Shown: piece after piece, positions 1 to 64,000 of the stretch
How positions within the stretch are numbered: the stretch's first letter is position 1
How the letters are laid out: each line of letters starts with the position of its first letter
From: Sordariomycetes sp. S80-01Y
Lineage: Eukaryota > Ascomycota > Sordariomycetes
Assembly (NCBI GenBank): GCA_037042185.1
Contig: JAXQJY010000023.1
Span: 124,001-188,000, forward strand
Length of the DNA: 64,000 nucleotides
Reading direction: 5' to 3'
Made by a program: the position numbers and the translations under genes
The notes under the pieces: generated by a model
What the model was told of the DNA's origin: nothing
What the model saw: only the letters and a program-made list of their open reading frames with translations
Databases searched by the model: none

Positions 1-150
1 TAGGTACTATGGCTTATGTAGTCACTGTTAGTGTAGACGTTTCACAATGATATTTGGAGCCCATGCTCTCGGTATTGTTTCCAATAGACATCGGATACCA
101 CAAGGAGCTACTTTTCATTTTATTTTGCGACGCGTAGGATCAGGTACCGC
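1..150. other. 3' flank of the gelsolin-like gene
   Basis: Window edge to the stop codon of the gelsolin-like gene on the minus strand. It should hold that gene's 3' UTR. I see no other signal. Confidence 0.4.
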
Positions 151-1341
151 TTATGCTGCCGCTTCAACCGCCTTGAAGAAAGCCTTGCTCTCGAAACCCT
201 CATTGACTTTCGCCAACGGGATCAGATACGCATCAGGCTGCTCACTCTGCAGTCGATTGATGTACATCCTCGCCACCTGCAGCCATCTGCTCTTCTCTGC
301 TCGGCTCGCACCTTGGCCTTCCCAAACCCAGACTGCTTGGCCAGCATCATCCAGCAGGAATACATCGTTACCGTCAAGGTCATTCCGTGAAAGCGACGCG
401 CCATCTTTGATGAGATCGAACGTGAGTTCGCCAGATGCGTCTGAGAGCCGGTAGAGCTTCTTGTGGGATCCCGAAGCTCTAGGCTTTTGCTGGGAAGCAA
501 CGGGACGCGCAGATTTGAAGCCATCTCTTGGTGTATCATTGTCACCGCCCAGCAGGTCAACTATCCGTTTTGAGCGGGACTCAGATTGGGAGAGAACCTC
601 GACGTTGGTGTGCTTCGCGATGGTCATGTCATGTACAACCTGCGCCGCCTTGGCCTTTTCCATGGGACTGCAGTCCTTGCCCTGCCACTGCCAGATCTTA
701 TCCCCCGTGTCCAAGACGAAGACGTCCCCATCGTCAAGGCTTTTCCAGTGTGGCTCGACTTCATAGACGATGAGGGAATTGGGGCTCTTGGAGCTGGGGT
801 TCTTGAAGATGCGCAACAGAGTGAGGATGTCTTGCTTGGTCTCCTCCTCAACATGTGTGAACCCTGAGCGGACACCTCCGGCACGAATCGAAATCCTTGG
901 GAAGAGGGAGAGAAACTCGTCTGAGGGAGAAGCCTGCACTTCTCGGTGCTGCGTCGCACTGCCCTCCAGGAACTCATCCAATTCCACAGTTTTGTATGCC
1001 GCCGTCCCGGCCTCATCCTGGGTGGTGTGCTTGCCCAGCCAAAAGAAGATATCGTGACCTAGCTTGCCATCATCCCCGACTTTGTATGAGTACAGGACGA
1101 TATAGCTGTCTCCGTCGTAAAACTGACCATACTGGTCTTTTGGCCATGGAACGACTTGGAACTCCTCGATCCGCCAGACGAAGAGGCCAGGGGACTTGCC
1201 GACGGCGCCGTCGTTCCATGCGGGCTCGGTTACGGCGGAGCTGTGTTTCACACGGTGGTCGATGTCGCTACCGATGAGTTCAACATTAGAGTCTTTGATG
1301 TCGTATTCTTTGGGGTGGACGAGGCCTTGATTGGGAGCCAT
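151..1341 (-). CDS. Gelsolin/severin-like actin-binding protein
   Basis: A single-exon gene of 396 residues. Three gelsolin-type repeats can be followed: roughly residues 45-150 (LFVWRIEEF, FYDGDSYIVLY, DIFFWLGKHTTQDEAGTAAY), 180-265 (DGDVFVLDTGDKIWQWQGK) and 295-390 (DGNDVFLLDDAGQAVWVWEG). Three repeats are typical of severin/fragmin, the half-length members of the family, which cut or cap actin filaments in a calcium-dependent way in the cytoplasm. That activity is inferred from the family. The start is the ATG at 1341; an upstream open stretch uses no ATG. Its neighbour Cog5 is transcribed in the same direction with about 370 bp between them. No broken features were seen. Confidence 0.88.
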   Translation of the reverse strand: MAPNQGLVHPKEYDIKDSNVELIGSDIDHRVKHSSAVTEPAWNDGAVGKSPGLFVWRIEEFQVVPWPKDQYGQFYDGDSYIVLYSYKVGDDGKLGHDIFFWLGKHTTQDEAGTAAYKTVELDEFLEGSATQHREVQASPSDEFLSLFPRISIRAGGVRSGFTHVEEETKQDILTLLRIFKNPSSKSPNSLIVYEVEPHWKSLDDGDVFVLDTGDKIWQWQGKDCSPMEKAKAAQVVHDMTIAKHTNVEVLSQSESRSKRIVDLLGGDNDTPRDGFKSARPVASQQKPRASGSHKKLYRLSDASGELTFDLIKDGASLSRNDLDGNDVFLLDDAGQAVWVWEGQGASRAEKSRWLQVARMYINRLQSEQPDAYLIPLAKVNEGFESKAFFKAVEAAA

Positions 1342-1713
1342 GCTGACGAACTTTTGAACTGGTATGTGAGACGATGAGGAGAATAATTTGATTGTAAGGG
1401 ATCATATAGCTGAAAGCGTAAGCAAATTTTAAGGCACGTGTTATTGAAAGCACGGCGAAGGTGAGAGTGAGGCATTGCGTAGCCGTGCATGTGCGGGGAG
1501 ACTGGGTCTGCCGACTGGTCCCTGGACCCACGCTGGCGCAGGGTCATGACTGTCCCGCAAGGTAACGCTATTGAATACCTTCACCAAGTAGGAGTCAAAA
1601 TGGCTAGAAGTCTGGGTAAGGAAGAGGTATGAATGATTCACATGTTCGATTCGAAGAGGGAGGTAGGCGTGGTGGCATGGTCTCATTGCTCGTTATGAAC
1701 ATCAAATGCTCCC
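1342..1713. other. Spacer between Cog5 and the gelsolin-like gene
   Basis: Both flanking genes are on the minus strand, so this 372 bp holds the 3' UTR of Cog5 and the promoter of the gelsolin-like gene. I see no defined site. Confidence 0.4.
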
Positions 1714-3036
1714 TCATCGTCCCAGGTTGTTCACAATACTGCCAACCATGACCGCTGCTTCTCGTTCCCAATTACCCGTGGCCTTGTCCTTGCCCTTGGC
1801 GCCAGATAACGCATTCGGTGGTTGACAGCCCTTGGCAACGGCTTGCCTGACGGCGTCCCCTACACTAGTCTTGTTCGACTTCAGCGTTCGCGATACGACT
1901 CCTCCCCGATTCACGATCTCCTGAACTCTGCCGCTCAAGGAGCTAGCCATTGTTCGCCAGTAGTAGGATGGAAGTGATGACGTCTCGAGATGACCCAGAA
2001 GATAGGGTAACAGTGGCATCTGCGACTGCTGTGTCTTGGACGGGAGCAAGGGATGCGCTGGCGCTTTGTTGGCCTCGAGGATGATCTCCAAAGCCACAAC
2101 ATTTTGGCATTTGGCAGCCACATCTGCCAAGGCTTTATCGAGCGTCGGCAACTGACCGAGTGCTCTTGACAACGATGTGACACCGCTTTGAAGAGCCGTG
2201 CGCATATATGACTCTAGTGCTTGGAGGAGGAACCTTGGTGTCCACTTCTCAGCCTTGACGCCTTGGACCGGCGAGAGGAGGTACAAGGTTGCCATGGCGG
2301 AAACCATCTTCGACCGGGCTTCCTCCCCTTGAGAAAATGTCATCGAGTTGGGTACCGAGAATTCGCGGATGATTCTCTCACTGATGTCACGGACCGAGCG
2401 TTCGACCGGATTCAAGATCGTGTCCTGCAAGCTCCGAACCGCATCGACTCGATTGAGCCCGTGGCCCTCTTCTCCCGGCGCTCGCTTCTCGAGGATTTCC
2501 CTCAGCGACAAAATCGTGTATGCGCAGCGTACAAGCGAGGGATGGTCCTCACTGCCGCTCGAACGCCCGACTTCCGAATGCTGGAGCTCCAGCTGTCTTC
2601 CCAATTGTAGACATCTCGCGACAGAGCGTCCAAGCCTCATGGTTTCCCAAAGTCTCAAGGCCACCAGCCGGACCTCGTCTGCCTCCGCATGCTTGTCAAT
2701 GACCTCCTTTTCCAACTGCTTGTAGCTGTCGTTCAGGCTCTTGATCTGGGCGTCGAGTTCGGATATGATGTGCTTGCTGGCGGTCGTTTGGTCTTGCGTA
2801 TACTGAAGCAGAGGAATCGCGGACCGGGTTGTCAGGACGTCAATATGGGAATCAACCTCTTGCGCGTCGAAGAGCACCCTCGAGAGGGGCGTCGACAGAT
2901 CTAGGGGGGAGTCATTTGGATTGTTGGTCGCAACAACGAGGGAGTTGGCAAAGGAGGCGGGCTTGAAGCCGGGATCCAAAAAGGTTTCGTAGTCGACATA
3001 AGAGGGTCCGTCCTTTTCTTGCGAGGCTGTCGTCAT
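1714..3036 (-). CDS. COG5: Conserved oligomeric Golgi complex subunit 5
   Basis: A single exon of 440 residues. The N-terminus (VDYETFLDPGFKPASFAN, then DLSTPLSRVLFDAQEVD) is the pattern I know from fungal Cog5, followed by a predicted coiled coil at about residues 85-125 (ISELDAQIKSLNDSYKQLEK). The rest is helical, as in tethering-complex subunits. Cog5 belongs to lobe B of the COG complex, which tethers retrograde vesicles at the Golgi and so affects glycosylation. The ATG at 3036 gives the expected N-terminus. The gene is divergent from the DUF2434 gene, with a shared 656 bp promoter. The subunit number rests on remembered family sequence; another COG subunit is the main alternative. Confidence 0.82.
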   Translation of the reverse strand: MTTASQEKDGPSYVDYETFLDPGFKPASFANSLVVATNNPNDSPLDLSTPLSRVLFDAQEVDSHIDVLTTRSAIPLLQYTQDQTTASKHIISELDAQIKSLNDSYKQLEKEVIDKHAEADEVRLVALRLWETMRLGRSVARCLQLGRQLELQHSEVGRSSGSEDHPSLVRCAYTILSLREILEKRAPGEEGHGLNRVDAVRSLQDTILNPVERSVRDISERIIREFSVPNSMTFSQGEEARSKMVSAMATLYLLSPVQGVKAEKWTPRFLLQALESYMRTALQSGVTSLSRALGQLPTLDKALADVAAKCQNVVALEIILEANKAPAHPLLPSKTQQSQMPLLPYLLGHLETSSLPSYYWRTMASSLSGRVQEIVNRGGVVSRTLKSNKTSVGDAVRQAVAKGCQPPNALSGAKGKDKATGNWEREAAVMVGSIVNNLGR

Positions 3037-3692
3037 CTTGGCCGTGTCGTGTCTCCGCGTCGTGCCATGCTAGGTGGTTTCTCCATGGTTAGATTTCGAT
3101 GCTGGCGGACAAAAACACACCGGACAGCTCCAATTGACGTTGGGCTACTGGCCAATCAAACTGCTCTCGGACTGATCGACACCTTTACGTCAGCCACCGC
3201 ATTTGCCGATCTGAGGGACATCGCGTCGGCAACGAAGGACCGAGAGGAAATTCAATTGACTGTTTTGGAGCATCGCTTTTGCTGAGGCATTTGCAGTCAT
3301 CACTTCTTCCGCACCTCCCGGTAATAATGAATCGAGTCTTTTTCCCAACCCCGTCAGCAGGCTGAATCAGTCGTCTCTCGCAGGTTGGAGTGGAGAAATT
3401 CGCGATCAGCACGCGGCACGTTAGGAACGGCAGCGCCGGATCTAGCGGCGGGCGAGACAACCATCGCAGCCTTCGCATCCTCCGAGCCCGACTTATTCGC
3501 GTCGCGGTGATTTGGCTTTTGGCTTTTAGCTTTTTTTCCCATCCTCCTCTTTTGCCTCCCATCCTGCCACGTCGACGACTTCTACTCAATCTCGACGGAC
3601 AAAGTGCTCGAGTCGATAAACCAGGCCATCAGGCTGGAGTGGAGGACGACCTGACCAACATCCGGACCAGAGGCCTCATCAAAACCGTCGCC
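3037..3692. promoter_or_regulatory. Divergent promoter, COG5 / DUF2434 gene
   Basis: A 656 bp stretch between the divergent start codons at 3036 and 3693. On the DUF2434 side it becomes rich in T and C (about 3520-3580), as is common just upstream of fungal transcription starts. An open frame runs in phase into the DUF2434 gene from 3390, but its first codon is an ATG far from family expectations, so I treat it as leader. Confidence 0.5.
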
Positions 3693-5492
3693 ATGGCCAC
3701 CGATATCTTTCCTGAACTCTTCACACGCGCCGAGGCCGATTTCCCTGTGGGCGACAACGACACCGATGTTCTCTTCGGCGAGAATCACTTCAATCTGACC
3801 ATTCTCGAACATTTCAACTACACCGTCTACAGCAACGGCACCGTCTCCAACGGCTCGAAATGCTGGCTGACCTACGAACCGTATGAGCCTGTTTTGCTGC
3901 ACCGCAATGGCAGCTGGGTCAACGCGACGAGCTGTTACACATCTATCTACCCGATTAGCGAGAGAGGTTATACGGGAATCGCGTTTGCGACTGCCTTTGG
4001 CATTGCTCTCGTGCTGGTGCTTACCTGCCTCACGAAACACGGCAAGCAATATCTACCCAAGGAAAAGCGCTTCTATCCTATAGGGCGCCGATGGCAATGG
4101 TACTGGGGTAGTTTCGTGTGCGCTTGCGCCCTCATCAGCTTGTTCATGAACATTGATGTTGATCGATTCCCCGTGCAACACCTGCCCATCATCGTCACGA
4201 GCTTCTTCTGGTACTTGATGTGCATGGGCATCACGGCCTGCACATGGGAGGCTGTTCGGCATTGGGGGAGCTGGCTCGAGAGGCAATACGTCGATCCCAA
4301 TCCGTTTGCGTTGAGCGACGACGACAGGCGAGCCAAGGTGGAGTTCTTCCTACCACTGGGCTTCTACTTTTTGGTGTGGATGGTGAGTTTATGAGCATAC
4401 TCTTCTCAAAAGGGGCGTCGCTGACATACGCAGAACTTCTTCCTCGTTATCCCACGAAACTGGACTTTTGCTCAGAAGCAACGTTCGCCGGAACAGACAG
4501 CCGCAATCGCCGAGCCCACAGCAACCAGTATTCGCTTCAAAATCGGCGCCTTCTTCCTCTTCGCTGCATGGTGTGTCATCTTCTTCTCTCTGCGCCACTC
4601 GATCAAACACTACAAGCCACGCAATCGCGGTATCATCAACCGCAGCGTTGGCTTCTTGCAGGCGATACCCCTACGCTTCCTTCTGATCCTACCGCTGCTT
4701 CTTAGTGTCATTGCCTACCAAGCCCTCATCGCCTGGGACTGGAACTGGTCTGTAATCAAGGCAGATGGGCCCGTGGGCATCATCTATGGCTGGGGTTATG
4801 GCGCGCAGCTTGCAATCCTCCTAATTCAGGTCGCATACGGATACGCCAGCCCTAATGAGGATAAAGAGCTCATGAGACAACGACGTATCCGCGGTGATAC
4901 CCTCGACCGCGAGCTTGGTCTCGTTCACAGGCCTGCTTGGTGGCGCCGTGTCAAAGGTGAACATCTGGTTGGCACGTTCCGTGACAAGCTGCTCCGCAAT
5001 GTGCAAGAGGTTGGCCAGACGCACGGTACTGGTCGCCGGGAGGAGGGTGACATGGAGAGATACATCCGCGAGGAGGGACGGCGCAATGCCCACCCTGATG
5101 ACGATGACTACGGCATTGAGCTGAACAGTGTCCGCCGGGACGGTTACAACCCTCGAGAGGACCGCGCTGGCGTCAACAACCTTCGCCGCCAATCGAGCAC
5201 CACCACCTCCTTCCGCACAGACGAGGAGTCACAGCGCATGATTCGTATGGCGAGCGAAGCTCTCTTCCCCGACCGTGAGGAAACTGAGCGTCGCGAGCGC
5301 GAGGCCGAGGCAGAACGTGCCCGCCGCCTGGCTTATATCACCGAGTCTGGACCTCCTCCAGCCTATGAGGATAACAACCTCGGGCCTTCTGGTGCGAATC
5401 GACCCGCGACAAGCGAGCGAAGCAACAGCACCGGAACCGCGAACTCCATCAATGCGCCACCAACACAGATCAGGAGTATGTTGGATCTGTAG
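3693..5492 (+). CDS. DUF2434-type seven-helix membrane glycoprotein
   Basis: Two exons, 3693-4382 and 4434-5492, with a 51 nt GTGAGT...CAG intron, give 582 residues. The sequence resembles fungal DUF2434 proteins, whose function is unknown. What can be seen: an N-terminal domain of about 90 residues with seven N-x-S/T sequons (N22, N34, N42, N48, N53, N72, N77) and two cysteines; seven hydrophobic segments between about residues 93 and 400; and a charged C-terminal tail of about 180 residues. The topology suggests a glycosylated outside and a cytosolic tail. The intron falls inside the fourth segment, and the joined sequence (FLVWM then NFFLVIP) stays hydrophobic. The start at 3693 is the first ATG that gives this N-terminus; an ATG at 3390 would add 101 residues. 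Confidence 0.82.
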
Positions 5493-8400
5493 CCGCATGC
5501 TGTCGGGTAGGATACCCGGGTTTAATGAATGATGTGTCTGTGTGTTTGTATGATCTTGGACCAGATTTGGCGTCACCCTTAGGCACGGTACATACAAGGC
5601 GTATCGTTTTGGAATCTTGATTTTTGGTTACGGCGAGGACTATCCTCGACCTGGGGAAGAGTTGAGCTACCAGGCCTCTTGTGGAAAAGGGCAGGGGTCA
5701 GCAAAATCTGATACAGTCACGATCGGCTTCACGTTTACGATAGACAGCAATTTGACACGTTTTGGTTTCTATTCAGCTTTCCGGAATGCACCCAGCCCCC
5801 AGAATTGACCTAAGCACCGCCGTTGTGAAGCGTCGGACCAGATCTGTAGCCGCGTGGCCACTGGATATGTTGAACGTCGGCTTAAGGACTGGAAATCCTC
5901 CTGCTTGCATAAGGCAAAAGCAAGCACCCGAAGTCTCCCTGTTTTTCTGCAAGGACAAGCGGCAACTGGCATGATATGCACATTGCGGCATGATGCACGG
6001 CATGCTGCTCGCCGAATGGCCCTTGCGTCCGCTCAGGACTTCCTGCCCAGACCGCTCTTCAACCCACACAGAGCCTCATCACCGTATTCACTATCGCCGG
6101 GAGGGAAGGTCTAGAGCTGAGCAGTATTGGGCGCCGTAGGATGACGGCGTTAGCTCCAATAGCTGCCCTAGCTAGAGCTGGAGCTGGCAGCCCACGACAT
6201 GTGCGTTCCCGCCTGCAGCTCAGTCGTTGTTATTGAAAGCTTAAGGGCATCGCCGCTCATGGACCTGGGGACTACGAAGACGCTCCAGGTCAGCCGCACG
6301 AAGGCACCTCCGTGTTCCCCTCACAACACGAGGCGACAAAAGCCCACTCCATCTCCCACTCATGCCATCATGGCAGGCCAGCCACGATGCTCACTTTGGG
6401 CTTTGAGAACTAGAATCCTTGAGTTGTGAGCTGCACAAAAAGCGGTGAGGCAACGCATTGACAGTCCAGCCAGGCGAGGGGCTTGGCTTTGCAACTAGTG
6501 TATGTTGTTGGCTGGAGGTCCCTGCGTTGAGTGGTGGAGAGGGGTTAAGTGCTTGCAGTAGCGGGATCGAGGTGGCAAGGGGTTTTGATGGAATTCGATG
6601 ATGGAGCTCTTTCTTCCCGTACTAGCGAGCTGTTGCTTTTTCTCTCAAGGGTCAAGGGATGGATGGTTGTAGGAGATGAAGAGAGACAGGCCGGAGGAGC
6701 TCTGAGTGTGTGCCCCACGCCGGCTCCGAGTCATGGCCGAAGGCCGGTGTTGCGTTCAAGTTGCAGCGCTCTGCCTGGTAGCCGTCCACATATTGACTTT
6801 CGCGAACATCAGTGTCCATCAGTGCAAATTCCAAAGTAGTAACCAGATGACCCCCCTCGCAGAGAGTTCTGAGATGGAGGTTTCCCAAATCCGGGTGAAC
6901 CGGATGGTATCAGGGTGGTCATCTGAGGAGATTCTACCGACGACCATCTACGCCGTAAGCCACTTGAACCTTAACGCGCAATCATGACGATGGGTTTGTT
7001 CTTCAGCTGCGCCAACTCGAGCTTAGCGAGGACATGTACTCTACTTGAGCTCTGGAGGGTCTCAAAAGTGCGGAGAAGGGGGGCTTCAGGGACTAGCGAT
7101 GGCGATTTGCCCCTGGGCCTGAGATTGCTGACGTTGGAGAGCAAGATCACGACTTGAGAGTTCAAGGAGCGAGTCTGGGAGTCGGGCGTCGGCATTTGAA
7201 GCCATCGGAACGTCGAGGCAAACACCACTTTCGACCTGCCCAGTACTGCATAGCCCAAATCCGACTGTGCGGCGTGACAGGTCGCTCGTCGCACAAGCGT
7301 TTTGCAACACTATCTGCTGTCATGCGAGTGTGGGGACCCTCACCGGGAATGCCACCATCATCTGCGTCTAGGTTTCAATTTGACCATGCTCAGCATGCCG
7401 TGTCAACCAGGCTATGCCGTGACTGGCCCTGCCCCGATCCAGGACGTTCAACAATCGAACATCATCATGGTCTGCAAGGTCGTGACGATGCTCCGAACGC
7501 AAAGGCGACGGCCGAGAGGATGTGCCCATCCATTCCAGCCCGTGAGACATTCAGCCGTGAACGAAAGCTTCTCGAAGACCAAACACTCCAAGACAGCCAG
7601 CGCATCGACGGTTTCGTGATGATGGTCATCGACCAATTGGCTGCCAGTCTGAACGTCAGATGGGCGTTTTGAGCCTTTTGCATGTTCTCTGCCTGTGCAG
7701 GTCGTTGCATTGCTCGCGGCCGTGGACAACGTCATGGCTGACTGCAGATCACCGAACGAGGGGCAAGATTCACGCAACCACTTAGAAGCCGCCCGCGATA
7801 AAGACGATCCTCGTTCACTCACACTCACAAGCAGAGGTGCGGAGTTCCCACCGAAGGTACGGAGGCGAAGGTACGGATGGCGCTGTAACGCAAGGCATGG
7901 CGTCATGTTCGGCTCGGCTTGGCTTTGGGCATAGGCATGCGGTTTGCAGCATGTGCCTGCAAACGTTGCCTGCCAGAAGCTGCCAGAGCAATGAGAGCGA
8001 GGAAGAGAGTTCTCATGGCGCTAACTCTAACGACACGCTGACCGAGTTGCGGGTCGAGCGGTGACGCACTGCGAGTCCCCGACTGTGGGCGAACAGGGGC
8101 CCGCCAGGCACACCAGGCACTCTGTACGAGGCCCCAGGAACCAGCAGAGTAGGTCATCTGACGGGACAGACATCTCGCACAGCGGCGTCAGCGGAGTGTC
8201 GGTGTGCGGTTTTCTGTGCGATGGGTTCACTGGCACCGCTTCCTCCTCGAGGGTTGTGCCTTGTCGAACGCTGGACATGGACAGGCAGGGCAGGCCAAGA
8301 TCGAAGCTCCTCTCGGCAGAGGAAAGCTCCGATGCTATTCTGGGAAAGGAACCTCGACTCAAACCAATGTAGGTATTCGAGCGATGCGACGCGTGCCGGG

Positions 8401-10785
8401 GTGTCTCGTGGCATTCGTGATCTGATCCAGATGGGGGACGATCAGGGCCTGAACTCCCAGCCACCAGGAATGAGCCAAGCACTTCATCCCCAGAAGGTGT
8501 CTGTGAAAGGATGCTGGGAGTTTTCCTCCTCACTATCACGAGAACTGCGTCGAAACCGTGGCGCTTTGACAGACCACGCCCAGCCCCTCGCATTGCCTGG
8601 GCTTGCTTGGGCTACAGGGATGTGCTCTGTCCCGCCATCCCTCGCTTAGTCCCCGCCCCCTCCGACAGTTCTGCCCCTCACCAGCACCGAGGCCGGCGAC
8701 GCTCCAAGATCAAAAGCATCAGATCAGATTCGTCGAGCGCAAAGTGCATCGTCATCTGGCAGTGGCGCCCTCCACCACGACCCTGGGCCTGGTGTAAGCC
8801 GCGCGCGCTAAGACGAGGCAGATGACCGGTACCTTACGTCTGCCTGCCACCCCCTCTTCAGCGTTCTGCAATCCGCAGGTCGACAACAGAGTGTTTGAAC
8901 GAGATGAAAACAGAAGGTGAGGCCTGTCTTGCTTCGTGTTGTCTTGTCTCGTATTCACAGCTCTGTTCCTTGCGCCTCTGCACGTGTCTCAAGCGATCGA
9001 GTCGGGGGAGAGAGAGGGGGGGTAGGCAGAGACAATCACTTACACCGCAAGACGGCGCCCCTTGCAGTGCTTCGGAAAGGTAGTTGAGTCAGAGGGCGAG
9101 GCTTACACCAACGCCAGCTAGGGCTATCAACCAGTTGGTAGCCTTCAGACTTGTTCTTCAAGCGGACGGGCCAGCTGGGGACTGGGGAGACCGATTGAGA
9201 TTCGTGCTCCCAGTACCAGGCCCGATCAGCACAAGAGCGGTCATAAGGCAGCCCTGTTTCCATAGTGATGATGCCAACCTGTGTAATAGATCACTTGAAG
9301 AACTTCACGATCAAGCAAGGGGCAAGCGATCGTTAAGTCCGGGCGTCCGAGGAGAGGAGACCAGGATGGGTATGGATACTTTTCGATGCACACCTCCACC
9401 ACAGCTCTTCGCATCCACCAACAGACACACTCACACGACTGGCACACCCACCCCGTTCAGCCCAGGCCCAGCCAAGGCCAGCCAGCGCACCAACAGCGCC
9501 TGCACTTTTCTGACAGTGATTGCTTTTCGGCTGCCTATCCACAGCAGGGTCTCGGAGGAGCAGCCCCTTGCAATGTCTCGCCGGGGGCCGCGGTGTCGCA
9601 GCTGTTGAGTATTGGGCCCAGCAGCCCATAGGAGCCAGAGGGGTTGGCCGCGAGCCTCTTCCGAAATAGTGTACGTACGCAGCGTGAAGTATTCGTGAGG
9701 TGGTTTGGCAGCGGCAGGTGGCTGGAGAACTGGAGATCGCCCAATTATGCGCATCGGCCGGGATGGGATTCGGGGCCAAACCGCATGCGTCTGGCCCCAA
9801 GACAGCGATTCGCGAGAGGTACAGTGGGTGTACCTCGCTCCAGAGACCAGTCGACGTCAAATGCATCACCAGCGCCGTCTTCGTCCAGTCAGTGGCGAGC
9901 TGTCCCTGCTTTATACGTACAGCGCCTTGGACGCTGCTCGCACCAATAGCTTCTGTCGAGCCAACATCGCAAGCCGGAAGACCATCGCATCGACAGCCCC
10001 TGCTGCTACTACATTATCGTGCAACGGGGCAGTACTAGGAGTACTCGACTGGTAGCGCCCCTCCGATCGAACGCCATCTCGCCGCCGCACAGGCTGAACA
10101 AGGTTCAGGTCCAGGTTCAAGGGCCAGCCAGCTGACTATCTGGCATTCACTGCTTCCGCTTCTGTAGCAGCTGTAAGCCCGAGGGTGAGTACATACCACT
10201 AGTCTAGCACGTCTCGACGGAAAGGGGCGAACGAGCGCCCTGTGCCTTGCGTCGAATGATTTGAAACCGGATCCTCCTTTCGTGGGTGGTCGGTCCCTCA
10301 TATTATTCTTCCCTCCTGCCATCCCGGTCGCTCCCCCTCCTCCCCCCTTCTTGCCTCTGCCTCTGCACTTGCTCTTGCACGCTGGCACTCCCGCCTATTA
10401 TCTCAATTCCGAACCATCCTCGCCTCAGACTCAGACCTAGGCTCACCTTCAAGCACGGGCTCTCCCTGTCTCTGTCTCTGACTCTCGTCCATCAGCCACA
10501 TGTTTTCTAGTTCCGCCTCTGCCCGATGCTGATGAGTCTTCACATAAAGGCAGCCTTCTCGAAACTGTGCTTCCGACCGCCCGCAGCAGCCGTCCAGCCA
10601 AGTCCAGCCCCGGCACCATCTTGATCCTCCGCGCGCACGCACTCAGCCTCACCCAGCAACCAGCGGCGCAGTGCAGCGCAACTCGGCGCTTATCCTGACA
10701 TCAGCCCAAACTCTACCGGAATAACACGAATCCTCCATCTAGACATCGCCATCATTCCGTCGAGCTCTCATATATTATCTCCGCC
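5493..10785. other. 5.3 kb non-coding stretch before the C2H2 gene
   Basis: No frame here looks like a conserved protein. The longest open frames (for example 8027-8593, minus strand) have random-looking composition. The first few hundred bases must hold the 3' UTR of the DUF2434 gene, and the last part is the promoter and leader of the C2H2 gene. I recognise no repeat, transposon or structural RNA. A long regulatory region, a long 5' leader or an unannotated non-coding RNA are all possible. Confidence 0.5.
10260..10785 (+). promoter_or_regulatory. Pyrimidine-rich leader of the C2H2 gene
   Basis: Between about 10290 and 10500 the plus strand is strongly enriched in C and T, with long runs such as CTCCCCCTCCTCCCCCC. 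Such tracts commonly mark transcription start regions in filamentous fungi. This suggests that transcription of the C2H2 gene starts within a few hundred bases of its ATG at 10786, although a start further upstream with spliced leader exons cannot be ruled out. Confidence 0.45.
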
Positions 10786-12905
10786 ATGGCGGCGACCTTT
10801 CGACCGGTCAACGTCAACTCGCCCCTCGCCTCCGAGGCGGCCACCGCAGCCACCACCGGCAGCGCTGGAGGGGACGTCATGACGCCATCGCCAGCACCCC
10901 AACCTTCAACGCCCCGGCCCAGCACAGCGCCTCAACCCGATTCCGGCGACGACCTCACCACTCCGACCCGCTCGACCTTTAGCCCGAGCGTAGGGAGTCA
11001 GCAGCAGTATCCCTCGAGTGCCTACTCCGAGTCTACCATGGCTTCGGGCGGTGCCGATCGGTCCAAGCATCCCAGATCGCATCAGCGAGACTCCATGGAG
11101 ATGGATATCGACGAGGACGGGAGTCCGCCCGGCACGGACGAGGGTGATGGTTCAGATGGCGAGAGTGTGGATGCAGATGGAACAAGGACCAAGAAGAAGA
11201 AGTCACAGCGTTTCTACTGCACCGAGTACCCGCCCTGCGCACTGAGCTTTACCCGCAGCGAGCATCTGGCCAGACACATCAGGTACGTCTGCGGCCTCCA
11301 CATCGCACAAGAACATAAACTAACCTCTGTGCAAGGAAACACACCGGCGAACGACCATTCCAATGCCACTGCTCTCGACGCTTCTCTCGACTTGACAACC
11401 TGCGGCAGCATGCCCAGACCGTGCACGTAAACGAGGATATCCCCATGGACTCGCTCGCCGCAACTGGCTCGAGATTCCAGCGACAGATGCGAACCGACCG
11501 TGTACGGCAAGCTGGGAACCGAGCGAGGGCTTCGACGAGCGGTAGTGCTGGAGGGCCGCCCAGGGGCCATTCCAAGTCGCTGTCCACCTCGAGTATCAAT
11601 AGCGTCACTTCCGTCGGATCCAATAACTACAGTACGACGACGGACCCTCGTCGACGACCACCTCCGTTGGTGATGGCTGATCCCCGACGACCGGTTGATC
11701 CATACCGAACGAACGATAACCCTTTCGCCTACCGACCAGCCTCCCCGAGTGAGTTCAGCACCCCGACCTCGGCCACTTTCTCGACCGGGCAGAACAGCCC
11801 ACGATGGTCGGGCATGCCCTCGCCAAACCTGGGGCATTCGCGTTCACAGAGTATGTACACACCTGACGGCAGAGCGCACGCTCGCAGATTGAGTGTGCCC
11901 TCTGCGGGGCCACCGTATCAGCAGGTTCCCGGACGTCCGATATTCGGTGGTGCTGGGCAGATGAACAGCTCCAACGGCGGACTTTTCTCGCCTGCCAATA
12001 CCAGCATGGTGGCTTCTCCAACCGTTTCCAACGCTTCCGGTTGGAGCAGGCGCGAGTCAACATCAACAGCCGCTGATGAGGCATGGAGGCGGAGGACGTG
12101 GCATCCAGAGAGCCCGGGCTACAGCTCGGGGCATGGCCACTCCCTCAGCAACGCCTCTGCGTACTCTTCGATAAATCCCGACCCCCGACCTCCGATGGCG
12201 AAACCCAATCCGAACTCTCAGTCGACCCTTCAGCTGCCTGGCATAGAATCATTTGATCAACAAAACCAGGGCCCTGTTACGCCTCCCGCGAGGCGTACTT
12301 CCCCCATGGTTGTTGATTCTGCGCCCCGACCACCTACGCTTAACTCGACTCCTCGCGACTTGACCGCAACCGAGGACAGGCGAAACCTCAACATGTACGA
12401 TGCCAGCATGCACCGTGGGCTCCCAAGACATGACCTCGGACCCAACACTCCTCCTCGGGAAATTAATGCTTGGGCTCATGAGACCAGCAAAGCCGTTCAG
12501 CAGGCTCAGCTGGAGAATCCTCGTGGCCCGGTGCGTTTTGAGGGCCCACCACCCACTTCTTTCCCTGCTGGTGGCCCGGTTGGGGGTCACGGCTACCACC
12601 AGCACACAATGTCCGCGCCTTCGATTGCGACATCGAGGGCAAGCAAGCGCCGAGGTTGGTACAATGGACCGATGGAGCCTCATCGCGAGGAGCCACGGCC
12701 TGCTCAGGATCCCAGAGTGTCCCGCGTCGAACGTATGGTTCACCCTAATTTCGCTGGCTTCTCGGGTATCCCGTCCACGGAGCAGCAACAGCCTCCGCCG
12801 CGTCAACAGCAGCAGCCTCAGGAAGGTTCGCCAGAATCGTTGCGCCGACTGGAAGCACTGGTCGCTGTTGCTACGAGTGAGGGATCGACTGCCACGGCAT
12901 ATTAG
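10786..12905 (+). CDS. Two-finger C2H2 transcription factor (Usv1/Rgm1/RsrA type)
   Basis: Exons 10786-11282 and 11336-12905 with a 53 nt intron give 688 residues. The intron interrupts the linker between two adjacent C2H2 fingers; joining restores [10 protein letters not shown]. Finger 1 (from about residue 143) has C-x5-C spacing and [13 protein letters not shown]. Finger 2 (from about 174) has a C-x-C pair and [14 protein letters not shown]. This finger pair is typical of the fungal Usv1/Rgm1/RsrA stress-response regulators. An acidic segment (MEMDIDEDG, about residues 104-112) and a KKKK stretch precede the fingers. The remaining 490 residues are rich in S, P, N and Q, consistent with a disordered activation region. 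The gene follows a very long non-coding region. Nuclear location and DNA binding are inferred. Confidence 0.86.
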
Positions 12906-15900
12906 AAGGGCACTCTTCTTCCTCGCTTCCCCATTCCCAAGGCGGTGGCCTGCCCATCGGTATAACTGGAATTTGCATGCTTTGCCAGAACACGCCGGCC
13001 CTAATACGACTGCCACCCGTCGACCACACCTATATACGACCGAATTCCCGCACACGACACTTGTCAACCCACTGGCGTACACGACACATATCGCCACTCT
13101 TACTCTATTTCCTCTTGTCCTCGAATTCCTAGCAATCCTGGGTTCAGCGTCATCTGCTTTGCTTTGCTTTTAGAAGGACGCTACGGCTACATGGCTTATT
13201 CACGACTATGGGTTTCCTTTCCTATAACGACACGACTGTGCATTCACATTTTAACGACGTTATGAGATACCACTTTCTTCATTGTGAGATGAAGAGCCGA
13301 GTTCGGTGGGCCAGGGAGGGCCGCTGGTACCTCTCCCTTTACCTCATCCTCCCGATACATCAAACGGGCCATCAGGGGGCAAAGGGCGAGGGCAGGCCAG
13401 AAACGATAGGGCGGGTTGGTTTTCCTTTGGAATTGATACCCCGGGCCTCCTCTTCATGTCCTGTCTGGCTAGTTCTCTCTTTCCTCTCTTTCCTTTGCGG
13501 CTGTCACGATAACGATGATGAAACTGTTGGGCTAGTCTTTTCTTTTTGATGGTCAGACACGACGCGATGCGCGAGGGCCTAGACGTGCCGCGTACGGCGC
13601 TCGTCGGGTGCGACGTTGTTAACGTGAATGAAATGAGATTAAATTGTCAGAATCCTTGTTTGCACTCCTTTCGCGTGTGATGCTATAGCTGTCGTTAAAG
13701 AGCAACATGGTTGCGAGTCTTTCCATTTTTGAGCCACCAATACCCTCTTTTTGTGGCAGGCTGATTATTTCAGCTCTAATTATGTATGGCTGGGCGCCGC
13801 CCTGTGACGCCTTGAGGTTGTTCGTTGATCTTCACTCGTCCTTGTCACTGGATTATCGATAGCCGTGTTAGACGGGCCAGCAACGCAATGGCCCGATATC
13901 ATAACTTCGGCTGATCGATGGAATCACCAGACAATCTCGGCTCGACTGTCCGCTGCCTTGATGGACACAGTCGTGTTCTACTTGGTGGCTTCAAACACTT
14001 AAAGTGACAGATAACATAGCTGCCTCCGCTTCCACAAGTCTTCACAAAACACAAACGAGGTCAGCCCTCGCGGCCGCTCACCAATAGCAGCTCACGATTC
14101 AATCCCCGGATACATCCCAGTCCACAGCTCCACAGGGCCCGGCAGGAGGGAAGCGCAGGGGTTCACAGCAGCCGTCGTGCCGTCTTGTTTGCTTACCGTC
14201 AGAGTGCCAGGGCCGGTCACCAGACGCCTTGATGCCCGTACGACGTTGTGGCAAGGAATTCTAACAATGCTATAATGCCCCGAGCGCAGAGCTTCACCCG
14301 GTTGCCGGCCCCGACCGATGCGGCGGCAGCAGCGGCGGGCTGGAAGGCGTCAACCTCGCTCCCGCTCGCTGGGCTACCCGCCTGACCGCCACCGACCGTT
14401 CGAGAGCGCCCTGCAGCTGAGAGCGCGGGCGAAGCTGAACCCCGCGTTCAGTCCAAGCGATGCATGGCTTGCCGCAGACGAGCAGGAGGTTGAGGCAAAT
14501 TGAGCTCGGCGGCAGAAGAAGAAGCAAGGGCTCGAACGACGCGAGGGGCTGCAATATTGCTTCGAGGCGACGATAGAGAAGGAAGAGTGAGGCCGTCGAC
14601 GGACCGGGACGACTTCTCCGCGGGATGGTGACTCGCGCTGTGTGATGTTTGATGGGTGGACGAGTCGAGCTGCATGGCAAACAGCGGCAGGGTTGGCAAC
14701 CCAAGCGTCGTGATGCCGATGCGACCCGGCCATCTGTGCTGCAGGTCAGGGCAGTTTGCGGTACGACATCGGCACTCATATCCTCACACTCTGTCTCTCT
14801 TAGACGGCATTCCCGCACGTAAGTTTGTCCCTCTGGCCGGCGCACGCGATACCGCATGCCTTCTTCCAAGACTCGCCATCTTCAGCACCGCCCGGCTTCT
14901 GCCGTCCATGATCCCACTATCTTGCAAGCCGAGCCTTCGCTGACTCGCGCGCGCCCGCGCCGCCGTCCACAGGGAGGTGAATGCAGATCGGTCGTGTGAT
15001 GATGTCGCTGCAGCGGAGCGCTAGCGACAGGGCAGGGGGCCCACCTCCCGCCACCGCGATCTGCGTTTGCGGCTGTTCCTGGTTGCTGCTGCTTTAAGGC
15101 CAGGTGGTTTGTGCTGCGGTGCGGCTGGAACGGTGGTGGGACGGCGAGGATAGAGGACCAGGAGAAACGATACCTGGATTAATCCTGGGTCGAGGTACAC
15201 CTTGAGCCGCTACGCGCAGAAGTGAATGAACATGCGCCAGACTGCGGTAGTTTCAAGCCGGCGCGGGAACGCAGACCGATTCGTTAATTCATTCGAGTCG
15301 ATCTTGTGTTCTTGAATGAGTCCATGTGGCTGCGTGAGCCAGCCATGTGGGCGCGATGCGCCTCCAAGACAGTCCGCCCATGGTTTGATTTGAACATTGA
15401 AGCTGTGAGAGTCATGGCGCGTCTATTCTCTTTCACGAGATGAAGCTGATACTCCTCTATTGGAATACACTGTTCAAGGGGTTTGAAGATGCGTTAATGT
15501 CATTGCGGCGGTCGTTGATGGACTTGCGGGGGCCATTTGGCTGAGGAACGGTGACTTCATAGAGGAGCTTCTTAACCAGTGAATGGTACAGTACCAAAAG
15601 CAAGAAAGTGTATCCTTGAGATTGGCTCTCTGCATCTAATACTAGCCTATCGAAAGAGCGCTTCTCAGAAGACTAATCGTTATCGAGAACCCTTTGATGG
15701 AATGCCCCTTTCTGAACATAGAGCGAGACGTGGGCCGGTTTGCAGCCATCCTTCTGACGACCTCTGCAACTGTCCGTTTGGCACGGTGAAGCACTTGCAC
15801 AAAACCTTGCACTCCCGTTAGCTGTGCCAATAGCAGCATCGACGCTAGCTGTTCATAGCCATACTCCACAGTCCACGTCAAAGGGAAAGCCCCTCCATTT

Positions 15901-16312
15901 TTGCCTTCGACTCGCACCATTCCGGTCCTCCCAGTCACCGGGTCCGGCCCCGTCAGAGTAGCAGCTGCTGGGAGAAGTTCTGGTGGCCTCGGCCTTGGTC
16001 TTGAGCCCAGTCCAACCTAAACCTTTTCGCCTCCCAATTGCCTGGCCACCAAAATCTCTCAATCACTCCCTCTTCCTCTTCATCATCTCTTGCACGCCCC
16101 GCGAATGTCACTTTCACCTATGCTCGCTCGACCAACGTCTGCCGGGGACTGAGCGGCGACCTTCTGCTCGACCGCCACCCGCCGCCGACGCCGCCATCGG
16201 AACACAACCAATTTCGCACGCGACGATAGAGATTTCATCCCGACTTTAGCAATTAGCCCGATCCATATACCCTTTTAATACGCCTTACGAACGATACGAT
16301 ACCCTAGACATA
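12906..16312. other. 3.4 kb non-coding stretch
   Basis: Lies between two plus-strand genes. It should contain the 3' UTR of the C2H2 gene (the first several hundred bases) and the promoter and leader of the next gene, with a C/T-rich stretch at about 16060-16150. No open frame here is convincing as a protein, and I see no repeats or RNA genes. Confidence 0.5.
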
Positions 16313-17665
16313 ATGTTTTCGAATATGCTTCCGAAGTCGCGCCGCTCGCCCTTTTCCAAGGCGCGGCAGGGCCAGCCGCAGGAGCAGCCCAATGGGTCGG
16401 CGCAGATCAACACCGCCAACCCCCCTCCTTGGAGTCGGGACGAGTACGCAGATCTAAGGAGCCGCGACAAGGCCAAGGTCAAGGCCGCTGTGCGACGCTT
16501 CGTCGAGCAGCAGGTTCGCAATGATTGGACGTTCACCTGGCCGCCTGCTCCTCAGAGTACGCGGCCACTCAGCGAGGTCTTAGCCAAGAACGGCGCAGAT
16601 ATGCCACAGCCAGCGGACGTCGTAAAGGTCCAAGATGAACTGAACGACGATGATGGATACCAAGCCGAGGATCAAGAAGATCTGGACGACGACAAGGCCG
16701 GCGAAGCGGATGACGACATCGACAAGCAGTCAGAATATGACGTCGTCGAGGAGAATGGTGCGGACTACGTCTATCGGGTAGACTGGGACTCGGATTGCCC
16801 GCCAGAGGAGAGTCAGTCACAGAAGAGCCTCAATAGCTATGGCTCAAGCACGGATCCAGAAGCCGCGAAGCGCAGGCGGGAAGCCCAGCGACGACGAGCG
16901 AACCGCAAGGAGATGGAATGGAACGAGGGACTAGCTTGCTTCGAGCAAAGGCGGAATGCCTGGACAGAAGCGAAGACTATCACGATCCGGAGGAAGCCTC
17001 CGGCGCCGACGACACCATCAGCTCCGAGCGCTGGTAATCGTCGCTCCTTCTTCCGCAGCAACCGCAGATCGCACTCCTCGGCATCTTCTCAAGCAGCTAG
17101 CAACTCGGGCGTGTCTGATATGTCACCGAATCGGAACTCTGAGAAGGAGTCCAATTCCGGGGCTTCGACAGCTCGATCCGACGATACGACATACACTGTT
17201 ATGACTGTTGTGCCACGCCAGAACAAGTTTCTTCCACCCGACAACCCTCTCCGTGCCTCTATTACTCCAGAAAGGTACCTCCAACTATACGACAAGGTCA
17301 TCTCGAATAACCTCCAGCCGTCATGTCCGATCAATCTCTCCGATATGCTCGGAGCTTGCGTAGCAGGCTGGACCCGAGACGGCGAGTTCGGTCCTCGACC
17401 TGCACTTCCCATCGACCCGACTTTCACCTCTATCAAAGCTGCGCGGAAGAACAACAAGCGCGCCTCGTGGGCTAGTCCATCTGCGAGTGCGAATGCGCCT
17501 AGCAACGGCCGCAGGCTTAGCATAACCGGCCTGTTACGGGGCAGCAAGGATTCTGAGAGCCGGACTGGAAAGGGAGTGAGACAGAGTCTTTCGCAGGCTT
17601 TTGGTTTCGGAGGCGCATTGCCTTCTCAAACTAGCGCGGCGCCACAAGGAGCAACTGCGGGCTAG
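16313..17665 (+). CDS. Conserved fungal protein of unknown function
   Basis: A single exon of 450 residues starting at ATG 16313. I do not recognise a named domain. The N-terminal 100 residues are basic and contain a segment with tryptophans (NDWTFTWPP). Residues about 102-166 are very acidic (runs of D and E), and a basic helix-like stretch (KRRREAQRRRANRKEMEW) follows at about 187-205. The part most like a folded domain is about 306-366 (LPPDNPLRASITPERYLQLY, then CPINLSDMLGACVAGW), a block I associate with Sordariomycete proteins loosely labelled gastric mucin-like. The tail is rich in S, N and G. No signal peptide or membrane segment is visible. Cell role unknown. Confidence 0.72.
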   Translation: MFSNMLPKSRRSPFSKARQGQPQEQPNGSAQINTANPPPWSRDEYADLRSRDKAKVKAAVRRFVEQQVRNDWTFTWPPAPQSTRPLSEVLAKNGADMPQPADVVKVQDELNDDDGYQAEDQEDLDDDKAGEADDDIDKQSEYDVVEENGADYVYRVDWDSDCPPEESQSQKSLNSYGSSTDPEAAKRRREAQRRRANRKEMEWNEGLACFEQRRNAWTEAKTITIRRKPPAPTTPSAPSAGNRRSFFRSNRRSHSSASSQAASNSGVSDMSPNRNSEKESNSGASTARSDDTTYTVMTVVPRQNKFLPPDNPLRASITPERYLQLYDKVISNNLQPSCPINLSDMLGACVAGWTRDGEFGPRPALPIDPTFTSIKAARKNNKRASWASPSASANAPSNGRRLSITGLLRGSKDSESRTGKGVRQSLSQAFGFGGALPSQTSAAPQGATAG

Positions 17666-18626
17666 AAGTCAGGCCTCAGTTTCACGAAGAGACAGAATAC
17701 CAGCCACTATGCCGCCGGACCAAGCAAGTGACACAGAACGATTACACGACAGCGAGGATCCGACTCGGACGCCTAGCGCTAGCTAGTGAGTGGAGAATGA
17801 CAACCAAAGCTGGCTCTCTCGCACGGAGAAGTTGTCATTGAGTGTCCCATTGCAACGCTGAACACCACAGGTGGTCACCGAGTCTAGACAGCGGTTGGCG
17901 AAGCAGCTTTCCCCAAATCTGAGGGGAGGGTTCGGGCTGCCTCAAACATCCCGCAGAGACCATGAGCTTATGGCTGCGATGGTCACAGCAACTCAAGATC
18001 GCACCGCATTTTCGAGTTACGATAGTCACGTATCCTAGATACGGCGGAGTTTGGTTCAGCTTTTGCTGTTAGGCACCGGCATTTGGACACATGGAATTGG
18101 GGCCCGGGGAAGCCTCAAAGCGTGTTACTTTACAAACCTATTACTGTTAGTAGCTTCGACAGCGTTTGGTCGATTCACATGAATGACAACATCTTGATTG
18201 ATTCTCCTCTGCTCACTGTCCGACGACGAAGAGCGCCGATGGGCGTCACGTAATTGCAAGCGTCAATTGACTATGCTGCATAGAGGGGGTGATCAGAAGT
18301 AAAAGACTGAAATATGGTAAAGACAGTAAGACCCTGCTTATGTTTCTTTGCAAGATGTCGTGTGTTCGAAATGCTACCCCAAGGTTGACCATCTGAGCCA
18401 TGAACGACACGTACAGGTATCCTTCCTGTGTACCTTTGTATTCCATAGGGTGGGATATCCTTCCACAGAAGATCAGCAAGCCAGTGTAAGAGAAGAGGTT
18501 GCAACGAGTGTAGGGCCAGCGAGCTGGCGGAGAAAGGAGTTCCTTGTCGACTGACGACCCCCGTGGGTTCGAGCAAGCCTTTGATCCAGCTGAATCCCAA
18601 ATAATGTGGACTTGGGATTCCTTCTT
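17666..18626. other. Convergent intergenic region
   Basis: About 960 bp between the stop codons of two convergent genes. It should hold both 3' UTRs. Short open frames here (for example around 18271-18753, minus strand) are in other frames of the zinc-finger gene's end and look random. Nothing else was recognised. Confidence 0.4.
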
Positions 18627-20178
18627 CTAGAGGTGACGCCATCGGTTGGCGCCATACTGATCCTTGTCTTTGTCTTCTACTGAATTCGGACATCGGAACT
18701 GCCACCGATACTGGCCTTGAACGAGTCTTAGCCCGCACCCCGCATGAGCACAAAATGGACGGAATTCTTCGCGTCTTTCGGCTTTCACGTCAACTTTGTG
18801 TTGAATCTGACAATGATACTCAAAGCTCGTGGAGTATTTAAACTGTTTCCCTTTGGGAAAGGAGCAAGGCTCCGTCGGACAAGTGTAGGCGATCTCGTTG
18901 TGGATATGAGCCATGTGTAGATCAAAAATCCCAGCATTCTGAAAAGGCCACCGGTCCGAGTCGGACTCCGATTGAGCAGCGATCCATGCTTCGGAACGAT
19001 TCGCTGGACAGCCTGCGTGAGGACAGACGTAGAGACCATAGTCCCAAAATCCCAAATATCTCGTAGGAACGCCTTCCTGCTTGGCCAAAAGGTCAAAGAC
19101 TCGAAAATCACCGTGATGGAAGCCTCTGAGGTGTTGCAGCAAATGATCCTTCCTGCCGAAAGATCGATCGCATACATGGCAGCAGAAATCACTTTGTGCG
19201 TCACCTGCGGAGATGATATGGCGCTTGAGAACATCTTTTCGGTTGTAAGAGTTGCCACAGATGCACCCGAAAGACTTGTGCTTGCTTTGCGCAGCGTGCT
19301 TGATGAGGGAGGGTGATGATCTGCTTGCTTGGGCAGGAAAGGTGAGGGAGCATTCAGAGCATACCCTGTCGTTTAGGAAGGCGTGCTGCAGGGGATGTGC
19401 TTCCAGGTCCTCTGGAGACCAACCAGGACCAGATGTCCCGTAGGTTTCCTCTGGGGCGTCATGCATGTCGGGACTCGAAATGCATACATGAGGGTGGCTG
19501 TGAAGCTCTGGGATCCACGCCCTAAAAGCGGGTCAGTCTAAAAAAAAAAACTCACTTGTCCAGACGTGTGGTCGAGTCGAGCCAAGTGACTGCGCCAGCA
19601 GGTGAGGCGGACTGCCAGTGAGGCTGGGGATGGTGCAGGGAAACTGATGGTGCAGGCCCAACCGGCTGAGCGGTGTTGCTAGCAGCCCCGCAGTTGGCTT
19701 CGTACTGCTGTCGGTTCTGATGGAAAGGGAAGTTGCTGAGGGTGCCTGGATTGTTGATGTTTGTCGCGCTCCTGTGGACGCTGGCTTGAGAGGTCGGGAC
19801 GACGTAGCTGCTGGCGAACGGGGAAAGAACCAGCTGCTGCGGATCAATGGTAGTTTGCGCGAAATCCACGGCAGAGGGGCTCGTCACAGGCGTGGGGCGA
19901 GGTATGATGCCGTCTCGGTAGCTATAGTCCACGGCGTTGAAGTCGAGATGCCCGAAGTTGTTGCTGAAATCTCTGTTCACTGAATCGACGTTCGGTTCAT
20001 CAACGTAGTTCGTGCCAGTGGAGCCGTCTCCAACGGCGAGACTATCCGGCAGACCTGAGCTCGCGTTGAAGTCGACGGGATAGTCCGCCAGCATGGCCTC
20101 AAGGTCGAGTTCAGAGGATGCAGCCTGCTGATGTTCAGACATGAAGTCGAATGCGCCGAAGTTGACGTAGTCGGACAT
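18627..20178 (-). CDS. C2H2 zinc-finger protein, downstream tandem copy
   Basis: Minus-strand exons 20178-19556 and 19521-18627 give 505 residues. The first 225 or so residues are rich in S, N, P and Q. The zinc-finger part lies at about residues 260-345: CSECSLTF..., a variant finger with CICGNSYNRKDVLKRH, and CHVCDRSFGRKDHLLQHLRGFHH. A further Cys/His-rich part (CPHAGCPANRSEAW, CPTEPCSF, CAHAGCGLRL) fills the C-terminus. The same architecture occurs in the next gene upstream. The intron is only 34 nt (GTGAG, a run of T, CTGACC, CTTTTAG); it is the only join I found that keeps the frame open. The start at 20178 (MSDYVNFGAFDFM) is preferred over the ATG at 20244 because the paralogue starts similarly. 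Probably a transcription factor; target unknown. Confidence 0.78.
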
Positions 20179-21365
20179 GCTGGTAGCGTGATTGTGAAAT
20201 CGAGACCAACGCGTGGTATCGTCTTGGTGCGGGTGCTGTTTCAATACAATCTGAGAGTTTGATGATCAAGGAAAGCGTGGACGGGCTGTTGAAGTTCACG
20301 ATACGTTTCAGAGACAAGCGAAGGCAGAAAGAGAAGAGTGATCTGACAACTCGTCCTGCAGGAAGCCGAACAAGAGACAAGCTCCGCTGGGGTGGTTTAG
20401 GGTGGAAGCTGTTGGCTTGTGCACTTGGTGCTGACAATAGATCGCTGCCGCGCACCCTGGCCAAGAGATGTGACGAGTCGGTGAGGCACATCGCATAATG
20501 GTCTCTTCGACTGCAGCCGCCTCGTCAGCTCTACTGCCTCTTCTTTCCAAGCGCAGAGCCGATCCGAACCTCTCATTACCATCTGCTCTGCTCTGGGCAA
20601 CAGAGTCGGTATCTACCCTTTTCTTTTTCTGCAGCCTGATGAAGTTGAGAAATAAGTACCAATTTTGACATACAACCGGTTTTAGTAAAGCCCCGTCAAG
20701 GCTTGGCGATTCCCCACCATCTACTATCTCGTGAAGAAGTTCTGACTATAATATCGTGTGGGTCTGGCCCCATGCACCAACATTCGCGTACAAAACGTCT
20801 CGACCAGGCGGCACACAAGAGGAAATCTGAGCGCCATACACTGGCTATTGGCTATTTTCACTTTGAATATGGGTGGTATTGCTCCTTGCTCACACCTGGA
20901 TTCTGTTCTCGACAAAGCCGTTAAAATCGAAGCTTATTCATACCAGAGATGAAGTGTGCAATATGATCCCTGGCGCAAAGTACAGATCGTAGTATTGAAT
21001 ATTGGACAAGACTTCTAGCCTGGATAACTGTTTAAAAGAGAATCAGGCTTTTACTGGGGCAGTTTTTTGTTTCTTTCCAAAGGAACAAGAAGAAAAACCA
21101 AGAAGAGAAGTCAAGATCGAGCTCTTCTTTTTTGAACCTTTCCGTGTACTGAAAGTCAGAAATAATACCGAGAGGAGCCGCAAGTTCGGTGAACTTATAC
21201 CCAAGAAATACAGTCGAGGGCACAAAATTTCGCGGGAGATAGATAAAACAGGGACACCAGACCTCTTCGAGATTGCCGTTGCGACGATATCGACCACTAT
21301 GTCTCCCCAACAGACCCGGCCCAAAACCAGCTTGGAGAAATGTAGCAGTAGCCCCGCAAACGCGC
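20179..21365. other. Spacer between the tandem zinc-finger genes
   Basis: About 1.2 kb holding the promoter of the downstream copy and the 3' UTR of the upstream copy. The part from about 20640 to 21360 is visibly richer in A and T than its surroundings. The open frames here are short and random-looking. I see no remnant of a third copy. Confidence 0.4.
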
Positions 21366-23039
21366 TCACTGCGTTTCCCGGTGTGCCCAATACTTGAATC
21401 CTGTTTCGTTCCAGTGTGGTTCAGGTCGGGACACCAAATCCGATTCAAGGCAGCGGAAACCCCAAGCTGCTCCGGCTGCGGTGAGCCTCAGGCCGCATCC
21501 TCTCTCACCACACCAAGGGAGAAACTCCTCACGTCGCTGGGCTTCGATTGCCAGCCTGTGTTCCTTCGACATGTGTTTCTCAAGAGCAGACTTCGTCTTG
21601 AAGCCGCTAGTAGTAGCGCCCGAAACGGAGCAGCCAGAGTAGGAGCACGCGTATGGAAGCTCTTCGTGCATGTGACGCATGTGAAGGTCGAAATGCTGTT
21701 GCCCGTTGAATGGCCTCGAATCCCCAAGGCACCAAGAAGTGATCCATGCCTCATCGCAGTCTTCGTTACATCCTCTTGGGCACAGATACAAATATCGATC
21801 CCGATACAAATTGCTGCCAGAGGTGTCCATTAAATCTTCCATTGTTTTGAAAGCTCTGGCGTCACCGCGGTGGTAGACCTGAAGGTGCTGGATTAAATGG
21901 TCTCGCCTGGAAAAGCCTCGACCGCCCGAACGGTGGCACAAACTACATGTGAAATCTGGACGAGTGCCACTCTTCTTGATAAAAGCAGCAACATGGCGTT
22001 TGAGTGTTTCCGGCCGCGAAAAGGATTCCCCGCATATGCACTGGGAAGGTTTGTGGTTTTCCGCCTTGCAATGTCGGAGCAATCGAGCTTGAGATACGAA
22101 TATACATCTGCACTCATCGCATCTGCCTCTGGTAGCAGTGGGCAGGCTCGCATGCTCGGAAGGCTGGGTGTTCTTCAACGCAGATGATGCATCCAGTTTC
22201 GGCGACATGCTTGTGGGGCAAGGCTTGGACGCTTCAGGTAAGGTAGCGGTACAGTGATGCACCACCCTAAATGTATGTCAGTGATAAAAAAAAAAAAAAA
22301 AAACCTACCCCTGTTCTTGATTAGTGGACCGAGCCGACCAACCTCCCAAGAATGAGGCGCGCTGAACCTGAAACGGAATCGGGCCAGGATTGTTCATTTG
22401 ATTCTGGCGCAGGTGTGCAAATGCAGAACTGCCTGACGCGTCGATGGCAACCGAGTTTTGAGCAGGTGCTGGTACTGGGATTGGCGTCATGAAAGCATTC
22501 GGGGCGAAGGAAACCAGCTGCGTCGACTGTTGGCTTCGGTCGAAACTGCAGAAATCGAGACCACTCGAGCAGGTCCAGTGCGGCAGCCCCCCGATCGTGT
22601 TTTCGTTTGAGTCAAAAAGGCCCAGGCTTCCAGAAGCATAGTCGCTGTTGAGGTACGATTGGACAGTGCGGGCTGGAACAAAGGGTTGCTGGACGGCGGA
22701 ATGATCGAACACGACGGGAGACGGAATCATTGAATTCCAGTTGCCAACGGATGTTCCATTATCGAAGTAAGGAGGGATTGCAATCGTGCTGTGATTCTGG
22801 AAGTTGAGGTCGATGTTGCCGTGACTTGAACTCATAGCGTTCCAAGTCACCTCGCTCGAAACCGATGATCCCAAGGAGCTCATCATGTTCGGAACGGGCC
22901 CCATTGACCAGCTCGAACCCATCTGATCATGGTTGGATTTGGGGGTCCTTTCATCGTTTCCGGCGGGAGACGCAGGCCGCTCGTCTTTCCTCTGAGAAGG
23001 CATCGGGACTGCGAAGTCGTAATCGGCGTCGTTGGACAT
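21366..23039 (-). CDS. C2H2 zinc-finger protein, upstream tandem copy
   Basis: Minus-strand exons 23039-22309 and 22266-21366 give 543 residues. The intron is 42 nt with a run of 19 or so T just after the donor GTAGGT. The N-terminal half is rich in S, N and P. The finger region (about residues 292-385) has CDECRCIFVSQARLLRH, CICGESFSRPETLKRH and CSLCHRSGGRGFSRRDHL, followed by a Cys/His-rich C-terminus (CPRGCNEDCDEAW, CGERGCGLRL). Layout, finger order and intron phase match the neighbouring gene at 18627-20178, so the two are tandem duplicates that have diverged strongly. The start is the ATG at 23039 (MSNDADYDFAVPM); the frame is open further upstream, to 23186, without a better start. Probably nuclear; no specific function can be assigned. 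Confidence 0.78.
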
Positions 23040-24385
23040 GGTTGCGCGGGTCTCAGTATTGAGGAGCAAAAGACTTTGTGATCGTGGTGAAGTTGTAGCA
23101 AGTTGTCGCAGTGAAGTTGGAGATGTTGGCAGACTGAGCCTGTCGGCGCTCGTAAGGCTGTCGAGTGAGTATCTTCCTTCGAGCACTGCCGGCTCACGAG
23201 GCTTCGAAGACCGTGATTCAGTCGTATATCACAAGGTTGTGGAGAGTGACATGCACATGGTTCTAGGGAAAGGGTGGACGGCTACGGGACAATTGGTATC
23301 ACGGTGACGCACCTGTCACGGTTGATCACCTCAGTAGGGTGCGAGCCTGGCATAAGTAGGAGGGGAACACCCCAACCCCTATCATCTTTGGGAATGGTGC
23401 CGTTTACTGATCACCAGATACCCCGATGATAAGCTGGTGGACGGGAAATCCGCCGCACCACAAAGCATTGGCTTGCAGTGATCCCAAAGCACAGCGGTGA
23501 GACGAGATGTGCGCAATGCCGCACCAAGGCAGGGTGCGTTTCATGCCTGAAAATCTGCGATGCATGCCGCCATGACCATGCGCATAACAGTTCCAGGGTG
23601 GAAGATGTGACGGTGGCTGCAGCTAGCAAAGCAGGCTCCCGTCGCCTGACGCGTGCTAGGTTGCGCGAATCGTGGTTCGCAAGCCCGTCAAACCCAACCG
23701 AACAACAGCGACGCGGTCGCCTAAATTAAGAATTTCAGCGGCAATCCCAAACTCCTGAGGTCTAGAGGCTGCTCTTAGCAACCTGTCGGAGACATGCCAC
23801 CACAGCATCGCGGCCTCTAGGTGTAGTCGAAAGCTAGCTGAGCGGTAGTGCTCAGGTGGCAAGTGGGGCAACGCATTGTCGTATGAATCCCTAGCCCCTT
23901 TTTTTCGGAGGCGTTGACCGCCGAAGCCCGCTACCGGAGATGCATCCTCGGGACTTGATCAATTCATTGCCTAGAAAAACAATTTTAGAGAAAGTCCTCT
24001 TCCAAGAACAATGGGTGATTCAATTGAATCAGTATACAGTTAAGAGGGATTCTCGCTTGAGCACAGGGAAGTCCTCACGCTAAGTGGTCGCACTCAACGA
24101 AGTGAAACCAAAGGTGCTGTATGCTTGAGACCTGGAGGTCAAATGTGCCCAAGCAACTCGACCAACATACAGAAGCTCCACCAGATACGAAAGACCTAAA
24201 ACGATTCCAGATGCGGTCACTTATATAGTGCCTGGGTTCTAGACGACCTCTCTGCGTCTATCCAAGCTGCTGCCCTCCGACGTTGGCTTCTCCAGGAAGA
24301 CGTGTTATTGGCGTTCCTTCATGATAACACGACAAATGGACTAGACCAGAGACACTGTAGGAGCCGAAGTTGACACTGAGCTTCT
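23040..24385. other. Intergenic region, zinc-finger gene to PhyH gene
   Basis: About 1.35 kb. It contains the promoter of the upstream zinc-finger gene and the 3' region of the minus-strand PhyH gene. No convincing frame, repeat or motif was seen. Confidence 0.4.
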
Positions 24386-25321
24386 TCAATAAGGTACAAC
24401 ACCAGCAAGCTGGAGAAGATCAGTGCTTAACTGCGGTTTCTCGAATGGCTCACTCCTCCTCTTATCAATATTTCCATCCTTCAACACTGGAAAGTTTGAG
24501 CGCAAGGTGATGTTATCGTGCGGCCAATGCGTCGTCGCCAAATATTTCTCAAAGGCCTCTCTTTTCGTCTCCAGCGCCTCCGTCGTAGCAAACGAGCGAG
24601 GAGCATATGAAACGTAGACAGCCGTACGGATCACATCGCTTGTCTCCTTCTGCTCGGCGCCGTAATGTATGAGGCGAGAATCCCATACTATGAGATCTCC
24701 AGGCGCTGCAGTGACTTTGTGTTCACTGTAACCCTGCTTCTCGAACCAACTAAGTTGGTCGTGTGTATATCTGTAAAAGTCCTTCGCTTCCCAGGTGCTC
24801 TTGTCCGTGTGCTCCTCGAAGAATCTTTTTGTCATTTTGTGCGTGCCAGGCCACACGGTAAGACCGCCATCATCGGGACCAGCTTCGGATAGGGTAACGA
24901 TGCCTTGAACACATTCCAAACCTTTCCTATAGGGCGACTGGTCAATATGCGGCCATCTTTCCCTGGGCACATGACCCGGTCTTCTAGGCAATGTGATGTT
25001 CAGCGCATCAAAGGACACTAACAGCTCCTCGGTGTTCCAGATCTGCGCAAAAGCATCTCGAACCTTTGGCTCGAGTCTCAAGTCCCACATGAACTTCTCG
25101 TGAACAACCCCGTAGTAATTGAAAGTATTGATGGCTGAGATGGATGGCAGATTTTCGAGTGTCCAGGTCGAAGGGTCAGTCAAGTCGAGTCTCGGGTTGT
25201 CTAGCGATCTCAACCAAGTGAACGCGCGAGACTGGTATGACTTGGCTTCTTCGAAAGTGATCACCGAAGGAACAACAGCGTAGCCGTACTTCTGGAATTG
25301 ATGATACCAGTGCTCTGCCAT
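24386..25321 (-). CDS. PhyH-family 2-oxoglutarate/Fe(II) dioxygenase
   Basis: A single exon of 311 residues. The fold family is phytanoyl-CoA dioxygenase-like. The iron-binding triad is visible: H125 and D127 in PHIDQSP, and H219 in SRLIHYGAE. R232 (DVIRTAVYVS) sits where the 2-oxoglutarate-binding arginine is expected. The GGLTVWPGTHK segment at about 152-162 is the usual loop before the second half of the barrel. Such enzymes hydroxylate small molecules using oxygen, 2-oxoglutarate and Fe(II). The substrate is unknown. No peroxisomal tail (it ends VVPY) and no signal peptide. It lies about 200 bp downstream of, and in the same direction as, the UNC93-like permease, so joint function is possible. 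Confidence 0.87.
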   Translation of the reverse strand: MAEHWYHQFQKYGYAVVPSVITFEEAKSYQSRAFTWLRSLDNPRLDLTDPSTWTLENLPSISAINTFNYYGVVHEKFMWDLRLEPKVRDAFAQIWNTEELLVSFDALNITLPRRPGHVPRERWPHIDQSPYRKGLECVQGIVTLSEAGPDDGGLTVWPGTHKMTKRFFEEHTDKSTWEAKDFYRYTHDQLSWFEKQGYSEHKVTAAPGDLIVWDSRLIHYGAEQKETSDVIRTAVYVSYAPRSFATTEALETKREAFEKYLATTHWPHDNITLRSNFPVLKDGNIDKRRSEPFEKPQLSTDLLQLAGVVPY

Positions 25322-25520
25322 TTTGATAAAAGCATCGATAACGAAAGGGGATCACGACAAAAAGACGAGGCATCTGAAGTAGGAATGTCCACTTCTTATC
25401 TAGGTCCACGCCTTCGACTAGACCATTTGAACTGCATATTGCGCCATCGTTCTAAGTCGCCGATGGGTCCGCTTTTTCCATATAACAATCTCACAAGAAT
25501 CTATGGGTTTCCTGGATCGT

Positions 25521-27243
25521 TTACTTATTCTCAGCAGTCTCAGGTGCCTCTTCTTCAGTAAGAACCTTTGGGCCCTGCTCAGGTGCCGCCTCATCGAATC
25601 CCGACCTATCCCCGTAGATACCCCCGAACCCGACTTTGCGTACAACGAACCAGGTTGGGCCTACCGCAAGGGCCCAGAGGCCAAAGTTCACCCCGGCAGC
25701 TACGATCAAAGGCGCGTGTGTGGAGCTGATCCCAGCGGCCACTGCACCTCCAGCAGCTTCGACCGAGCGCACGGTGGATGTCAAGCGGACGATCTCCGCT
25801 GGATTTCTTGCCATATAGCCGGCAAGCCAGTATCCGTAGTTGTACGCCAATGCACTGCACGATTGTCAGATATGTGACCCGGGTTCTCATACCAAGATTA
25901 CTTACAAGTTGACCTGCAAGAAGACGTAGAGCGCCCAGCCGCGACCAAATCCTTGGTCGACCCAGTCCAATGCAGGTGTGTTTTTCTCATAGCCGCTTTG
26001 AACGACAGCAGCCCAGACCCAGACAGCCCCGAATAGAGTCATTATGAAAATGTACGAGTACTTTGCTCTCTGGTTCAAGGTGAAGCGCTGCCAGTCGAGG
26101 AAGGATCCGAAAAAGAGGTTGGCTGTAATCTGGGCAAGAGCCGAGACAAGCGAGGCCAGGGCTCGAGAACGGACACTGAAGTAGAGGGAGAGATATGATC
26201 CAGCATATGAAAGCAGGAAAGTAGCGTAGAAAAAGAACGGGAACCTGTTTTGTCAAATCCGCTCACTTAAAGTTCGTGTAGACACTTACACCAGAAGGAA
26301 GTCTTTGCGGATCAGGATTTTGGCGACCTCTTTGAGTTCATTGATTGTACTGATGCGCTCAGGTGTTTTGATCGTATGCCCATCGGAGCGCTGGACTTTA
26401 TGTGCCGGGGATAAGAGGAATGCGACGAAAGGGGTTACACATTCTGGGGTCGGTTAGCATCAGCTCTTAATACAAATCACGGAGACCTACGTAAGGCCAC
26501 GAAGACAATGTAGGTTCTCCAGTCAAGCTTTCCGGTGGTAGTTCCGGAGTAGTCTGTATTGATGTTAGTGGTAACGCCCTAAGCACAATCATGAGGACTC
26601 ACTAAAAGCCAGATTTATGATACCACCGACGATAGAACCACCCTTGAGCTTTTGTTAGTTTGCGAGGTATTTTTGATGAGCGCCAGCCGAACATACGTTG
26701 CGATATGCCAGCCAATAGGCCAAATACCTCCCTCTTTGCGAGTCAACTGGATCTCCCCGAAGGTTAGTTCGCGACTGCAGTGAGAAAGCTTGAATACTCA
26801 CAACTGATCATGATCGCTCCTTCAGCTGCCCAGAAAATGCCCGCAGTGATACCACAAGCTGCTGCTCCGAGGTACACGAACCACTCGACCCCATATCGAT
26901 TGTTGGTGTACAAGCTGGCTGCGTAAATGCAGTATCCTGTCGTTCCAAAGATCAGGGCATTCTTTAGTCCAATCCTGTTGGCGACGACGCTACCCAAGGC
27001 GCATGTGATGACCATCATTACGCCTAAAACGGAGTTGGCTGCCATGACGAGGTATGGCGTTTGCTGGCCGCCTGCACCCGTGGATTGCATAGCATTGTAA
27101 AGGCCGGGAGCTAGAAATGCACAGAGCCCTACCACAGTAGCCTGGAAAAACACTCGGCGATACCATACTTTCTTTGGTAGACTGGATACTTCTGACGGAG
27201 GGAGCTCTGTCACTGCTCCGCGGAGGGAGTTGCGGTTGCCCAT
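25521..27243 (-). CDS. UNC93-like membrane transporter
   Basis: Seven minus-strand exons: 27243-26802, 26752-26697, 26642-26603, 26553-26491, 26443-26290, 26244-25906 and 25854-25521. The introns are 45-54 nt, and the total is 475 residues with every join in frame. The sequence has about 11-12 hydrophobic segments and the UNC93/DUF895 pattern of the major facilitator superfamily, for example GTTGYCIYAASLYTNNRYG and GITAGIFWAAEGAIMISYP, and later LDWVDQGFGRGWALYVFLQ. Fungal members are plasma-membrane or vacuolar proteins of largely unknown substrate. The first intron's acceptor was placed after GGGGAG because it restores the YP seen in relatives; a nearby CAG is the alternative. The start is the ATG at 27243; an earlier TTG is ignored. 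It sits between two Fe(II) oxygenase genes. Confidence 0.84.
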
Positions 27244-27923
27244 TGCAAGGGTGAGGTTGGTAGTCAATTTACAATGGGTACAATGGATTGAACAAGAGCC
27301 GAGATAAGGGACATTCGATGTGTATGACGAAGAGAGATCTGTGCATCCCTATTTAAGCAAGGCAGAGTCATGAGCTTTCTGTCAACTGTTGTTGCCCGAG
27401 TCATCAAGCTCCACCCGCCCGCACGCACGCACGCACGCCATCGTTAACCACATGGCAGTGGATGAGTATTAAGATGCATCCAATCGAGGCCGACTTTAGT
27501 ATTCCAGTCGTTGTTAAAAACGTGTGTTGTATCGCAAAGGCTGTGGACCCTGAATGTTGTCATGATCCTCTCTATGGCGTGCTTGGGCAACCCTGCGTAG
27601 GCGGACAACACTCCGACAGGGAAATTCCCTAATTCAACCCTACCCTGAACGTGTCTTGGGGACTGATTCTGTTGAATGACTCTTTTTTGTTTCCAGTAGT
27701 CTTGGGCAAGGTGATGATGTGATTTGGTTCCCACTGTTGTGTGATGTAAATAGTCTGGCTGAGCGGGGATTATCGGAAAGGCAACAGTAATCTGCAATCG
27801 TTGCGAAGTCGGAAGGCGCCATGGATCGAGAGATTGGAGTTTAAAGCTATCTCTGGCCTGGGAAATGTCTTAGTCCGCACTGGAACATTGATTGACAGTC
27901 CCTCGCTCCTCCTAGCACGCACA
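27244..27923. promoter_or_regulatory. Divergent promoter, UNC93-like / TauD-like genes
   Basis: A 680 bp stretch between divergent starts at 27243 and 27924. It contains a short GCAC microsatellite (27421-27438). No ATCWGATAA word is present, unlike the promoters of the siderophore cluster downstream. Confidence 0.5.
27421..27438. repeat. (GCAC)n microsatellite
   Basis: Four and a half perfect copies of GCAC in the divergent promoter. Short tetranucleotide runs like this are prone to length change. No function is implied. Confidence 0.85.
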
Positions 27924-29258
27924 ATGGCTGTCATACAACAAGCACCCTCTTCCGCAGCGCGAGACGAGAAGACTACATTGGACATCAATGTTTCTTCAAT
28001 ATCTGAGGATCTCATAGGGGTTACCTTCGAAGTTTTCAAGTTCGCCGGCCAGCAAGACACATTGACCTTCGGACTCCCAGAGAGTGCCCCTTTCCCCCTG
28101 GCACTCAGAGTTCACGACACACGTACGATACCTCAGGCCGTCGAAGCGATAAAAGGCTTCACACAAAGCGGTCAACTTGATTCATTGACCGAGAAACATG
28201 GCGGCGCTATCCTCTTCCGCGGTCTACCCCTTAAGACGCCAGGCGATTATAGCAAAGTTGCCCATGCTTTCGGGCTGCGACCACATCATGAAGTTGGCCG
28301 ACCGCCCTTACGTACAGTGCTCGCTCCAAATGTGAAGACAGCGAACGAGGGGCCGCCAGAGCTACCGATATGGCCGCACAACGAGTATGGTTGGTCCACC
28401 ATCAACCCTGCCTGGTTGACATTCAGCGCGTTGAAGGTTCCCAACGAAGGTGGCGCTACGCCCATTGGCTCTTCCATACTAATAGCACACAAGTTAAAGC
28501 AGCTTGCTCCTATATTCTATGATGATCTGAGAAGGCTTGGTGGGAAATACGTGTACAGGTACACGGTGAACACCCTTGTCTCCAATACGGGGACGAGTGT
28601 GCGTGGCGCGTACGGCCAACATGTCAAAGATGAGGACGATGAGGAGACCTTCAGATTCAAGGTTGAAGCCGAAGTAAGAAGACATAGTGACCGCTTCGAG
28701 TGGCATGAAGACGGAAGCCTCAGTGTTACGCACATAGTGCCAGGTACGTGTTCTCTTATGATATGAACCACAATCACTTACCTCAGAAGCTATTCGGATT
28801 CATGAGCCAACACAATCTGCGATCTTCTTCGGCAATCTGACTTCTGCCTGGGGCCGTAGCCGGCACCACGGAGCAACACGCCCGCCATTTAGGGGGGACG
28901 ACGGCTCATACCACCCGCCGCCGCAGTTCGGGGACGGAACACCAATGAACGTAGAGGACTTGGACCTCCTACTTGATATTGCTGAGCAGAACGCTGTCGA
29001 CATCGAGTGGGAGCAAGGTGACTTGGTGATCCTGGATGTGAGCGGAATTTACCCAGTATTAGACGCTTAGCAGTGCTGACAAGATGCCAGAATTACGCCG
29101 TTCAGCATTCCAGGAAGCCGTGGAAAGGAGAGAGACAGGTCTTGGCCGCTTTGTGGGATGACGATGCGCGAGTTAGCGACTTTCCGGAGGGCAAGCAACT
29201 TCTGGCAGATGCTCCGAGGAAGCCGATTAAAGACGACGAGGAGGCATCAGGGCACTGA
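27924..29258 (+). CDS. TauD/clavaminate synthase-like Fe(II) oxygenase
   Basis: Exons 27924-28743, 28787-29037 and 29091-29258, with introns of 43 and 53 nt, give 412 residues. The family is TauD/TfdA, subgroup clavaminate synthase-like. The iron ligands appear as H152-x-E154 (WPHNEYGWS) and H363 (NYAVQHSRKPW), with R372 as the probable 2-oxoglutarate contact. Glu in place of the usual Asp in the first motif is normal for clavaminate synthase-type enzymes. The conserved NEGGATPIGSS turn follows at about residue 173. The reaction class is oxygen- and 2-oxoglutarate-dependent hydroxylation or desaturation; the substrate is unknown. The start is the ATG at 27924; the frame is open upstream but begins with TTG. 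It is convergent with the NRPS gene (204 bp apart) and divergent from the UNC93-like gene. Confidence 0.86.
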
Positions 29259-29462
29259 CGAAGTGGCTCGCGCCCAGAAGATCTCAGATTGTGATATGTT
29301 CATTATCATCCACTATTTATTCACGGGTGGAGACATCTGCCCGAAGCAACCTTAGATGTTGACTAGGTAATATATGCTCCGCCCTTCGGCGTTCATGGCT
29401 TCAATTTCAGGTACGATGACAGCTTAAACATTTAACTGATACCAATGATTCTATTTACAGTC

Positions 29463-32400
29463 TCATTCCAAGACGCGAGAACGCGGCTTCTCCACCAAAA
29501 AGCGCGCGACATCAACCACCTCATCCAGCAACTCGCGCGCGTAGTCCGCCCAACTTTCAATCGTGACAATCTCCAAAGTCATCTTGTCGCCACTAAAGAA
29601 AGCCTGCAACTTCCATTCACGCAAAGGCTCTTCATGCGCGTAGAGTGTCTCCATGCGACTGCCTGTTGTCGAAAGTCCCAAGCTCTCAACGTGCTCGACG
29701 TCCTGGTGGACGACTGTGTCGAACCAGTCCACGTCCGATGGCCAGTCAGTGCAGTTCTCGGCAATTTCCCTGATCCCCATACATTCGTGCGCCGAACTTG
29801 CTACGTGTTGGTGCTGCACGTAGTCGAGCAGGTCGAGGACTGTCCATGCGGTATCGAACTTGACGCGGACAGGAATGTACTGCCAGCAGGGTCCAACCAC
29901 AGCGTCAGCGTTGGGGAAGTCAATGTTCCGCCCACTAACAACCTCTCCAAACGTCACGTCCCGAAGCGCCAAGCGCTTTGCTAGTGTTAATGCCCAAGCC
30001 GCTGTTGGTAAAGTGGCTGCTGTTGTTTCCCTCGGCCTCATGGAGATATCAATTGTCTTCTCGATAGCGAAGTGATTTTTCCTCTCTGGCGGTGCTTCGG
30101 GCTTCAAAACTGTCATCTGCGAGCCTTGAAGCAGATCACGCCAGTAGGGAATACTCTCTGGGATACTTCTGCGCAGCAGGTGGCCGACGTAGGATGAGAA
30201 GGGCACCATGTCTTGCACTTCCTTGCCTTCATACAAAGCGGAGAGCTGCCGTAGGATAATTGGGAGACAGATCTCGTCATACTGAGCATGCGAAATGCGG
30301 AAAATGAGACAGGATTGTCCACCTTCTCCTTGTACAAGGAACCACTTGACAAAGCTTGAACCCAGCGGCATCTTGGTTAAGACGTCGAGATGGCACAACT
30401 TCTTAGAGAAGTCTTCCACGTCGCCATCTGTCTCATACTCGATGAAGTCGGGCCTCAGCTCTTCGAGGACTACACCAAGGTTCTGACCTTGATGCTCGAT
30501 GAACACAGTACGCAAGATCTCGTTGCGCTTCACGAGCTCCTCGCAGCTTCTAGTGAGTCTTTGCTTGTCAACACCCTTGTCGAAATACATCAGCTCATAT
30601 CTTGCTGAGAACCTCGGTATCGAAATAGTTCCTCTGATTGCGACTTCTTGCAAAGGTCTGACGGGCAGGGCATTGACGACCTTCCATCCGATATCTGCCA
30701 ACTGGGGTTGAACAACGTCCTGGATGAGAGCCTCACTGTCCACTTTTCCCAGAAGCTCAAAGGGGCCAACTTCATCTGCTACCGTCTTCGGCGCCTCTTC
30801 CTCCTTCATAGCCTTAGCCATATCGTATAATGAGCGAGCTTGGAATATTTGCATGACAGTCAAAGTCACGCCCTCAGCACGAGCTTCCGACACGAGCTTC
30901 ATTGCCGAAATCGAGTCGCCGCCGAGGTTGAAAAAGCTATCGTTGAGACTGATGCTGTCCTCTTCAATACGAAGAACGCGAGCCCAGAGGCTTCGCATCT
31001 TCTTTTGACGTCGAGAGCTAGCAGATACCTTCTTCGAAGGGGCATGATCCTTTGAGGTGATGGCATCACTCTTGGTGCTGGAATTTTCCACAATGACTAA
31101 CATCCCTTCTGAAGACCACTTCGCAAATTTATTGGTTCTGAAGAAGCGAGGAGATGTTCCCCGGCTCTCGTCCACGGCTTCCGCCCAATCTGGCTTCGGT
31201 AACTCTTCCCGATCAAGACTGTGTTCGGCGCCGACGATGACTTCGCCTACAGCGCCGATTGGCCTCAATCTGTTCGCGTCTCGAGGGTCAACAACGTAGG
31301 CGACGCTGGAACCGGGAAACTCTTGAGTCAAATTCTCTGGCAGTTGTCCTGAAGCCAGCGCTGCGGCTTTTGCAATATCGAGGGAAGCTGGGGAAGCCGC
31401 TCGTTCAACAGACGCACTTGCCTCCCCACATAGTTTCTGTGCTGTTTGTTTCAGCTGCTCCAAGACTTGCTCCATCACAGGCTTTTCTACCGTCTTGGAA
31501 TCAAAGCTAGCCATGATCAAGAACCCCTTGGGATCTATAGAGCAGACCAACATCAGCGCGTACGTGTTGAACTTCAGTGCCTCTTGGGCCGCCTCAGCGT
31601 CACCAGCTGGCACGAGACGGTTCGCGGGCAAATCTTCAGAGAGCGGCTCCTCGGCTGTGCTGGGATGAAGCACCAACCCTGTTCTCAGCTCACAAGCTTC
31701 CAGCGCGTCTGGGCTGAGCCGACGGATGTGCTGCAGACCGAAGTGCTCGTGCGGAATCTGGGCAACGTTCTGCTCCTGAATCTCTTGCAGGTAGTCTGCA
31801 ACCGCAGCTTCACGATCAATTTGAACGCGAACAGGGACTGTCGTAATCATAGGACCTTCGATCTCCTCGGCGCCAACGATGGGTGCATTCCTACCAGTCA
31901 AAGTCTCGCCAAAGATAATGTCGTCGGTGTTGATGTACTGCGATGCGACCAGCGCCCAGGCAGCTCTGATGATGGTCGCGACTGTGACATTGGAGGTCGA
32001 CTGCTGCTCCAGTGGCACATATAATTCAAGCAGCGAGTCGGCCTGAGTTTGGTATCCAGCATACGGCAGCGCTGGGAATTGAGGGCCATTCCCTCCGTCC
32101 AGTCGTTCTGTCCAGAACTTCGCGGACTCACTCCTGTCGTGTCCCATAAGGTACTTGATGAAGTGCTTGAAGTCAGCGGGACGACTGATTGTGTCTCCCT
32201 GGTAAGCCTTGTTCACCCGATCGACGACCAATGGCATAGCCCATCCGTCATACAGAGCGTGGTGCATCGTCAAGACGAAGCTCGTCTTCCCACTGGCCTC
32301 GTCTTGTATCAGAGCATATCGTACGAGGGGCGTACCGAGCTCCATAGCTTGGTCTCGATCAGCGATGAGGTACTCGTCCAAACTCGACCCGTCATGCCAC

Positions 32401-34754
32401 TGAAGCCCGCCGCGCACGACTACCTGCACCAGTCCCTTGCCTGGCACTTGAACGATTCTTGTTCTAAGTATCGGGCAGTCTTTTTGCGCCACATCGAAAG
32501 CTCTTATCAACCTCTCTCCTTGTTCTCTGCTATCAAGTCCGACGACTCGCTGAGCCACATACGCTTCCTTCACCTTAGCCGAAAGAGCCATCAAGGCCTC
32601 TTGTAGTGGCGTGCAAGGATAGATGTCTTCGACAGCATCGGTCTCTATTCCGCACAGCGCGGCCACGTCTTGACATGCCTGCTCTTGCTTCCAATCTGAG
32701 TCAAGTAGCGAGAACGGAGCGACATCCTCCTGGCTGGCTGCTGTCGAGGTTTTGGCTTTTCCAACCATGTCTGATAGGACAGGATATGTAAATACGTCGG
32801 CAACCGTCAATGTCAACCCTTCTTCTCGCGCAGCGGCGATGAGCTTCATCGCCCTCAGAGAATCTCCACCCAGTTGAAAGAAACTACTTTGCCGGTATAT
32901 CTGTGTCTCAGGTCCGAGAACCCGAACCCAGGCTTTTGACAGCTGTTTCTCTTCCTCCGTACTCGGCTCGTCCTTTGCTTCGTCGACAGATGACAATTTG
33001 CTAAGCTTCTCCCGTGGTATAGAAGCACCGATTGCCCTCAAGCTTTTCCGGTCGATTTTCCGCGAGACTAGGGTTGGCATGTCGCGAAGTGTGATGAATG
33101 CGGCTGGGACCATATACCGAGGCACCCTAACGCCCATGGTTGAGTCAATACTTGCGAGGGCAGAGGCCAATTCAGGACTCGGATCGATGATGAGATCTGT
33201 CGCCTCCGGGGGTGTCGAAGGGTTTGGCTCTGAGAGGAAGGCCACCAAAGTCGGAGCACCATTCTCTGGTTTCAGCACTTCTGCGGCAACCTTGACACCT
33301 GGAGCTAAGCAAGCTTGTAGATGGTGCTCAACTTCTGCTAGCTCTACACGCTGCCCTCGAAGCTTGACCTGCTGATCTTTCCGCCCAACGAACTCTATCG
33401 ATCCTGATGCGTTCGACTCGTATCGCACCAAGTCTCCTGTCTTATACAGCCGCCCTTGCCTCCCTGGTATGCTGCTGTGGCCGCTCGTCAGCCATGTTGG
33501 GCTGTATATGAAGACCTCAGCGGTTTTTGCGGGCTCCCCGAGATATCCAACACCAACGACCGGCCCCTCGATGAGCAGCTCGCCAACCTCGCCAACACCC
33601 ATGAGTCGATCGTGATCCTCTGGGTCGACGATCCACGTCACTCCGCCTACGCCCTTTCCGATTCCTGTCGATACCGTCACTCTGTTGTTGATAGTACATC
33701 CCACTGTACACTCGGACGGTCCGTATGCAATCACCAAATTGGTATGTTGGCTCCAATTCGCGGCGTCGCTGGCCCCTATCGCCTCACCGCCCAAGCCCAG
33801 AACCTCGAGTGAAGGGATGATGTCCGCGTCGAGAACTCGCGCTACTGAAGGTGTCATATGCACCATGTTTGCTTGACTGTCTCGAATGGCGCCGCTGAGG
33901 TCATTCATTCTCTTCTCTTCTGAAGGCACGCAAACTCGCCCTCCCATCGCCAGAGTACACAACATGCAGTCGATGCTCACATCGAACGCATAAGAAGGGA
34001 AGTCGAAGACCCTCGAGGTCGACTTGTACCCGACGGCCTCTGCTCTTGGCAACGCTCCACTTGTGTAGTTCTCGTGCGAAATGACCACGCCTTTCGGCTT
34101 GCCTGTGCTTCCAGAAGTAAAGATAATGTACATTGGTGTTGACGAGGGGACCTTTGGCAGTTCGACAGCGGGAAACTTCTGGGTAGAGTCAAAAAAGTCC
34201 CTCGATACAGCCAATACCTGGCCGTTGCCTGCTATCCTTTGCCCGAGATCGCTTTGAGCCACCGATGTGATCACGAGCTCCGCTTCTGTTTGTTCAACAA
34301 TCGTTCGCAAACGAGCTTCGGGCTGGCTAGGGTCTGTGAGTGAGAAGGTCGCTCCGGCCTTCATCACACCCAGGACCGAGACCACAGCCCACATCGACTT
34401 CTCGAAGCATAGCGGTAGTTTTGTTCCGATCGTGACGCCTCGGGAGATGAGGTGGCGGGCGAGTTTCGAAGAGAGCCGGTCGAGCTCGGCGTACGTAAGG
34501 GTGCCATCCCATGATTGTATGGCTACGGCTTCAGGCTGAGATTGACACTGTTCGGTGATGATGTCGTGTATGCAGGTTTGCAGCAGAGCCGGCACGTCTT
34601 TGTTCCATTGCCAGAGCTGGTCGAGGTCTGTCTCGGGAGGTTGGGTTCTCGATGCAGTCTGAGGCGTTTTGCTTTGAGGCTGCTCAGAATGCACTCCGTT
34701 GGTGAGTCCCATGGAACCAGCACCGCCGGCGCCGTCGTTGTCAATGATTCTCAT
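29463..34754 (-). CDS. sidD: Siderophore NRPS, NPS6/SidD type
   Basis: A single exon of 1763 residues from the ATG at 34754. Domains in order: adenylation (about 50-575: FTSGSTGKPKG at 212-222, AYGPSECT at 343-350, GRLYKTGD at 434-441, ending MVPAAF... SRKIDRK); carrier domain T1 (LGGDSLRAMKL, Ser632); condensation C1 (about 705-1110, HHALYDG at 831-837); a remnant adenylation stretch (about 1146-1225, VAYVVDP... PIGAVGE) lacking the ATP core motifs; T2 (LGGDSISAMKL, Ser1281); C2 (about 1340-1755, with SHAQYDE at 1488-1494 where HHxxxDG is usual). A-T-C-(degenerate A)-T-C is the hallmark of the NPS6/SidD extracellular siderophore synthetases, which join three acyl-N5-hydroxyornithine units into a fusarinine- or coprogen-type product. 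The promoter carries SreA-type sites. The product cannot be read from sequence. Confidence 0.9.
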   Translation of the reverse strand: MRIIDNDGAGGAGSMGLTNGVHSEQPQSKTPQTASRTQPPETDLDQLWQWNKDVPALLQTCIHDIITEQCQSQPEAVAIQSWDGTLTYAELDRLSSKLARHLISRGVTIGTKLPLCFEKSMWAVVSVLGVMKAGATFSLTDPSQPEARLRTIVEQTEAELVITSVAQSDLGQRIAGNGQVLAVSRDFFDSTQKFPAVELPKVPSSTPMYIIFTSGSTGKPKGVVISHENYTSGALPRAEAVGYKSTSRVFDFPSYAFDVSIDCMLCTLAMGGRVCVPSEEKRMNDLSGAIRDSQANMVHMTPSVARVLDADIIPSLEVLGLGGEAIGASDAANWSQHTNLVIAYGPSECTVGCTINNRVTVSTGIGKGVGGVTWIVDPEDHDRLMGVGEVGELLIEGPVVGVGYLGEPAKTAEVFIYSPTWLTSGHSSIPGRQGRLYKTGDLVRYESNASGSIEFVGRKDQQVKLRGQRVELAEVEHHLQACLAPGVKVAAEVLKPENGAPTLVAFLSEPNPSTPPEATDLIIDPSPELASALASIDSTMGVRVPRYMVPAAFITLRDMPTLVSRKIDRKSLRAIGASIPREKLSKLSSVDEAKDEPSTEEEKQLSKAWVRVLGPETQIYRQSSFFQLGGDSLRAMKLIAAAREEGLTLTVADVFTYPVLSDMVGKAKTSTAASQEDVAPFSLLDSDWKQEQACQDVAALCGIETDAVEDIYPCTPLQEALMALSAKVKEAYVAQRVVGLDSREQGERLIRAFDVAQKDCPILRTRIVQVPGKGLVQVVVRGGLQWHDGSSLDEYLIADRDQAMELGTPLVRYALIQDEASGKTSFVLTMHHALYDGWAMPLVVDRVNKAYQGDTISRPADFKHFIKYLMGHDRSESAKFWTERLDGGNGPQFPALPYAGYQTQADSLLELYVPLEQQSTSNVTVATIIRAAWALVASQYINTDDIIFGETLTGRNAPIVGAEEIEGPMITTVPVRVQIDREAAVADYLQEIQEQNVAQIPHEHFGLQHIRRLSPDALEACELRTGLVLHPSTAEEPLSEDLPANRLVPAGDAEAAQEALKFNTYALMLVCSIDPKGFLIMASFDSKTVEKPVMEQVLEQLKQTAQKLCGEASASVERAASPASLDIAKAAALASGQLPENLTQEFPGSSVAYVVDPRDANRLRPIGAVGEVIVGAEHSLDREELPKPDWAEAVDESRGTSPRFFRTNKFAKWSSEGMLVIVENSSTKSDAITSKDHAPSKKVSASSRRQKKMRSLWARVLRIEEDSISLNDSFFNLGGDSISAMKLVSEARAEGVTLTVMQIFQARSLYDMAKAMKEEEAPKTVADEVGPFELLGKVDSEALIQDVVQPQLADIGWKVVNALPVRPLQEVAIRGTISIPRFSARYELMYFDKGVDKQRLTRSCEELVKRNEILRTVFIEHQGQNLGVVLEELRPDFIEYETDGDVEDFSKKLCHLDVLTKMPLGSSFVKWFLVQGEGGQSCLIFRISHAQYDEICLPIILRQLSALYEGKEVQDMVPFSSYVGHLLRRSIPESIPYWRDLLQGSQMTVLKPEAPPERKNHFAIEKTIDISMRPRETTAATLPTAAWALTLAKRLALRDVTFGEVVSGRNIDFPNADAVVGPCWQYIPVRVKFDTAWTVLDLLDYVQHQHVASSAHECMGIREIAENCTDWPSDVDWFDTVVHQDVEHVESLGLSTTGSRMETLYAHEEPLREWKLQAFFSGDKMTLEIVTIESWADYARELLDEVVDVARFLVEKPRSRVLE

Positions 34755-35130
34755 GTTGAGGCTCCGAAAAGGGCTCCGAGCCCATAGCACAAGCAGAGTT
34801 CCGTGGAAGCTTGAGCTCTCAACAGTGGCTCGTTGTCTTTCTAGTTTTGTACAATTGTATTCTCAAGCGAAGATTCAAGCAGCCAGCTACCAGGTTCAGA
34901 GATCTTGCAGCCTCACGAGCAATCATTCACATGACGCATTGCCTACTTTTCCAAGCAACCCTGGCAACACATCTGGCATAACGACCTACCGCATCGGCAC
35001 ATCGTCCCATCTCGAAATGTCACCCCACTGCTGCACTGCGACTTCGGCTTCGATTCTTCGAGGTACCTCTCGGTACTTTGCCTGGCCGGCACGTTCCTTG
35101 GAAGACGGCACCAGTGGCCGTTTCTCTCGG

Positions 35131-35139
35131 ATCAGATAA
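35131..35139 (+). promoter_or_regulatory. SreA-type GATA site
   Basis: A perfect ATCAGATAA, 377 bp upstream of the NRPS start codon. It matches the ATCWGATAA consensus of the iron-sensing GATA repressor SreA. Confidence 0.75.
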
Positions 35140-35193
35140 ATGCACGAGGGACTGATCATCCGTGACCAAGTGGGCCAAGGCGGGGCTCCATGG

Positions 35194-35202
35194 ATCAGAT
35201 AA
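35194..35202 (+). promoter_or_regulatory. SreA-type GATA site
   Basis: A second perfect ATCAGATAA in the NRPS promoter, 63 bp from the first and in the same orientation. Confidence 0.75.
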
Positions 35203-35678
35203 CTTGAGGGTGAGCTGTGATGCCGACGGAGTCATGAGAGACACCAGAGAGCCTCTGAGTGTTGGGTTTCGTCACTGGTGCATGGCATCTGCAATGATGT
35301 GGCCTTCAAGCCGTACCTTACGACAGAAATGTCTGGCTCGTCGTGTTTGATGCGAAGCTACTCAGCTCGTTTGCAACACCTCACAACCCACCACAGCACA
35401 GAAGTGCCGCTCACTGCCGAATCTGGACCCGAGCCGAACTAATGCTAAACATCCACCAGCCATGCACGAGCATCATCACCACTCCCCACCACCAATTACC
35501 AAATTCCCTCAGCTGCTTCCCACCTCTTCACCATCGTCCACTCAAGCCGAATGAAGCGGCATATTCTACAACGCTAGGACGGAACCCGGTCGAAAAAAAT
35601 TTGCCTCCTGCCGTGGGGTCGAACACAGCGTGTGTAAAGTGCAGCGGCTGGATATGGTGGGGTCGAGGGGGTGCAATC

Positions 35679-35687
35679 TTATCAGAT
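35679..35687 (-). promoter_or_regulatory. SreA-type GATA site
   Basis: A perfect ATCTGATAA on the minus strand, 385 bp upstream of the ligase start codon at 36072. A partial GATA-like repeat (CATCAGATTAG) follows directly. Confidence 0.75.
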
Positions 35688-36071
35688 CATCAGATTAGAT
35701 CAACCACTCAGCACCCGTCACGCACACCCCAGCACCCCTGGTTAGAGCCGGCGCGCCACCATAACCGTTACGTATTGGTCAATGTGTTTTTTTGGTGCCG
35801 AAGCCGATGGTCGGCGCACCTCGGAGGATGACGAAACAGGGTCCCTGACGAGCGGCTGGGTGTAATTTGTTCAGCGGCTGCACGAGCGAAGCCAGTCCGC
35901 TGTTGACGTAGGAGGCCGAGGTTTGGGCGGATGGGCCCATTGGTGAGACTGCTAGGAAGAGCCATCCTCAGAGTATATTGTCAACGCCGTGGTGGTTGCA
36001 TCGCAGGATCTTCATTTCATACAGCCAGCTTGCGGTAATCAACGACGCTCTCGTAGAAGCGAACCGCCGCC

Positions 36072-37898
36072 ATGACCCTCGAACCCACCACCATCCTGCC
36101 TCAGCAGTCACTTCCTGCTAAGCAGAAGCTCTCTGTGCTCCACGGTCCTTCAGACCCTCCACTCGTCGACCTCACCCTCTCCGAGCTGCTCGAGCTGCAG
36201 ACGTACCAACATGGCTCTTCGGAATGCCTCGTCATACCCTGGACCGGCGCGAGATGGACCTACAACGACCTGAATCAGCAATCCTCGGCCCTTGCACAGT
36301 CGCTGTTGGAGATGGGCATCGGTGTGGGAGATCGAGTCGGCATCATGGCTGGAAATTGCGAGCAGTATGCGGCCGTGTTTTTCGCCGTGGCCAAGATTGG
36401 GGCCATCTTGGTGATTTTGAATAACACGTACACGCCAACTGAGGCTATGTATGGGTTGAAGTTCTCAGATTGCAAGATATTTTTCACGACGAAGCAAATC
36501 GGACGATTAGACAACACGCGGCTGTTGAGGGAGCTGGCACACGAAGGCGACGGTCCCAAGGTGGTGATCCTCAGGGGTGACTCTACGGGCTATCCCACAT
36601 ACGAGGAGCTCATCAAGGGCGCTTCTCGGAAGGGTCAAGAGAAGCTGCAACGAGCAATACGCAAGGTTCTTCCCCATCAGGTGGTCAATTTGCAGTTCAC
36701 TAGCGGAACGACGGGGCTGCCAAAGGCCGCGATGCTCACTCACCAGTAAGCTACTTCTCTCTTCCCTGACTTCTATTGCTAACCCTGGTAGTAATCTTGT
36801 CAACAACTCCCGGTTTATCGGCGATCGAATGCGTCTGACCTCTTCTGATATTCTTTGCTGCCCGCCTCCGCTGTTTCACTGCTTCGGTCTCGTCCTTGGC
36901 CTTCTTGCAGTGGTCACTCACGGCGCCAAGATTGTATATCCAGCGGAGGTGTTCGACATCCCAGCTACACTTCAGGCCATTTCTGATGAGAGCTGCACGG
37001 CAGTGCATGGTGTGCCGGCGATGTTCGACTCCTTATTCCAAGCACCCTTCCCCGAGGGATTTAGCTGTGAGAACCTCAGGACGGGCATCATTGCCGGTGC
37101 ACCGGTACCCCGATACCTCATGGAGCTCCTAGTCAACAAATTCGGCATGACCGAGTTCACCTCTAGCTACGGCCTCACGGAAGCCAGCCCGACCTGTTTC
37201 AATGCCTTCACCGACGACGCCATGAACAGGAGACTGTCAACCGTCGGTACGCTCATGCCGCACGCTCAGGCTAAGATCGTCGACCGTGAGGGCAATATTG
37301 TGCCAATTGGTCAAAGGGGAGAACTTTGCATGGCTGGCTACCAGCTACAAGCAGGCTACTGGAACAACTCGGAAAAGACGAATGAGACTATGATCAGGGA
37401 TGAGAAGGGCGTTTTGTGGCTGCATACGGGCGACGAAGCGGTATTTGACGAGGAAGGCTACTGCACTATTACGGGGCGTTTCAAGGACATCATCATTCGA
37501 GGTAAGTCACTTCTTCAACTTTCCTCACACAACAGCAAAACTGACAAAGACCGCCAGGTGGCGAGAACATCTATCCACTCGAGATTGAAGAACGCCTCGT
37601 GGCACATCCCGCCATTACCCGCGCCGTTGTTGTCGGTCTGAAGAATGAGCACTACGGCGAGGTCGTCGGTGCGTTCCTGGAGCTAGCAGAAGATCACAAG
37701 AAGCCGACGGATAAGGAGCTGAAGGAGTGGATCCGCAGCAAGCTGGGGAACCACAAGAGCCCGGCGCACATCTTCTGGCTGGGGCACGATGGCGTCCCGG
37801 CTGACGTACCTTTGACGGGGAGCGGCAAGGTGAGGAAGTTTGAGATGGCGAAACTGGGTGACGAGATTCTGAAGAAGACTACAAGTGCGAAGTTGTAG
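36072..37898 (+). CDS. sidI: SidI-type acyl-CoA ligase of siderophore synthesis
   Basis: Exons 36072-36745, 36792-37501 and 37558-37898, with introns of 46 and 56 nt, give 574 residues. AMP-forming ligase motifs are all visible: TSGTTGLPKAAMLTH (about 212-226, interrupted by the first intron), SYGLTEASPT, HTGDEAVFDEEGY, GRFKDIIIRGGENIYPLEIE (crossing the second intron) and the catalytic-lysine motif GSGKVRKFE. The protein ends in AKL, a peroxisomal PTS1 signal. SidI of Aspergillus activates mevalonate to mevalonyl-CoA for fusarinine-type siderophores. That role is inferred here from the position head to head with the NRPS and the shared SreA-type sites. A different acyl substrate is possible. 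Confidence 0.86.
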
Positions 37899-38026
37899 AA
37901 AAGCGGAGTTTGGGTTAGATGTCGTTTCATATTGTGTATATGCCTGGCGTAGTATTTGACTTGAATAGACAAAAGACAAGATGTATTTAATTTAACGCCT
38001 AAATTTTCAACATCGTGTTGCCATCC
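37899..38026. other. Convergent spacer, ligase / transacylase
   Basis: A 128 bp A/T-rich gap between two convergent stop codons. It must hold both polyadenylation regions, so the two transcripts may overlap. Confidence 0.5.
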
Positions 38027-39421
38027 TTACAATTTGGGCACCAGGCCAATCTTCATCCCGCCAACTTGCTTCTCGCTCTCCCCCAGGGGACACAGCTGGA
38101 AGAACCTCTCCCGGTTGCACTTGACAAAGGCACTCCTCTTGTGCGGCAGATCCACAAACTTTTCCAACCCGAAGCCGTGAATCAGGTCGTACATGACGAC
38201 TGTGGAGTTGATGTCCTTGGGCTCGCCGACGACGTACTGCGTGCGCGGGTCGTCGAGGAAGAGGAAGTGCATGAGCGAGGACCACCAGGCCGACACGCGG
38301 TGAGGTCCGCGGAAGCGCACGTCGCCGACGAGGGAGTGGCGGCCGCGGTCGAAGTCGTTGGCGTCGAAGTAGCCGCCGAGACGGTCCTCCTGCGGCTTGT
38401 TAGCGATTCTGCGCTGTCTAGATTGAATGGCGGGGGTGCGTACCTTGGCCCAGTAGATTTCAAAGTAGGCAAAGGGCACGTCGTCCCAGTACGCCAGCAC
38501 GGCGACTTGGTGAGGATCAACGTGGATTTTGCGAAGGTACTCGCGGTGCTGCTCCTCAGTGCCAGTCTCGTTCCAGCCTTGAGAAACGCGAGGGTCGTTC
38601 TGCCACTCGTGGAACAGACGCAGGTGCTCCTTGTCCTCCCAGTCGAGAGACACCATGGAGAACGTCTCCTTCAGATGAGGAATCCAGCGGCTGTAGATCG
38701 TAGCGCCAGGCGCCGGCTTCGCAGGCCTGATCGGGTGCCATGCTTGCATAGTACGCTCGGGGTCTTCCGGGTCGCCAACGGTCTGGATAGACATGGTGTT
38801 GTGGTAGGGCGTAAGAGGGTAGGAGCCGAGCGGGTTCTCGAGGGAAGCCGGCGATTCCTGGGGACACCAAACAGGACGGGGTCCGAAAGGCGAGCCGGCG
38901 CCCTGCCAGAAGGTGCTTCGCAGAGCCAGAATGGAAGCTTCGTTGCTCGACGTAGGAGGTGTAACACTCTGCTTCCTCGGCAAAGGGTGCTGCACAGCAA
39001 GCAAAACATCCACAAGCTGCTGCCCCAGCTTCTGCGCGTTCTTTCCCTTCAACTCCAGTCTCAAGGACTCCATCGACGGCCTGATAGTAAACAGGACGTA
39101 CAGAAGAAGCCAAGCCTGCGACAGAGAAGGCTTCTCGTCATCCCACTGGATCTTGGAGCACGGCGAGCGGCGAGCTCTCGCCCAAGGACCGTTGTTGCCA
39201 TCCGCAGGTCGTTCGCTCGATTTAAGATCAACGGGTTCAGAGAATCGAAGTGAAGAATTGGCGAGCTCGAACGGCGGGTTCTTCTTGGAAGTAGCAGCCT
39301 TCTCAGAAATCTTGTACAAAGACTCGGAAGCGGCCTGAACCGTGTACTCGGTTTGGTACGGATGAGGAAGCTTGATGATGGTCTCCTCTGGGGAGAGGGA
39401 GCTCAATTGAACGAGAGACAT
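38027..39421 (-). CDS. sidF: SidF-type hydroxyornithine transacylase
   Basis: Minus-strand exons 39421-38444 and 38389-38027 give 446 residues. The C-terminal half (about 240-440) is a GNAT-type acyltransferase of the IucA/SidF/AlcB kind: FHEWQNDPRVSQGWNE, AYFEIYWAKEDRLGGYFDA, DVRFRGPHR, VGEPKDINSTVVMY and FEKVDLPHKR-like segments. SidF moves the anhydromevalonyl group from CoA to N5-hydroxyornithine. The 54 nt intron is in frame with no stop, so the unspliced frame is also open; splicing was chosen because it restores the family's YWAKEDRLGGY. The tail PKL resembles a PTS1 peroxisomal signal, as known for SidF. The start is the ATG at 39421. The gene shares a promoter with the transporter and is convergent with the ligase. 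Confidence 0.88.
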   Translation of the reverse strand: MSLVQLSSLSPEETIIKLPHPYQTEYTVQAASESLYKISEKAATSKKNPPFELANSSLRFSEPVDLKSSERPADGNNGPWARARRSPCSKIQWDDEKPSLSQAWLLLYVLFTIRPSMESLRLELKGKNAQKLGQQLVDVLLAVQHPLPRKQSVTPPTSSNEASILALRSTFWQGAGSPFGPRPVWCPQESPASLENPLGSYPLTPYHNTMSIQTVGDPEDPERTMQAWHPIRPAKPAPGATIYSRWIPHLKETFSMVSLDWEDKEHLRLFHEWQNDPRVSQGWNETGTEEQHREYLRKIHVDPHQVAVLAYWDDVPFAYFEIYWAKVRTPAIQSRQRRIANKPQEDRLGGYFDANDFDRGRHSLVGDVRFRGPHRVSAWWSSLMHFLFLDDPRTQYVVGEPKDINSTVVMYDLIHGFGLEKFVDLPHKRSAFVKCNRERFFQLCPLGESEKQVGGMKIGLVPKL

Positions 39422-39957
39422 GATTTCGAAGCTGTTTTTCACGATTACACTGCTTCGCGAAGAGTCGGATCAATAGATGAAGGAAGCTGCGATAATCGTG
39501 GACGAGCTCCAGGACAGCTTCAGACCACCTCCAGACCCCAGGGTTCAGTGACGCGACCGATCGGCAGTCCAGCTCTGGCGCAGGCTACGTAGCCCATCGT
39601 CTGCCGTTCCTCGGCTCACCATGATCCATTGATTGCTGCACACCAGGTCAAGCCATTGACCTCACACCCAACCTTGGACGGTGCGTCGTCTGCACCAGCG
39701 CTCCACCAGCAATTATCAGATCGAGGCGCACATCCTCATTCGTCGGGACGGCAGGATCGTCAGCAGCCAGCGTTCCATGGAAGAAAGCAGTGTCCCAAAA
39801 GCGACAAGGGTCGGCACGTTTACCATCAAGCGACGGCGTAGCGGTACGTACAGGGACAAGAGAGAAATTCCCTCACGAAGCACGAGGGGGGGCCCGGCCT
39901 TGATGAGAATGTGGTGGTGGTTGGGCGGCCACTGAGAGGTCGGCTTGGCCAAAGCGG

Positions 39958-39966
39958 ATCTGATAA
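39958..39966 (+). promoter_or_regulatory. SreA-type GATA site
   Basis: A perfect ATCTGATAA, 537 bp upstream of the sidF start codon. Confidence 0.75.
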
Positions 39967-40070
39967 TTCTAGCGGCCAGGGTCCAGCGACGCCACGGCCC
40001 AATGAGGAAACTTATAGGCGCCGTGGACCCCCGTCTAGCCATGAAGCTCCGAGTCCGGCGTTGTGGGCGC

Positions 40071-40079
40071 ATCTGATAA
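40071..40079 (+). promoter_or_regulatory. SreA-type GATA site
   Basis: A perfect ATCTGATAA, 650 bp from the sidF start and 867 bp from the transporter start. A CCAAT box lies about 70 bp away. Confidence 0.75.
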
Positions 40080-40945
40080 AAAATTTCTCAGGAAAAAGGT
40101 CGTCCCACCTTGAGCTCAAACCATTGTCACGGGCGCCCTCCTTGTCCTGTGCTTGAAACAATTGGAAACCTTGTGGGTGCTGGGCTTGGGCTGCGTCCAT
40201 CGTGGCGGATCACTTACACCTCGATGCGCCATGCCAGCCGCGTCAACTCTACCGAGTACTAATCGCCCTCTCTCGCCTCCAGTCAACACAGTCTCGGCAG
40301 ACGGCCATTGCCGGGTTGCCAGAGCCCTTGTCAACCTCTGCCAACCTCGCGCTCCCCCGTAGCGCCTCCTCCTTCGGGGATGGTTCCCTCCCAAGCAGCT
40401 CTTCCAGAACACTTCCAGCGAACCTCGTGCCACCTCGCAGCTCCAAGCGGGGCCATTGTGCTCGAACGAGCCCATTTTGCACGATCCAGACCATCTTCGC
40501 GCGAGTCCCTCCATTGCAAATTCTGCAAGGCTGCTCCGAATCTATCTGATCCCTCACGAATCATGGCCGAATTGTGCTTGTCTTCCCCCCCTCGGCGACA
40601 ATAAGCTTTTTCTGCCCACAAGCTTAGATCTAGGCCCCATTGGTCGCGTGATGGTTTCGAGCGCAGCATCGTCGTTTTTGTGGGCTTGCAGATGGTGATC
40701 TGGGCATTTACTGGTTTGCCTTTGGTCCCGGAAATCTCCATCTGACGCGGTCTCACCGGCGCCACGTTTCTTGGAACGCCCTCGGCAAGGGTCTTCCATC
40801 GCTTGGCGGGCGTACTTCGCGGAGAAAATAAGACCATCGCTCTGTCCTTGTTTCGTGGATTCTTCCTTCTTCACTCGTTGTAAACCTTCTCCTCTCCCCA
40901 ATCTGGTCAAGACCGTAGTCTCCTGGTGAGAAGAAGCTAGCCGAG

Positions 40946-42712
40946 ATGGCCTCCAACCAGCCCCAGCCCGTTATGGCCGAGGACAACTACGCGTCAGACG
41001 CCGCGCAAAAGGAGGCCCAGACCACCGCGGCCGCCCATCCTGACGCCGACTACACCGACAGCGACCATGAGTCCATCGACAAGGACGCCCAGGCCGGTGT
41101 CCAGGACATCGAGGCCACCACGTCCGTATGGACAAAGAAGGCCCTCATCTTCGCCTACGTCTGGATCTGGGTGATTTACTTCGTCAACACCATGCAGCAG
41201 GGCACTTCCAACTCCCTGCTCCCCTGGGTGACTTCTGCCTTCCAGCAGCACTCCCTCACGCCGACTGTTTCCATCATGAGCTCCATCATTGGCGGTGTCA
41301 GCAAGCTGGCTATCGCGAAGATGCTGGACGTCCTGGGACGTCCTACGGGCTACATGGTTACCTTGGTCATCTCGACTCTCGGTCTCATCATGATGGCTGC
41401 CTGCAACGGCGTGCAGATGTACGCGGCTGCCCAGGTCTTCTACTGGGTCGGTTACAACGGCTTCAACTTCTGCCTCAGCATCTTCATTGCCGACACGTCG
41501 CACCTGCGCAACAGAGGTCTCATGTTCGCCTACATCGCTTCGCCCTACATCATCACGACCTGGCTCGGCGGTCCCATCAGCGAAGCCTTCCTCAACGGTC
41601 CCGGCTGGCGATGGGGCTTCGGAACCTTTGCCATCATCGTCCCCATCTTCCAGCTGCCGCTCTGGTTCCTGTTGGTGCACTACCACCGCGTGGCCAAGAG
41701 CCGTGGCCTCATCAAGAAGCGCGAGAGCGGACGCAACATGTTGGAGTCGGTCCGCCACTACATCCGCGAGTTCGACCTTGTCGGCCTCCTCCTGATCATC
41801 GGTGGCCTCTCCCTCTTCCTCCTGGCGTTCAACTTGGAGCCCAACCAGCCCAAGAGCTGGGAGTCGCCCCTGGTGCTCTGCTTCCTCATCTTCGGCATTG
41901 CGCTGGTCGCTGCTTTCGCCGTCTGGGAGAAGTTCTTCGCCAAGGTCACCTTCATCCCCTACGAGCTCCTCCTCGACCGCACCGTCGTCGGAGCCTGTAT
42001 CCTGGCCGCCACGCTCTTCGTCAGCTTCTACATCTGGAACTCGTACTTCAGCTCGTTCCTCCAGGCCGTTGTCGGTCTTACCATCACCGAGGCATCCTAC
42101 GTTGCTCAGATTTACAGCGTTGGATCCTGCTTCTGGTCCCTTGTCGTCGGTGTCGGCATCCGCTACACCGGACGCTTCAAATGGATTGCCCTCTACTTTG
42201 GTGTCCCCGTCACCATGCTCGGCGCTGGTCTCATGATTGTCTTCCGTCAGCCCGGCGTCAACGTGGGCTACATTGTCATGTGCCAGATCTTCATCGCCTT
42301 CGCGGGTGGTGCGTTGGTCATTACCCAGCAAGTCGCTGTCATGGCTGCCACCGTTCACCAGCACGTCGCCGTTGTCATCGCCATCGAGGGCATGTTCTCT
42401 TCTATTGGCGGCGCCATCGGCTCAACCGTCTCGTCTGCGATCTGGCAGAACGTCTTCCCCCGCGCCCTGGCCCGTCACTTGCCGGAGTCTGAGCAAGGGA
42501 ACCTGACGGCCATCTACGGCGATCTTGCCGTTCAGGTTGGATACCCCTGGGGAAGCCCTGGCAGGATTGCGATCCAGGATGCGTACGGTGAGGCTGTCCG
42601 CTACATGCTTATTGCGGCTACAACAATCCTCGTGCTGGCGCTCGCCGGTGTAGCCATGTGGAGGGACATCAAGATCAAGGACATGAAGCAGGTCAAGGGT
42701 GTTGTTGTTTAA
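40946..42712 (+). CDS. MirB/SIT-type siderophore transporter (MFS)
   Basis: A single exon of 588 residues. After an acidic cytosolic N-terminus of about 65 residues come about 14 hydrophobic segments, the count usual for the siderophore-iron transporter branch of the major facilitator superfamily. Recognisable stretches include YVWIWVIYFVNTMQQGTSNS, AKMLDVLGRPTGYM, GYNGFNFCLSIFIADTSHLR, the late QQVAVMAATVHQHVAVVIA and the family loop VQVGYPWGSPGR. The relatives import ferric triacetylfusarinine C or related hydroxamates across the plasma membrane. Position beside sidF, with SreA-type sites in the shared promoter, supports uptake of the cluster's own product. Third positions are strongly biased to C/G, which leaves long open frames on other frames and the opposite strand. 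Confidence 0.9.
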   Translation: MASNQPQPVMAEDNYASDAAQKEAQTTAAAHPDADYTDSDHESIDKDAQAGVQDIEATTSVWTKKALIFAYVWIWVIYFVNTMQQGTSNSLLPWVTSAFQQHSLTPTVSIMSSIIGGVSKLAIAKMLDVLGRPTGYMVTLVISTLGLIMMAACNGVQMYAAAQVFYWVGYNGFNFCLSIFIADTSHLRNRGLMFAYIASPYIITTWLGGPISEAFLNGPGWRWGFGTFAIIVPIFQLPLWFLLVHYHRVAKSRGLIKKRESGRNMLESVRHYIREFDLVGLLLIIGGLSLFLLAFNLEPNQPKSWESPLVLCFLIFGIALVAAFAVWEKFFAKVTFIPYELLLDRTVVGACILAATLFVSFYIWNSYFSSFLQAVVGLTITEASYVAQIYSVGSCFWSLVVGVGIRYTGRFKWIALYFGVPVTMLGAGLMIVFRQPGVNVGYIVMCQIFIAFAGGALVITQQVAVMAATVHQHVAVVIAIEGMFSSIGGAIGSTVSSAIWQNVFPRALARHLPESEQGNLTAIYGDLAVQVGYPWGSPGRIAIQDAYGEAVRYMLIAATTILVLALAGVAMWRDIKIKDMKQVKGVVV

Positions 42713-43015
42713 GACATTTCCAGACTTGATCAATGTTCTTGGCGGAAAAAGAGACGCAAATTATGCAGAGTGAAGAAATACGAAATCTATAGAAATGATT
42801 AATGTTAATACGATCTTTGTCATTCTGTTGTAGTTGTCGGGTAAGGAATTTTTGATGACTTTGGAAGGGTATATGTCATTGAAATGTCGCATATGAAATT
42901 GAATCTATCGACTTGAGTCTGAAACAAATGTGTATGTAATGTAATGTCTGGGATCCCTTGATGCCATATCCTAAACGCCGGTAAACCTCCGCACCAACTT
43001 GCATTGTACGTGTCG
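42713..43015. other. Convergent spacer, transporter / oxidoreductase
   Basis: About 300 bp of A/T-rich sequence between two convergent stop codons, holding the two 3' UTRs. A TTATCAG word at 43075, just beyond it, lies in the oxidoreductase's last intron and matches only 7 of 9 SreA-motif positions, so it is not counted. Confidence 0.4.
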
Positions 43016-44673
43016 CTATGCCTTGATCTCCTCCTTCCGGCCGGCGAGCTGCATGTAATTCCAGCAAACTGCGTCTTATCAGCATGAAACTCTTCAGTTA
43101 TCTCATATCGGGCTCACTCACTGTCAAAGCCGAGGTCATCTCTGAAGTAAGCGTGCATGATGTCCTCCCCGCTCAGCGTGCCAACCTCGGGTCCGTAGGC
43201 CACGGCCTTCTTGCCCACAGCCAGCCCAATCATGGGCGGTACGGGGTCCAGGATCTGGAACTTCGGTTCGTGCTCCTTGACGAGTCTGCCCATGATGGTT
43301 TGGTGGATGTTCTGGGCGATGTAGTGCCCGTGGTGCATGGCGCCGCCGCAGCGCTTGATGCCGGACCAGAGGGTTGCGTCGCCACCGCTGAAGTGGACGT
43401 TTGCGTTGGCGATGTTCTCGGGGAACATGAGGCTAAATTATTAGTATGATTGCATTGAAGGAGGTGTCGACTGAAAAGTAGACTTACTTGTTGCGGATCT
43501 TGACCAAACCGTCATCTGTGAGTGCCTCTTTGGGTAGGTATGTAGTTGTAGGCTCGTGCTTAGACATGGCCATGACGACGGCACTCGCTGAGATCTTCTT
43601 GCCGTTTGTGAACTCAACGTCGTACTTTGGTGCGCCGTCGCCGGTCTCAACGCTCTTGCTCTCCTTTAGCCGGTGAGACATCAGAACCTCAACACCAGCC
43701 TCCTTCAGCAGCTCAAGCGCCCGGTCCTTGGTCTCATCAGGGAGACCCTCGCTGCTGAGAAGCTTCTCGCGCGAGTGGACCAAGGTGACCTTGATATCTG
43801 GCTTCACCAACTTCAGCTCCGCGGCCATCTCAATACCCACCGCACCGCCGCCCACCACGACAACTCCATCCCGCGCGTTCTTCACGGCATGGATGTGCTC
43901 CCCCGCCTCAATCAGGTACTGCTTCCTGGTCAGGCTCTGCGGGACAACAGGCCAGACCCGTCGCAGACCGGAGGCGGCGACGAAGAAGTCGTACTCGTGA
44001 GTGCTGGCGTGCTTGGTCGTGCCGTCGATGACGGTCGCCGTCTTATTCTCAGGGGAAACGTGGGTCACGGAGCCCTGAATGATTTTGACGGACGGATGTT
44101 GAATGGCAGGAATGTCTGTGAACTTAACCCAAGCCTTCTTTGAGTATTCCTCGTCGGCCAGCGCCAGGGGTGAGCCGATGAGGTGGACTGCGCTCACTGG
44201 TCAGTACGAAGCCTAGTCGGGAGCAAACATGAGAAGAAAGTCATACAGAAGCCGTCGCGCTCGTCGACGATGGTAATCTCGAGATCGAACTCGGGCAGGT
44301 CAGGGTGGTGCACATAAGGCTCCCTGGCCATCCTGGGGGAGAAGCCCTCCTTCAGATCCAGCAGGTTGAGCGTTGTGCAGAGCCCCGCGTAGGACCCGCC
44401 AGCGATGAAAACACGCACGCGCGCAGGCGATTCAGGCACAGACCCCATTTTGTCTACAGAAGATGAGAGGAAACGACTCTGAAAGAAAGAAGACGCGGTG
44501 GGAGCAATGAGGGTCCGAGGTTTGAGGATGAGGGAGGAGGGTCGGGTTTGGTGGTGGTGGTAGTGGCGGGGCAGGAGGGTTGGGAAGCGGCGCTGTGTCA
44601 GGGGTTTGGGGAGGATTCGCGGACCGAGGAGTACAAGTCGGATGTTGGGAAGAGAAAGTCGCAAAGGTGGCAT
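43016..44673 (-). CDS. AMID/FSP1-like FAD oxidoreductase
   Basis: Minus-strand exons 44673-44247, 44187-43488, 43432-43122 and 43068-43016 (introns 59, 55 and 53 nt) give 496 residues. Two dinucleotide-binding motifs are seen: GGSYAG (about residue 92, FAD) and GGGAVGIEMAAEL (about 252, NAD(P)H), with DERDGFFHLIGSPLAL and the C-terminal DICWNYMQLAGR typical of AIF-like/AMID proteins. These reduce quinones or other acceptors with NAD(P)H. The first intron's acceptor was placed to restore GFFHLIG. Starting at 44673 adds 75 arginine-rich residues without acidic ones before the late VDK, ending near SRFLSSS, like a mitochondrial presequence; the ATG at 44448 (MGSVPESP) would give 421 residues without it. 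It shares a promoter with the ABC gene, including four SreA-type sites, so an iron-linked role is inferred. Confidence 0.84.
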
Positions 44674-44907
44674 CAGATTTTGCTGGAGCGCAGCAGGTTG
44701 CTAAGAGACAAGACCTAGGAAATAGGCAGGCAAGATGCCCTTCATCTACTCAACAGACGCATCCTTCAAGGAGCCTGGCCAACAGCTCGGACAAGAAGCT
44801 ACACAAGTTCCCATGATCCCCAGAACCACCGTCCTGGCTCAGCACTTGCTTCAGCCGACCCACGAAGGTTAAAACACAGCCACAGCCCCCAACGTGCGGG
44901 ATCAAAG

Positions 44908-44916
44908 TTATCTGAT
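44908..44916 (-). promoter_or_regulatory. SreA-type GATA site
   Basis: A perfect ATCAGATAA on the minus strand (TTATCTGAT as read), 235 bp upstream of the longer oxidoreductase start. Confidence 0.75.
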
Positions 44917-44952
44917 CCGAGCAGGGTGGTGCGCATGCCGCACATGGCGTGA

Positions 44953-44961
44953 TTATCAGAT
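44953..44961 (-). promoter_or_regulatory. SreA-type GATA site
   Basis: A perfect ATCTGATAA on the minus strand, 45 bp from the previous site (start to start) and in the same orientation. Confidence 0.75.
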
Positions 44962-45179
44962 CGTCTCAGATGGGAGGCAGTCCAGCCGGCCCTCCGAGTT
45001 CGTCCCAGCTCCTACCTCGGGCCCGACCAGCTGTCGAGAACTGACCTGCGAGAACTGACCTGAGACGGTTGGGGACAAAAGACGGTGAGCTATTAGCCAA
45101 GAGCCAAGTGAGCCATTTACAGAACTGGACTGGACTGCGACGAATTGAAGGCTCGGCTCGGGTGGAATCGGCGTTCCGG

Positions 45180-45188
45180 ATCTGATAA
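45180..45188 (+). promoter_or_regulatory. SreA-type GATA site
   Basis: A perfect ATCTGATAA, 435 bp upstream of the ABC transporter start. Confidence 0.75.
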
Positions 45189-45213
45189 AACTGCTGGTCC
45201 CCGCCGCGTGAAA

Positions 45214-45222
45214 TTATCTGAT
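45214..45222 (-). promoter_or_regulatory. SreA-type GATA site
   Basis: A perfect ATCAGATAA on the minus strand, facing the previous site 34 bp away. Confidence 0.75.
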
Positions 45223-45622
45223 CCGTCAACCCCACCGCCCGACCCCGCCAAGCGCCCCGTCTTCGGCCACCGACCTCTTTTGTCACGGTACGTTCAGATA
45301 CCTCTTGGGCCAACGGCAGGGATGAAGCGCTGGCTGCATGACGGCCCACCAAGCGCGGTACTTGCAGACACCTGATGGTACATGCTCGTGGACGTTGCTG
45401 GCGGGAGGGTCTGCAGTCTGGACGAGTCGAGCCGAATGGACCCTGTGCTTGAGGGCCTTGCCGGGATTCGCGAGCCATGGCCCGATCACGCTGGTTGACG
45501 TCGTGTTTTAATTTTCTGTGCAACCCGTATAGCTCGTGGCAGACGTCCTCGAGCGGCTTGAACAATCCAAGATCATGAGGTGAAGACTCCAGCAGACTTC
45601 ATTCCTCTCCAACATCATCGCC

Positions 45623-48600
45623 ATGGGCTCCTCCAACGAGGTCGCCGAGAGCTCCTCCCAAAGGAGCAACCAAGCCGACTCCAAAGCTGTCGCTGCTCCC
45701 AGTCCAAAGCCCAAGGTGAGCAACTCCCACGCTTGCTATTGACCTCAAAGCTAGGGCTGACACGTCCAAGCGTATTCAAACTCTCACATCCTTCTTCCGC
45801 CTCCTCGTCTACGCAAACCCGACATGGCTCGACTACACCCTTCTCGTCGTTGGCGTCATCTCAGCCGCCGCCTCGGGCGTCCCGTATCCTGTGATGGGAA
45901 TCATCTTCGGCCAGCTCATTGACGACCTCAACGAAGCGTCTTGCGAGGTCCAAGCGACCGCGAGCAACGCCAGTGGCGTGCAAGACGCCGTCAATGAGAA
46001 GGTCCTGATTCTGGTGTACATCGGCATAGCTGGCTTCGTCTGCATCTACGTATACGTCGTCTCGTGGAGCATCTTCAGCCGACGCGTTGAGACCCGGCTG
46101 CGAGATCGCTACTTCAGCACCCTCCTCCGACAGGACGCAGCCTTCTTCGATACCCGTCAAGCGGGAGAGCTCGCCTCGCGGCTCAATGGCGATATCCAGG
46201 CCGTTCAGAGCGGCACGTCAGAAAAGGTCGGCCTGGTCATTGGCTGCATATCCTTCTTCCTGACCGCCTACATCGTCTCCTTCACCCGCTCGTGGAAGCT
46301 CGCCTGCATGCTCATTTCGCTGATCCCGGCGTTCCTGCTCATGGCCGCCGTCGGGTCGCATTTCACCCAGAAGTTTACCGGCGCCATGACTGATGCCATC
46401 GGGTCGGCAAGCTCCATCGCCCAGGAGACCTTGTCCCACATCGCCGTGGTCCAGGCGTTCGGTGCAGGCAAACGGCTCGAAGGGAAGTTTGCGGGAAAGA
46501 TGATTGAGGCCCAGTCTTGGGGAATCAAGAAGGCTTTGGCGGCCGCGGCCCAGGCTGGAGCGCTTTACTTCATTGCCTTCTCTGCGAATGCCTTGTCGTA
46601 TTGGCAAGGGAGTAGGGAAATTGCGAGTTCGGTTGACAAAGGGGGGGATGCCACGTCGGTGGGACAGATCTACACCGTCATCTTCCTCCTCGTCGATGCC
46701 TGCATTATTCTCGGATCCATTGCGCCTATTTTGCCCATTCTTGGAGGAGCTGCTGCATCTTTCGAGAAGCTCAAAGCGGACATTGAGACTCCCTCCGTTA
46801 TCGACTCATCGTCCGACGAGGGAGAGAAGCTGACAGCGCCAATCCAAGGAAAAATGTCCTTCAAGGATGTTTCCTTTGCCTACATTTCTCGTCCTGATCA
46901 GCCAGTACTGAAAAATGTTTCGTTTGAGTGTCCTGCGGGCAAGCAAACCGCTCTCGTCGGGCTATCTGGCAGCGGCAAGTCAACCATTGCTGGCTTGACT
47001 GCACGGTTGTACGACCCCTCGGAGGGCACGGTGTGTCTGGATGGACGCAATGTTAAGGATCTGAATGTCAAGAGCTTGAGAAGCTTCATGAGCTTGGTTC
47101 AGCAGGAGCCTTCTTTGCTTGACCGCTCGATTCTGGAGAACATTGCGCTCGGAATGGTCAACTCCCCGCAACCGGAGCATGATCGGTATCAGTCTATTCT
47201 TCTGAACTCTTCTCTGTCTGAGATTGCCGATAAGCTCAGAAACGGCGGTGATATAGAGAGCGTTGGTTCGTCGTATGGCCAAGACGTCACAGACCTGATC
47301 GGTCTTGTCCGTCACGCTGCCTCTCTGGCTGACGCCTCCGGTTTCATCGAGCAGCTCGAGAATGGCTACGGTACTCTGGTCGGTACAGGCGGCAAGTTGG
47401 TCAGCGGTGGGCAGAGACAGCGAATTGCGCTGGCTCGCGCGTTGATTCGGGACCCTCAAATCCTTATTCTGGACGAGGCCACTGCTTCGCTTGATTCGCA
47501 GAGTGAGCATCGAATCCAGACGGCCATCGAGTCCATTGCCAAGGGTCGAACAGTCATTGCCATTGCGCACCGACTTTCCACAATCAAGAATTCTGACAAT
47601 ATCATCGTCATGAGTCAGGGGAAGATCGTCGAGCAGGGTACTCATAGCGAGCTCATGGCTCTTAATGGGTCGTACGCTGGTATGGTACGCTTGCAAAACA
47701 TTGACACTGAACGCAAAGAAGACACCCCGTCGCTGTCTAGCACGGCAAGAGGTGATGTTGATGCCCTTTTGTCCGAGAACGGGTCTCTGGATGAGAAGAG
47801 GCCCGCCACAGCAATTACCCCTGACAGGGAAGAGGCTGGAGAGGTGAACGACGAGCCCAGGTCAAAGGATCCCAGAGTTGAGCTGGACTCTAACAAATCA
47901 TCTTGGTCGGTCACTAAGAGCCTCGGGCGAATGGTTCGCCCCAACCTCCTGTATCTTGTCCTTGCTGTCATCGCCGCAACCATTGTCGGCGCCACTTTCA
48001 TCGGTTCTGGTCTAGTCTTCGGTCACACCATCAGCGCCTTCAGCCCCTGCCAACCCAGCAACGAAATCCGCTGGGCGGGTCGGTTTTTTGGAGGCATGTT
48101 CTTTATGCTTGCCGTCGTCGAGCTATGCGCCTACACCATCAGTTGGTCGGGCTTCGGGTACGTCGCTGAGAAGCTCCTGTACAAGCTCCGCGTCCTCTCC
48201 TTCAGGTCCTTGTATGAACAGGACTTGGAATGGCACCAGTCTGGTGGTCGGACTTCGACCTCGCTGTTATCGGTCATCACGGCCGATGCGGCCGCCGTCG
48301 GTGCCTTCAGCGGCTCAATCATGGGCAACATCTACTCCATCGTTGTCAACTTCCTCATCGCGCTCATCCTCTCCCACATCTTGGCATGGAAAATTGCTAT
48401 CGTATGTCTTGTGACGGTGCCACTCCTTTTAGGCTCAGGTATCATGCAGCTGCGTGCACTGGCCAAGTTTGAGCGGAAGCACGCCGGAGCATTCTCGAGC
48501 GCTGTGGGCATTACCGTCGAGGCGGTCAACTCCTTCAAGACGGTCTCTTCGCTGTCGCTCGAACAGGAGATCATGAGCTCTTATCGCCGGGCACTCAAAG

Positions 48601-49736
48601 CCCCTCGCAAAGAGATGGTCAGGGCCAGCGCGTACACCAATATCTGGCTCGCCATAGCACAAAGCTCCAGCAACTTCATTTACGCGTTTGCCTTTTGGTG
48701 GGGTTCCACTAGAATCACGAAGGGCGAGTACAGTCAGACTGAGTTCTTCATCATCCTGGTGGCCATGCTCGTGAGCGCTCAGCTGTGGGGTCAGATGTTT
48801 ACCCTCGCCCCTGAGGTAACAAGGGCTAAGGCGGCGGGCTCGAGGATCCTGAGTCTGATTGACATGAGCTCAGTCGACAACCTCTCCGTGAAGGAAGCTG
48901 AGCTACTCCCTGAAAAGCTGAATGAGAAGCCCGAAGCGGACCTGGAGGCGGCCGGCGAGTCTGTGCTGAAGGCACATGGCGGCAACAGAGGCTCGACGAT
49001 CACGTTCAGGAATGTCGGCTTCTCATACCCAGCTCGACCTCACGTGCCAATTTTACAAGAAATGTCCTTCACCATTCAAAGCGGTCAGTTCTGCGGTCTA
49101 GTTGGGCCTTCTGGTGCCGGAAAATCGACAATCATGTCCCTGGTCCAACGGATGTACACGCCCTCAAGTGGCACCGTCGAGATTGATGGAGCAGATATAT
49201 GTGCGAGAGAGGGCACTGACTTCAGGGATGACATCGCCGTCGTACCGCAAGACTGTGCGCTATTCGAGGGTACCATTGCTTTCAACGTTGGTCTCGGGGC
49301 AAGGCACAACCGCGAAGCCAGCGACGCCGAAATCCAAGAGGCCTGCAAGTTAGCCAACATCCACGAGACCATCATGTCCCTCCCGGATCAATACCAAACA
49401 GAATGCGGGCCCAACGGCTCCCGTCTCTCTGGCGGTCAACGACAAAGACTCGCCATCGCAAGAGCTCTGGTCCGTAAGCCCAGGCTGCTGTTGCTCGATG
49501 AGAGTACGAGTGCGCTCGACGCGGAGAGCGAGAGGCTATTGCAAGAGGGGCTGGAAACCGCTGCGAGGGGAATCACGGTGATTGCCATTACACACAGGCT
49601 ACATACCGTCAGAAAGGCGGATGTTATTTTTGTTGTCGAAGGAGGGCGGGTCGTCGAGAAGGGGCGGCATGAGGAGCTAGTTGAGACGAGTGAGACGTAC
49701 CGTGTCAATGCGCTGTCGCAGATGCTGGGGAGCTGA
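45623..49736 (+). CDS. Full-size ABC-B transporter of the siderophore cluster
   Basis: Exons 45623-45715 and 45771-49736 (55 nt intron) give 1352 residues with the order TMD1-NBD1-TMD2-NBD2. NBD1: Walker A GLSGSGKST (about 428), signature LVSGGQRQR (about 574), Walker B LILDEAT. NBD2: Walker A GPSGAGKST (about 1144), signature LSGGQRQR (about 1251), Walker B LLLDEST. Both sites look intact. This is the multidrug/a-factor (ABCB) class. In Aspergillus fumigatus an ABC transporter of this type (SitT) sits in the TAFC cluster beside sidD and sidF, and similar genes accompany NPS6 elsewhere. Export of siderophore or its breakdown products is a reasonable but unproven role. The divergent promoter with SreA-type sites supports iron control. 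Confidence 0.9.
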
Positions 49737-50568
49737 AAGTTGAAATGCGGGCGACAAGTTTGATGATAATGCCATATAGATCATCTACACACATTAATCC
49801 AACTCTCTTCCTTCTGACTCTATGCTCACAATTCACCACGACAGCTAATTGAACTGGGAACTGAATAGCGATCACATCTGTGCGAAAGCAGAGTCGGGCG
49901 AGACTCCAGTGCTACAGACGCATAGTCATTAGATTATCGTCCGAGCTGTTGATAAAGCACAGAACTATGTTCACATGCTGACACGGTTCTTGAACGCGTT
50001 TTAGTTTGTCTCGAAAGGCTCGTGAGGTCGACATGTGACAAAAAGGCTAAGACATGCAGCCAGGAACAGATGTGGGATGTCACGGGGACAGAGGCGTGGG
50101 TCCATTCCGCCAGCTAATTCGTCATCCCCCAAACCCAATATGCGCAGTGACAATAAGCTCAGAGTGTATCTGTAAAAGATCACACCCACACAACCCCAGA
50201 CGGAACGGCAACCTCCAAAGACCCAGATCCCGTCCCATCCCATGCAAGTCTGCGAGTTCATACTCTAGAACAGCTGCACCAAGGACTTCACCATTACCTC
50301 TCCGGCTGGTCTCGGGAATCCCTCCTCTGTTCCCGACTCAAGCTCAGCACTTTCTGCCGGGACCGGACACCGCAGCAACTCGAGCAGCCATCGCGAACGA
50401 GGAGGGAGTAGCACACGCGATAAGCCGCTACAGTCGCTCGGCGTTGACGAAGCCTACGAATTGGGCGACTACCGTCCAATACAGGAGCGCAAGGCCGCAA
50501 ACGACCTCGACGATCGGAGACGGGAGAAGAGGGAACAGAAGCGCGCGTGGCTGGAGGAGCAAGACGAG
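49737..50568. other. Spacer, ABC transporter to SPX transporter
   Basis: Holds the 3' UTR of the ABC gene and the promoter of the phosphate transporter. From 50269 to 50568 a reading frame of 100 codons is open and in phase with the transporter but contains no ATG; see the findings. An unrelated frame starting at 50054 ends in a TGA that overlaps the transporter's ATG. Confidence 0.45.
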
Positions 50569-53250
50569 ATGAAGTTCTCGCATAGTATCCAGTTCAATGC
50601 TGTTCCGGATTGGAGCAGCCACTACATTGCTTACAGCAATCTCAAGAAGCAGTAGGTCTACGGCCTTGCGCGACATTTGCGGTGAACGCTGACGAGGCCC
50701 GCAGGATTTACCAGCTTGAGAAGTCAGTGCACCAAGGACGCTCCGGCGATGGCGAGTCACGACCCTTAATCTCGACCGAAGCCCCCGAGGAAGCCTTCAG
50801 CAGGGCCCTGGGCGTCGAGCTCGAGAAGATTTGCTCCTTCTACGTCGCGAAGGAGGGCGAATTGCTGGACGAGGTCAATCAATTGCTAGTGGACATTGGA
50901 GAGCACGGCGCTGTGGGCGGGTCCAATGATGCGCTGCGCCCCGTAACGTCCGAAGACAGACACCGCGCCAATGCGCAGGCGCGACGATCGAGCTCGAACG
51001 GCCTGATTTCCGATGACGATGTCGAGGATAGTGCTAGCGACGATGACGAGACGACAGGCCTTAACAGGCCACGAAGAAGCAGCTTGGCGAGGAGGAGGAC
51101 GATCGCCGGGTCGGGGCACCAAGGAGATATGACAGCGTCCTCGGAATTTGGACGCTCTCTTCGGAGGCACAGCACCACTATTGATGACTACAACGACCAG
51201 TCTGTCATGTTCTCGTCAGGGCTGTACTCGTCGGGGATTTTGCTCAAGAAACGCATCATCAGCCTCTATGTACAGCTCTGTGAGCTCAAGTCGTACGTCC
51301 AGCTCAATCGTACGGGTTTCAGGAAGGTCCTCAAGAAGTTTGACAAGATCCTCGACAAGGAGCTGAAGTCGGAGTACATCAACACCCACGTCGACACCGC
51401 ATATCCCTTCAGAGAGGAGACAAAGAAGGTCCTTGAGGAAAACATTGAGAAAATGGAATCGGCGTATACAGATGTCGTCACGGGGGGCGATCGCGAGCTG
51501 GCGAAGAAGGACTTGAGATCACATCTTCGGGAGCACGTGGTATGGGAGCGCAACACAGTCTGGCGAGACCTCATCGGTATTGAGCGACGAGGTGAGGCGG
51601 CACGGCTGGGACAGTCCCTGCTGGGTCATGACCCCAATGCTTCGGCCAAAAGACTGCAAGGCGACGAAGCTGCTGGTTTGGAGGGCAAGAAGATTGCTAC
51701 TCCTATTGGGCGATTATCCCTACCTCACTGGCTGGCAAACACTTCGATGTTCACTCTGCTGATATCCATCACTGTCTTCTTCCTGCTCCTCTTCTTGCCT
51801 ATCATGGAGAATCCCGAGCAGCAAAATTGTCTGGCACTGCTTGTCTTTGTGAGTCTAATGTGGGCAACAGAGGTAAGTTTCCGAGCGGCACCACCATCTT
51901 TAGGACCAAGCTGACTTCGACAGACCATACCGCTCTTTGTGACTTCGCTCCTCATCCCCTTCCTCTCTGTCCTTCTAAACGTCGTTCGCGAAGAAGACCC
52001 CGCCAAGCCGCAGAAACGTCTGAACTCCAAGGACGCAACCTCTGCCATCTTCGCAGCGATGTGGACGCCCGTCATCATGCTGCTACTAGGCGGATTTACC
52101 CTCGCAGCGGCACTGTCAAAGTGCAAAATCGACAAGCGCTTGGCGACATTGGTTCTCAGCAAGGCCGGTACGCAGCCCAAGACTGTACTTGTTGCCAACA
52201 TGTTCGTGGCAGCGTTTGCATCCATGCTGATCAGCAACGTCGCCGCGCCTGTGCTCTGCTATTCTATCATTGAGCCCATGTTGCGCACTCTGCCATCGGA
52301 TTCGAACATGTCGAAAGCTGTAATCATCGGCATTGCCCTCGCATCGAATATTGGGGGCATGCTCTCACCCATTGCGTCGCCGCAGAACGTTGTGGCTATG
52401 GGCATCATGCAGCCTGAGCCAACATGGTTGCAGTGGTTCTTCATTGTCATCCCGGTCGGTGCCATCTCGATCGTTTTGATCTGGCTACTCCTGCTGGTTA
52501 CCTTCCATCCTGGACGCGGCACGACAATCTCTCCTATCCGCCCTGTTAAGGAGCGTTTCACGGGGCTGCAATGGTTCGTCTCGCTCGTCACCATCACCAC
52601 CATCGCTCTTTGGTGCGCAAGTCACCAATTGGAAGGCATCTTCGGAGATATGGGTGTAATTGCCATCATTCCCATTGTCCTTTTCTTCGGCATTGGCATC
52701 CTGACCAAGGAAGACTTCAACAACTTCCCCTGGACAATCATCATTCTGGCTGCCGGCGGATTGTCCCTCGGTAAGGCTGTCAGGTCATCCGGTTTGCTGC
52801 ACACTGTTGCCGAGATTGTATCGAGCAAGGTGGAAGGCATGAGCCTCTACGGTATCCTGGTAGTCTTCTCAGTCCTGATTCTTGTCATCGCCACATTCAT
52901 CAGTCACACCGTTGCGGCCCTGATCTTCCTGCCGCTCGTTTACGATGTGGGTGTCGCGATGGACCAACCACACCCGAACCTCCTGGTCTTTGGCGGTGTT
53001 CTCATGTGCAGTGCCGCGATGGGTCTGCCAACCAGTGGCTTCCCCAACATGAGTAAGTCTGACATCAACGAACGCTCCACGCATGAAGCTAATTGTGAAC
53101 CCAGCGGCCATCATGAAGGAGGACCCTGCAGGCCAGAGATACCTCCAGGTCAAGCACTTCATCAGTCGCGGAGTGCCGAGCAGTCTGATCACCCTCGTGG
53201 TCGTGCTCACCATCGGCTATGGCATAATGCAAGTTGCCGGAATCGACTGA
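50569..53250 (+). CDS. SPX-domain low-affinity phosphate transporter (Pho87/90/91 type)
   Basis: Exons 50569-50651, 50705-51872, 51924-53052 and 53105-53250 (introns 51-53 nt) give 841 residues. The start MKFSHSIQFNAVPDW...YIAYSNLKKQIYQLE is the SPX N-terminus, and the SPX domain, with an internal acidic insert, runs to about residue 330. SPX binds inositol polyphosphates and senses phosphate status. The rest has about 12 hydrophobic segments of the SLC13/divalent anion:Na+ symporter family, including SNIGGMLSPIASPQNVVAMG and the late VAALIFLPLVYDVG and GLPTSGFPNM. Yeast Pho87 and Pho90 act at the plasma membrane and Pho91 at the vacuole; the sequence alone does not decide between them. All four exons join in frame. 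It is not obviously linked to the siderophore genes. Confidence 0.88.
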
Positions 53251-53692
53251 GAATGGGTCAAGACACTTCCGTGTCCATGCATACACGGCGCGCTACATTT
53301 CAGACTGCTATAGTGATATTGATTGTATGATTTATATAGAGCTCCATTTTCATATTTGGATAAGCTTCGATGTTCACTGCTTCGTTGATAATGGACAATG
53401 AATTCCCTTGCGTGAGAATCGAGAAAAGGGGGGCGGCCTGTTGGCACGTGCGACGCGACACTGTGCTACTGTGCTCGGGTGCAGGAAGCTCTGACCAACA
53501 TCAACTGACGTCGCTGCTGCATCCCCACGATTGGTGACGTCCGACTCCAGGCGCCAATTTGGCGACATCGACCTCTACTTTCTCACACTCGTCGCGTCGC
53601 AAACCTGTTCTGAGCGTCAAGGTTGCTCTTCTAGACTAAGCCGATGCGCGTCTTCACAATACGGAAACCTCAGCTCTGAGCTGGTCGCCGCC
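53251..53692. promoter_or_regulatory. Spacer and promoter of VPS39
   Basis: A 442 bp stretch between the phosphate transporter stop and the VPS39 start, holding the 3' UTR of one and the promoter of the other. No defined motif was seen. Confidence 0.4.
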
Positions 53693-56600
53693 ATGCTCTC
53701 CGCCTTCACAGCTCGCCCGATCATCGAGCTACGGCAACGGGACAAGTCGAAGATCGAGACCATTTTAGCCTACGGTATGCCCCCTCACGTGCATCTTCAT
53801 CTGCCAGTGTACTGAATTGGTACCGGACAGGCGATCGTGTCCTCGTCGGTCTCAACAGCGGCGCCCTGCGCGTCTACCGCCTCAACGAACTCCCCGCGTC
53901 TACCGACCCAAACGACGCCTCAGTCCAGCTTCAACACACCGAATCCCCTCCCCAGAATGGCGACCGGCCCTCTTCGCGCTCCAGCAAACCCAGCGATCTC
54001 CTCCGCGAGATCGAGAAGTTTTCGACGCGCGCAATCGAGCAACTCGCCATCATTAAAGAAGCGAACATCATAGTCTCCCTGTCAAATTACCACATCTCCC
54101 TCCATGACCTCCAGACATATGAACTCATCGAAACCCTTTCAAAGACGAAGAACGCGAGTTGCTTCGCGGTTACGAGCAATATTGTGAAGGACCCGGATAC
54201 GGGGATCCCGGAAATCATCAGCAGACTAGCCGTGGCCGTCAAGAGAAGGTTGTTGCTCTGGAGTTGGCAGGATAGCGAACTGAGGGAGGATGTCATCGAG
54301 ATCAGCTTGAGTGAGACCATTAGGTCGGCGACGTGGGCGAGTGCGACGAAGTTAGTGTGTGGGATGAATGGAGGGTATGTCATGGTTGATGTGTTGAGCC
54401 ATGAAATCGAGGAGATCACGAGCCCCGGAGTGGCTAATGTGAACGGGCAAGGGAGTCGGTTCGGTGCGGTTAGCAGTGCGGGCATGGGCTACATGGGCTT
54501 GGGAGGGTATACGCCCAGGCCACTGGCTGCCAAGCTAGCGGATGGGGAGATGCTCCTTGCTCGGGACATCAACACTCTCTTCGTGGACACCAAGGGGAAG
54601 CCGTTGGACCGGAAGCAGATTCCTTGGCAGTCGGCGCCTGAGTCCATAGGGTACTCTTACCCGTACATCCTTGCTCTGCTTGCGCCTTCCAAGGGTTCAC
54701 TCGAAGTCAGGAATCCGGATACCTTGACATTACTCCAGTCCATTTCGCTGCCAGGCGCAGCGCAACTACACTTCCCTCCGCCGACGGTCAGCTTAGCCCA
54801 TGCCGGGAAGGGCTTTCATATCTCAAGCGACCGGTGCGTTTGGAAAATGGGTGCCACTGACTACAATATTCAAGTCAAGGAGCTCGTCGACAGTGGTCAG
54901 TATGATGAGGCCGTCAGCGTCCTCAACATGCTCGAGGATGCGCTTCTCAAGGACAAGACCGAGATGCTCCGCGAAGTTAAGATGCTGAAAGCGGAGATGT
55001 TATTCCGAAAGAAAAGGTATCGGCAGTCAATGGATCTGTTCAACGAGGATGAGGTCCATGCACCGCCAGAGCGGGTGTTGGCCTTGTTCCCACCCAGGAT
55101 CTCGGGAGAGTTATCAGCTTGGCATAATCGGGAAGAGAAGGAAGACAAAGACGAGACGGGTTCGAAAAAGGCTAATGGGACGAGACCGAACAGTCCCAAT
55201 GGATCAACGGACCCTTCCTCCCCGACGACCATCGGCGGCTTTGCAAAATTGTTCGGGGCAGGTCATAAGAAACAGTCAGACGCTGCGTCGATCACATCCA
55301 AGAAGGAGAACAATGAGTCCGGCGAGGCAGACGACAACGCTTCCATCAAGGAACCAGAGAGTACGGAGCCCTATTTGCTGGAGGGCAAGGACCTGACAAA
55401 TGCCGTTCTCGAGCTCAATAGCTACTTGGCTGGCACTCGGGCTCGACTACAACGGCTCATCGACCCCAGCACGGGCAAGCTCAAGCCTCAAGCGGAGCAA
55501 AATGGCAGCCTCGAGGACTCGGTCGAGCGCTTTCTGCGCATGTCACAGACGGCCGACGAGAAACAGCTGGAGGAGGAACTCCAAAAGACATTCCGTCTTG
55601 TCGACACAACCCTGTTCAGAGCGTACATGTTTTCTAGGCCGACGCTTGCGGGTTCGCTGTTCCGCATCCCCAATTTCTGCGATCCTGATGTTGTCAATGA
55701 GAGACTGCTGGAGCAGAACCGCTACGTTGAGCTAGTGGACTTCTTCTTCGGCAAGAAGCTTCATAAAGAGGCGCTGGAGTTGTTGAAGAGGTTTGGAGCT
55801 TCAACTAAGCCTGATCCTGCAGCACCTACGCTACATGGTCCCGATCGTGCAATCCAGTACCTTCAAGGCTTGTCGCCGGATCACATTGATCTGATTCTCT
55901 CACATGCTGAGTGGACTCTCAAGGCCAACCCCGATTATGCAATGGAGATATTTGTCGGCGATACTGAGAATGCAGAAAGCCTGCCACGCGACAGGGTTGC
56001 CAGCTTCCTCAGGAACCTGGACCCGAAACTGGAGGCCCAGTACATTGCGCACATCATCGAGGAGCTGGAGGATGATAACCCTGAGTTCCACAACCGTTTG
56101 GTCGAACTATACGTACGGAACCTGCAGAAGATGGACCAGGATAGTGAAGACTGGAGCAAGCTCATGGAGAAATTCCTCAAATTTCTGCGCGAGTCTTCTC
56201 TTTACAGCCTGAGCCGGGCCTTTGGGTTGATACCAAGAGATGAAGCGGCGTTCCTTGAGGCGCAAGCTATCGTGCTAAGCAACATGGGCCAGCACAAGCA
56301 GGCGCTCGAGATCTATGTTTTCAGGATGGAAGACTTTGCCAAAGCTGAAGAGTAGGTGACCCCCCCGCAACGCTTCAGATACATGACTAACAAGTGCAGA
56401 TATTGCAATCGCGTACATCTATCGCAAGACACGCCACCGTCAGCAGACGATTCCGACGACTCTGCGCCATCGATTTACCACACACTTCTATCTCTATATC
56501 TACAACCACCTTCGCCACACAAGCCGAATTTACCACCAGCTCTTGACCTCCTATCTAAGCATGGCTCTCGATTACCAGCGACCTCGACTCTCAGCCTTAT

Positions 56601-56970
56601 ACCAGACACCCTGCCAGTTGGCGACCTGGAGTCATACTTCCGCGGCCGCATACGCGCCGTCAACTCCCTTGTCAACGAGACGCGCATTGTCGCTGGTTTG
56701 CGCACAGCCGAGGGCATATCCGTTGCGGCTCGCTTGCACTTGGGAGACGACAAGGATGAAGGACAAGGCGGCCGGCACAGGCATGTCACCATCACAGACG
56801 AGCGCCACTGCGTGGTCTGCCACAAGAAGCTAGGCGGTGGCATGCGGATCGGGGGCAGTGTGGTCGCCGTCCTTCCGGATAACACTGTCGTCCATTATGG
56901 CTGTCTGAGTCGTGCAACAGGGCAGAGAGTTGAGCCTGCGAGAGCGCCGAGCTGGGGTCGTGGTTTCTAG
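53693..56970 (+). CDS. VPS39: HOPS subunit Vps39/Vam6
   Basis: Exons 53693-53774, 53831-56351 and 56400-56970 (introns 56 and 48 nt) give 1057 residues. The N-terminus (LSAFTARPIIEL, DRVLVGLNSGALRVY) begins a citron-homology (CNH) beta-propeller covering about residues 10-310. The middle has the Vps39 helical repeats (YNIQVKELVDSGQYDEAVSVLNMLED; YVELVDFFFGKKLHKEALELL; AEWTLKANPDYAMEIFVGDTE). The end carries the Vps39 C-terminal zinc-binding region (CVVCHKKLGGG). The protein is part of HOPS, the tether for fusion at the vacuole, and in yeast of the vacuole-mitochondria contact. A low-complexity K/S/E insert lies at about 465-560. The second intron follows KAEE and joins to YCNR, the expected family continuity. 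Confidence 0.9.
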
Positions 56971-57120
56971 AGGATCGTTCATTTTGCGTACATCGTTTCA
57001 TCTCGGGGTCGAGCATTTTGCATGGGTTGGCATGTCGTTTCTTTCGCTTCAAGAAGTATACCCCGTTTGTAGTATAGCATCATGTAGAAGACGCGCAAGA
57101 ATACACGCAGTAAACGTGAC
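56971..57120. other. Convergent spacer, VPS39 / GON7
   Basis: Only 150 bp between two convergent stop codons, so the 3' UTRs probably overlap. No other signal was seen. Confidence 0.45.
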
Positions 57121-57411
57121 TCAATCGTCCTCTTCGACTACCTCCTCGCCGTAGTTCTCCTCTTCCTTCGCGTCGTCGACCTTGCCACTGCCGCCCTCGC
57201 GAGCCTTATCCTCTTCCATGCGGTCGGTGAGCTCCTTATTTACTTGCTCCTGGGTCGATGCAAGAGCAGCACGGAGTGAGGATAGGTAGGCGGTTTTGTC
57301 GGCGACAGTGATGGATAGCGGGGCAGGGAGAGATTGGGAGATTGTGAAGGGCTCGTTGGCGGGCGATTGGTACGTCGCGGTGAGACTAGTGTCCTTCTTC
57401 TGGTCGGCCAT
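57121..57411 (-). CDS. GON7: EKC/KEOPS complex subunit Gon7
   Basis: A small single-exon gene of 96 residues. It has the layout of fungal Gon7: a short basic start, the motif TATYQSPANEPFTISQSLP, then ADKTAYLSSLRAALASTQEQ forming a helix with MEEDKAREG, and a very acidic tail (ENYGEEVVEEDD). Gon7 is the small, partly disordered subunit of the KEOPS complex that makes the t6A modification of tRNAs and affects telomeres. The small size and acidic end match. It is divergent from the HbrB gene with a 303 bp promoter. Confidence 0.8.
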   Translation of the reverse strand: MADQKKDTSLTATYQSPANEPFTISQSLPAPLSITVADKTAYLSSLRAALASTQEQVNKELTDRMEEDKAREGGSGKVDDAKEEENYGEEVVEEDD

Positions 57412-57714
57412 GATGGCTCTGTCTTCTGGAGGCTCGAAAGGCTGAGCGTTCCGGTCGGTCTCGAGGAAGTGATGTGTTGTGGCTAGTTGACAAGTTGGAA
57501 AGTTGGATGAGGGTTTGTTGGCGGGGTTCCTCCTAGCGACAGGGATGCGTCAGCGCATTTCCACTTCCCCATCCTTCTTCAATGCCAAGGGTCCAACTGC
57601 CCTTGTCAGCTCCAACCTCCATCGACTTCGCCTCGCTACCACAGCTCAATCTGCCCTCGTACAACCTCGTTCCAAGATGTGACATTTCGCCTGTCGAACT
57701 GCACACCGACAATC
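57412..57714. promoter_or_regulatory. Divergent promoter, GON7 / HbrB gene
   Basis: A compact 303 bp region between divergent starts at 57411 and 57715. The frame of the HbrB gene is open a little upstream (to 57679) but starts there with GTG. Confidence 0.5.
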
Positions 57715-60261
57715 ATGTCACGCCCACAGCGCGCCCCAGGGAGCTTCTCCCCCCTCCCGGGCGCACCACCCTCAAGCGCCGCCCCGAACCCTCCGCCTCA
57801 ACAAGCTCCTGCACCCCCGACTCGTCCACCACCCCGACGCGTCGACTCGTCCGAAAGCGAAGATGGCAGCCACCCCGACGTTCCCGGTCCGAGCATATCC
57901 ATCACCAAGACGAGACAGCAACCTCACTCGCCCTCATTGTACGCCTCGCACGCGGCCGCTTCCTCCAGCCTCAGTGTCAACACCTCCGGTGGCGCAAGTC
58001 ATAACTTCTCACGCCCGGCTCGAGGTCCAGGCGCAGGGGGCGCCGCCAGTCCTCTAGGCATGAATAATCACACCAGGAAGCACTCGGCTACGCCAGGCCT
58101 GTTTGAGCCCACGCTGCCGAGCACAAGCACTTCGAATCTGAGCCAGATCGGGATGAGCAGGCATGAAGGGAGCAGTAGTTCAACCAACATGCTGAGCGCC
58201 AGCCAGATTGCCGCGCAGGCGGCCGTCATGTCGCATCAGAACAGCCAGCAGCAACTAGCCCACCAGTCCCAACAACATTCGAGACAACGGTCACAAACAG
58301 TGCCGGCGCCTGAGGGGCTCGACATGGGCAGGAGAGGAAGTGGAAACAGGGGTCCCGTCAGTCCGCCCATGTTGAGTTTGACGGAAGCCAGTGCGCCGAG
58401 AGATACAGGATTCGGGGGTCATGGAGAGCATCATTCAGAGAGGCCTCTGAGGCAGCCTACGCATTCGCCGGCGGCCACCGCCGCGGCGAATGTCGTCTTC
58501 CCAAGGTCTGGGCACAGTTCTCCCAGCCCTGGCTCGGCGTTGCAGCAGCAAATGCCCCCTCCTCCGCTTCCGATGCAACCACCACCTCCGCCAGAGAAGC
58601 CGAGCAAGTCAGAGAAGGCTAGGGCCAAACTGTTTTCTCGGCCAAGCAAGATCAGTACCAAGACCGATTCAAAGGAGAAGCCCTTGCCGAGCCCTGGAAA
58701 AATTGGCTCTGCCTTGTCAGCTTTGCAAAGAGGCAACTTCAGCACGACGAGCCTTGTTGAGCCTAGCAGTCAAGCGCTGTACAGCCATAGCAATTCGTCT
58801 GCTGCTACGATTCGACCGACTGAGACAAGCACCAGTGAGGAGAAGGGCAAGGAGAAGGAGAAGAAGCACCACTTCCTATCGAGGCAGAAACATAAGCTCA
58901 AGGATGAGTTCCATCTGCCCCTCTCCTCGGCGGCGAGTAACTCAATGCCTACGGACCCGAATGCACCCAACCCTTTATACAACTTCAACATCCCTGCGAG
59001 TCCCGGTCCAAGTAGCAGTCACTTTGTCAAAGGGAAGAAGGAGAAAAAGCAGGCGGAACGATCAGAAAGCCGTCTAGGGCATGGCGATGAAACTCCGGGG
59101 GACTATTGGTCTCAGCCCGGCAGTCTCCCCAATTTGACGCCCACGTTGTCGAATTATGACCCCGTCGATCCCGGGAAACTGGGACTACACAATCAGATGA
59201 GCCTCGATGATGCATGGCCGTACCTCAAGGCGAAGCTGCTGGCCATCTTCGAAGGCGAGGATTTACGTTTGCCGGTCGAAGACTTCAACCGCGTAGTGCA
59301 GATGCACATTCAATACTGCATCCAGCGACGATCCCCAAATGCCATGTTGGAAGATCTACGCGACCTGCTAGCGATTGGCTTCTCCTCTTTGGATAGGACC
59401 CTGCGTAAGACGCCAGAGGACCGATTCATACCGACACTCGTCGAGCTGTGGCTCTTCACTTTCACCTCTATCCTCCCCTACATTCAATCTGTCTTCCTAC
59501 CGCTGGATCTAGAAGTCTCAGGGTGCGGGACGATAATGTCGCCTGACCAGGCTCGCGACTTCTGGGGAGGTGCAGTAGCCAGTCCGTCATTCTCAGGAGG
59601 ACCGGCCCGGGTGGCGCCAGCAGCTCAAGTGCTCGACGTACGGCGTCTGGTCTTGACCGCGTTTCGCGACATTGTCATTCTGCCCCGCTACGAAACACTC
59701 AAGACCATCTTCTCCCGCCTGTCCCTCGAGTTCCTGCCGTCCATGGCCTCTCCCACCTCGGACGTTGCAGCTCTATCAACCTCGCCGCCGGAGTCCTTCT
59801 CTTCCATGGCCCGTCCCGGCACAGCCATGTCGTTGGAACCCTCCGTCGGTTCCTACAACTCAAACAGCACCACTCTTCTCGGCGACGGCTCTGGTGGTTC
59901 GGCCGGCGGCCGCAGCCGGGCCATCAGCAACGTCAGCTTCGGATCCCACGGCAGCGACAGTGCTCTAAGACCGTTCACGCCCTCGAGCGTTCAGGTGCTG
60001 GGCAGCGTGCGGGAGCAGAACGTCGAGGACTCGAAGCAGGTTACCGATATGGTGGGGCGGATGCTGCAGTGTATGAGTGTGCTGTCCAGCCTGGGCGGCG
60101 TGGGTGATGCGGATGACGAGCAAAACCGCAAGGTTGTTGAGTTGTGTAAGATGTTGAAGCTAAACTGGCTTGGGAGGGGCAGGACCGGCAGGAACCGGAT
60201 GGGAATAGTCGGTGGCAGGGTGAGGAGGGAAGGGACTAGGGAGGAGCTCAGGGTTGCTTAA
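57715..60261 (+). CDS. hbrB: HbrB-domain protein, TORC2 subunit (Bit61/PRR5 family)
   Basis: A single exon of 848 residues. The first 490 or so residues are low-complexity (P, S, Q, H, including a run of prolines around 285-300), followed by a basic K/E-rich stretch. The folded HbrB domain begins near residue 495 (LDDAWPYLKAKLLAIFEGED) and runs to about 675 (LRDLLAIGFSSLDRTLRK, VELWLFTFTSILPYIQSVFL, LVLTAFRDIVILPRYETLK). HbrB of Aspergillus controls branching of hyphae; its relatives Bit61 and PRR5/Protor are subunits of TOR complex 2. The C-terminus is again S/G-rich. It is divergent from GON7. The start is the ATG at 57715. Confidence 0.88.
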   Translation: MSRPQRAPGSFSPLPGAPPSSAAPNPPPQQAPAPPTRPPPRRVDSSESEDGSHPDVPGPSISITKTRQQPHSPSLYASHAAASSSLSVNTSGGASHNFSRPARGPGAGGAASPLGMNNHTRKHSATPGLFEPTLPSTSTSNLSQIGMSRHEGSSSSTNMLSASQIAAQAAVMSHQNSQQQLAHQSQQHSRQRSQTVPAPEGLDMGRRGSGNRGPVSPPMLSLTEASAPRDTGFGGHGEHHSERPLRQPTHSPAATAAANVVFPRSGHSSPSPGSALQQQMPPPPLPMQPPPPPEKPSKSEKARAKLFSRPSKISTKTDSKEKPLPSPGKIGSALSALQRGNFSTTSLVEPSSQALYSHSNSSAATIRPTETSTSEEKGKEKEKKHHFLSRQKHKLKDEFHLPLSSAASNSMPTDPNAPNPLYNFNIPASPGPSSSHFVKGKKEKKQAERSESRLGHGDETPGDYWSQPGSLPNLTPTLSNYDPVDPGKLGLHNQMSLDDAWPYLKAKLLAIFEGEDLRLPVEDFNRVVQMHIQYCIQRRSPNAMLEDLRDLLAIGFSSLDRTLRKTPEDRFIPTLVELWLFTFTSILPYIQSVFLPLDLEVSGCGTIMSPDQARDFWGGAVASPSFSGGPARVAPAAQVLDVRRLVLTAFRDIVILPRYETLKTIFSRLSLEFLPSMASPTSDVAALSTSPPESFSSMARPGTAMSLEPSVGSYNSNSTTLLGDGSGGSAGGRSRAISNVSFGSHGSDSALRPFTPSSVQVLGSVREQNVEDSKQVTDMVGRMLQCMSVLSSLGGVGDADDEQNRKVVELCKMLKLNWLGRGRTGRNRMGIVGGRVRREGTREELRVA

Positions 60262-62682
60262 TCCTGGCTCTCTGCATGTAGCTTATTCACGACTTGGAGT
60301 TAGATCAAAGATCAAGGCAGGACGGTACGGCGTTAGACATCTTCTCGTAGTACAGGTGGGAGATAAGCACGCTTGATATTGGGCACTATCTTTGTTTGGT
60401 CATGGTGATTTTCATTGCGAACTAGCTACGGTGCTACTGCGATATACGCCGAGGTCCTAGGTCTTGAAACTGTTAGCCGCTGTACGCGAAAGCGAATGTG
60501 CCAACAAGAGTGGTTATGGGAATGGGTTGTCAGTCATCCAAAGAAGGTCTATTAACCCTCATCTGTCCAAAAGGCTCTAAGGACTCGAGTGGAAACTGCG
60601 AATAGTGTATGGAAATTTCATCATCCAACCCTGCCGTGCCATGCACGAAGAATGTAAATGTCGACTTACAAATGATCATGGTTGGTAGAATCCGGTGCGC
60701 TGGCTCATTAGCTCGGTAATCGACGGGTCGTATAGGAGGAACGGTTCGAGACTTCTGAGACGCATTAGCGTTTGATTCGAAACAAAACTTGTATGCGTCC
60801 CGCAGCCATCAAGACTGGATGTGGCGTTGCGAGTCAGAAGATATACTGGCAAGTAACAGGCCCGTTGCGAACGAGCCCGAGTAGATCTCTTCATGGTCGA
60901 TTCAGGAAAAGGAAGAAGAAGAGTAGGTTTTCATCATGCAAGGGTAGCCAGCCCCGATGCGGGCGAAAGGGGGTTTGTGCGGGAGCATGCTGGTGGGAAA
61001 AGCTTACCTCGAAGAAAAATCCTGTGCGAGATGGGCCTCGTCTCTTCGCGGGACCAGCAGAAGAAATGCTGCTGCGCGCCCTTGCAGATGAAAGCGGCGG
61101 ATGACGATATCAAATCAAGTCGTCCCCGTGAAGCTGCAGAAGAGCGAGGACAATCATCTCGCACATCCCAATGGCATGCATTGGGAGATGTTGGCGCTCA
61201 TGTTGAGAGTTTGTGAGGAAGGAAGAGGAAACTTGGTGAAGCTCGCGAAGTGAAGTTCAAATTATGGCGGGACAGTGCTCAGGAAAATTTGCCGGTCGCG
61301 CCGTGCACTGTACCAGATCATGTGACCTGCGGCGGTAAATGATCCACCATTAATCCCTTTAGCGGCGGGAAAGCCGCAAGGTTGCAATGAGTGTACCTGC
61401 GCTGGAGTGCCGAGCAGGGCGGCATTTGCACCCCCAAAGCCGCGAAATAGGATAGAGTGTGTTCATTTTCGGAGTCGCAAGAAATGATTCATACGTAAGA
61501 GGTGAGGTAACATGCATTTTGCAGAGCCTTATCGCGGCGAGCCCGAAGGGTGTCTGACGGATACCGAAGTGCTCAAACACCGGATGCATGAATTGGCCCC
61601 GGTAGAGGCATGCTGTGACGCTGCCCAGCCACCACAAAAAGGCTGACAGAATGAGAGGGTGCGATTGCCCGCGGCAGCCTGCAGAGGTAATTTCGGACTC
61701 TAGTAATCCTAATTTCCTTGGCGTCCCGTTTACATCGCATATTCACCCGGCTAAGTGCACAGGATCCACGCTGATATCCTTCTAAGCGGGTGTGATCCTT
61801 GCACGGCGCGGGACCCCGGTCGATTGGGCTGTCAGTCCAGTCAAGCCGCCAGTCCTGGGTCGTCCAGTCGAGTCTGCGAGTCCACCCACCCAACGCACTG
61901 GATGATCCCAACCTACGAACTGCCTCTCTCTCCCCCCAGCAGTCCCAGTCAGTCCCAGGCAGATCAGGGTTGGCATCTGCATTGCACTTCAACTGCGCGG
62001 CACCGCCCCATCGCGAGCACGACCAAGGACGACGCGGAACAGCGACATCCTCCACCGCAGACGCCATCCGACTCCATCTACTATCCCAGCGACCAGAGGC
62101 GACGGCGCTTTCCTGCATCGTCGACTCCCCTCCAAACGACTGTCGTCAAACGCCTTGGACTAGCGTCACAGCGGTTCACCGGCGCGCGGGAGTTGAACAA
62201 GGCACGTTTCTTAAGACAACGTGTATTTCGCTACTGCGCGAGTGACTCGCTTTTTCGCTGCCAACGAGACGTCCTGCTTCTTCCGCGCCTCGTTGCTTCG
62301 CTACGTCGCGTTCTTGGTCGAGCATCGACCCCCGACTCGATCACCCCCGTCACGCCATTCAACGGTACCACGAGTCTCACGTCGAACCAATCGACATCCG
62401 CTCCAGTCTGCTCGGACGAGCTTCCATCCGCATGCTCTTTGCTACATTTTCTTTGCTATCTTTGACTCATTCGCAATCCTCTCGAACATTCGTTCCCTCC
62501 CCTGCCGCACTTGGCTAGACCTCCGACCCCTAACCACCGATACGGCACATCGCGACGAGCATCTCTTTCGCGCATCAACATTTGGCGCTGCCTCTACGCG
62601 TGTTGCGACGGGGCGCATGCAATAGGATTCGCTGCGCACGTCGACATCCACGCCGTGGATTGCCGGCCCGAACAGATTTGCC
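60262..62682. other. 2.4 kb intergenic region and leader of the PtaB-like gene
   Basis: Holds the 3' UTR of the HbrB gene and a probable long 5' leader of the next gene, C/T-rich from about 62270 on. Open frames of up to 236 codons occur (61755-62465, plus strand) but their S/P/R-rich composition and overlap with frames on both strands suggest chance. No tRNA or repeat was found; a TAGCTCGGTAATCG / GGTTCGAG pair near 60705-60755 is discussed under rejected items. Confidence 0.45.
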
Positions 62683-64000
62683 ATGATGGCTGCCAGTATG
62701 GGCCCCAACTTTGGCGGCGGCCACCCTGCCGGCATGGGGCATCCGGGCGTCGCTGGCCATGCCATGGGACCCGGGGTGCCTCATCAGCCGGGTCAGCAGG
62801 GCGCGCCGGGAGGTGGAATGCCACATCAGTTTGCCGGAGGTCCCATGGCCGTATCAGCTCCCGGAGGACAAGTAAACCCTGCCATGATGGGCGGGATGCC
62901 CGGTGCCAATCCCCATGCTCATGCGTTGCAGCAAATGAGCCCTACGCAGCAGCAGCAATTCTTACAGCAACAACAACACCAGTTTCAGCAGAACTGTAAG
63001 TATCCCTATGGCCCGTGGCGCGCGCGTGGCTGGATGTGAGTACATCAGCTAACTTGTCGTCTCTAGTTCACGGAGCGCCTCATAACGCAGCCATGGCTAT
63101 GCAACAACACCAAATGCTTCAACGGCAGCAGCAAGCGCGGAATCAGATGATGGCGCAACAAGCGTACAACGCCAATATGGCACAAGGTGGTGGAGGAATG
63201 CCCATGGGTATGGCGCAGCTCACGCAACAACAAATCCACCAGTTGCGCCAGAGCGGGAGAATGCCGGTGCGTTTATCACCTTTGTACTTTGCACTACTTC
63301 GCTAACTTGTCCAGCAGCAGCAGCACCCTCAGCAACTGATGGCTCAGCAATACGCGCTCCAGCACCAGCAACAGCAGCAACACCAAGCCCAGGCAGCGCA
63401 ACAGGCACAAGCAGCCCAAGCGCAAGCTCAAGCGCAGCAGCAGCATCAAGGAGGCCCCCAAGGACAGCAGCAACCCGGACAAGGCGTCAATCAGCCTGGG
63501 CAGATGAATGCGCAAGGCATGCAAGGTGTCCCTCCGCAAGGACAGCCCGGTGGTGGCCAGGGCCAGCCTGGTGGGCAGCAACCGCAACAGCAGGGTCAGC
63601 CAGGCCACGCAGGGCCGCAAGGTCAACCTGCGCGCGTGCAGACACCGTCACAGTCTCAATCCCAACCACAGCCTGGCCAGCAGCCGCACCAGACGCCGCA
63701 ACAGCAGTCGTCACAAGCAGGAACACCAGCCCAAACAGGGAACCAGACCCCTGCACAAACGCCTGGCTCCACCACGCAACAAGGGCCGCAACCTCAACCG
63801 CAACAGCCTGGACCGCAAGGTCAGCAGCCTCAGGGTCAGCAGCCAGGCCAACCTCAACCGCAGCAGCAGCAGCAGCAGCCTCAGCCTCAGCAGCAGATGC
63901 AGCACCCTAATATGAATGCCGTAACGGCGCAGCAGATGGCGATGCAGAACCAGCTCCTCCAGCGCCAGCGAGCAAGCGCCGCCGAGGGTATGAAAGGCCA
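62683..64000 (+). CDS. ptaB: Glutamine-rich PtaB-like co-regulator (partial)
   Basis: Exons 62683-62995, 63067-63266 and 63315 to the window end (introns 71 and 48 nt) give about 399 residues, cut by the window. The N-terminus is G, M, H and P-rich (GPGVPHQPGQ, PAMMGGMPGANPHAHALQQ), then MLQRQQQARNQMMAQQ, then a long Q/P/G-rich stretch encoded by a mixture of CAG and CAA. This matches my memory of the fungal LIM-domain-binding protein PtaB/Mfg1 family, nuclear partners of Flo8/SomA that control adhesion, hyphal growth and conidiation. The distinguishing C-terminal LIM-binding domain is beyond the window, so another Q-rich co-regulator is possible. Confidence 0.7.

What the first reader, a model, noticed from the sequence alone, without database searches (positions are those of the whole stretch)
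34755..45622. Nine perfect SreA-type sites confined to three divergent promoters
ATCWGATAA occurs nine times without mismatch in about 3.8 kb of divergent promoter: 35131, 35194, 35679, 39958, 40071, 44908, 44953, 45180 and 45214. For even base composition about one would be expected by chance in the whole 64 kb on both strands, and about 0.06 in these promoters. I saw none elsewhere by eye. The pattern marks six genes as one iron regulon and draws the cluster border between the TauD-like gene and the NRPS on one side, and after the ABC gene on the other.
Basis: partly seen in the sequence, partly recalled or inferred. Interest (0 to 1): 0.72.

Follow-up and report, generated by a model that had tools for sequence, protein, structure and literature searches.

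The report
Iron-repressor sites marking siderophore gene cluster
A fungal six-gene cluster for making and moving an iron-scavenging molecule carries ten perfect copies of the known binding word of the iron repressor SreA in its three shared promoters, which is a well-known kind of control, with one less familiar double form of the word that recurs at other places of the same genome, some of them iron genes.

Summary
ATCWGATAA occurs ten times in the window (the nine given plus 39713-39721, minus strand), all in three divergent promoters (4.0 kb), none elsewhere; shuffles of these promoters average 0.03. All ten WGATAA words in the promoters are the full site, against 0 of 26 outside. The genes are a SidD/NPS6-type NRPS, a probable SidI-like acyl-CoA ligase, a SidF orthologue, an MFS and an ABC transporter, and an FSP1-related FAD oxidoreductase: the six functions, with the same motif, published for Histoplasma, in an order close to that of Scedosporium. 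The genome encodes SreA and HapX orthologues; four sites in 244 bases mark sidA and a divergent NRPS (probable sidC). So this is most likely an ordinary SreA-controlled extracellular-siderophore cluster; expression was not testable. The motif is not confined to it: 281 copies genome-wide, 149 for the reversed control. The one unusual item is a 19-bp double site, TTATCWGATSATCWGATAA (one mismatch at 35679-35697), at seven places against none for the reversed control, some beside iron genes (sidA, a ferric reductase), one inside a transposase frame. The paper searches made here found no description of it.

The parts
29463..34754 (-). NRPS of SidD/NPS6 type (A-T-C-T-C), single open frame
   Evidence: Pfam: one AMP-binding, two Condensation and two PP-binding stretches; second C domain at residues 1366-1765 from the TqaA matches; position of the first T is inferred; ATG at 34752-34754
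36072..37899 (+). acyl-CoA ligase, SidI-like (AMP-binding), two introns judged by eye
   Evidence: Pfam AMP-binding over two open frames; sequence read; PDB best 4-coumarate-CoA ligase. SidI identity is inferred from cluster context
38027..39421 (-). hydroxyornithine transacylase, SidF orthologue
   Evidence: Pfam Acetyltransf_8; PDB 7qf6 SidF E 2.2e-118 over 31-462
40946..42712 (+). MFS transporter (candidate siderophore transporter)
   Evidence: Pfam MFS_1 and TRI12
43016..44448 (-). FAD/NAD oxidoreductase, related to FSP1/AIFM2; same role class as Histoplasma OXR1 (orthology not tested)
   Evidence: Pfam Pyr_redox_2; PDB best FSP1 E 1.1e-14; exons judged by eye from three frames
45623..49736 (+). 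full-length ABCB-type ABC transporter, SitT/ABC1-like (orthology not tested)
   Evidence: Pfam ABC_membrane and ABC_tran; PDB ABCB family and a-factor exporter
34755..36071 (.). divergent promoter 1 (NRPS / acyl-CoA ligase), 3 perfect sites
39423..40945 (.). divergent promoter 2 (SidF / MFS), 3 perfect sites
44450..45622 (.). divergent promoter 3 (oxidoreductase / ABC), 4 perfect sites, no CCAAT word on either strand
35131..35139 (+). ATCAGATAA
35194..35202 (+). ATCAGATAA
35679..35687 (-). ATCTGATAA, left half of the composite
35679..35697 (.). 19-bp composite TTATCAGATCATCAGATTA, one mismatch to TTATCWGATSATCWGATAA
39713..39721 (-).
39958..39966 (+). ATCTGATAA
40071..40079 (+). ATCTGATAA (the only one of ten not preceded by G)
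44908..44916 (-). ATCAGATAA
44953..44961 (-). ATCTGATAA
45180..45188 (+). ATCTGATAA
45214..45222 (-). ATCAGATAA

Best explanation
The ten words are binding sites of the fungus's SreA orthologue, a two-finger GATA repressor. With enough iron SreA binds the three divergent promoters and shuts off all six genes; when iron is short it lets go and the fungus makes, exports and re-imports a fusarinine/coprogen-type hydroxamate siderophore. Each divergent promoter serves two genes, so three promoters cover the six genes. Steps shown here: the sites, their enrichment, the gene families, presence of SreA and HapX orthologues, the same sites at sidA and a divergent NRPS. Steps inferred: binding, repression by iron, the compound made, the exact roles of the ligase, oxidoreductase and transporters. 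The 19-bp composite in promoter 1 is most simply two SreA sites side by side in inverted orientation, possibly holding two SreA molecules.
For: Site count and controls. Gene set. SreA orthologue: two GATA fingers in one 483-aa frame with a C-x5-C-x8-C-x2-C spacer (that this spacer is typical of SreA is recalled). sidA at C9:113871-114965 (ornithine monooxygenase structures E 5.3e-128) with four sites at C9:116089-116342 in the space shared with a divergent NRPS frame (A, T, C, A domains). ATCWGATAA is the published SreA motif (PMC2610380, passages). Histoplasma has the same six functions under (G/A)ATC(T/A)GATAA (PMC2275787, passages). In Fusarium graminearum SreA occupies promoters with ATCWGATA, more so in excess iron (PMC10602907, passages). 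Mutation of such a site in the A. fumigatus ftrA promoter removes iron repression (PMC10294635, passages).
Against: No binding or expression data for this organism. The genome has nine GATA-finger matches besides the two of SreA (11), and other GATA factors could use some words. sreA and hapX have no perfect site in the stretches held (3.1 and 4.5 kb, with about 1.4 and 1.2 kb upstream of the frames), whereas A. fumigatus hapX is under SreA (PMC2610380, passage). FTR1 has no perfect site in the 1.5 kb held before it; the one near it lies past its 3' end. None of 18 ECH-family matches, among which sidH should lie, has a listed site within 4 kb (for the two matches on C16 seven unlisted sites could not be checked). 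In Scedosporium the mir gene of the cluster was not significantly induced by iron depletion (PMC5932178, passage).
Confidence: 0.92

Rival explanations
1. The words are bound mainly by another GATA factor (for example a nitrogen or light regulator), and the cluster is not primarily under iron control.
For: Eleven GATA-finger matches in the genome, two of them SreA's; GATA factors in general read HGATAR (recalled).
Against: Other GATA factors need only HGATAR (recalled), yet 10 of 12 HGATAR words in these promoters are the extended form against 0 of 94 elsewhere in the window; the genes are siderophore genes.
Confidence: 0.04
2. The words are an artefact of the composition of the promoter DNA.
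For: Genome-wide about half of the 281 copies are matched by the reversed control (149).
Against: Promoter-matched dinucleotide shuffles give 0.03 with at most 2; the flanks of the ten copies differ.
Confidence: 0.01
3. For the composite: the 19-mers are neighbouring sites without any joint function, or partly chance, not a binding unit of their own.
For: One of seven places lies inside a MULE transposase frame, and the 15-bp core also occurs at C13:1822330 near a zinc-ribbon frame; the window copy and the C15:343544 copy each have one mismatch; the offset was picked after seeing the site list.
Against: Expected number of inverted pairs at one given offset is 0.0006, observed 5 perfect among the listed sites; reversed control 0 with two mismatches allowed; flanking DNA differs from place to place, so they are not copies of a longer repeat (by eye); S is kept at the centre in 8 of 8 cores.
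Confidence: 0.3

Closest known systems
Histoplasma capsulatum iron-regulated siderophore genes (SID3, SID4, NPS1, OXR1, MFS1, ABC1, SID1; PMC2275787, passages)
   Same: The same six functional classes (plus SID1), induced in low iron, with (G/A)ATC(T/A)GATAA in their 5' regions; some in divergent pairs
   Different: Pairing differs (there NPS1/ABC1 and SID4/SID1); here the sidA gene lies on another contig beside a second NRPS
Scedosporium apiospermum sidD cluster, CDS2801-2806 (PMC5932178, passages)
   Same: sidD, sidI, sidF, mir and sitT together in nearly the same order by locus number; sidA next to sidC elsewhere, as reported there for T. reesei and C. higginsianum too
   Different: sidF and mir are swapped by locus number; sidL (CDS2796) belongs to that cluster there; an oxidoreductase is not named in the passages seen
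A. fumigatus SreA regulon and motif ATCWGATAA (PMC2610380, passages)
   Same: Identical consensus; sidA, putative siderophore transporters and a putative ferric reductase named among SreA-repressed genes
   Different: In Aspergillus sidC and sidI share a cluster and sidA stands alone (PMC5932178, passages)
A. fumigatus ftrA/fetC site TTATCAATCAGATAA (PMC10294635, passages)
   Same: An extended site with a GATAA on the other strand in front of it; shown by mutation to mediate iron repression
   Different: 15 bp with a one-base gap; the composite here is 19 bp, with two full sites around one S

Membership tests
SreA/Urbs1/Fep1 binding site | ATCWGATAA consensus | tested here: met
   10 perfect copies
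SreA/Urbs1/Fep1 binding site | over-representation upstream of iron-acquisition genes | tested here: met
   sidA/NRPS promoter 4 copies. Not met for sreA, hapX and the 1.5 kb before FTR1
SreA/Urbs1/Fep1 binding site | bound by SreA in vitro or in vivo | not testable with these tools
   no ChIP or EMSA
SidD/NPS6 extracellular siderophore cluster | NRPS with A-T-C-T-C architecture | tested here: met
   domain counts, second C domain; architecture as described for this family in PMC6737921 (passages). No tree of NRPS was made
SidD/NPS6 extracellular siderophore cluster | SidF anhydromevalonyl transacylase | tested here: met
   PDB 7qf6 E 2.2e-118
SidD/NPS6 extracellular siderophore cluster | SidI acyl-CoA ligase | tested here: inconclusive
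   AMP-binding ligase present; substrate class not resolved by these searches
SidD/NPS6 extracellular siderophore cluster | SidH hydratase | tested here: inconclusive
   18 ECH matches in the genome, none on the window's contig C6; sidH not singled out
SidD/NPS6 extracellular siderophore cluster | iron-repressed expression and siderophore made | not testable with these tools
   no expression or chemistry
SreA orthologue in the genome | two GATA fingers around a Cys-rich region | tested here: met
   L034, C13:1519370-1519954
CBC:HapX bipartite site | CCAAT followed at 10-13 bases by RWT | tested here: not met
   0 in the three promoters; promoter 3 has no CCAAT at all. Only CCAAT, not the wider CSAAT of PMC10602907, was tried

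The most novel reading that the evidence does not exclude
Core genes of the regulon use a distinct 19-bp double-palindromic operator, TTATCWGATSATCWGATAA (two full SreA sites inverted around one S, cores repeating every 8 bp), recognised by two SreA molecules together; it marks sidA and a divergent NRPS, the NRPS/ligase promoter of the window, a ferric reductase, an MFS, a BIM1-like gene and an FSP1-like oxidoreductase, and so extends the iron regulon to copper-linked and FSP1-like functions.
Probability: 0.35. Interest if true: 0.5.

Novelty: new member of a known kind. Interest (0 to 1): 0.33.

Why it matters
It supports from bare sequence that the six genes form one iron-controlled siderophore unit and gives exact sites to test. 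The double site, if real as a unit, offers a direct way to ask how a two-finger GATA repressor works as a pair and which genes form the core of the iron regulon.

Tried and rejected
Composition artefact: rejected by promoter-matched shuffles. HapX control through a CCAAT-N10-13-RWT element: none in the three promoters, so low-iron induction is more likely release from SreA; in F. graminearum the effect of HapX loss on acquisition genes is put down to more SREA (PMC10602907, passage). ftrA-type 15-bp site at C10:605286: it looked like the A. fumigatus ftrA/fetC element, but the only domain found in the four frames scanned there is an O-methyltransferase, and FTR1 lies on C12; dropped. Pair at C9:542450: inside a melibiase frame; taken as background. 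The MFS beside C14:92326 gave no blastp match to the window MFS at 1e-3, so its role in siderophore uptake stays open. sreA and hapX: no perfect site in the stretches held. sidH: not located.

Literature for the composite: string searches covering all four forms of either 13-base end and three degenerate spellings listed three different papers, one of them in both searches, none on iron or SreA by title and abstract start; a search needing five of six terms on SreA and palindromic or double GATA gave only PMC2610380. The paper library lacks most subscription journals, so this is weak evidence of novelty.

Of the 71 window ORFs, 31 were given to Pfam.
Full report
Observation. All nine reported copies of ATCWGATAA are at the stated coordinates, and a tenth lies at 39713-39721 on the minus strand. 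All ten fall in three divergent promoters that together span 4013 bases. Chance gives 0.51 per window, 0.03 for these promoters by shuffling and 0.037 by the genome-wide rate. The excess concerns the extended word: every one of the 10 WGATAA words in the promoters is the full 9-mer, and none of the 26 outside is. Nine of the ten are preceded by G, against 107 of 281 in the genome.

Genes. From left to right: an NRPS on the minus strand with one A, two T and two C stretches, an acyl-CoA ligase, a SidF orthologue (E 2.2e-118 to 7qf6), an MFS transporter, an FAD/NAD oxidoreductase whose best solved relative is FSP1 (E 1.1e-14), and a full-length ABCB-type transporter. Orientation gives three head-to-head pairs. 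No perfect site occurs elsewhere in the window. Outside the cluster lie, for example, PhyH- and TauD-family frames on the left and SPX-, citrate-transporter- and Vps39-family frames on the right. Of 71 ORFs listed, 31 were scanned with Pfam.

Genome. The window sits in a 30.87-Mb genome on contig C6. The word occurs 281 times against 149 for its reversed form; GATCWGATAA 107 against 36, CATCWGATAA 74 against 40, WATCWGATAA 100 against 73. The cluster here is the densest. The next are four sites in 244 bases at C9:116090 and four in 936 bases at C14:1342795. The C9 group lies between a sidA orthologue and a divergent NRPS frame with A, T, C and A domains. I take the latter as sidC because sidA and sidC are neighbours in Scedosporium, T. 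reesei and C. higginsianum (PMC5932178, passages); this was not tested further. The C14 group lies between a frame with a TRP-channel match just below Pfam's cut-off and a diflavin-reductase-like frame.

Regulators. An SreA orthologue is present: two GATA fingers in one frame of 483 aa with a C-x5-C-x8-C-x2-C spacer. A HapX orthologue is present at C5:739098 (Hap4-binding motif; its bZIP match is below Pfam's cut-off). Neither has a perfect site in the stretches held. The only perfect site near FTR1 lies past its 3' end. The three promoters contain no CCAAT-N10-13-RWT element, and promoter 3 has no CCAAT at all. Direct HapX activation is therefore not indicated by these words, and release from SreA is the simpler route.

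Composite. Inverted pairs of the full site at one exact offset recur: TTATCWGATSATCWGATAA is perfect at C5:305471, C9:116308, C12:98074, C14:92326 and C15:331129, and has one mismatch in the window (35679-35697) and at C15:343544; no place has two mismatches and the reversed control has none. The 15-bp core ATCWGATNATCWGAT has eight places against one for the control, with G or C at the centre in all eight. Of ten places with TTATC 0-20 bases before a full site (control: two rows), gap 5 has five, gap 6 two, and gaps 1, 17 and 19 one each. The expected number of inverted pairs at one given offset is 0.0006; the offset was chosen after seeing the list, but even many tries would not reach five. 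Neighbours, looked up afterwards: the NRPS/ligase promoter of the window; sidA and the divergent NRPS; a ferric reductase; an MFS gene whose first Met lies about 105 bases away; a BIM1-like frame; an FSP1-like oxidoreductase; and, against the pattern, the coding frame of a MULE transposase. The eighth core, at C13:1822330, lies near a zinc-ribbon frame. So three of eight are plainly iron genes, three are plausible and two are not. The A. fumigatus ftrA/fetC promoter has a related but shorter double form (PMC10294635, passages).

Comparison and verdict. The six functions and the motif were published together for Histoplasma (PMC2275787, passages), and the gene neighbourhood resembles the Scedosporium sidD cluster (PMC5932178, passages). 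This is a new member of a known kind. The composite may be a new variant of the operator, but it is unproven and was seen in one genome only.

Noticed in passing
G000:C15:343544-343562 and L053:1701-3018; window 43016-44448: Two diverged FSP1-related oxidoreductases in one genome each have SreA-type sites upstream, one in the siderophore cluster and one beside a one-mismatch 19-bp composite; they share 31-40% identity over short stretches.
   Followed up: partly
G000:C14:1342795-1343739 (L054): Four perfect sites in a divergent promoter between a frame with a weak TRP-channel match and a diflavin-reductase-like frame: a likely further SreA target pair.
   Followed up: partly
G000:C15:331129-331147 (L051:1501-1519): A perfect 19-bp composite lies inside an 827-aa MULE transposase frame, 12.4 kb from another composite; unexplained.
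   Followed up: no
G000:C5:305471-305489 (L047): A perfect composite about 600 bases from a BIM1-like (copper acquisition factor-like) frame, hinting at a copper-iron link.
   Followed up: partly
G000:C5:770928-773983 (L055): Three GATCWGATAA words in 3 kb, the last upstream of an MFS frame; three frames after the first two have no Pfam match.
   Followed up: partly
G000:C10:605280-605315 (L064): A dense run of GATA words (TTATCAGATTGATAAGATGATCTGATTA) upstream of a frame with an O-methyltransferase domain.
   Followed up: no
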